Positions 1 through 35,432 of a stretch of 35,432 bases of DNA are shown here, in pieces (positions within the stretch are counted from its first letter, which is position 1; every line of letters begins with the position of its first letter). The DNA comes from Thermoclostridium caenicola (GTDB lineage Bacteria; Bacillota; Clostridia; DSM-8532). Under the pieces are notes generated by a model. That model was not told where the DNA came from. It saw only the letters and a list, made by a program, of their open reading frames with translations, and did not search any database. The DNA lies in the NCBI RefSeq assembly GCF_900142095.1, contig NZ_FQZP01000024.1:1-35432 (forward strand). Direction: 5' to 3'. The translations under genes were made by a program, and so were the position numbers.

Positions 1-57
1 AATGAATATCCAAGAAGAATGTTTGGTTATAGGTCAGCCATAGAAATGGCGGTATGA
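1..57 (+). pseudogene. 3' tail of an IS transposase (IS30-like), cut by window edge
   Basis: Reading frame 1 is open from the window edge to a TGA at 55-57 and encodes 18 residues containing PRRMFGYRSA. This resembles the extreme C-terminus of IS30-family transposases, which typically end with a PRK/R-x-LGY-x-T/S block. The following AT-rich stretch to about position 150 would then be the element's 3' end, but the partner end lies outside the window, so no inverted repeat can be confirmed. The rest of the element may be intact to the left, so 'partial' is safer than 'broken'. The family assignment rests on a very short peptide. Confidence 0.4.
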
Positions 58-223
58 TGTATAGAATTTATTCCAGTAAGCAATGGATTTACCAAATTTT
101 TCACGGCATTTAATATTGCAATTTATACCTGCCACATATTAAAAGCTGGCGCCGGCTCGGCCATCCCTGAGGGAGATTTTTAAAACATGGTTAATACCTA
201 TTGAGAATTGAAGTGCAATATGC
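58..223. other. Non-coding stretch, probable IS end
   Basis: There is no gene here. The left two thirds are AT-rich and probably belong to the insertion-sequence end that follows the transposase tail. A weak short stem (TCCC/GGGA, 164-174) followed by a T-run on the plus strand could terminate plus-strand transcription, but the stem is too short to call with confidence. Confidence 0.3.
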
Positions 224-1906
224 TCAGAAGGGTCTTAAAACATCAATGGCCAGAATGGTCACATCATCGTTGAGCTGTTCGGAGTATTGCTTCACATCCT
301 TCAGGATTCTTTCGATCATCACGCTTGCATTCCATTTATGATGCCGGGACAGCAGTTCCTTCAGCCTTTCCTTGGAGTAGGGCTGCCTTTCCTTGTTGGC
401 CGCTTCCACAAGGCCATCGGTATAAAGGATCAGCCTGTCACCCGGAAACAGCATGACCTGGCGGTTGGAAAACTTGGGCGTGAACAGATCGCCCAGTTTG
501 CAGATGGCGAATCCCTCAGCATCAAGTTCCTGGATGGAACCGTCCGGTCTGAGCCTTAACGGAGAGGTATTCAGACCACCGGAAGCATAGGAGAAGATTC
601 CGGTTTCAGTGTTGTAAACGCCGTAGATCAGCACGATATACAATTCCTCACTGAAATTGGCGGCATTGAAGGAGTCATACAGATGCTTGAGCACCATGGC
701 CGGTATGGTCATGCCTTCCTTCCCGATTTCGTCCATCAGGGACAGGATTCTCTGAAAGGTAAACACGGTAAGCATGGCAGCCGACACCCCGTGCCCGGAG
801 ACATCGCCTATATAAATGCCATACTGGGTATCATCGATCTTGATGACATTGTAAAAATCGCCGCTTAAATTCTCGGCAGGCAGATAGCCCGATACAAAGG
901 AAACAAACTCATTCTGCGGCAGGGTCGAGGGCAGCATGGCATGTTGTATGCCCCTGGCCACATCCAGGTCGGCCATAAGCCTCTTGTTGACCTGCTTCAG
1001 CTCATAAGTCCGCTTGTCCACCAGGCGGTCCAGCTCATAGGCGTATTCATTGAGCTCCTCCTTGGCCTTGGAAAGGAGCACATAGGGCCTTCTGATGCCG
1101 TGGATGAAAAATATGTTGAAAAACAGCATAAAGCCTAACAACTTCAGGATGCATCCAAGCAGGTGTCTGACATCATTCATGCTGTATGCGCCAATGGTAA
1201 TGATCTGACTGAACAACATCAGGATAAAAGCGCAGGCCATGGTTTTGGAGGACGAATCCCCGTTCTTTCCCAGGTCAATGATAGCCCGGCAGGTATTATA
1301 GGCATACAGGAGCCCGGCAGCACCCATAAGCAGGTTTCCTACGGGCTTCATGCCTTCGGGACCATATATGTAGTCCGCTGCTCCGGGAAAACTTTCGACC
1401 AACATGATAACAGCGGAGATGACCAGCAAGGATAAAACAAGCCGCCACTCCCTGCCCAGACGTCCTTTCCTGTTCTCGGGCATGCTGACCAGGATCAGCA
1501 GGCCGGCTGCATTGAGCAGCCTTGCCAGAAGCAGGTAGATGACGGCTTTACCGGGCACGGCCTCCATGCCGTAGGGGACGTATATATATGGGCAGGTTAA
1601 CAGCGGAATGGCATCGAATACGCCGACGATCAGAAAAGTGAATCCCACAACGGCCAGGCGGCTGTTCTGAATCTGGTGATAGGTATAATAGGAAATCAGA
1701 AAAATGGAGAAGGCAAGAATGATGGCGAAAAAATCAATAAAACCGTACCATGGCGTCGCATTGTCAAGGCTGAAATGTCCTTTTTGTGAAATTTCCAGGA
1801 GGGATAAGGCAACAATCAAAGTGATACAGCCGATCAGTGTGTAAAGGATCTCAGTGTAACGCTTAAAATCCCAACGATGGATGGACTTTTCGTTTGGGGT
1901 TATCAT
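224..1906 (-). CDS. Membrane-bound PP2C/SpoIIE-type serine phosphatase (MASE3-like sensor)
   Basis: The 560-residue protein has two parts. Residues about 20-275 hold roughly seven to eight hydrophobic segments resembling the MASE3 membrane sensor domain. A short coiled coil (about 280-320) leads into a SpoIIE/RsbU-type PP2C phosphatase domain (about 325-558). Metal-binding motifs are present: SGDFYN, GDVSGHGVSAAM, LYTDGLVEA and NDDVTIL, so the phosphatase is predicted active. Such proteins usually dephosphorylate anti-sigma-factor antagonists (the RsbU/RsbV type of partner switch), but no RsbV or RsbW homologue is adjacent, so the substrate is unknown. The ATG is preceded by GGAGGG at six bases, which supports this start. 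It lies about 240 bases downstream of degU in the same orientation, with a hairpin in between, so it is probably a separate unit. Confidence 0.85.
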   Translation of the reverse strand: MITPNEKSIHRWDFKRYTEILYTLIGCITLIVALSLLEISQKGHFSLDNATPWYGFIDFFAIILAFSIFLISYYTYHQIQNSRLAVVGFTFLIVGVFDAIPLLTCPYIYVPYGMEAVPGKAVIYLLLARLLNAAGLLILVSMPENRKGRLGREWRLVLSLLVISAVIMLVESFPGAADYIYGPEGMKPVGNLLMGAAGLLYAYNTCRAIIDLGKNGDSSSKTMACAFILMLFSQIITIGAYSMNDVRHLLGCILKLLGFMLFFNIFFIHGIRRPYVLLSKAKEELNEYAYELDRLVDKRTYELKQVNKRLMADLDVARGIQHAMLPSTLPQNEFVSFVSGYLPAENLSGDFYNVIKIDDTQYGIYIGDVSGHGVSAAMLTVFTFQRILSLMDEIGKEGMTIPAMVLKHLYDSFNAANFSEELYIVLIYGVYNTETGIFSYASGGLNTSPLRLRPDGSIQELDAEGFAICKLGDLFTPKFSNRQVMLFPGDRLILYTDGLVEAANKERQPYSKERLKELLSRHHKWNASVMIERILKDVKQYSEQLNDDVTILAIDVLRPF

Positions 1907-2064
1907 ATGTTGCCCTCCGGAATTTTATCTTATGGTAGAAAGATCATGAAAAAATAATATTTAGTTAATTCGTGCATAAACATATCGGCTTTATCAATAT
2001 TGTAACACAAGAAATCCTATTTTCAACTTTAATTCTACAGAATTCGATAATCTTATTATGATGA

Positions 2065-2087
2065 ATGCCGTCTCAAAGAGACGGCAT
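2065..2087 (-). terminator. Stem-loop between degU and the PP2C gene
   Basis: A perfect 10-bp inverted repeat (ATGCCGTCTC / GAGACGGCAT) with a 3-base loop lies 60 bases downstream of the degU stop. Neither strand has a strong T-run after the stem, so it could be a weak terminator of the degS-degU transcript or an mRNA 3'-end stabiliser. Confidence 0.45.
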
Positions 2088-2148
2088 CGTTTGCATAACC
2101 TGGCCCGCACAGCATGCCGACGGCTTTTGAAAAAAATCTGCGGGAAAA

Positions 2149-2796
2149 CTATTCGCCAATTCTGTGCCTGATGGCATATACAGCAGCCTGAGTCCTGTCC
2201 TGGACATCAAGCTTTCTGAAAATGCTGGAGATATGGTTCTTAACAGTCTTTTCGCTGATATAAAGCGTTTTGGCGATCTCCTTGTTAAGCATGCCCTTTG
2301 TCAGCAATCTGAGAACTTCCAGTTCCCTTTTTGTCAGAAAGCTCTCGGGTCTGTCCGGGGTACCGCTTTTGATTCGCTTGTATTCACTGACCAGTTCCTT
2401 TGCCATGCTGGGCTGGATATAGGTCTGATTGTTGAAAACGCTACGCACGGCTTCCACAAGCACCCTTGAATCCGCATCCTTGAGAATGTAGCCCATAGCA
2501 CCCAGATCCAGTGACCGCAGCAGATACTCCCGGTCATGGTGGATGGTCAGCATAATGATTTTTGCCTGCGGATCCGTTTTCCTGATCAGTTCGGTTGCTT
2601 CCAGTCCATTCAGAACCGGCAAATTGATATCCATCAGCACCACATCGGGCCTGACCTTCGGATACTGCTCTACCGCCGAGCGACCGTCAGGAAAACCGGC
2701 TATCACCTTGATGTCCTTTTCAAGCTCCAACAGTTGTTTCAGACCTTCCCTGATCATGGAATGATCCTCAACCAGCATGACCTTAATCATATTCAA
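2149..2796 (-). CDS. degU: DegU/NarL-family response regulator
   Basis: This 215-residue protein has a receiver domain followed by a LuxR-type helix-turn-helix. The acidic pocket is E10-D11, the phospho-acceptor is D56 (VVLMDINLP) and the conserved lysine is K106. The HTH domain runs from about residue 150 (LTKRELEVLRLL) through EIAKTLYISEKTVKNHISSI. The gene starts three bases after the degS stop, so the pair is co-transcribed and translationally close. The start shown is a TTG with AGGGGG at eight bases. An ATG two codons inside (2790) is the alternative, with a longer spacing. DegU-type regulators control exoenzymes, motility and competence in Bacillus; which genes it controls here cannot be read from the window. 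Confidence 0.9.
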   Translation of the reverse strand: MNMIKVMLVEDHSMIREGLKQLLELEKDIKVIAGFPDGRSAVEQYPKVRPDVVLMDINLPVLNGLEATELIRKTDPQAKIIMLTIHHDREYLLRSLDLGAMGYILKDADSRVLVEAVRSVFNNQTYIQPSMAKELVSEYKRIKSGTPDRPESFLTKRELEVLRLLTKGMLNKEIAKTLYISEKTVKNHISSIFRKLDVQDRTQAAVYAIRHRIGE

Positions 2797-2799
2797 TCA

Positions 2800-3879
2800 T
2801 CATACCCCCTGAAGACTATAGGGCAATGTCGCTCTGACGGTTGTTCCCTTGCCCGTTTTCGATTCGATTGAGAAAGATCCGCCCAAAAGTTCCACCCGTT
2901 CTCTCATGCCAATCACACCATATCCGCTGTCACTATGGGCAGGTTCCCTGCTCAGCCTGGCCGTGTCAAAGCCTTTTCCGTCATCCTTGATACGGACGGT
3001 CAGGCCTTTGGTTGTGCCTTCCAGCTGGATGGTTACCTGCGTGGCGCAGGCATGTTTTTTCACATTGTTCAGGCACTCCTGAACCAGCCGGAAGACTGTC
3101 AGCACAATATTGCTGTCCTTTATCTTATTATCCGTTTCGATAAACATCAAATCAACCCGGATGCCGGTTTCGTTGACAAAATTGTCGATATACTTCTGAA
3201 GTGTCGGACTGAGACCAAGATCATCGATGGACATGGGCCTCAGGTCATAAATAATCCGGCGGACATCCTTCAGGCATGCGCGAACCATCTCCTTAAGCGC
3301 GGAGAGTTCTTCCCTGGCCTTTTCCAAATCAATCTCGAACAGCTTTTCGCAAATCTCTGCCTTCAAAATAACGTTGGACATGGACTGGGCAGGGCCATCA
3401 TGCATCTCCCTTGCGATCCGCCGTCGCTCTTCCTCCTGGGCCTTGATGATCCTTAAGGCCAGCGTGCGCTTTTGCTCTGCGCTCTCAATGTGTTCATCCA
3501 GTTTGCTCAAATCGCCCGCAAGATAGTCCAGCACCGTGCTGACCTGGGCAACGAGCTTTTCCGCTTTCTCCAGGGTCACCTCGGCATTTTTCAGGCGACG
3601 CTCAAGCTCATTGCGCCGTATCACGGTCTGCCGTTCCCGTTCCCGGGATACAGCCAGTTCCACCCTGAGCCTGTCGGCTTCCTCATAGGCTGCCCGCATG
3701 TCTTCTTCAGTGTACCTGGTATAGTCGCCACTGATGGTGGCCAGCTTGATGCGGCTCTTAATCATCAGTTTTTCGAGCCTCTCGCTGTTTTTGATGACCT
3801 CCTGGACTTCCGCCTGGAGCGCCTGGATCTCTTCCTTGAGAATTGCCACCTCTTTACGGGCATTTTCAGCTATTTCCAT
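2800..3879 (-). CDS. degS: DegS-type sensor histidine kinase
   Basis: This 359-residue cytoplasmic kinase has no membrane segment. Residues about 1-140 are a long alpha-helical coiled-coil sensor region typical of DegS. The dimerisation/phospho-acceptor block of the HisKA_3 type contains RIAREMHDGPAQ with H160. The HATPase domain follows, with the N-box QECLNNVKKHA and the G-boxes DDGKGFD and GYGVIGMRERV. It should phosphorylate the adjacent DegU on D56. The ATG has a run of G residues (AGGGGGGCC) at a good distance upstream. It is separated from nrdR by 94 bases, enough for its own promoter, though I could not identify one convincingly. Confidence 0.92.
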   Translation of the reverse strand: MEIAENARKEVAILKEEIQALQAEVQEVIKNSERLEKLMIKSRIKLATISGDYTRYTEEDMRAAYEEADRLRVELAVSRERERQTVIRRNELERRLKNAEVTLEKAEKLVAQVSTVLDYLAGDLSKLDEHIESAEQKRTLALRIIKAQEEERRRIAREMHDGPAQSMSNVILKAEICEKLFEIDLEKAREELSALKEMVRACLKDVRRIIYDLRPMSIDDLGLSPTLQKYIDNFVNETGIRVDLMFIETDNKIKDSNIVLTVFRLVQECLNNVKKHACATQVTIQLEGTTKGLTVRIKDDGKGFDTARLSREPAHSDSGYGVIGMRERVELLGGSFSIESKTGKGTTVRATLPYSLQGV

Positions 3880-3973
3880 GATGGCCCCCCTGCTGTTCTC
3901 GATAACCGCAAGGGTTATGCCTGATGATCTCGTTTATCCTTTTTAAATCCGATTTTGCCACATTTACCCCTAC

Positions 3974-4429
3974 TTACTTGTCTTTGAGAAGCTTGCTCAG
4001 CTCATCCATAAAGGTATTGATATCCTTGAACTGTCGGTACACCGATGCAAAACGGACATAGGCCACTTCATCCAGAGCCCGCAGTTTCTCCATGACAAGC
4101 TCGCCGATAAAAGCGCTGGTGACTTCGCGTTCCAATGAGTTGCTGATCTGGTACTCGATGCTGTCCAGCATCCTTTCTATGGCATCAGCAGAAACCGAGC
4201 GTTTCTCGGTAGCACGAAGGATGCCTTTCCTGACCTTGTCCCGATCATAGGGCTCCCTGGAACCGTCCTTCTTGATGACCATGATGGGCAGGTTCTCAAC
4301 CTTTTCATACGTGGTAAAACGTTTGTGGCAGTTCAGGCATTCCCTTCTTCTGCGTATGGTTGCGCCCTCATCCGTCGGCCTTGAATCGATGACCTTGTCT
4401 TCCTGGCAGGAACAATACGGACATTTCAT
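3974..4429 (-). CDS. nrdR: Transcriptional repressor NrdR
   Basis: The protein is an NrdR-type regulator of ribonucleotide reductase genes. Its N-terminal zinc ribbon uses CPYC and CLNC with the characteristic DSRPTDEG-x-IRRRREC stretch. The remainder (about residues 46-136) is an ATP-cone that senses ATP/dATP, containing [16 protein letters not shown] chose the ATG at 4429 giving MKCPYCSC. It matches the family N-terminus, has GGGGGA at seven bases, and yields 151 residues, close to the 152 of B. subtilis NrdR. The upstream in-frame ATG at 4444 adds five residues that overlap this ribosome site. No ribonucleotide reductase gene or obvious NrdR-box pair is adjacent, so its targets are elsewhere. 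Confidence 0.95.
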
Positions 4430-4671
4430 ATGCCTGTCCCCCATTCGTCTATTGATTCTTGGGCTTCTCCTGTAAGTACCATTCTAATATTTTTTTCGGA
4501 TTTGGTGAAGGGTTTACTTATAGGGCTTTCGGGACCGGAAACGGTACAAGGTTGCAAAAAGCCGCATGCGGCATTTCATGTAATTATCGGACAGGATGTC
4601 TGGCAGCCGCCTTTACGGGCTTGCTTGATTAAAGGGGATTGCCGCACTCCGTTTTCCGCGGCTCGCCATGA
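4430..4671. other. Intergenic region upstream of nrdR
   Basis: No gene is supported here; the long plus-strand frame across it is mostly antisense to sigG. It contains a 12-base palindrome GCCGCATGCGGC (4561-4572), followed by a short T-run on the minus strand. It should hold the nrdR promoter, but no -35/-10 pair with normal spacing stood out. Confidence 0.3.
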
Positions 4672-4700
4672 CATAAAGAAAGCGGCTTTTCAGCCGCCCG
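4672..4700 (-). terminator. Rho-independent terminator of sigG
   Basis: The stem GCGGCT / AGCCGC (4682-4687 with 4692-4697) has a four-base loop and is followed on the minus strand by TTTCTTTAT. It lies about 50 bases after the sigG stop and should separate sigG from nrdR. Confidence 0.75.
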
Positions 4701-4750
4701 AATGCTCTGTTTTAAGGAATGGACGCCATCGCTTTACGCGTCCTCACGAA

Positions 4751-5521
4751 TTATACATATTTTTGCATGTGCTTCAACGCCGACTTTTCCAGTCGCGAGA
4801 CCTGTGCCTGGGAGATGCCGATCTCTTCGGCCACCTCCATCTGGGTTCTGCCCTGGAAGAAGCGCAGATCCACAATCTTTTTCTCACGTTCGCTGAGCTT
4901 GCTCATGGCTTCGTTGATGGCTATGCTTTCCAGCCATTTCTCATCGCTGTTCTTTTCATCGCTGACCTGATCCATCACATAAATGGCATCACCGCCGTCA
5001 TGGTAGACCGATTCAAACAGGGATATGGGTTCCTGGATGGCGTCCAGGGCCATGACCACATCCTCCTTGGACATATTCAGTTCCCTGGCAATGTCCGTAA
5101 TTGTCGGCTCACGGGCTTCCTGACCGATCAGTTTATCACGGGCCTGCAAAGCTTTATAGGCAGTATCCTTCAGGGACCTGCTGACCCTGATGGGGTTATT
5201 GTCCCTCAGGTATCTTCGTATTTCTCCGATGATCATGGGAACAGCATATGTGGAAAACTTAACGTTTTGTGTCACATCAAAATTATCGATGGCCTTGATA
5301 AGCCCGATGCAGCCCACCTGGAACAAATCGTCCGCGTTCTCTCCGCGGTTTCCGAATCTCTGAATGACGCTCAATACCAGTCTCAGGTTTCCTTCGATGA
5401 ATTCCTCCCGCGCCGCCTTGTCGCCCTGCTTGATCCTGACGAATAACGCTTCCATCTGTTCACTGGAAAGCAGCGGAAGTTTGGATGTATTGACACCGCA
5501 GATCTCCACCTTATTCATCAT
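4751..5521 (-). CDS. sigG: Sporulation sigma factor SigG (late forespore)
   Basis: This sigma-70 family protein of 256 residues matches sigma-G by several signatures: the N-terminal NKVEICGVNTSKLP, the core block NLRLVLSVIQRFGNRGENADDLFQ, STYAVPMIIGEIRRYLRDNNP, and region 4 QGRTQMEVAEEIGISQAQVSRLEK. It directs late forespore transcription after engulfment. I chose the ATG at 5521, with GAGGTG nine bases upstream; the next ATG (5518) is also possible, and an upstream GTG at 5533 lies inside the ribosome site. It lies downstream of spoIIGA and sigE in the usual clostridial/Bacillus order. The leader folds into a long hairpin that buries the ribosome site, described separately. Confidence 0.97.
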   Translation of the reverse strand: MMNKVEICGVNTSKLPLLSSEQMEALFVRIKQGDKAAREEFIEGNLRLVLSVIQRFGNRGENADDLFQVGCIGLIKAIDNFDVTQNVKFSTYAVPMIIGEIRRYLRDNNPIRVSRSLKDTAYKALQARDKLIGQEAREPTITDIARELNMSKEDVVMALDAIQEPISLFESVYHDGGDAIYVMDQVSDEKNSDEKWLESIAINEAMSKLSEREKKIVDLRFFQGRTQMEVAEEIGISQAQVSRLEKSALKHMQKYV

Positions 5522-5527
5522 AAAAGC

Positions 5528-5591
5528 ACACACCTCGCTCGCAGACTGGACTGATTACGTTCAAATACAGTCTTGTCCGCGCGAGGTGTGT
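5528..5591 (-). promoter_or_regulatory. sigG leader hairpin sequestering the Shine-Dalgarno sequence
   Basis: In the sigG mRNA, ACACACCTCGC (5591-5581) pairs perfectly with GCGAGGTGTGT (5538-5528), which contains the GAGGTG ribosome site (5536-5531). Inside, 5580-5568 pairs with 5553-5541 as six pairs (one G-U), a 2x2 internal loop and five more pairs, closing a 14-base loop. The only asymmetry between the two blocks is a two-base bulge. Roughly 22 pairs in total cover the translation start signal. From memory, a leader hairpin that lowers sigG translation has been reported in B. subtilis; the sequence here is consistent with the same logic. Confidence 0.75.
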
Positions 5592-5623
5592 TTTATGCGG
5601 ATTAAAACCTTGAAAATATTTAT

Positions 5624-5640
5624 AAAAAGCCTTGACAGGC
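5624..5640 (-). terminator. Weak stem plus T-run between sigE and sigG
   Basis: GCCT-GTCA-AGGC (5640-5629) is followed on the minus strand by TTTTTATAAAT, about 30 bases after the sigE stop. The four-pair stem is weak, so partial read-through from sigE into sigG is likely even if it acts as a terminator. Confidence 0.3.
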
Positions 5641-5669
5641 AGATTGCATGAATTGACCGAGTTTACGCG

Positions 5670-6380
5670 TCACAGCATTCTGCATATTTCCCGCTTGAGC
5701 CTGCCAAGAATTCTCTTTTCCAGCCTTGAAATATAGGATTGTGAGATGCCCAGCATATCGGCCACCTCTTTTTGGGTTTTTTCAAGATGGTTGTTGAGAC
5801 CGAACCTGAGTTCCATGATCTTCTTTTCTCTGCCGCTGAGCTTGTTCATGGCGCTTACCAGGAGCTTCCTGTCGGTCTCTTCCTCCAGGTTCCTCTGGAT
5901 GATATCGCTGTCGGTTCCCAGAATATCGGAAAGCAGCAGTTCATTGCCATCCCAGTCCACATTGAGCGGCTCCTCAAAGGATACCTCGCTGCGGGCGCGG
6001 CTGTTCTTTCTCAGGTACATCAGGATTTCGTTCTCAATGCAGCGGGAGGCATATGTGGCCAGTTTGATGTTCCTTCCGGGATTATAGGTGTTGATGGCCT
6101 TGATGAGCCCAATGGTACCAATGGATGTCAGGTCTTCAATATCAACACCGGTATTCTCGAATTTTCTGGCTATGTAAACCACCAATCGGAGGTTCCTTTC
6201 GATCAGCACATGCTTGACTGAGGTATCACCCGCTTCCAGGTTCTCAAGCAACTCTGCCTCCTCCTCGGCTTGCAGCGGCGGAGGCAGGACATCATTGCCC
6301 CCGATATAGAAAACCTCGTTGGCAGGCTGATCGGATTTGGAAGCAAAGTTGAAAAAGAACCCAAACACCTTTTCAAACAT
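5670..6380 (-). CDS. sigE: Sporulation sigma factor SigE precursor (pro-sigma-E)
   Basis: This is the early mother-cell sigma factor. The 236-residue protein has a hydrophobic N-terminal pro-sequence ([15 protein letters not shown]...) ending near NEVFYIGG, which aligns with the processing site of B. subtilis pro-sigma-E. The mature part contains [51 protein letters not shown] and a region 4 helix-turn-helix [23 protein letters not shown] chose the ATG at 6380, with AAGGGGA nine bases upstream. An ATG at 6416 would add twelve residues that no relative has and that span this ribosome site. The processing protease gene spoIIGA lies immediately upstream, 47 bases away, so the two are surely one operon. 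Confidence 0.97.
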
Positions 6381-6427
6381 CTTTAAACATCCCCTTCTCG
6401 TTTTGCTTGTCTGCATGCACGGTCACG

Positions 6428-7327
6428 TTATATGTTAGCCAGTGATGCCGGACCTATCAGCGCTGTATACCTGGAGTTGTTGGACAGTTTGATGCCGCAG
6501 ATGCCAACAATCACGTTCCTGAGTTCCTTGAAGCTGTTCCCGTGCAATACCCTGATGGCATCAGGTCTGAATCCCGCCAAAATACCGTTTTCCCGTCCTA
6601 TTGACTTGAACGGGATCAAATGCATTCTGCTCTTCCAGGACGGATTGATTTCGTCCTTTATCTGCCCGTCGGACACCTTACTGGACAGAAAGAAGTTGTA
6701 AACATCCGGCGGTACGATGTCCTTGACCGATTCCGCCTCGACAATCATCACCGGATACCCTGTCAGCGGATCGATCAGCGAATTCCCGGTATCTATCAAG
6801 GCATTAAACCGGGCAGATCGTTTCCCAAGAATGACATTTACCCGCACGATGTTTCCCTCTCTGATCGCCTTGCCCGACAGAATTCTTCCGATGGGGCGAA
6901 CCAGTATGATGCAGAGCCCGGCTGCGAACAAAAAGGCCTTCAGCACGCCCTGCGGACTTATGTACATCAATCCGCCATATGTGAGCATGCTTTCTCCCAG
7001 AACGCCTGAAAATGCATACGTGCAGCCGCCCAGCATGAAGGCCACCAGCAGCATGATTCCCCATCGTTTCAGAAAATCGGTCGTGTTCCTCACCCTGAAC
7101 GCTATCAGCACCATCAGCATGGAGATCAACATCTTGACGAGCAGCGAAGCAATCAGGGGATTGGACTGGTAGATCACTGCAAATACGGCGTAAAGGGAGC
7201 CGACCGATGCGGAGAGAAGGATTCTCCAAAGCGTCGATGGGAAACCCGACATCACGCTGGTCAGCTTCAGGATGAAGCAGTTGGCGAGCAGGTTCTCCAA
7301 GAACAACATGTCAGCATAAACCACCAT
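6428..7327 (-). CDS. spoIIGA: Sigma-E processing peptidase SpoIIGA
   Basis: The 299-residue protein has five hydrophobic segments in residues about 5-150, followed by a cytosolic aspartic-protease-like domain with the catalytic motif ALIDTGNSLIDP (D179). SpoIIGA sits in the septal membrane and cleaves the pro-sequence from sigma-E once triggered from the forespore. Length is close to the B. subtilis protein (309). The ATG is preceded by GGGAGGGGGAG. It is the first gene of the spoIIGA-sigE operon and is divergent from the asparagine-synthetase-like gene across about 314 bases. Confidence 0.95.
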   Translation of the reverse strand: MVVYADMLFLENLLANCFILKLTSVMSGFPSTLWRILLSASVGSLYAVFAVIYQSNPLIASLLVKMLISMLMVLIAFRVRNTTDFLKRWGIMLLVAFMLGGCTYAFSGVLGESMLTYGGLMYISPQGVLKAFLFAAGLCIILVRPIGRILSGKAIREGNIVRVNVILGKRSARFNALIDTGNSLIDPLTGYPVMIVEAESVKDIVPPDVYNFFLSSKVSDGQIKDEINPSWKSRMHLIPFKSIGRENGILAGFRPDAIRVLHGNSFKELRNVIVGICGIKLSNNSRYTALIGPASLANI

Positions 7328-7641
7328 TCCTACTCCCCCTCCCTTGGCTTGATGGTTCCATTAAAACTATTATTCAGCTGTCCCTGATTTATGAGTACCA
7401 GCCCTTTTCATGCCGGAAGATTTTCACCGGGGCCCCGGGCTTTTCCTGGCGGCAGTTTTCATATGTTGATTATAGAAGCGGCTTGCATGATATTCTGTCA
7501 AATCTGGTTATAGCCCGATGAAAAATATGTCGTAATGCCCGAAAGCCTTGAAACGGGCTTAACATGAGAGTCCTGATTTCCCGTAACACTCCATTTCGGG
7601 AGGGAATATGATGGTTATGTATCATGCGCTGGAGTGGTCGT
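7328..7641. other. Divergent control region between spoIIGA and the AsnB-like gene
   Basis: This region must carry the start signals of two divergent genes. I see no confident -35/-10 pair on either strand. Two plus-oriented sequences resemble Spo0A boxes (consensus TGTCGAA) with one mismatch each: TGTCAAA at 7496-7502 and TGTCGTA at 7528-7534, 32 bases apart. spoIIGA operons are known Spo0A targets, so these are candidates only. A good ribosome site (GGGAGGG, 7598-7604) precedes an ATG at 7608 that opens a 63-codon frame out of phase with the AsnB-like gene and overlapping its start. Confidence 0.35.
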
Positions 7642-9465
7642 ATGCCCGGGATATCCGGTATTGTCAATCCCATGGCAGATATCTCAAACCAATGCAGCCA
7701 TATCTGTCCGGTTTCGGATGCCGTGCGCACAAGAGGCCCTGCCGGAACCGGACTGTATATATCCGCCCATGCCGTCATGTCCTGCAGGATGGGTCATGAC
7801 GGCATCCCGGGCGAAAGCCGAACCATCACCCGTATCCGATATCATAACAAGGAATACCGGATTGTCATGGACGGTGCTATCTACAACTACCATGAACTCC
7901 GCTCCCAACTGGAATCCTACGGCTGCAGATTTGAAGGAAACACGTTTTCGGAATTGGTAGGCTATGGATATGCCATATGGGATCTGGCCTGTTTCAGGAA
8001 ACTCAACGGGCTTTTCGCGCTGGCCATATGGATCGCGGAAGACAAAAAACTGGTGCTGGCACGTGACCATATCGGTGCAAAACCGCTTTACTATGCATTC
8101 ATCGGATCGACCATGGTTTTTGCGTCCGAGATCCGGGGCATCACGTCGCATCCCCTGTTCAATACCCGGATCGATGTGGACGGCTTGTCCGAACTGATCT
8201 GCCTCAGCCCGCGCAACACCCCAGGAAGCGCCATTATCAAGGGCATCCATGAACTGCGTCCCGCCCACTGCCTGACTTTTGGACCGGATGGAACAACGGT
8301 CAGCCGGTATTGGATGATAGAGGAAAAAGAGCATACCGATTCGGCCGATGAAACAGCCCGGCAAATCGGGGAACTGATCACCGATGCCATTTGCATGCAG
8401 ATCACCCCGGATTGTCCCGTTTGCGGCCTCCTGTCGGGCGGGCTGTATTCAAGCCTCATCACTGCTGTGGTCTGCAAAAACAGCCGCGGTCTTCTCAGCC
8501 ATGTATACAATACCTGGTCGGTGGAATACGAAAAGGGCAGCAAACTGACCCCGACAAACTTCCAATCGGATTCCGATATTCCCTGGATTCGCTGGATCTG
8601 CAGGGAGCTTGGCACGCGCCATCATTATATCCTGCTGTCCACGGACGATTTGCTGGATGCCCTGTTCGAGGCGTCCGAGGCAATGGGAACGCCGGGAACC
8701 GGTGATTACGACAGCGCCCTGATGCTCCTGTTCCGTGAAATCCGGAAAGAGTTTCCCATCGTGATTTCCGGTGACTGCTCCGACGAACTCTTCGGCTACA
8801 GCTATCGGACATCGGATCATTCATCAACAGGCAGGAAGCGGTTTCCCTGGGCATCCAACCTGGCTGAAAAGATCAGCGTCATCAACACGGAGATCGTGGA
8901 ATGGATAAAACCCTATGAATTTATAGAAAAATGTTACGAGGAAGCCCTGTTTGAGTATCCGCGCTTCGCGCTGAACGCCAATGTGCTCAAGAAAGACTAT
9001 GAATCGGAATGGTTCAGTCTCTACTGGAACCTGCCTTTTCTTCTCAGCCGCCTGGATCGCACCAGCATGACCTTCAACCTCCAGGCCCGCGTACCGCTAT
9101 GCGATTACCGGCTGATAGAATACTTATGGAATGTCCCCCTGGAAATGAAACGGTATAACGGCGCAGACAGGGGGCTTCTGAGAAAATCGGTGGAGGATCT
9201 TCTCCCCCTTGAAATCCTTGAAAGAAAAAAACGCGCCTTCCCAAGGCCGACGGATCCGCTCTATGGCGAGAAGATCCGAAGCGTGCTCAGGGAAGCAATC
9301 TATGATACCGAATCACCCCTCCGGTATCTTCTGGATATCAAGACCCTGGAATCCATGATGCGCCAGCAGGATGAAAGCAAACGCCGTACCTCCTACCTTC
9401 AGCTTTTCATCTGGCTGATCCAGCTGAGCAATTTTTTCAGGAGCTATAATATCAGAGCGCTTTGA
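7642..9465 (+). CDS. Asparagine-synthetase (AsnB)-like protein with degenerate active sites
   Basis: The 607-residue protein has the full two-domain layout of glutamine-hydrolysing asparagine synthetase: an N-terminal Ntn glutaminase-like domain (about 1-210) and a C-terminal ATP-pyrophosphatase-like synthetase domain (about 235-590). Key residues are changed. The nucleophile Cys2 is Pro (MPGISGIV). The glutamine-binding NGEIYN is DGAIYN, and the SD-x-E stretch is TFSE. The PP-loop SGGxDSS is SGGLYSS (Y269 for Asp). The SGEG-x-DE motif is SGDCSDE, and VEARVPFLD is LQARVPLCD. Neither normal reaction is therefore expected, though the frame is intact. I chose the ATG at 7642 because it reproduces the family N-terminus and has GGAG at seven bases; an upstream in-frame ATG is at 7624. 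Its 3' end overlaps the convergent ispG by 14 bases. B. subtilis has a sporulation-linked AsnO, but any such role here is inference. Confidence 0.85.
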   Translation: MPGISGIVNPMADISNQCSHICPVSDAVRTRGPAGTGLYISAHAVMSCRMGHDGIPGESRTITRIRYHNKEYRIVMDGAIYNYHELRSQLESYGCRFEGNTFSELVGYGYAIWDLACFRKLNGLFALAIWIAEDKKLVLARDHIGAKPLYYAFIGSTMVFASEIRGITSHPLFNTRIDVDGLSELICLSPRNTPGSAIIKGIHELRPAHCLTFGPDGTTVSRYWMIEEKEHTDSADETARQIGELITDAICMQITPDCPVCGLLSGGLYSSLITAVVCKNSRGLLSHVYNTWSVEYEKGSKLTPTNFQSDSDIPWIRWICRELGTRHHYILLSTDDLLDALFEASEAMGTPGTGDYDSALMLLFREIRKEFPIVISGDCSDELFGYSYRTSDHSSTGRKRFPWASNLAEKISVINTEIVEWIKPYEFIEKCYEEALFEYPRFALNANVLKKDYESEWFSLYWNLPFLLSRLDRTSMTFNLQARVPLCDYRLIEYLWNVPLEMKRYNGADRGLLRKSVEDLLPLEILERKKRAFPRPTDPLYGEKIRSVLREAIYDTESPLRYLLDIKTLESMMRQQDESKRRTSYLQLFIWLIQLSNFFRSYNIRAL

Positions 9466-10516
9466 TCTCACGGACCAGTGTTTCGACGATCTCGTCCTCG
9501 TCGATTTTTTTGATGATCTGACCTTTTTTGAAGAGAACGGCGGCGCCTTTTCCGCCGGCGATGCCGATATCGGCCTCCCGGGCTTCGCCGGGACCATTGA
9601 CCACGCAGCCCATGATGGCCACCTTGATGGGCTTGTCCACATCCTCAAGCGCCTCTTCGACCTTTGTGGCGATCCCGATGAGATCAATCTGCGTCCTGCC
9701 GCAGGTTGGGCACGAGATAAACTGGATGCCCTTCCGGTAAAGTCCGCAGGCCCTTAGGATCTCCCTGGCCGCACGAACCTCCTCAACAGGATCTCCCGTC
9801 AGGGACACCCGCAGGGTATCCCCAATGCCGTTGAGCAGCAGAGCACCAATGCCCACGGCGGACCTGATGGTGCCCCTGTAGGGCGTGCCCGCCTCGGTGA
9901 TTCCGATATGCAGCGGATAGTCTGTTTTTTCTGCAAGCAACTGATGGGCTTTATAGGACATGACCACATCGGAGGACTTGATGGAGATCACAATGTCCTT
10001 AAAGCCCATGTCTTCCAGCAAAGCCGCATGGCTCATGGCACTTTCCGCCAGCGCTTCGGCACAAACCCCGCCGTATCTTTCCAGCAGATGCTTTTCAAGG
10101 GAACCGCTGTTCACGCCAACCCGGATGGGTATCTTCAACTGGGAGGCCATGTTCACAACCTCCCGCACCTTTTCCTTTGATCCGATATTGCCGGGATTGA
10201 TCCGGATCTTATCTGCACCGCACGCCATGGCTTTGAGGGCAAGCCGGTGATCGAAATGGATATCGGCCACAAGCGGAATCCCGATCTCTGCCTTAATGGC
10301 TTTTATTGCCTCAGCCGATGCCATATCGGGCACAGCCACCCGCACAATGTCGCATCCGGCTTGCTCAAGTGCCTTGATTTGCGCTACGGTTGCGCGGACA
10401 TCGCTGGTGGGGGTATTGGTCATGGACTGGATGCTGACCGGCGCACCTCCGCCGATGAGCACATTGCCCACCCGAACCTGCCGCGTGGGACGCCGTTCCG
10501 GTGTATGCTTCTCCAT
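9452..10516 (-). CDS. ispG: 4-hydroxy-3-methylbut-2-enyl-diphosphate synthase (IspG/GcpE)
   Basis: This is the penultimate enzyme of the MEP isoprenoid pathway. It converts methylerythritol cyclodiphosphate to HMBPP using a [4Fe-4S] cluster. The 354-residue protein has the bacterial two-domain form without insertion: a TIM-barrel part with the N-terminal SIQSMTNTPTSD and VADIHFD, then the cluster-binding part with SCPTCGRTQID and MGCVVNGPGEAREADIGIAGG. The cysteines of CPTC and GCVVNGPGE are the expected ligands. The start has AGGGGGGA upstream. It is the last gene of the uppS-cdsA-dxr-rseP-ispG operon, 13 bases after rseP, together with the other MEP gene dxr. The end overlaps the convergent AsnB-like gene by 14 bases and no terminator lies between them. 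Confidence 0.96.
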   Translation of the reverse strand: MEKHTPERRPTRQVRVGNVLIGGGAPVSIQSMTNTPTSDVRATVAQIKALEQAGCDIVRVAVPDMASAEAIKAIKAEIGIPLVADIHFDHRLALKAMACGADKIRINPGNIGSKEKVREVVNMASQLKIPIRVGVNSGSLEKHLLERYGGVCAEALAESAMSHAALLEDMGFKDIVISIKSSDVVMSYKAHQLLAEKTDYPLHIGITEAGTPYRGTIRSAVGIGALLLNGIGDTLRVSLTGDPVEEVRAAREILRACGLYRKGIQFISCPTCGRTQIDLIGIATKVEEALEDVDKPIKVAIMGCVVNGPGEAREADIGIAGGKGAAVLFKKGQIIKKIDEDEIVETLVREIKAL

Positions 10517-10529
10517 GGACCATCCCCCC

Positions 10530-11828
10530 TTATAAGAACCATCGTGGAATATCGTTGAACAGCGTGGCGATCAAAAGCCCGATCAGGAGCATGAAGCCGA
10601 TCATGGAGATCAGGCCGACCTTTTCCTGGGGCATGGGCTTTCCGCGGATCTTTTCAATCAGCAGGATGAGCAGGATGCTACCGTCCAGGGCAGGAATGGG
10701 CAAAAGGTTCATGACGCCCAGATTGATGCTGATAAACGCGCTGAGATATACCAGGTTCAGGATGATATCCGACACCGGCTGCTTTTCCTGGACCACGCTG
10801 CCTACTGAGCCGATAATGCCCACCGGTCCGGAGAGCTCCCTGAAGGATACGGTGCCGTTAAACAGCCATCCCAGGGTGACAAAGACATTGCGGATGGTGG
10901 AAACTGAGAAATTCCAGGCTGCCCCGATGGTGCCGAAGAAATTGCCCTTCTGACGCTCGAAGCGCATATCCAGCGTATAGGCCGAGTAGGCGTAGGGCTT
11001 GATGTTTTCAAACACAAGGGTTTTGCCATCTCTTAAAACTTCTATGGTCAAAGGTGCCTCCTTGTCGGGACGTGTCACGTTGAGCACCTGCTGAATTTCC
11101 CTGGTATTGCTGACCGGTATGCCGTCCACCTTAACGACAATATCGCCCCTTCTGACACCGGCGGCTCTCAGCGGGGAATTGTCTTCGATCATCTGGATCT
11201 CGTTGGTCCCCTCGCCTTTTTCGTTAACCACGGCGGTAAAGCCAAGGCGCCATACAGTCTGGGTCCTGGCCGGAGTCACCGTGCGTGTAATCCTTTCACC
11301 GGTATCGGCATCCTCATAGACGATTTCTTTTGGCGCTCCGTTCTCCGCGTACAACAGGATGCTGATGTCCGAACCAGGCTCGAACAACCTTCTGCCTGCA
11401 TAGGAAATCAGCCTGTCACCGACTTCCACGCCCGCTGCCTTTAGCGGCGAATTCTCTCCCAGATAGGCAATCCTGTTGGTGGTATACCCTGCGGAAGCCA
11501 AAACACCGATGGCCAGAACAAAAGCCAGCAGGATGTTCATGAAAGGACCTGCGCCAATCACCAGGGCCCGTTTCCAGATAGCCTGTTTTGAAAAAGACCG
11601 GGAGTCATCGGAGGCTTCATCCTGACCCTCCAGCTTCACATAGCCTCCCATGGGGATCAGCCGCAGGGAATATTGTGTTTCTCCCCTTCTGAATGAAAAG
11701 AGTTTGGGTCCCATGAAGATGGAAAATTCCAAAACCTTGATGCCCACAGCCTTAGCCGCCATGAAATGTCCCAATTCGTGAATCAGGATCAAAAAACTCA
11801 GCGCAACCAGCGCAACCAATATACCCAT
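10530..11828 (-). CDS. rseP: RIP-type site-2 zinc metalloprotease RseP
   Basis: This is a membrane-embedded zinc protease that cleaves substrates within the bilayer, such as anti-sigma factors and signal-peptide remnants. The first segment carries the HExxH zinc site LILIHELGHFMAAKA (H17, E18, H21). The C-terminal segment holds the third ligand in NLLPIPALDGS, where most relatives have DGG. Two PDZ-like repeats fill residues about 110-285 (NSPLKAAGVEVGDRL and NSPLRAAGVRRGDIV). At 432 residues it matches two-PDZ RseP forms. GGAGGAG lies at a good distance before the ATG. Its place between dxr and ispG, downstream of cdsA, is the classic order in Firmicutes. Confidence 0.95.
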   Translation of the reverse strand: MGILVALVALSFLILIHELGHFMAAKAVGIKVLEFSIFMGPKLFSFRRGETQYSLRLIPMGGYVKLEGQDEASDDSRSFSKQAIWKRALVIGAGPFMNILLAFVLAIGVLASAGYTTNRIAYLGENSPLKAAGVEVGDRLISYAGRRLFEPGSDISILLYAENGAPKEIVYEDADTGERITRTVTPARTQTVWRLGFTAVVNEKGEGTNEIQMIEDNSPLRAAGVRRGDIVVKVDGIPVSNTREIQQVLNVTRPDKEAPLTIEVLRDGKTLVFENIKPYAYSAYTLDMRFERQKGNFFGTIGAAWNFSVSTIRNVFVTLGWLFNGTVSFRELSGPVGIIGSVGSVVQEKQPVSDIILNLVYLSAFISINLGVMNLLPIPALDGSILLILLIEKIRGKPMPQEKVGLISMIGFMLLIGLLIATLFNDIPRWFL

Positions 11829-11901
11829 CTATTCTCCTCCATCGGAACATGCTGACGGCATGAAGGGACTATCCATCATGCCAGGTCCCACCTGTTCCGC
11901 A

Positions 11902-13071
11902 TTAATTCTTTATTCTGATATCCCGTATGATTTCCGCTGCCCGTTCCCTGGAAACCCGATCAGTATCTATTATATCATCGAGGGAAGGCCGGGTATTCAC
12001 CCGATGTTCCGCCATGACCTGCCGGATGATGCCGGGGATCTGGTGGAATCGGATCTCCCGGTTGAGAAAAGCGGCAACAGCCACTTCATTGGCGGCATTC
12101 ATGGCAGCAGGCAGGGTTCCACCGGTCCTTGCCGCTTCATATGCCAGCCCGAGGCACGGGAAGGCTTCAAAGTCGGGCTTTTCAAAGGTCAGGCTCCCCA
12201 GTTCAACCAGGGATATCCGGCGGAATGGGTTTTGAACCCGTTCCGGCCAGGTCAGGGCGAGCTGAATGGGAATGCGCATATCGGGCGCTCCCAGCTGGGC
12301 GATGATGGAGCCATCCACAAACTCAACCATGGAATGGATGATGCTCTCTTTGTGCACTACCACTTCAATATCATCGGGCGCCATATCGAAAAGCCACATG
12401 GCCTCGATGACTTCCAGCCCCTTGTTCATCATGCTGGCGGAGTCAATGGTGATCTTGCTGCCCATGGACCAGTTGGGATGATTTAACGCCTGCTCCAGGG
12501 TCACCGTTTTCATCTGCTCGGGTGAATAGCCCCTGAACGGTCCGCCCGATGCGGTCAGGATGATCCTTTTGGCATCCTTTCTCCGGTTTCCTGCCAGGCA
12601 CTGGAATACAGCCGAATGCTCGCTGTCCACCGGAAGGATCGTAATCCCCTTCTCCGCAGCCTTTTTCATAACAAGGGAACCGGCCGTGACCAAGGTCTCC
12701 TTATTGGAAAGCGCAATGTTTTTGCCAGCTTCAATTGCAGCCATTGTGGGGACAAGTCCGGCGATCCCCACAACCGACGTGAGGACTGTGTCAATCCCCT
12801 GCAGGGTGACGGCTTCCAGGATGCCTTCCAGGCCGCCCAGAACCTTGCAGGACATGTCGGCCACCGAGGTTCTCAGCGCCTGAGCCGCCCGTTCATCGAA
12901 GAGGGCGGCCACCTGCGGCCTGTATTTTCTGATCTGTTCCTCCAGAAGCGCTGTATTGGAGCCGGCCACCAGTGATACAACCTTAAGGCCCAACGCGTCG
13001 CAGACTTCCAGGGCCTGTCTGCCTATGGAACCTGTTGAACCCAATATCGAAATTCCCTTATTGCTGTCCAT
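11902..13071 (-). CDS. dxr: 1-deoxy-D-xylulose-5-phosphate reductoisomerase (Dxr/IspC)
   Basis: This enzyme rearranges and reduces DXP to MEP with NADPH, the first committed step of the MEP pathway. The 389-residue protein has the NADPH-binding N-terminus ISILGSTGSIGRQAL, the metal/substrate motifs LPVDSEHSAVFQ and TASGGPFRG, and NHPNWSMGSKITIDSASMMNKGLE. All are conserved, so it should be active. It lies 22 bases after cdsA and 73 bases before rseP. Together with ispG it supplies precursors for the undecaprenyl chain made by the first gene of the operon, uppS. Confidence 0.97.
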   Translation of the reverse strand: MDSNKGISILGSTGSIGRQALEVCDALGLKVVSLVAGSNTALLEEQIRKYRPQVAALFDERAAQALRTSVADMSCKVLGGLEGILEAVTLQGIDTVLTSVVGIAGLVPTMAAIEAGKNIALSNKETLVTAGSLVMKKAAEKGITILPVDSEHSAVFQCLAGNRRKDAKRIILTASGGPFRGYSPEQMKTVTLEQALNHPNWSMGSKITIDSASMMNKGLEVIEAMWLFDMAPDDIEVVVHKESIIHSMVEFVDGSIIAQLGAPDMRIPIQLALTWPERVQNPFRRISLVELGSLTFEKPDFEAFPCLGLAYEAARTGGTLPAAMNAANEVAVAAFLNREIRFHQIPGIIRQVMAEHRVNTRPSLDDIIDTDRVSRERAAEIIRDIRIKN

Positions 13072-13093
13072 CTTCCGTATTGCTCACATCCTG

Positions 13094-13948
13094 CTAGAAA
13101 AATAGGCTGATGTAGATATACACCACCGGCGCCACGAACAGAAAACTGTCGCACCGGTCCATCATGCCGCCGTGCCCCGGGAGCAGACGACCAAAATCCT
13201 TGATGCCGGCGCTCCTCTTGATGGAAGAGGCAGCCCAGTCCCCGATCTGGGAAAGGACACCGCACAGCATGCCCATCAGGGCAAAATGATAAACCGGGAT
13301 GAGCGCCGTTCCCGATTGGTTCACTACCAGCACACCGTAAACCATCATGCAGATCATGCAGCCCAAAGCCCCGCCTATGGCGCCTTCCACAGTCTTTTTC
13401 GGGCTGATGGCGGGAATGATCTTGTGCCGCCCAAACAGGGTTCCCGCAAAATAGGCGAAAATATCGGTCACCGATGCGCCGATGATCACCAGCCAGATGT
13501 ACTCAAAACCGCGGTCCATATTCCGTATCATGAGGACAAAGGACAGGAGGAACGGAATATAGATGATGCCGAACAGGGTATGGGCTGCATCTTCGGTTCT
13601 GAATTTTCCATTTTCAAAAAGGATCCTGGAAAACAGAACGACCACAATCAAAAAGATTATACCCCATAGGGCAGTCCTTGTGAAAAGGCTTTTCATGGCA
13701 ACTGCCAGCCCCTGGCCTTCCTGCTCCGCAAGCGTGGTCACATAGGCGTAAGCTGTCCATACCAGGGCCGCTGCCCATGAGACCTTCAGATCCACCCGGA
13801 TGCCTTTGTGCTTCATCGCCCCTGCATATTCATGAAGCCCGATGCAGGAAACGAGAAGTACGGCGCCGGCAAGAAATACCGGCGGCAGGAGCAGGATCGC
13901 AACGAGTACGGCTGCGGCGACAACACCACTGATAATCCTGGTCAGCAT
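13094..13948 (-). CDS. cdsA: Phosphatidate cytidylyltransferase (CDP-diglyceride synthase)
   Basis: This integral membrane enzyme makes CDP-diacylglycerol from CTP and phosphatidic acid for phospholipid synthesis. It has 284 residues, about eight hydrophobic segments, the SPKKTVEGAIGGALG motif and the C-terminal family signature SSIKRSAGIKDFGRLLPGHGG followed by MMDRCDS. The signature has Cys at a position usually held by an aliphatic residue or Phe, which is unlikely to matter. It starts two bases after the uppS stop, with GGAGGG upstream, indicating tight co-transcription and probably coupled translation. Confidence 0.96.
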   Translation of the reverse strand: MLTRIISGVVAAAVLVAILLLPPVFLAGAVLLVSCIGLHEYAGAMKHKGIRVDLKVSWAAALVWTAYAYVTTLAEQEGQGLAVAMKSLFTRTALWGIIFLIVVVLFSRILFENGKFRTEDAAHTLFGIIYIPFLLSFVLMIRNMDRGFEYIWLVIIGASVTDIFAYFAGTLFGRHKIIPAISPKKTVEGAIGGALGCMICMMVYGVLVVNQSGTALIPVYHFALMGMLCGVLSQIGDWAASSIKRSAGIKDFGRLLPGHGGMMDRCDSFLFVAPVVYIYISLFF

Positions 13949-13950
13949 CT

Positions 13951-14688
13951 TCAGAGCCCTCCAAACCTTCTCTGCCGCCCCTGATAATGCACAATGGCCT
14001 CATGCAGGTGCTTTTTTGTAAAATCGGGCCACAGCACATCGGTGAAGTAAAGCTCCGCGTATGCGCTCTGCCATATGAGGAAATTGCTGAACCTGATCTC
14101 CCCGCTGGTCCGGATCAGAAGGTCGGGCTCCGGGATGCCGGCCGTCCACAGCCGATCCGCAAGGGCGCCCATTGTGATCTCGGATTCCGCGATCCGGCCG
14201 TTCTTGTAATCCTCTGCCAGCTTTTTGCAGGCATGCAGGATATCCTGCCTTCCGCCGTAGTTGATGGCAATGATCAGGTCCAACCCTTCGAGATGCGCAG
14301 TGTTTCGCTCCACCCGCTCGATTTCGGACACCATATCGGCGGGCAGTCCGGACCGATCGCCAATCACCCTGATCCTGACCGGTTTTCCCCTCAGCTCGTT
14401 CTCAGAGTTCTTCAGATACTCCATCATGAGCTTCATGAGCTGGTCCACCTCTTCCTTGGGCCTCGACCAGTTCTCACAGGAAAAGGCGAACACCGTCAGA
14501 TACCTGATGCCCAGGTTATAGCATTCCTCCACGATCTTCTTCAGTACCCTGGAGCCCTCACGGTGTCCTATGCTCCGGGACAGGCCGCGTTTTTTGGCCC
14601 ACCTGCCATTACCGTCCATGATAATGGCGATGTGCCGTGGCATGCCCTCAGGATTCAAAGCTGTTTTGCTTGTCTTTCCGGTTCTCAT
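13951..14688 (-). CDS. uppS: Undecaprenyl diphosphate synthase (cis-prenyltransferase)
   Basis: UppS adds isopentenyl units to farnesyl diphosphate to make the C55 carrier for peptidoglycan and other wall polymers. The 245-residue protein carries the family signature HIAIIMDGNGRWAKKRGL with catalytic D25, then GHREGSR, TVFAFSCENWSRP and, near the end, ELYFTDVLWPDF. It is the first gene of the uppS-cdsA-dxr-rseP-ispG operon. AAGGGATAG precedes the ATG. The 221-base gap on its 5' side, containing the terminator of the DUF4956 gene, should hold the operon promoter, although none was clear. Confidence 0.97.
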   Translation of the reverse strand: MRTGKTSKTALNPEGMPRHIAIIMDGNGRWAKKRGLSRSIGHREGSRVLKKIVEECYNLGIRYLTVFAFSCENWSRPKEEVDQLMKLMMEYLKNSENELRGKPVRIRVIGDRSGLPADMVSEIERVERNTAHLEGLDLIIAINYGGRQDILHACKKLAEDYKNGRIAESEITMGALADRLWTAGIPEPDLLIRTSGEIRFSNFLIWQSAYAELYFTDVLWPDFTKKHLHEAIVHYQGRQRRFGGL

Positions 14689-14835
14689 GATCTATCCCTT
14701 TACTGCGTTATTATCCGGCTTTGGTCATTTTTGTCATTCAGCCATCAACATCATACCAAAAACCGCCCATGATTGCCATAAATAATATCCGCAAAAGTAT
14801 GCACGGAAATCAACGGAATATTTTCACGCCAACAG

Positions 14836-14873
14836 AAAACAAAGGTCTGATCCCGCAAGCCGGGACCAGACAC
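14836..14873 (-). terminator. Terminator after the DUF4956 gene
   Basis: GTCTG-A-TCCCG (14845-14855) pairs with CGGGA-C-CAGAC (14861-14871): two five-pair helices with one A/C mismatch and a five-base loop. On the minus strand it is followed by CTTTGTTTTC. It lies about 40 bases after the DUF4956 stop and separates that operon from uppS. Confidence 0.6.
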
Positions 14874-14909
14874 GTCAGGCACGTCGCCGTATCAGCCGGA
14901 GAAACCCTT

Positions 14910-15599
14910 CTATAAAACGTTATGGTTTTTGAATGCCACAAGATTGACATTCTCCACGCCTTCAAGGGCCGCAAGGCTGTCGGTGAATCCCGAGTCGCCT
15001 TTCTTAAGGCGTACCTCGTATGTCCATTCCGCTGCCTCGCCAAAGGCGCTCTTTGCCTTGAACCGGAACTTGCCGGCACGCTCCCTGAGGATCTCCTCAA
15101 GCTGGTTCTGGTTTACTGTCTGTCTGGCATTGATCACAAGCACGAACAGGTTCTCCCTGCCGCCGATCCGGCTCATGGCAAACAGCACCAGTCCTATGAT
15201 CAGGCAACCCACCGTTGCGATGAAGTAGAACCCGGCACCGATGGTGATGCCCATGGTGATGGCCCAGAACATGTAAATGATATCAATGGCTTCCTTTACC
15301 GCCGTCCTGAACCGGACAATGCTCAGGGCGCCCACCATGCCAAGGGAAAGCAGGATATTGGAAGTGATGGTCATGATGACCACCGTGGTGATCATGGTCA
15401 GCGCCACGAGAGAAACCGCAAAACTGTTGACAAAAGCCGGTGTATTGTCGGACACGCGGTAAATCAGGTAAATAAACATGCCCGCCAGAAAGGCAAACAG
15501 CAGGGCAATCAGCAGCTGATTCAGGGTGATGCCCTCAAAGGTCTGGGAGTTCAGAAAATTGTTCTTGAAGATGTCCTGGAAAGTCAACGGTTTGCTCAT
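14910..15599 (-). CDS. DUF4956 membrane protein, partner of the polyphosphate polymerase
   Basis: The 229-residue protein has about four membrane segments in residues 25-140, with the conserved DUF4956 core MVGALSIVRFRTAVKEAIDI, followed by a soluble alpha/beta C-terminal domain (about 150-229). In many Firmicutes, DUF4956 genes sit beside VTC-domain polyphosphate polymerases, as here, where the VTC gene ends 37 bases upstream. The biochemical role of DUF4956 is not established to my knowledge; a membrane anchor or polyphosphate-translocating partner is a reasonable inference. AGAGGGGG lies before the ATG. It is the last gene of its unit, with a terminator downstream. Confidence 0.85.
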   Translation of the reverse strand: MSKPLTFQDIFKNNFLNSQTFEGITLNQLLIALLFAFLAGMFIYLIYRVSDNTPAFVNSFAVSLVALTMITTVVIMTITSNILLSLGMVGALSIVRFRTAVKEAIDIIYMFWAITMGITIGAGFYFIATVGCLIIGLVLFAMSRIGGRENLFVLVINARQTVNQNQLEEILRERAGKFRFKAKSAFGEAAEWTYEVRLKKGDSGFTDSLAALEGVENVNLVAFKNHNVL

Positions 15600-15636
15600 C
15601 TTATCCCCCTCTGCTATTTCTCAGTCATGTTATCCC

Positions 15637-16350
15637 TCACCGGTATATCCCGGCCAGCCTGCCCGCCGCATACTTGGATATGGACCGGCGGTAGCCGACC
15701 TCCTGAAAAATGACCCTCAGGTGATCCGGAAACAGGCCGGTATATTTCACTTCAAAAACCGTGTTCTCGGGCGCCGGCAGATTGATCATGCATGCAGGCC
15801 TGTACAGGCACGGGTTTTGATTGATGCTGGCCCTGATCTGGGAATCTATGGTTATGCGTACATTCCCGGGCTCATAAACGAAGGCTTTCCGCCTATAACT
15901 GATGATGACCCTGGGCCTTAAAAAGTTTCCTTTCAGATCGGGAAACACATGGGAGAAGCATTCGCTGTGTTTCCTGAACCTGAAGTACTCCTCGTCAATG
16001 ATGGGAAAGCTTGTCTTGAACACCATATCCCCGCGTTTCAGCTTGCGTTCCAGCTTTTTTCGGCTCAGATCCTCATTATAGATGCGGACGCGGAACTTGG
16101 GAAGCTTCATGTCGCCTTCCATCTTCCCGGAGAGTGCCTGGTCGTAGAAATCGTCAAAATACAGGGATTTTACATGATAAACGCCATCGGTACCGTGCTC
16201 ATCATAAGAAAGGAGATACTCAAGCTTTTTTTCCAGGATTGCCGCATCCGATGGCGAGATATAGAATTTCAGCTCATGCCTTGCCGTACCGGTCATGTCC
16301 ATTCTCCGTCCCAAAGCCAGCGTCCTGTCAGGCTTAAACCTTTTGTCCAT
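15637..16350 (-). CDS. VTC-domain polyphosphate polymerase
   Basis: This is a soluble VTC catalytic domain protein related to yeast Vtc4 and related bacterial polymerases, which make polyphosphate from nucleotide triphosphates inside a basic tunnel. Visible family blocks are RHELKFYIS, KSLYFDDFYDQAL, KFRVRIYN, KLERKLKRGDMVFKT, RPRVIISYRRKAF, VRITIDSQIR and the acidic VFEVKYTG; the tunnel Arg/Lys residues and the metal-binding Glu are retained. Three starts compete: a TTG at 16377, the ATG at 16350 used here (AGGG nine bases upstream) and an ATG at 16296 with GGAGA six bases upstream, which starts just before RHELK. It lies between the amidohydrolase and DUF4956 genes. CotH-type kinase genes often associated with such pairs are absent. 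Confidence 0.87.
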   Translation of the reverse strand: MDKRFKPDRTLALGRRMDMTGTARHELKFYISPSDAAILEKKLEYLLSYDEHGTDGVYHVKSLYFDDFYDQALSGKMEGDMKLPKFRVRIYNEDLSRKKLERKLKRGDMVFKTSFPIIDEEYFRFRKHSECFSHVFPDLKGNFLRPRVIISYRRKAFVYEPGNVRITIDSQIRASINQNPCLYRPACMINLPAPENTVFEVKYTGLFPDHLRVIFQEVGYRRSISKYAAGRLAGIYR

Positions 16351-16390
16351 TATATAAAACCCTGCCGGTCTTCGCAATACCTGCTTTCAT

Positions 16391-17173
16391 TTATGGCTTC
16401 AGCCCCAAAAGCTTTTGTGCATTTTCATAAAGGATGGCTTCCTTTTCCTCCCTGGTGAGATCAAGCCGGTTGAACAGGGCAAGCTCCCTCTCATGATAGG
16501 TAATGGGATAATCGGTCCCAAAAAGGATCCGGTCAACCCCGTGCTTCCGGATGAGTTCCACGGCGCGCCCGGGTTCCATGAAAGCCAGCGCGCTGGAGGT
16601 ATCCAGCCAGAGGTTCTTCCCGATGAGACAGGCTTCCGCCTCTTCCCATTTGCCGTGACCGCCCAGATGGGCGACAATGAGCCTGAGTTCGGGAAATTTC
16701 TCTATCACACGGGCTATTCTTCTGGGTGACGCATGATCCAGGTGCTTGTCGCCCGCATGCATGAGCACCGGTACCCTGGAACCTATGAAACGGTAGATTC
16801 TGTCCATCTTTGGACTATCCGCATCAAAACCCTGGAAATCCGGGTGCAGCTTGATTCCCTTGAGGCCTGCCCGGATCAGGCGTTCTATCTCGGCCTCGGG
16901 TTCCTCAAAATCCGGATGGACGGTGCCGAACCCTATCATCATCCCCCCGGAGTTCCGGATAATCCAGTCATTGACGCTGCGGACCTGGCCGGACTTTGTA
17001 GCCGTTGCGTGGAACACCACATAATCCACTCCCGACCGCTCCGCGCTGGCCTTCAGATCTTCCAGGAGCCCGTTCCCAGCCATTTCGATGCCGTAATGGC
17101 CCCCAATCTGCTCAACCGCCTTCCTGGCGATGGATTCGGGGAAAGCATGGGCGTGAATATCGATAATCCCCAA
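16391..17173 (-). CDS. Amidohydrolase-family (TIM-barrel) metal-dependent hydrolase
   Basis: The protein is an Amidohydro_2-type metal-dependent hydrolase or decarboxylase. It has the N-terminal metal motif IDIHAHAF, a KLHPDFQG strand (the Lys/His pair of the family), PVLMHAGD, LIVAHLGGHG and the late-strand Asp in ILFGTDYP. The substrate cannot be predicted. I prefer the TTG at 17173, giving MGIIDIHAHAF, because GGGAGG lies nine bases upstream and relatives start right at this strand. An ATG at 17215 would add 14 residues without a good ribosome site. It is the first gene of a probable unit with the VTC polymerase and DUF4956, 40 bases from the next gene. Confidence 0.82.
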   Translation of the reverse strand: MGIIDIHAHAFPESIARKAVEQIGGHYGIEMAGNGLLEDLKASAERSGVDYVVFHATATKSGQVRSVNDWIIRNSGGMMIGFGTVHPDFEEPEAEIERLIRAGLKGIKLHPDFQGFDADSPKMDRIYRFIGSRVPVLMHAGDKHLDHASPRRIARVIEKFPELRLIVAHLGGHGKWEEAEACLIGKNLWLDTSSALAFMEPGRAVELIRKHGVDRILFGTDYPITYHERELALFNRLDLTREEKEAILYENAQKLLGLKP

Positions 17174-17252
17174 CTGAAACAACCTCCCACAGATGCTGCC
17201 CATGAATTGCTTCATGACAGATCTTTCAATAAGGCATATTCATCATACACCT

Positions 17253-18719
17253 TTATTCGAAAAATTGAAACTCTTCATTCGCCAGAAGGATTCTGTCGCC
17301 GTTTTTCAGGGGATGTTCCATGTTGGGCTCTATCCGTACCCCGTTGATATAGGTGCCGTTCCGCGTATTCATGTCGGTGATGCAATATCCCTGGGCTCCT
17401 TTTGTCAGTTCGGCATGGATCCTGCCAATAGCCGGGTTCCTGATGCAATAGTCCACCTGTTCGGCCATTCTGCCGATCCGAAAAGGCCACTGCTGAATCG
17501 TGACGGTTTCTCCATCACCGCCGCTCCTTCTGAGGGAAGGCCCCGCATTGCCTTTCTGCACCAAAAGAACTGTCCGGTCAACAGCGCTTGCCGCTTCCCT
17601 GAAAGCATAGGCCTTCTCCGGAGGCGTTTCCCGGACAGCCGGCTGCGGTATGGCCTTGTTGACATAGGACACTTTCGGAACGGTCTGTTCCTGGCTGTTC
17701 TGCCCGTTATGCCTGAAAACCGGCTTCTTTTCCGGTTCCGGGATTTTTCTTTCTATGATTTTTTCCACTTTTCTGTCCGGCGCGAAAGCCTTTGAGCAGA
17801 TCAGCCAGATGACAGCTCCTCCAACCAGGGCCAGTCCCAGCAGCGTTGTCAGGGCATCCGGATTACCGGGCTCAAAGGCACCTTTCACAACCATCACGGC
17901 CACCAGGGTGAAGAAGGCAAGTATGGACGCACCCAGGATCAGCCAGGATTTGAGAGGGTATACCAGCTTTTTCTCGGTAACGGTCTTGACGGAGGCATTC
18001 TTCTTTTCAGGCATGGTTCCCGGCATTGGCATCTTTGCAGGTTCCGGTTCGGCGGCTGACCTTGCAGGATCCGGGAAAACGGAAGCGGCAGGCCTTGGGA
18101 CAGGCTGTGAATCAGCAGGAATGGTACTTCCCTCGTTCCCTTCATGTGCATTGGCGTCCAGCCACACTTTCAGCGCTTTCAGATCAAAGTCCGGGTTTTT
18201 GAGGACTTCTATGAGCCGCTGGATGTAGTTATCGGAAGGCTCGCTTTTGAACTTCATCTCCCTGATGATGAGGCCGGTGATGAACTGCCTCAGGGACTCA
18301 TTGATTTCCTGCATCATATCTTTGTGGGGTATGTAGATAAAATATATCCTGTCGTCGGCCGGCGACCCGTAAATCAGGCTGCTGTCCAGCATTAGCCCGC
18401 CGTAATCGAGCAAATGGTTCTCCAGCTGATCGAAGGCGCCCGTGATCTGGCGCAGATACCGGAAGAATTCCCGCCTGCCTATCTCCTTGCGTTCCAGTAT
18501 CTTGTTAAGCGGGATCATGGAGGTGATATCGAAGGATATCCTAGTTTCCTGATCCACCTTCAGGATCTCGCACTTCAGCAGCGAAGGTATCCGGTTGTTC
18601 TTCAGCATCTCCAACTGGTACCGGATCAACTGGCTGTCGTCCTGAAAAGCAAAACACATCAGGCTGCGGTTGGATTCGGTTTTGAATTCCTGAATACATC
18701 CCTTCAACCTTTCATCCAT
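17253..18719 (-). CDS. Membrane FHA-domain protein with DUF6382-like N-terminus
   Basis: The 488-residue protein has an N-terminal soluble domain resembling DUF6382 (about 1-190), a Pro/Ala-rich linker (about 195-245), two membrane segments (about 255-310), another linker and a C-terminal FHA domain (about 395-488). The FHA fold is visible from FRIGRMAEQVDYCI, RIHAEL and NTRNGTYING. The phosphothreonine-contacting Ser of the usual SRxHA is Gly here (GRIHA). The gene is last in the Tad-like locus, 42 bases after the second TadE-like gene. It probably couples the secretion machine to another component, perhaps via a kinase-marked partner, but this is inference. No obvious terminator follows it. 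Confidence 0.8.
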   Translation of the reverse strand: MDERLKGCIQEFKTESNRSLMCFAFQDDSQLIRYQLEMLKNNRIPSLLKCEILKVDQETRISFDITSMIPLNKILERKEIGRREFFRYLRQITGAFDQLENHLLDYGGLMLDSSLIYGSPADDRIYFIYIPHKDMMQEINESLRQFITGLIIREMKFKSEPSDNYIQRLIEVLKNPDFDLKALKVWLDANAHEGNEGSTIPADSQPVPRPAASVFPDPARSAAEPEPAKMPMPGTMPEKKNASVKTVTEKKLVYPLKSWLILGASILAFFTLVAVMVVKGAFEPGNPDALTTLLGLALVGGAVIWLICSKAFAPDRKVEKIIERKIPEPEKKPVFRHNGQNSQEQTVPKVSYVNKAIPQPAVRETPPEKAYAFREAASAVDRTVLLVQKGNAGPSLRRSGGDGETVTIQQWPFRIGRMAEQVDYCIRNPAIGRIHAELTKGAQGYCITDMNTRNGTYINGVRIEPNMEHPLKNGDRILLANEEFQFFE

Positions 18720-18760
18720 CGCTTTATCAAACCCCTCTCTGAAAGTTCATTGACTTCCGG

Positions 18761-20053
18761 TCAGGCCGCTTCCTTTTCCTCCTGACCTTCGGAATCTTCC
18801 GGACGGGTATACCCGCCGTAATCATATCGGACACGGACTTCGGCAATCCCGATTCGTTTCAGTTCAGCTGTCGCTTCACCGATGAGCTGATCAAGATTTG
18901 GCATGGCCTCCCTGGCGTTTTCCGGCAATATGATGACCACGATCCTTTCCACGCGCTGCGCCTTCGGCGTCTCCGGCCGGTTTTGGAAATCAAACTCCAT
19001 CAGCCTTTTGCCATGTTTTTTAATCTCGGATTTGATACGGCCTGGCTGGTTTTGATAGGTCTTCATGAAAGGATTCAGCGTAAACACATCGAACATCCTG
19101 ACGGTGTGCTCGTCATAAATGAAGGCGTCCACCGCGGGATAGGTTTTGGATGTGGCCTTGAAGCGCATGCTGCCCGCTTCGTTTTTCAGTCTCTCCACTT
19201 CCATGTCTTCTATGGCCAGGCCCCTGTCCCAGTATTGCTTTTCGTTGTCCATCCGGACCCAGATGCTGTCAGCGGTATCCTCGTTCTGTTCCGATGTCCG
19301 CACAGACGGGCCCCTGCCCGATGTCCATCCAATCACCTTGACCCGGTTGCTGAGGGTCAGTTTGGGCGCCAGCCCGAAGGGAACCGGCGGGTTGATGGTA
19401 TAGGTGATGATGAACTCCAGGGATTCCCCGTCCCCGAAGATCTGCGACTGGCCGAAGCTGATGTCGCGGATACCTAAAACCTTTTTGGCGTCCATCCCGT
19501 TGTTTGCCCGCTTTTTCAGTTCCTCCTCCAGCATCAGCCCGGCAGCCAGGCAGACCATTTCCTTCCTGGTGGCATAGGCAGCTTTCTGGGCGAAAACCGT
19601 CATGAGCAGTTTTGCCTCCTGGCCGGGATCCTTCAGGATGTTTCTGATGAGGTCAACCGCATCCCTGGTGTTTCCAACGAGCTGTTCTCCCAATTCGGCT
19701 GCGCTTCTGACACGGGTTTCCAGGTCCACTGCCGGATTTGGATCATTAATCCCGGAAACCAGGCTCCGAAAAGCATCCACCGCACCGATAACGGTATCCG
19801 CCTGATTCCTGAGCGTATCGGCAGCAGCCTTCCCCATCTCGTCAACCCTATCGGCGTAATCCTTCAGCCCGGAAACGTAGTAATAGTAACTGGCGCTTGA
19901 AATGCGACTGGCCACGCTCTGCAGGGCCGACTGCATCACATGATAGGCCATGAATATTCTCACTATGTAGGCCAGTGTAAAAAGGCAGATGACAAAGACA
20001 GGAAGCACCACGGCCGCTTCAACGGTGGCGCTGCCTTTTTCTCCCCTTCGCAT
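18761..20053 (-). CDS. TadE-like pseudopilin, long form
   Basis: The 430-residue protein begins with a short basic leader and a TadE-type hydrophobic N-terminus (RRGEKGSATVEAAVVLPVF), followed by one membrane helix to about residue 40 and a large extracytoplasmic part. The rest shows no domain I recognise, apart from a C-terminal region ending in acidic residues. TadE-like proteins are minor pilins of Tad/Flp secretion systems. I chose the ATG at 20053 because it gives the typical leader. A TTG at 20116 has AAGGAGG upstream, but that ribosome site is coding sequence of the preceding gene, and this start would overlap that gene by 29 bases and add 21 atypical residues. Even the 20053 start lies only 34 bases past the preceding stop. 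Confidence 0.75.
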   Translation of the reverse strand: MRRGEKGSATVEAAVVLPVFVICLFTLAYIVRIFMAYHVMQSALQSVASRISSASYYYYVSGLKDYADRVDEMGKAAADTLRNQADTVIGAVDAFRSLVSGINDPNPAVDLETRVRSAAELGEQLVGNTRDAVDLIRNILKDPGQEAKLLMTVFAQKAAYATRKEMVCLAAGLMLEEELKKRANNGMDAKKVLGIRDISFGQSQIFGDGESLEFIITYTINPPVPFGLAPKLTLSNRVKVIGWTSGRGPSVRTSEQNEDTADSIWVRMDNEKQYWDRGLAIEDMEVERLKNEAGSMRFKATSKTYPAVDAFIYDEHTVRMFDVFTLNPFMKTYQNQPGRIKSEIKKHGKRLMEFDFQNRPETPKAQRVERIVVIILPENAREAMPNLDQLIGEATAELKRIGIAEVRVRYDYGGYTRPEDSEGQEEKEAA

Positions 20054-20087
20054 GGGTTGCTTTTCTCTCTGTTCGTTCCATGCCCGT

Positions 20088-23000
20088 TCAATACCCCTGG
20101 GCCCATTCCACAACAATCATCCCCTCCTTGTCTTTTTTGAAGAAGGCTTCGGGAATGACCCACAGGTCAATATCAATCCAGGCTTTCACATATAGGGCGG
20201 TATGGTAATTGCTGATGGCCTCGGCAGTATCCGGTGATACGGCGTACAGGTTCAGCTGCATCAGGTCGGCGCATCGCAAGGCCTTTTGCTCCGGAGTTAC
20301 GGTGAGCAGCATAAGCCTGAGGTAATCGGTATAGTCCATCATGATCAGCCGCCCCAAGACATTGCTGGCCCCGCTGGACTTGCCACCTGATGCGCCCAGG
20401 ACACCGGAAATCCTGTCCGTGATCATGTCAAAGCCTTTATCGATGGTATCTCTGGCGAAATCCTTTACCTTTTCCTTAAGGTTCTTGTAGGCATCCGACT
20501 CGAACAGCACGGTGCGTATCCTGTTTTGAATCTCCTTCTTGCATTCGGCAATGACCTGCACCCCTTCATCCCTGATCCGGTCACAGAATGCGGCAAGCTT
20601 GCCGGCCATGTATTCCCGGAGGGATTCCAGAAGGCTTTCTACCGTATCTCCGGTGATATACTTCAGGTCGCTGAAATCAAGGTTGTTGACCAGGCTTTTT
20701 GCCCTTTCGCCCACGGTTTCAGTCGCCTGGTACCAGTTATCGGTGATGCCCGAGAAAATGGCGTCGAGCTGCCCGTTGATAAAGGACATGACCGTCTCCT
20801 CCAAACTGGCTGCGCCCTTATCGATCAGTTCCTCGGCCTTGTCCTGCACCAGATCCCGGATACCGGCAATGACATTATCGATCAGGTATTCCTTCAGCCT
20901 GTCCGGATCAAGGAACCATGACTGGCTGGTCTTGATAAGGGGTACCTGCTCGCCGGCCATGAGCTTTTCCGCATCCAGCCACGATTCCAGGGCGGCCCAG
21001 GATACCAGAAGAAAATTCTGTACGACGGGCACGCCAAAGATGGTCCAACCGGCGATGGAAGAGGCCATTTTGAAAGTAAAGGCCAGCTTTTCCGGATCGG
21101 TATAGACATGGAGCAGGTTAAAAACAAGCCGGATGACGGTGAGTGTGCGTTTTGCCGCCGCAATATTGCTTTGCTCTGAGGGATGCCCGAAAATGATGTA
21201 TTCCACTTCCGCCCTCTTAAACCAGGTTTTATCCAGAGGCCTGTTCCAGCCGATATCGTGTTCCAGGGCATTTCCAACCGTGGTGTAGTTCTTGAAGGCC
21301 GACACAATGTACTCATTCACATACAGGCTCTTGATCAGGGATTCGCCGGCATCGGCCAGCAGATGGCCGACGGTTTCGAAAAACTTCCTGATTCGTTCCA
21401 GTTCATGGTCAAAAAATCCCCTGTCCTTTTCATTGACTTTCTCCAGGCCCTGGACGGGGTCTTCCAGGGGATTAGGCAGCACAAACCGGTCCTGCCGCGT
21501 CTGCCAGACGTGTTCCGATATGGCGGCCAGCCTTTCCTCGGAACTCTCCGCTCCGTCCCGGGACGGAATGTATAACAGCTCATACAGGTTTTCTTCTGCA
21601 TCGCTTTCATTCTCACCGGATTCACCGGGTCCGTTTTCCGCCCCGTCCTTGCCCTCTGCAATGGTCTGTGCTGCCTGGCCGGTCTTCTGTCGGGCATTTT
21701 CAAGTCCGGGATTCTCGGGTTCCGGCTCCTGGACCAGTTCCTTCCCCTCAAAGGTATAGGCATGCCAGATGTCAAACCCTTGCTGTTCCTTCTCCGTGGC
21801 CGGCGGAACCAGCTGATACTCGGGAATATCATAAACCCCCAGCGATTTCATGCTGGAATAGCTCCGCAGATAGGTAAGGCTTTCCCTCAGTTCATCCAGG
21901 CATGCTATCGTTTTGTCATTACCTCTGTACATGATGACAACTTTACTGCCATCACCCTTATCCTCAATCAGCAGCTTGATCTGCCGGATTTCATCATCCA
22001 GGTCCATGGACATTTGCAGATAAGCTTCATAGGCCTTGGTCGCAGCTTCCAGCCATTTGGTCACCCATCCTCTGTTTTGTTCAAGCCGCTCCAGGATCTG
22101 ACCGATATGCCGGGGATCCACGCTGATTAGCTTCTTCTCCAGATCGGCGTTCACCTGCTGCGCCAGAGCGCTGTCCGGACTTTTCTCCATGACGCTTTCA
22201 AGCGCCTGCTTTTCATGCTGGACTTCCTGTGTTCGTGAAATCAGGTTCTGTCCCAGTTCGATGGCCTTGGCGCAGTATTTTTCATGCAGTTCCAGGTGTT
22301 CCTTGAGCCACCGGAGCAAATCCATCGAGGTATGGGTGTATTGATACATTTTTTCATAGCAATCCAGCAGCTTTTTCAACCGTTCATTCAGTTGCTGGGC
22401 CACCATCCTCAGCTGGTTGCTGACCTGCTGATACGCTTGCCATGCGCTGTCCATCGCCGCTTTTTTGGCGTTATATTCAGGTTGCAGCCGGCTGATTTCA
22501 GCTTCCAGTTTCTGAATGGCTGTATCGGCTTCGGATGTGTCCTGCTCCTCCCCTTCCTCCTCGGATGAACCCTTGCTGCTTTTGGCTTCCTCCAGCCGTT
22601 CCTTCAGGTCATTCATGCGCTCCTCCACCTGGCTGAAAGTTTCCTTTGCGCTCTCATAGGCATCTTTTGCCTCTTCAAATTCAATTTTGACGTTTCTGTA
22701 TTCGGCCATCTTCTCATTGATGGCATTGATGGTTTCCTGGGTGGGCCTGACTTCCATCTCGCTCCAATTGTTGGCATTAACGGCATCAATAATGGCCTGG
22801 GATAGCGGATCAAATCTGTCTGTCTTGTTGATTTGCTTCATTTTCTGATCCAGGAGCAGCGCAAAATAGATCATGTCCGCCCGAAGTCCATTGAGAAGCT
22901 TGTCCAGCGCGATGTTGCGTTCGGCTATCTCACCTTCCCGGGCAAGGTTTGTCATGCTTTTCAGCTTTTCCAGGAATTCACTCACGGCCTGGACGGGCGC

Positions 23001-23405
23001 CCGGTATTTCATGAATTCGGCCACCTGCTGCTCAAGGACATAGGGTTCGGACAGGTTATAGTAAGGGATGACCTCCACGCGCCTGACCTTGAACCGGAAG
23101 AGATCGGTCACATTCCCGTCGGCATTTTCAGGGGTAAGGTTGTCCGACAAGAGTTCATATATCTCCTTCTCCAGGGATGCCGCTTCACGGGGGTGCATGG
23201 CCAAAAGGCCGAACTGTTCTTTCATCTGCCTGTCATAGGCGGCCAGCATGGATTCGGCACAGAGTTTCAGGGAGGACTGCGCTATTCTGACCGCTTCGTT
23301 GTAGCGTACCAAATCCATCAATATGCCGCAGAGCGGGATGAGCGCCGCCAGGATGATGCAGATGAAAACCGTAATGCTTCCCCTTGTCCTTTTCATGTTG
23401 CACAT
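20088..23405 (-). CDS. Giant TadG-like/DUF5702 coiled-coil pseudopilin
   Basis: This 1105-residue protein is by far the largest product of the locus. It starts with KRTRGSITVFICIILAALI, a TadG/DUF5702-type N-terminal membrane helix (about 9-31). Long heptad-like, Glu/Lys-rich segments follow at about 215-345 and 385-480, pointing to extended coiled coils. An acidic Gly/Glu/Asn-rich linker lies at about 555-615. The C-terminal third alternates amphipathic helices and ends with an alpha/beta-looking region near 1030-1105. It is predicted to be anchored by the N-terminus with its bulk outside the membrane. It lies 23 bases after tadE. The start ATG has AAAGG five bases upstream; an ATG three codons inside is also possible. 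Its role in the pilus or secretion machine is unknown. Confidence 0.8.
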   Translation of the reverse strand: MCNMKRTRGSITVFICIILAALIPLCGILMDLVRYNEAVRIAQSSLKLCAESMLAAYDRQMKEQFGLLAMHPREAASLEKEIYELLSDNLTPENADGNVTDLFRFKVRRVEVIPYYNLSEPYVLEQQVAEFMKYRAPVQAVSEFLEKLKSMTNLAREGEIAERNIALDKLLNGLRADMIYFALLLDQKMKQINKTDRFDPLSQAIIDAVNANNWSEMEVRPTQETINAINEKMAEYRNVKIEFEEAKDAYESAKETFSQVEERMNDLKERLEEAKSSKGSSEEEGEEQDTSEADTAIQKLEAEISRLQPEYNAKKAAMDSAWQAYQQVSNQLRMVAQQLNERLKKLLDCYEKMYQYTHTSMDLLRWLKEHLELHEKYCAKAIELGQNLISRTQEVQHEKQALESVMEKSPDSALAQQVNADLEKKLISVDPRHIGQILERLEQNRGWVTKWLEAATKAYEAYLQMSMDLDDEIRQIKLLIEDKGDGSKVVIMYRGNDKTIACLDELRESLTYLRSYSSMKSLGVYDIPEYQLVPPATEKEQQGFDIWHAYTFEGKELVQEPEPENPGLENARQKTGQAAQTIAEGKDGAENGPGESGENESDAEENLYELLYIPSRDGAESSEERLAAISEHVWQTRQDRFVLPNPLEDPVQGLEKVNEKDRGFFDHELERIRKFFETVGHLLADAGESLIKSLYVNEYIVSAFKNYTTVGNALEHDIGWNRPLDKTWFKRAEVEYIIFGHPSEQSNIAAAKRTLTVIRLVFNLLHVYTDPEKLAFTFKMASSIAGWTIFGVPVVQNFLLVSWAALESWLDAEKLMAGEQVPLIKTSQSWFLDPDRLKEYLIDNVIAGIRDLVQDKAEELIDKGAASLEETVMSFINGQLDAIFSGITDNWYQATETVGERAKSLVNNLDFSDLKYITGDTVESLLESLREYMAGKLAAFCDRIRDEGVQVIAECKKEIQNRIRTVLFESDAYKNLKEKVKDFARDTIDKGFDMITDRISGVLGASGGKSSGASNVLGRLIMMDYTDYLRLMLLTVTPEQKALRCADLMQLNLYAVSPDTAEAISNYHTALYVKAWIDIDLWVIPEAFFKKDKEGMIVVEWAQGY

Positions 23406-23428
23406 TCCGACCTTTCCGGTTACTTTTC

Positions 23429-24067
23429 CTATTCCAACATCTTCAGAACCTTCTTAAGCGGTGAAGCCAGTTTTTTCAGAAGCTCTCCAATCCCGCTGTC
23501 CATGACCTTCTGCACGATATAGTCCGTAACGTGGATCATCTCCTTCTGATCATAGATGGGGTATTCCGCGCTGCCCTTGACCATGAGCCGATCGCCGAGT
23601 CCGATAAATCGCAGCGCGGCGGCTCCGGGCATGATATAGCGCGCCGAAAGGCTTACCTCTATCCTGCCTGACGGAAAGCCGTGGTGATAGTTGACGATAG
23701 CCTGTGCCCTCGCATCTTCCGCTTTCTTCAGGATCCCCATCGTATCCAGCTGTTTTTTCGCCCATTCCTGTGCCGTCGCTGCCTTTCTGCCGGAGCCGAC
23801 GGGGAGGATCTGCCAGTAGAGCTGCCGGTTGTCGTAGCTTTCCCGGCTGTACGCGCCGGTGGTCAGCTCTTCTGCCTTCACCGGGTTGTGCTTCCACACC
23901 ATGGAGAGACCTTCGGCTGTCGTATCGGCCAGCCCCTGGATGGCTGATTTCTGATACAGGGCCATAAAAATCATGATCACCGCGACAACACAGGCCATAG
24001 CCAGGGGCAGGATCAGGATATACTCAACCGTTGCGCTTCCCGAGCGCTTTCGATCCGTTTTAAACAT
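23429..24067 (-). CDS. TadE-like minor pilin/assembly protein
   Basis: The 212-residue protein has a basic leader and a pilin-like hydrophobic helix (KRSGSATVEYILILPLAMA, helix about 12-36), then an extracytoplasmic domain with PGAAALRFIGLGDRLMVKGSAEYPI. The GSATVE-Y motif matches TadE. Family members are minor pilins needed for assembly of Tad pili. It lies between tadC and the DUF5702 gene, 14 bases after tadC. GGAGGGACAGGG precedes the ATG. Cleavage would need a prepilin peptidase, which is not encoded in this window. Confidence 0.85.
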   Translation of the reverse strand: MFKTDRKRSGSATVEYILILPLAMACVVAVIMIFMALYQKSAIQGLADTTAEGLSMVWKHNPVKAEELTTGAYSRESYDNRQLYWQILPVGSGRKAATAQEWAKKQLDTMGILKKAEDARAQAIVNYHHGFPSGRIEVSLSARYIMPGAAALRFIGLGDRLMVKGSAEYPIYDQKEMIHVTDYIVQKVMDSGIGELLKKLASPLKKVLKMLE

Positions 24068-24081
24068 CCCTGTCCCTCCGT

Positions 24082-24960
24082 TCAGAAGGCATTGCCCAGC
24101 TCCATCAGGGCAGGCATCATGCAGATCATGATGATGGCAATAAACATGAGCATGAGCGGCAGCATCAGCTTGGAAGAGGCGGCCTCACCCATTTGCCTGG
24201 CCACGTTCTTCCGCATATCCCAGCATTCAACGCCCAGCCGCTTCAGTTCGTACAGCATTTGTCCCCCGCCAAGCTTCATGCTTTGGAGGATGATGCCGAC
24301 AAAATTGGTGATCTCCTTGATCTTGCAGCGTTCTGAAAAATCGGTGTAGGCCTGCTGCTCGGTCAGGCCAGCCCCGATGTCATTCAGGGTGATTTGCAGC
24401 TCCCTGTATAAGGGTGTCTCTCCGCCCCGCTCCCGGACGATGCGCTCAATGGCCTGCCTGATGCTGAGCCCGGCATTGACCAGGAGCACAAGGTTGGTGA
24501 CAAAATCAGGGAAATCCCGCTGGATGTTCATCACTTTTTTCCTGTACTGGTCATCCAGGATCTTGTCCGCAAGGAAGAACAGCCCAATCCCCGAACCCGG
24601 TACAATGGCATACCACTCATTCCCTTCCGCACCGCCCAAAAAGCCGATCAGCCCAGCCAGGACCATGCCGAGGAACAGGTAGAAAACCTTTGCTGCCCAG
24701 TGAATTTGCATATAAAAGGCGGCATAACGGCTTCCATGCAGCATGACCACCTTTTGGTGCAGCCATTCGAAATAGCGGCCCGCCCCTTTGAGCCCCACCC
24801 TGTCCACCAACCAGAGAGCGCCCGCCAGGAACGGCTTGTAGAAATGCTGCTTTTGGTCCAGCGGTTCAAGATACTCCCGGTAACTGCTTTGCTGCCAAAG
24901 GTGTATAACGGCATAAAAAGCACCGGCACCAAGGGCCGTCAACAGGCAGAATGTTTGCAT
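24082..24960 (-). CDS. tadC: Tad secretion inner-membrane protein TadC (GspF family)
   Basis: The 292-residue protein has the T2SSF domain of TadB/TadC platform proteins. There is an N-terminal membrane helix, two central helices (about 90-135), the cytosolic four-helix bundle with IQRDFPDFVTNLVLLVNAGLS and IERIVRERGG, and C-terminal helices around KLMLPLMLMFIAIIMICMMP. It is the second platform subunit that, with TadB, transmits force from the TadA ATPase. The ATG at 24960, ten bases after the tadB stop with GAAGG upstream, is preferred over a TTG at 24981 that overlaps tadB. Confidence 0.9.
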   Translation of the reverse strand: MQTFCLLTALGAGAFYAVIHLWQQSSYREYLEPLDQKQHFYKPFLAGALWLVDRVGLKGAGRYFEWLHQKVVMLHGSRYAAFYMQIHWAAKVFYLFLGMVLAGLIGFLGGAEGNEWYAIVPGSGIGLFFLADKILDDQYRKKVMNIQRDFPDFVTNLVLLVNAGLSIRQAIERIVRERGGETPLYRELQITLNDIGAGLTEQQAYTDFSERCKIKEITNFVGIILQSMKLGGGQMLYELKRLGVECWDMRKNVARQMGEAASSKLMLPLMLMFIAIIMICMMPALMELGNAF

Positions 24961-24970
24961 CCCTTCACCT

Positions 24971-25726
24971 TCATACTTCAATGTTCATGATCTTTTTAGC
25001 GATGACGTGCCCAGCCAGAAGCAGCAGCAAGGCAACGGTCATGACCACTCTTCCGGCAGCCGTACTGTATAATGGCTCGAGGAATTCGCTGCTGGAAGAC
25101 TTGATGAGGTAAACCATCACGAAAGGCGTGACGCTGAGTATCTTCTGCTCCAGTTTCTTGCCGGCGATCAGATTCTCTATCTCCTGCCTGACCTCAATTT
25201 TTTCGCGGATCATGCCCGAAGTGTTCTTGATCACTTCCACGAGGTTGACGCCCGCCCGCTTGGATATGCTGAAGATATCCGCAAAGCTTTTAACTTCCTC
25301 TATCCGGACGCGTTGGGCAAAATCGTTCAAAGCCTGTTCCACAGGAACGTTCATCATCACGCGGGCATTGATCAGTTCCAGTTCCCGGATGATGATGGCG
25401 TTCTTGTCGGGATATACCCGCTCAAGGGCCTGCTGGGCATCCAGCAGGGCTGTCTCAAAGGATTTGCCGGCCGACAGGGATACGGATATGAAATAGAGGG
25501 CGTCCCTGAACTGAAGCTTGACCAGTTCCTTCCTTCGTTTGGCCAACTCCCTCTTTCTTCCCGGTATCCATGCAAATCCGAGAAGGGAAAGGAGCAGGGC
25601 AATGAACCAATGGTCATAGAAAATCATGCCTACCAGGAACAAAAAAACCATGGCAAGAAGCAGGTTGAGGATGAATTCCCCGGGCTTCATCCGGTACCGG
25701 TCATACTGGATGATCTCTTGTTCCAT
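24971..25726 (-). CDS. tadB: Tad secretion inner-membrane protein TadB (GspF family)
   Basis: The 251-residue protein has two N-terminal membrane helices (about 16-55), the T2SSF bundle with FRDALYFISVSLSAGKSFETAL and VRIEEVKSFADIFSISKRAG, and a C-terminal helix pair. It forms the platform with TadC, on which TadA acts. I chose the ATG at 25726, six bases after AGGGGG; the ATG two codons upstream (25732) directly abuts that ribosome site. It starts ten bases after the tadA stop, so the genes are translationally coupled or nearly so. Confidence 0.9.
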   Translation of the reverse strand: MEQEIIQYDRYRMKPGEFILNLLLAMVFLFLVGMIFYDHWFIALLLSLLGFAWIPGRKRELAKRRKELVKLQFRDALYFISVSLSAGKSFETALLDAQQALERVYPDKNAIIIRELELINARVMMNVPVEQALNDFAQRVRIEEVKSFADIFSISKRAGVNLVEVIKNTSGMIREKIEVRQEIENLIAGKKLEQKILSVTPFVMVYLIKSSSSEFLEPLYSTAAGRVVMTVALLLLLAGHVIAKKIMNIEV

Positions 25727-25736
25727 GCGCATCCCC

Positions 25737-26981
25737 CTAAAACGTGATACCTCTGATTTGCGCCTTCCATTGATTCACCAGACTGTTGCCGGTCCGCTTC
25801 AGGCGTCCGATTACCCTGCCATCCGGCGCCTCCCCTTCATATTCGAAAGCAAAAAGCGGGTTAAGCTCAATGACACCGTCTTTATATCCCAGAACTTCAC
25901 TGATCTCCATGGTTCGCCGACTATGATCCCTGAGTCTCGACAGGAAGATCATGATGTCCAGGGCGGATGCAATCTGCTTTCGTATAGCATCCAGCGGGAG
26001 CGGCGCCGCCATCAGGACCATGGTTTCCAGCCTTGAAAGCATGTCTCTGGTGGAATTGGCATGCCCCGTGGACATGGACCCGTCATGTCCCGTGTTCATG
26101 GCCTGGAGCATGTCCAGCGCTTCTTCGCCCCTGACCTCTCCGACAATGATCCGTTCCGGCCTCATGCGAAGGCTTGTCCTGATAAGGGATTTCATCCTGA
26201 TCTCCCCTTTGCCCTCAGTATTGGCATTGCGCGTCTCCAGCCGCACCAGGTTTTCAATGGACGAGAGTTGGAGCTCGGCTGAATCCTCTATGGTGACAAT
26301 GCGCTCATTGGGAGGAATCAGGGATGACAGGGCGTTTAGGAAGGACGTCTTTCCCGAACCCGTACCCCCGCAGATGAAGATGTTGTATTTGGATTTGACC
26401 AGCTTGTCGAGGAATTCTGCCGCCTCATGGGTGATGGATTCATATCGGATCAGGTCCTCAATGGTCATGGGCTTTTCGGGAAACTTTCTGATGGTCACGA
26501 TGGGACCGTTCAAGGCTATCGGCGGCAGGACCACATTCACCCTGGAACCGTCTTCCAGGCGGGCATCCACAATGGGCTCCGCTTCGTTGACGGACCGGTT
26601 GACCTTGCCCACAATGACCTGGATGATGTCCTCCAGTCTTTCACGGCTCTCGAACCGGACATCGGTTTTCTGGATGACCCCGTTTTTTTCGATGAAGATC
26701 TTGTCGGGACCATTGATCATGATCTCGGTGATTTCCCGATCGTGGATGAACGGTTCAATGACATCCAGCCTGCGCATCTGGTTGAATACCGCATCCACCA
26801 CAGCCTTGATCTCCAGGGGGTTCAGCGATCGGGAACCGGCTTTTTCAAAGGTGATGGTCTCGATGAGCTCCATGAGTTCCCTGTCCAGATCCGGGCCGCT
26901 GTACTCCAGGGCCAGGTTGCGTCTTAAGGCGATCTCCTGCCTGATTTCCCTGATCAGTTCATGCATTTGCCGTTCATTCAT
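25737..26981 (-). CDS. tadA: Tad secretion ATPase TadA/CpaF
   Basis: The 414-residue protein is the motor ATPase of the Tad machine (GspE/VirB11 superfamily, CpaF type). Motifs are complete: Walker A ICGGTGSGKTSFLNALSS, the Asp box IVTIEDSAELQL, Walker B-like RIIVGEVRGEEALDMLQAMNTGHDGSMSTGHANS with the His box, and an arginine-finger-containing N-terminal half (DGSRVNVVLPP). Helices about 1-60 form the N-terminal domain. It is predicted active and cytosolic, docking on TadB/TadC. It overlaps the preceding TadZ-like gene by eight bases. AAGGGAG precedes the ATG. Confidence 0.95.
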   Translation of the reverse strand: MNERQMHELIREIRQEIALRRNLALEYSGPDLDRELMELIETITFEKAGSRSLNPLEIKAVVDAVFNQMRRLDVIEPFIHDREITEIMINGPDKIFIEKNGVIQKTDVRFESRERLEDIIQVIVGKVNRSVNEAEPIVDARLEDGSRVNVVLPPIALNGPIVTIRKFPEKPMTIEDLIRYESITHEAAEFLDKLVKSKYNIFICGGTGSGKTSFLNALSSLIPPNERIVTIEDSAELQLSSIENLVRLETRNANTEGKGEIRMKSLIRTSLRMRPERIIVGEVRGEEALDMLQAMNTGHDGSMSTGHANSTRDMLSRLETMVLMAAPLPLDAIRKQIASALDIMIFLSRLRDHSRRTMEISEVLGYKDGVIELNPLFAFEYEGEAPDGRVIGRLKRTGNSLVNQWKAQIRGITF

Positions 26982-28062
26982 GGCAACTCCCTTTATCCTC
27001 CTGGTCCAGCAAGGCGGCTATTGCCGAAAAGTCGTTTTCATGCGGAACCCAGTATGCAGCGCCTGGCTCCGCAGGATGCGGTTCCAGTCTGCACTTCGGA
27101 ATATCCGGGAACTGCCCGCTGAAACCGTCCAACCGGCAGACATCTATCAGGAGCAGCCGAAGTTTTGCTTTCAGCCTGTCCAGATCGACCTCTCCCTTTT
27201 CAAGGGCCTGAAGAAATCTTTGCATTTTCACAGATGAGGCTGCCGTGTTCAGGGCAACCGTCCAAACACGGGCCGCCCGTTCCATGAGCCCGGGGATCAG
27301 CCCAAACATGCCTGTCTCCGTTGCCAGGACTATCTCTTCAAAATCGCCCTCCCTGTCGGTGGCGGATAACAGGTTGTCCATATCGGACCATTCGACGGTT
27401 TCCGGCGTTACCAGCCCGCATGGCGCGGCAAGGAAATGAACACCGCTTGCCAAATCCCTGGTCAGACAGGACTCAAGCCGCATGAACAGGTTATCCCTGT
27501 TGGATTTGAGGTAATATAGCATTTCATTGAGCCCCCTGGTGCCGGTGCCGTTGAAATAAAGCTGGGTTGTTTGTGCCTGTTCCAGAGAGATGTAAAGGGT
27601 TTTCCTGCCTCTGGAACCGAAAAGCCGGGCGACCGCCGGGGCGACCGGGTTTAAGGCATCGGCTCCGTCCAGGTAGACGACCAGTGTGATGTTCTGCCTG
27701 TGCTTTTCCCTGGCATGCATTCCCGGCATGCGATCCGCACAAAGGGTGAGGATATCCTTCGCCAGTTCCTCGGCCGGCCGGTACTTGTCAACACGCGGCA
27801 CATCAAGGCTTATCGGCTCATGGGAACCGTCGTCCAGAATCAGGATACCCGTCTGAGGAAGACAGGACAGGACCTGGCGTGCCAGATCAAGGGAGATGAC
27901 TGCCATATCCGCCTGCCCGCCGCTTTCAGCCCACGCCTGAAAGCTTTCGGGATGGGTCAGTATCTCGATGGAAAACTGGTAGGGCATATGTTTGTGCAGC
28001 CATGCGGCAAGCTTTTCTATGTACAGCCTGTCTGTGTCTGCCAGGACAAGATGTACGGACAT
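26974..28062 (-). CDS. TadZ/CpaE-like protein lacking the Walker A lysine
   Basis: The 362-residue protein resembles TadZ/CpaE in layout: a receiver-like N-terminal domain (about 1-110, starting VHLVLADTDRLYIEKL) and a MinD/ParA-like domain (about 120-340). In active members the second domain opens with KGGxGKT. Here the equivalent strand reads ITLVVYLDGADALN, with no P-loop lysine or Thr, so ATP hydrolysis is unlikely. TadZ normally localises the machine to a cell pole or site, and some members are already ATPase-deficient. It is the first gene of the Tad-like operon, with AGGAG nine bases before the ATG and a sigma-A-like promoter 55 bases further up. Identity rests mainly on layout and gene order, so the call is moderate. 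Confidence 0.7.
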   Translation of the reverse strand: MSVHLVLADTDRLYIEKLAAWLHKHMPYQFSIEILTHPESFQAWAESGGQADMAVISLDLARQVLSCLPQTGILILDDGSHEPISLDVPRVDKYRPAEELAKDILTLCADRMPGMHAREKHRQNITLVVYLDGADALNPVAPAVARLFGSRGRKTLYISLEQAQTTQLYFNGTGTRGLNEMLYYLKSNRDNLFMRLESCLTRDLASGVHFLAAPCGLVTPETVEWSDMDNLLSATDREGDFEEIVLATETGMFGLIPGLMERAARVWTVALNTAASSVKMQRFLQALEKGEVDLDRLKAKLRLLLIDVCRLDGFSGQFPDIPKCRLEPHPAEPGAAYWVPHENDFSAIAALLDQEDKGSCHE

Positions 28063-28116
28063 ACCCGGTCTCTCCTATATTCTTTTTGTAATTCTAAATT
28101 TTGGTATTCAGATATT

Positions 28117-28145
28117 ATTTTACTATATGATAAAAGTTATGTCTA
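28117..28145 (-). promoter_or_regulatory. Sigma-A-type promoter of the Tad-like operon
   Basis: On the minus strand TAGACA (28145-28140) and TAAAAT (28122-28117) are separated by exactly 17 bases; each hexamer matches five of six consensus positions. The site lies 54 bases upstream of the tadZ-like ATG in an AT-rich stretch, which contrasts with the GC-richer coding DNA around it. Confidence 0.55.
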
Positions 28146-28257
28146 TACTGAATTATCATGAATTTACATAATATTTAATTTTATTCTTTGCCCTGACAGA
28201 ATCCGGACAGGTGGAGGAAGAATTTGTCGGGAGCCGGAACGAATTGAAAAAGCATGC

Positions 28258-28284
28258 AAAAAAGGCGGCTTTTCAGCCGCCTTT
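28258..28284 (-). terminator. Rho-independent terminator of rpoD
   Basis: A perfect 10-bp stem (AAAGGCGGCT / AGCCGCCTTT, 28261-28270 with 28275-28284) and four-base loop are followed on the minus strand by a T-run. It lies 16 bases downstream of the rpoD stop. It isolates the housekeeping operon from the Tad-like locus. Confidence 0.9.
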
Positions 28285-28299
28285 CGGTTCGCATGCCTG

Positions 28300-29562
<1,263 letters not shown>

Positions 29563-29596
29563 TCAGGTAACACACCCCTCGTCAGTTAAATGGTAT

Positions 29597-31393
29597 CTAG
29601 AGCTTCTTCTTCAGTTCGGCTATTTTTTCAGCGCGTATGCTGAACTCCAGCCCCAATTGCTGTCTGATTTCGCCGTCCTGTTCGTTTTTGATCCTCTCTA
29701 TGGTTTGCTTCTGCAGATCTTCCAGCTTCAAGATCTCAAGCTTGTACAGGATCTGCCGGATTGCTTTTTCCGGTTCTTTAACCTCGCCCTTTGTTTCGGA
29801 CAGCCGCACGAGATAGCCGGCGCTGCCCGGATCCAAATCGTTCAGGAGTTCAGCCAGAACACAGCTTTTGTTTTCTTCCAGTTTCCTGTACAATTTCCTG
29901 GCAATCTCCCCGGCCTGCCTGTCCCTGAATGATTCCAGATCATAGTTCTGGGAAATCAAATTAAAAAACCGGTTTTCATGGCACAGCAGCACAAGAAGCA
30001 TGTGCTCCAGTTCGGAGTAGCGTGCGTCGAAACCTTCCCTGTTCTGTATTGCCGGCAACTTGTCCCTTCCATCCCTGACGGACCTGGAATAATCTCCTGA
30101 TCTGCTCTTACGGCTTGCTCTCCTGTTTATCTCTTCCAGCAGGGATTCATATGAGATTCCATATTCCTGCGCATAATTTTTCGCGTAGAGTTCACGCTCA
30201 ATAGGGTTATCATGCTCTGCCAGCGTATCTGCAATGCCGTTAAGCAGTTTTAGTTTATCTTCTAGGGTATCCAAATTATGCATATTTCTCTGTACCCTGA
30301 TTTTATAGTCCAGCAGGGATATTGCCCTGTCTATAAGGTTTTTAAACTTATCGGGGCCATGAATTCTGATATACTCGTCCGGATCCTTCCCTTCGGGCAG
30401 GATCAGCACCTTGACATTGCAGCCTGTCTCTTCCAGGATATCCAGTCCGCGCATGGTGGCTGCCTGTCCGGCTGAATCCGAGTCGTAGGCGATGATGACC
30501 TCTTCAGAGTATTTTTTCAGAATCCAGGCCTGCATGCGGGTCAGCGCTGTGCCCAGGGATGCCACCGCAAAGTCTATGCCCGCCTGGTGCAGTGAGATCA
30601 CATCCATGTAGCCCTCTACGATGAGCAGCCTTTTGGACGGACTCATTCTTGCATAATTGAGACCGTAGAGCTCGCGGCTTTTATTATACACGGGCGTATC
30701 GGGCGAGTTCATGTACTTGGGCATCGACCCGTCCAGGACACGTCCGCCGAAGCCGACAATATTCCCACGGATATCGAAGATGGGAAACATGATCCTGTCC
30801 CTGAAACGGTCAACCAGTTCCCCGCTTTTTGCCCGGATGGAGAGCCCGGACTTGATCAGCAAATCCGCCGGAAAATGTTGCTTCAGCAATTCCCTGGTCA
30901 GCCCATCCCATTCTGCGGGAGCATATCCGAGGCCGAACTGCTTGATGGTCTTGGCCAGCAGACCTCTTTTTTTGAGGTAATTCTGGGCTTTCAGACCATC
31001 CTTCCCGGCCAGGGACCTGAAATAGAACCTGGCAGCCTGCCGGTTAATCTCAAGGATTACCTTGCGCTGCTCAGCCTTCTCCCGTTCTTGCGGATCCTCA
31101 GTTTCGGGCAGGGCAATCCCGGCTCTGTCGGCCAGAAACTTCAAGGCCTCAACGAACTCCAGGTTTTCAATGTTCATAATGAAATGGATGACGCTGCCAC
31201 CCTTATTGCATCCGAAGCAGTAAAAGAACTGCTTGTTGGGCTCCACGCTGAAGGACGGTGTTTTCTCGTTGTGGAACGGACACAGTCCCCAGTAGCTTCT
31301 GCCCTTTTTTTCAAGCTTCACATAACCGGAAACCACTTCCACAATATCATTGCGAAGCCTGACTTCCTCGATAATCTGCTCAGGATATAACAT
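29597..31393 (-). CDS. dnaG: DNA primase DnaG
   Basis: DnaG lays down RNA primers at the replication fork. The 598-residue protein has the CHC2 zinc domain (CPFHNEKTPSFSVEP with FYCFGCNKGG), the RNA polymerase N-domain, the Toprim core with LLIVEGYMDVISLHQAGID and IIAYDSDSAGQAA, and a helical C-terminal region (about 440-598) that should bind the replicative helicase. GAGG lies eight bases before the ATG. It sits between dgt and rpoD, the usual order of the macromolecular synthesis operon in clostridia. Confidence 0.97.
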   Translation of the reverse strand: MLYPEQIIEEVRLRNDIVEVVSGYVKLEKKGRSYWGLCPFHNEKTPSFSVEPNKQFFYCFGCNKGGSVIHFIMNIENLEFVEALKFLADRAGIALPETEDPQEREKAEQRKVILEINRQAARFYFRSLAGKDGLKAQNYLKKRGLLAKTIKQFGLGYAPAEWDGLTRELLKQHFPADLLIKSGLSIRAKSGELVDRFRDRIMFPIFDIRGNIVGFGGRVLDGSMPKYMNSPDTPVYNKSRELYGLNYARMSPSKRLLIVEGYMDVISLHQAGIDFAVASLGTALTRMQAWILKKYSEEVIIAYDSDSAGQAATMRGLDILEETGCNVKVLILPEGKDPDEYIRIHGPDKFKNLIDRAISLLDYKIRVQRNMHNLDTLEDKLKLLNGIADTLAEHDNPIERELYAKNYAQEYGISYESLLEEINRRASRKSRSGDYSRSVRDGRDKLPAIQNREGFDARYSELEHMLLVLLCHENRFFNLISQNYDLESFRDRQAGEIARKLYRKLEENKSCVLAELLNDLDPGSAGYLVRLSETKGEVKEPEKAIRQILYKLEILKLEDLQKQTIERIKNEQDGEIRQQLGLEFSIRAEKIAELKKKL

Positions 31394-31479
31394 ACGAAAA
31401 CCTCATAGCAATATTATTCGACATATTGCCCAAATTTCCTTCTCTGAGGTGAAAAAATAAACAGCATGGCAGTTCTTCC

Positions 31480-32481
31480 CTATTCAAGCCATGAAACGGG
31501 AACAAAGATTTCATTGAATTTTCTGACCGCATAGCGATCGGTCATGCCCGCCACATAATCGGTCACGCATTGTTCCAGGCCTACGTCATGGATGCTGTTA
31601 CGAAAATCGTCAGGCAGATAATCCGGATGTTCCATCAGCCAGATAAAAAGTTCCCGAAGCATGCGTTCCGCCTTGGTTTCCTCTTTTTTGGCCGCTGAAC
31701 CGATATAGACTTTTTGGAACATGAAATCGCGGAGCAGGTTGGTGGCCTCCTGGAATTCCCTGCTCATCCGGATGCCCTGACCGTCCCCGCTGTTTTCTAT
31801 GATGTTGACAATCATGTTATTGATACGCTGCGATGAACTCCTCCCCAATATGGCCGCGGCTTCCTTCGGGATATCTTCCTCCCTCAGGATGCCACCGCGG
31901 ATGGCATCTTCAATATCATGGTTGATATAGGCTATCTTATCCGCATAACGGATGATCTGCCCCTCCAGTGTGGCGGGCAGCCTGTCTCCCGTGTGGCATT
32001 GTATACCGTCCAGGACTTCCCATGTCAGGTTCAGGCCTTTTCTGTCCTTTTCCAGGAAGGACACCACCCGGACGCTTTGCTCATTATGCTTGAACCCTTT
32101 TGAGACCATCCTGTCCAGAACGCGTTCGCCTGCATGGCCAAAGGGCGTATGGCCCAAATCGTGGCCGAGGGCAATGGCTTCGGTCAAATCCTCGTTGAGC
32201 CTTAAGCCCCTGGCAATGGTGCGCGCTATCTGGGACACCTCCAGCGTATGGGTCAGCCGTGTCCTGTAATGATCGCCCTCAGGGGATATGAAGACCTGGG
32301 TTTTATGCTTGAGCCGCCTGAAAGCCTTGGAATAAATAATGCGATCCCGATCCCGCTGGAAATCGGTTCTGACATCGCATTTTTCTTCAGGTCTCTCCCT
32401 TCCCCGGCTGTTCCTGCTGAGCGTGGCATACGGGCTTAAGTTTTTTTCCTCCAGTTCCTCAAGATAGGTGCGCACTGACAT
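31480..32481 (-). CDS. dgt: dGTP triphosphohydrolase-like HD-domain protein
   Basis: The 333-residue protein has the HD-type phosphohydrolase fold of Dgt/dNTPases. Metal-site residues are visible in RLTHTLEVSQIARTIARGL and ALGHDLGHTPFGHAGE, with a later Asp in RYADKIAYINHDIEDA. Such enzymes hydrolyse dNTPs to nucleosides and triphosphate, or are regulators of dNTP pools. Two overlapping ribosome sites (GGAGG and GGGAGG) precede the ATG, implying strong translation. It is the first gene of the dgt-dnaG-rpoD block. The 214-base gap to abrB contains the abrB terminator, so dgt must have its own promoter there, but I could not pick it with confidence. Confidence 0.9.
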   Translation of the reverse strand: MSVRTYLEELEEKNLSPYATLSRNSRGRERPEEKCDVRTDFQRDRDRIIYSKAFRRLKHKTQVFISPEGDHYRTRLTHTLEVSQIARTIARGLRLNEDLTEAIALGHDLGHTPFGHAGERVLDRMVSKGFKHNEQSVRVVSFLEKDRKGLNLTWEVLDGIQCHTGDRLPATLEGQIIRYADKIAYINHDIEDAIRGGILREEDIPKEAAAILGRSSSQRINNMIVNIIENSGDGQGIRMSREFQEATNLLRDFMFQKVYIGSAAKKEETKAERMLRELFIWLMEHPDYLPDDFRNSIHDVGLEQCVTDYVAGMTDRYAVRKFNEIFVPVSWLE

Positions 32482-32647
32482 GAGAATCCTCCCTCAACAC
32501 CTCCACGGTGATATATCCGGATGTACACATACTATATATACCCAACCGGACAGGAATTCCATGTCTTTTCTGCCAACTGTTCTTGAGCCGCTCCTCGTTA
32601 CAAACCGATTCAGGACGTTTTCAGACCCGCCCGCAGGGACGGGCGAT

Positions 32648-32671
32648 AAAAAAAAGGCGGTTCTGCCGCCT
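32648..32671 (-). terminator. Rho-independent terminator of abrB
   Basis: AGGCGG / CCGCCT (32655-32660 with 32666-32671) with a five-base loop is followed on the minus strand by eight T residues. It lies about 25 bases after the abrB stop. A second hairpin, CGCCCG / CGGGCG, lies just beyond it. Confidence 0.85.
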
Positions 32672-32694
32672 GAATTTATACATCAAAGTATCAT

Positions 32695-32934
32695 TTACAT
32701 ATCCTTAAGGCAGTCGTGGCAGACGATTTTACCCTTGAAGTTGATGACATTTTCCTTTGCCTGATCGCAGAAAACACATCTCGGAACATATTTGTCCAGC
32801 ACAACGTTTCCGTCATCATCCACATACATCTCTATATCGTCGCCCTCGTTAATGTTAAGTTCCTTGCGAAGTGACTTCGGAAGAACGATTCTGCCCAGCG
32901 AATCCAGTTTTCTAACATATCCAGTAGCCCTCAT
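32695..32934 (-). CDS. abrB: AbrB-family transition-state regulator
   Basis: The 79-residue DNA-binding protein has the swapped-hairpin AbrB fold (MRATGYVRKLDSLGRIVLPKSLRKEL, then DDIEMYVDDDGNVVL). A C-terminal CVFC...CHDC tail could bind zinc and resembles AbrB/SpoVT-like proteins of clostridia. AbrB represses stationary-phase genes during growth; in spore formers it acts upstream of sporulation. I chose the ATG at 32934, with GGGAGGA seven bases upstream, over an ATG at 32970 that has no such site. A promoter with an extended -10 lies directly upstream. The gene is transcribed toward dgt but is closed off by a terminator. Confidence 0.9.
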   Translation of the reverse strand: MRATGYVRKLDSLGRIVLPKSLRKELNINEGDDIEMYVDDDGNVVLDKYVPRCVFCDQAKENVINFKGKIVCHDCLKDM

Positions 32935-32981
32935 TCTAAAATCCTCCCAAACATTACTGAAAATCATCAATATCCAATTGA

Positions 32982-33009
32982 ATTATATCATAAATTGTCA
33001 TAAAGTGAA
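32982..33009 (-). promoter_or_regulatory. Promoter of abrB with extended -10
   Basis: On the minus strand a perfect TATAAT (32987-32982) is preceded by TGA, giving an extended -10 (TGNTATAAT). TTCACT lies 16 bases upstream as a weak -35. The region is AT-rich and sits about 48 bases before the abrB ATG. Confidence 0.6.
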
Positions 33010-33138
33010 TAGAAAAATTTAAAAAAACCCAGAGAATTTTCTAAAAATTTGGTAATTACCCCATTTTAAAGGATATTCCATAAAAGGATGGTCCTATCAG
33101 GGTTCCGTGCATTGACAGCCATCCATTTTTAACCTAGG

Positions 33139-33594
33139 ATGATATCTATACAGATCTTATGCTGTAATCTGTTTACGCTTTAATCTTTCATAGCCGCTGC
33201 GGCTTCAGCCGTGAACAATGCCGACAAGCTTACCATTACAGCAGGCCCATTCAGGAGTAAAACCGGGCAAGTCCTGGTAGTGCTCCACAATCAGGATCCC
33301 ATGACCGGTCCGGGTGTCTCCTATCAGGTTCTGGAAATCACAGGCGATGAAATTGTGGCTGAATTCTTCAATATCCCCTATGGGGAATACGCGGCCGTGG
33401 TGATCCATGATGAGAACCGGAACCAGAATCTGGACTTTGCCGGAAACCGTCCTTCGGAGGGAATCGGCACATCCGGCCGGAACAAACCTTTTGAAGGGCC
33501 CCCTGTTTTTGACGCGTGCAAGTTCCGGTATGGACCCGAACAGAACACGGTTTACATTCCCCTGTGCTATAGCGATATTCCGGCAATGTACTGA
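33139..33594 (+). pseudogene. DUF2141-like secreted protein gene with broken 5' end
   Basis: From 33211 to 33594 the frame encodes a DUF2141-type beta-sandwich domain: KTGQVLVVLHNQD, YGEYAAVVIHDENRNQNLDF, PSEGIGTSG and FEGPPVFDACKF. Relatives are secreted and begin with a signal peptide. Here a GTG at 33211 has no ribosome site. The codons just before it spell SFIAAAASAVNNA, which looks like the end of a signal peptide, but a TAA at 33181-33183 separates it from an upstream in-frame ATG at 33139. I therefore read this as a recently inactivated gene, or one translated from an atypical start. The downstream transposon suggests a region open to decay. The function of DUF2141 proteins is not known to me. 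Confidence 0.6.
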
Positions 33595-33629
33595 TGCAGG
33601 CATTGCCGTGTGCCTTTTGGGCGTTTCCA

Positions 33630-33688
33630 ACCGGGGAGCATCCGACCTCATAACCGGCAACAACCGGCCGCCTGGAAACCTCCCCGGT
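33630..33688. repeat. Unexplained inverted repeat downstream of the DUF2141-like gene
   Basis: ACCGGGGAG (33630-33638) and CTCCCCGGT (33680-33688) are exact reverse complements 41 bases apart. A smaller CCGG repeat lies between them. There is no T-run after either arm, so it is not a typical terminator. Confidence 0.35.
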
Positions 33689-33863
33689 AAGCTTTTGCAC
33701 TGCGGCGACAGCATCATGTCCTGCAAACCTCGACTGAAATATCACGCTTTTTAAAATTGGGTATGTCAATAGTTTGTGAAAATGTCACCCCTAAAAGGAG
33801 TTAATTATTCCGAGAAAATGTCACCTTCCAGGGTTTTAAAAAGTATAGTTATGTCGCTAGGTA

Positions 33864-33901
33864 TGTCAAGGGTAAATAAACGAGCAAGCTCGCCCTTGAC
33901 A
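33864..33901. repeat. Nested stem-loop downstream of the transposase
   Basis: TGTCAAGGG (33864-33872) pairs with CCCTTGACA (33893-33901), enclosing CGAGC-AA-GCTCG (33881-33892). It lies between the transposase stop and the left end of the IS and has no T-run. It may protect the transcript end or block read-in. Confidence 0.4.
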
Positions 33902-33943
33902 CACCTTCGCTCCATAACAAAATAGTTAGTAGACCCTGTAAGG

Positions 33944-35266
33944 TTAAGCATCTTTCTTTAGAAATATTTCTTCAAGCATTTGTAGGATCTCACTGTTGCT
34001 TTCTGCAAAACTTAATTTAGGCCATAATTCATGACCGTATTTGTAGTAATGATGCGCAGGTGGACGATAAGTACTTTTTTCTTTAGCAGGGGTAGGAGTT
34101 TTTGTTTTCTTAGGTTTAATAAAAGGAACAACTTCATAAACTGCCTTTTTGTATTTAACTCTTACCCCAAAAACAGGACTAATTAAGACCTCCACTAGTG
34201 ATTTTGGTGGTATGTAAGCCGTATGTCCATTTGAAACAGGCTGAAAATGCCTGCCTTTAAAGGAAAACACACCGCCGTTATCGATAGTTCTAATTTGTTT
34301 AAAACATAAGATATTATCAATAAACAAATCTTCCCTAAGGGGAGTATATGCAACTTTTGAGTTGGCAGGTTCTACGGCAAAATTCTCATTAAATTTAGGG
34401 ATATAGCTTAATAAAAACTGATTGGCCTCATGAATATTAGTAATGCCAGCTATCTTAAATTCTACAGGTAATCTACTTTGCAAAGTATCCCATAGTCTTT
34501 CTACCCGTCCTTTAGCTTGAGGCGATTGGGCGGGAATGAGTGTGATGCCTAATTCATTCATAGCACGTCCAAACTGGGTATCATTAATAACTTTGCCGGC
34601 TAATTGTTCTTCAAGAGAAATTTTATCTGCCTTTGGGGAGCGAAAAATGGTGTGTTTATCAGAATAAATACTTGTTGGTATACCGTAATTTAAAAGAATT
34701 TGCCTTGTAACTTCAAAATAACCTTGTAGACACTCATTTTTAGTAAGATAAAGGCCTACGATTTTACCGGTAGCATCATCAATTGCACCATGTAGAGCGT
34801 AAATTTGCTTATCACCGAACCAATTAAAAGGGGTTGCATCTATTTGAATAAGTAAACCCTCTTGAGCTTTACGTTTACGCCTATGGTGTGCTTTAATCTT
34901 ACGTCGTTTTTTAGGACTGTTAAAGCCGGCATTAGTTAAAATATTGTAGAGAGGTTTATAGCTAATTTTAATGCCCTCATGTTCTTTTAAAAGCTCCTGA
35001 AAATGAAGGAAATTAGAATCCTTGTATGTTTCAGATTTTCTTAGTGCAATAATTTCCTCAACTAAATCATCCGAAAAAGCATGCACAGGTTTACGACCAG
35101 TATTTTTGTGAATTAAGAACGCCGGCCCTTTTTCCCTCACTCCCTTTTTAAGCCTTTTTACTTGGCGTTCACTAAGGCCTAAACTTTCTGCAGCATCTCG
35201 GGTAGTTAAATTACCTTCAATGAGTTGAGAAATTACTGTATACCTATTTAGTTGTTTTTGAGACAT
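33944..35266 (-). CDS. DDE transposase (integrase-core, ISNCY-like)
   Basis: The 440-residue transposase has an N-terminal helix-turn-helix (TTRDAAESLGLSERQVKRL), a second winged-helix-like block, then an integrase-core with the DDE triad visible in LIQIDATPFNW, SIYSDKHTIF and GRVERLWDTLQ. The C-terminal part contains GGVFSFKGRHFQP and a basic tail. The layout matches ISNCY/IS481-like transposases, though the exact family needs a search. I chose the ATG at 35266 because GAGGTG lies nine bases upstream; an ATG at 35290 lies upstream without such a site. No frameshift or stop is seen, so it should be functional. Confidence 0.9.
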   Translation of the reverse strand: MSQKQLNRYTVISQLIEGNLTTRDAAESLGLSERQVKRLKKGVREKGPAFLIHKNTGRKPVHAFSDDLVEEIIALRKSETYKDSNFLHFQELLKEHEGIKISYKPLYNILTNAGFNSPKKRRKIKAHHRRKRKAQEGLLIQIDATPFNWFGDKQIYALHGAIDDATGKIVGLYLTKNECLQGYFEVTRQILLNYGIPTSIYSDKHTIFRSPKADKISLEEQLAGKVINDTQFGRAMNELGITLIPAQSPQAKGRVERLWDTLQSRLPVEFKIAGITNIHEANQFLLSYIPKFNENFAVEPANSKVAYTPLREDLFIDNILCFKQIRTIDNGGVFSFKGRHFQPVSNGHTAYIPPKSLVEVLISPVFGVRVKYKKAVYEVVPFIKPKKTKTPTPAKEKSTYRPPAHHYYKYGHELWPKLSFAESNSEILQMLEEIFLKKDA

Positions 35267-35347
35267 AAGATAATACACCTCGTTCTTCATAGTGACATTT
35301 TATCGGAATAATTACGAGGTGACATTATCATAGAATAGGTCAATTGA

Positions 35348-35380
35348 AAAAGTAAATTCCGGTTTGCAAAAGTAAATTCC
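35348..35380. repeat. Two 13-base direct repeats, possible end of another IS
   Basis: AAAAGTAAATTCC occurs at 35348-35360 and again at 35368-35380, 20 bases apart from start to start. Closely spaced short repeats of this kind are typical of IS21-type element ends. The rest of any such element would lie to the right of the window. Confidence 0.4.
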
Positions 35381-35432
35381 ACAGTTTTTGCAAAGCAAGA
35401 GAAATCTATATTTTTCGTGTTTTTTGATGAGT

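What the first reader, a model, noticed from the sequence alone, without database searches (positions are those of the whole stretch)
17253..28062. Gram-positive Tad-like machine with unusual subunits and no pilin or peptidase
Eight genes in one direction form a Tad-like locus: motor ATPase and both platform proteins are canonical, but there is no secretin (expected), no Flp pilin and no prepilin peptidase in the window. Instead there are two TadE-like proteins, a 1105-residue coiled-coil DUF5702 protein and a membrane FHA protein. This may be a pilus or secretion device distinct from the studied Tad pili, with the giant protein as tether or cargo.
Basis: partly seen in the sequence, partly recalled or inferred. 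Interest (0 to 1): 0.62.

Follow-up and report, generated by a model that had tools for sequence, protein, structure and literature searches.

The report
Scattered clostridial Tad pilus, toxin-fold tip
The eight genes are the assembly machine and tip proteins of an ordinary clostridial Tad-type pilus; its 'missing' pilin and its only candidate processing enzyme lie elsewhere in the same genome, and the real surprise is that one tip protein carries a disarmed version of a bacterial-warfare nuclease domain.

Summary
The eight-gene operon is real: TadZ-TadA-TadB-TadC-TadE1-DUF5702-TadE2-FHA on the minus strand, with gaps of -29 to +41 bp. The 'no pilin, no peptidase' reading fails at genome level. 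A 71-aa Flp1-like pilin lies between recX and fapR on another contig, and the single A24 prepilin peptidase is a PilD on a third. Within the order the pattern is clean: in five genera flp sits inside the operon (12/12 genomes), with tadV beside it where the locus is intact; in three genera, including this one, flp sits by recX (19/19) and tadV is not found. DUF5702 and the FHA protein recur in Tad loci across Clostridia, so they are parts of the clostridial Tad system. DUF5702 is a TadG-like giant minor pilin (its relatives' N-termini match Pfam PF13400). The unexpected part is TadE2: its C-terminal domain has the fold of EC869/YPIII CDI nuclease toxins, with the catalytic lysine missing in 44 of 44 relatives. 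One distant clostridial MAG has two motor-less 'tip cassettes'; one TadE2 there ends in HINT + CdiA_C toxin domains with a weakly SitI3-like gene after it. Best reading: a dispersed Tad pilus with a modular three-protein tip. New variant of a known kind.

The parts
26974..28062 (-). TadZ/CpaE-like two-domain protein, 362 aa
   Evidence: profile hit to 3fkq at 2e-42; no Pfam match
25737..26981 (-). TadA/CpaF motor ATPase, 414 aa
   Evidence: CpaF structures 4e-100; T2SSE 1e-57
24971..25732 (-). TadB platform protein, 253 aa
   Evidence: T2SSF 24.7 bits, just under the cut-off of 25.2
24082..24981 (-). TadC platform protein, 299 aa
   Evidence: T2SSF 38.6 bits
24068..24081 (-). 14-bp TadC/TadE1 junction where flp lies in five other genera of the order
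23429..24067 (-). TadE1 minor pilin, 212 aa, G|SATVE prepilin motif
   Evidence: PF07811; motif
20088..23405 (-). DUF5702 protein, 1105 aa: TadG-like giant minor pilin
   Evidence: PF18960 8e-39; in a scan of 26 relatives PF13400 is matched by 18 and is over cut-off in L075 and L078; for the window protein itself only 12.3 bits
23286..23381 (-). TadG-like N-terminal region (residues 9-40), start of a 48-residue predicted helix; F instead of E at +5
21963..22994 (-). long-helix/coiled-coil region (residues 138-481)
   Evidence: AF2 model; generic coiled-coil matches
18761..20116 (-). TadE2 minor pilin, 451 aa, G|SATVE motif
   Evidence: PF07811 1e-8
18818..19267 (-). TadE2 C-terminal domain (residues 284-433): EC869/YPIII CDI-toxin (PD-(D/E)XK) fold, catalytic Lys replaced by Phe345
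   Evidence: VIA Z 12.8 and 12.0, profile to 4zqu 8e-4, PF21111 in relatives, residue counts
18720..18760 (-). 41-bp TadE2/FHA junction where tadV lies in genera g3, g5 and g7
17253..18719 (-). DUF6382 - transmembrane - FHA protein, 488 aa
   Evidence: PF19909 and PF00498; hydrophobic segments 252-308

Best explanation
A monoderm Tad (type IVc) pilus. TadA/B/C, located by TadZ, polymerise the small Flp1-like pilin encoded beside recX. Prepilins are cut by the genome's only A24 peptidase, PilD, shared with a T4aP. TadE1, DUF5702 (TadG-like backbone) and TadE2 form the tip complex, and TadE2 displays a catalytically dead nuclease-fold domain as its contact or binding module. The FHA membrane protein is probably a phospho-dependent regulator or scaffold. 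Shown here: gene content, location of the pilin and peptidase, conservation, fold resemblance, loss of the catalytic Lys. Inferred: pilus assembly, sharing of PilD, tip position, what the dead domain binds, the role of FHA.
For: Motor, platform and TadZ homology. Flp1_like found once in 31/33 genomes of the order, 25/25 high-quality ones, always in the operon (12) or next to recX/fapR (19). All Flp listed keep G|xNTVE; the window's two TadE proteins have G|SATVE. Full T4aP locus on C25 with no peptidase in the ORFs listed there; sole PilD on C46. DUF5702 in 32/33 of the order and in Tad operons across Clostridia. dN/dS mostly 0.06-0.27 across the operon and flp. The Kil system of Myxococcus is an experimental precedent for an unlinked Tad pilin and for minor-pilin tips with variable domains (PMC12075869).
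Against: No A24 gene was found in three congeners (G028, G029, G030) that keep the operon and flp, so peptidase use is unproven there; a missing contig is possible. A second PilC/PilT-like locus (C35) could also use PilD. TadE2 model confidence is moderate (mean pLDDT 67.7), and the window's own TadE2 does not hit PF21111. DUF5702 model pTM is only 0.43. Synonymous sites are near saturation, so dN/dS is approximate.
Confidence: 0.82

Rival explanations
1. Pilin-less Tad-derived secretion device in which TadE-like proteins are the only pseudopilins and DUF5702 is cargo or tether.
For: No flp in the operon; Imam et al. 2011 (PMC3244431) describe Gram-positive tad operons without flp and suggest TadE-like subunits for them.
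Against: A single flp is kept in every genus of the order at one of only two sites, with an intact cleavage motif.
Confidence: 0.07
2. Toxin-delivery pilus: TadE2 is (or recently was) an effector-bearing tip, and the clostridial Tad is a contact-dependent antagonism system.
For: TadE2 C-terminal domain has the CDI nuclease fold; in L226 TadE2 continues into PT-HINT and CdiA_C domains with a following gene weakly like SitI3 immunity proteins; Tad tips are required for prey killing by Myxococcus (PMC12075869).
Against: The window's TadE2 has no tail beyond the dead domain, K211 is lost in 44/44, and the next gene is FHA. No toxin activity shown anywhere.
Confidence: 0.12
3. DNA-uptake pilus: the dead nuclease fold is kept as a DNA-binding tip for natural transformation.
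For: Flp pili are needed for transformation in Micrococcus luteus (title and abstract of PMC4322843, paper not read); PD-(D/E)XK folds bind nucleic acid (general knowledge).
Against: The domain is mostly acidic or neutral (net charge -13 to +3); competence genes were not searched for.
Confidence: 0.1

Closest known systems
Clostridial Tad/Flp loci (Imam et al. 2011, PMC3244431)
   Same: TadZABC, TadE-like proteins, no secretin; Flp lacks the +6 Tyr, which is that paper's 'Flp-like' type
   Different: here flp is at recX-fapR, tadV is not found, and DUF5702, FHA and the TadE2 nuclease fold are described; the term DUF5702 is in no paper of the held library
Myxococcus Kil Tad system with KilLMN tips (PMC12075869)
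   Same: major pilin encoded away from the motor loci; TadE/F/G-like minor pilins, one large and with extra domains; separate tip gene clusters
   Different: monoderm; a T3SS partner was not looked for; the variable nuclease-fold domain sits on TadE2, not on the TadG-like protein
CdiA-CT EC869 (4g6u) and YPIII (4zqu) toxins
   Same: C-terminal domain fold and sequence motif RG..(I)E...D...(S/T)(L/M)
   Different: catalytic K211 replaced in all 44 relatives; on a minor pilin; no adjacent immunity gene in the window
Modular type IV pilins such as Streptococcus sanguinis PilB (PMC8179133, seen as a search abstract)
   Same: pilin module plus a grafted functional module
   Different: Tad class; module is a nuclease-toxin fold

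Membership tests
Tad (type IVc) pilus | TadA/CpaF ATPase | tested here: met
Tad (type IVc) pilus | two platform proteins TadB and TadC | tested here: met
   T2SSF in both; TadB marginally under cut-off
Tad (type IVc) pilus | TadZ | tested here: met
   profile match to 3fkq, 2e-42
Tad (type IVc) pilus | Flp major pilin in the genome | tested here: met
   PF16982 8e-13, over cut-off, unlinked
Tad (type IVc) pilus | A24 prepilin peptidase available (TadV, or an exchangeable PilD) | tested here: met
   one A24, PilD type; no TadV found with a TadV profile, best E 0.12
Tad (type IVc) pilus | TadE/F/G minor pilins | tested here: met
   TadE twice; DUF5702 is TadG-like by its relatives
Tad (type IVc) pilus | filament formation | not testable with these tools
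   needs microscopy
EC869-like CDI toxin | PD-(D/E)XK toxin fold | tested here: met
   Z 12.8 and 12.0, next 8.2; profile to 4zqu 8e-4
EC869-like CDI toxin | catalytic E177, D198, K211 | tested here: not met
   E303 and D330 kept, K211 replaced by F345; K in 0 of 44 (catalytic residues from PMC9086364)
EC869-like CDI toxin | adjacent immunity gene | tested here: not met
   the next gene is DUF6382-FHA

The most novel reading that the evidence does not exclude
Clostridial Tad pili carry modular tips (TadE1-DUF5702-TadE2) built on a domesticated CDI-nuclease fold, and some genomes use spare tip cassettes to present true polymorphic toxins (TadE2-HINT-CdiA_C plus immunity gene): a Tad-tip toxin-delivery route in Gram-positive bacteria, of which the window holds the disarmed, housekeeping form.
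Probability: 0.22. Interest if true: 0.82.

Novelty: new variant of a known kind. Interest (0 to 1): 0.5.

Why it matters
It shows that a Gram-positive tad operon that looks pilin-less can have its pilin elsewhere in the genome, which may explain some 'no Flp' loci in the literature. It gives DUF5702, which no paper in the held library names, a testable role as a giant tip pilin. And it exposes a tip subunit built on a bacterial-warfare nuclease fold, linking Tad tips to polymorphic toxins in Clostridia.

Tried and rejected
Canonical Flp (PF04964) search of the genome: nothing; PF16982 was needed. TadV profile over G000, its congeners and several g2/g6 genomes: none, so tadV has not simply moved. 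DUF5702 fold search gave only generic coiled-coil matches; Z values near 11 for colicin receptor-binding hairpins were not taken as homology. No solved relative of DUF5702 beyond coiled coils. Net charge of the TadE2 domain does not favour DNA binding. Only one paper search combined TadE with polymorphic-toxin terms; among the 10 of 21 papers listed, the only one holding 'TadE' was the Myxococcus Kil paper, so novelty of the toxin link is not established.

Full report
WHAT IS THERE. The window is contig C24 of a 2.89-Mb genome (125 contigs, 99.98% complete). Eight minus-strand ORFs form one tight operon from 28062 down to 17253, directly downstream of an rpoD-like gene: TadZ, TadA, TadB, TadC, TadE1, DUF5702 (1105 aa), TadE2 (451 aa), and DUF6382-TM-FHA. 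TadA matches CpaF structures at 4e-100. A profile of TadZ matches PDB 3fkq at 2e-42; that entry is titled 'NtrC-like two-domain protein' and is, from my own knowledge, the Eubacterium rectale TadZ.

THE PILIN AND PEPTIDASE ARE ELSEWHERE. A Pfam Flp1_like pilin (8e-13, over cut-off) of 71 aa lies on contig C19 between recX and fapR. Its motif is G|LNTVE; it lacks the +6 Tyr, as 'Flp-like' pilins do in Imam et al. (PMC3244431). The only A24 hit is a 273-aa protein of PilD type on C46, with paired CxxC and the two aspartate motifs visible in its sequence. A T4aP locus (pilT, pilC, pilM, pilB, pilT, pilA-like) is on C25 with no peptidase among the ORFs listed. A TadV profile finds nothing convincing in this genome (best E 0.12).

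HOW IT CAME ABOUT. In the order (33 genomes) Flp1_like is present in 31, once each, and DUF5702 in 32; among high-quality genomes both are 25/25. In genera g3, g4, g5, g7 and g8 flp sits between tadC and tadE1 (12/12 genomes with a hit). A TadV-like peptidase lies between TadE2 and FHA in the loci read through there in g3, g5 and g7; g8 has an A24 gene after FHA, and in g4 a TadV match sits on a separate small contig. In g1 (the window's genus), g2 and g6 flp sits next to recX and/or fapR (19/19), and the TadE2-FHA junction holds no tadV. The simplest history is one relocation of flp together with loss of tadV, leaving PilD as the candidate peptidase; this was not tested with a tree. In most g2 genomes PilD lies near pilT on the same contig. 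Congener G031 has no PilB-sized hit and no PilM or T4aP-type PilC match, yet keeps PilD, which suggests another client; Tad is one, a second PilC/PilT-like locus is another. Three other congeners (G028, G029, G030) show no A24 gene, and the PilD-neighbour gene is missing as well; gene loss or assembly gap cannot be told apart.

DUF5702 AND FHA RECUR IN CLOSTRIDIAL TAD LOCI. In named Clostridia (Lachnoanaerobaculum, Gemmiger, Helcococcus and many MAGs) and in anonymous genomes of the phylum, 33 complete loci outside the window's group hold DUF5702 and FHA with the Tad genes; Flp lies between TadC and DUF5702 in 31 of them and a TadV match follows in 19. These loci were collected by their DUF5702 match, so this shows co-occurrence, not that every Tad locus has DUF5702. 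In a scan of 26 DUF5702 relatives, PF13400 (TadE/G-like) is matched by 18; in N-terminal fragments it aligns to the N-terminus and is over the curated cut-off in L075 and L078. The window protein itself scores only 12.3 bits. It keeps the Gly but has Phe, not Glu, at +5. Its model shows one 48-residue N-terminal helix, a long helical region, and short strands near both ends. Read with the Kil tip model, where the large TadG-like pilin is the backbone of a minor-pilin tip (PMC12075869), it is best seen as a tip backbone.

THE SURPRISE IN TadE2. Residues 284-433 align to CdiA-CT toxins 4g6u (Z 12.8, 137 residues, 3.4 A) and 4zqu (Z 12.0, 121 residues, 3.1 A), clear of the next row at 8.2. Foldseek ranks the same two first, though with weak E-values of 6e-3 and 7e-3, and a sequence profile of TadE2 finds 4zqu at 8e-4. 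PF21111 (EC869-like CDI toxin) is matched by 9 of 24 TadE2 proteins of the order, best 5.8e-7, but not by the window's own protein, and in distant Clostridia at up to 9e-14. Catalytic residues of these toxins are E177, D198, S209 and K211 (PMC9086364). Across 44 TadE2 domains the D198 position is D in 38, the E177 position E or D in 32, and the K211 position is never K; in the window it is F345. So the fold is kept but the nuclease is very probably dead. In other lineages the C-terminus differs: Cys/His-rich in L177, L186, L188, L266 and L271. That is what a modular tip would look like.

TOXIN-BEARING TIPS ELSEWHERE. In one Clostridia MAG (SKW257) two loci carry TadE1-DUF5702-TadE2 with no motor genes within the DNA fetched. 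In L226 the TadE2 protein continues into PT-HINT (9e-31) and CdiA_C (2e-18), followed by a gene weakly like SitI3 immunity proteins (9.5e-4, under cut-off). In L231 a Pro/Thr-rich linker is followed by about 110 residues that look nuclease-like by eye, without a family match. This resembles the separate tip clusters of Myxococcus. It is a lead from a distant relative, not evidence that the window's pilus delivers toxins.

MECHANISM. TadA/B/C assemble Flp after cleavage by PilD; TadE1, DUF5702 and TadE2 prime and cap the filament; TadE2 presents the dead nuclease-fold module to its partner; the FHA protein senses phosphorylation. Steps after gene identification are inference. dN/dS among congeners is mostly 0.06-0.27 for operon genes and flp, with one Flp pair at 0.47, consistent with function, with the caveat of saturated synonymous sites.

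VERDICT. A real, conserved Tad pilus in a scattered arrangement, which Denise et al. call very rare for Tad (PMC6668835), with a tip protein of unexpected origin.

Noticed in passing
L226:9184-17925 and L231:9248-15938 (MAG SKW257): Motor-less Tad tip cassettes TadE1-DUF5702-lipoprotein-like gene(s)-TadE2 with C-terminal extensions; the L226 TadE2 ends in PT-HINT + CdiA_C and is followed by a gene weakly like SitI3 immunity proteins.
   Followed up: partly
G028, G029, G030 (same genus): Tad genes and flp kept, but no A24 prepilin peptidase found at all; the PilD-neighbour gene is missing as well.
   Followed up: partly
L107 (G000:C35:2000-14000): A further type IV filament locus: PilC-like gene, GFTLIE pilin-like gene and PilT-family ATPase; PilC-like and PilT-like hits are also found in the congeners.
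   Followed up: partly
L106 (G000:C25:1-10700): T4aP locus with pilT twice, pilC, pilM, pilB and two pilA-like genes, no peptidase among the ORFs listed.
   Followed up: yes
L233, L234 (Oscillospiraceae/Ruminococcus MAGs): DUF5702-like proteins of about 1100-1200 aa with no recognisable Tad genes around them, just upstream of a RadA-like gene (by eye).
   Followed up: partly
L177, L186, L188, L266, L271: TadE2 proteins whose C-terminus is a short Cys/His-rich motif (YHxxxC...) instead of the nuclease fold.
   Followed up: no
window 4751-7327: Two sigma-factor-like ORFs next to a 299-aa ORF, resembling the spoIIGA-sigE-sigG sporulation cluster (only their similarity to rpoD was seen).
   Followed up: no
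window 14910-17215: DUF4956-type membrane protein (assigned by eye), VTC domain protein and an amidohydrolase directly downstream of the Tad operon; the three also follow the operon in congener loci L086, L087 and L089.
   Followed up: no
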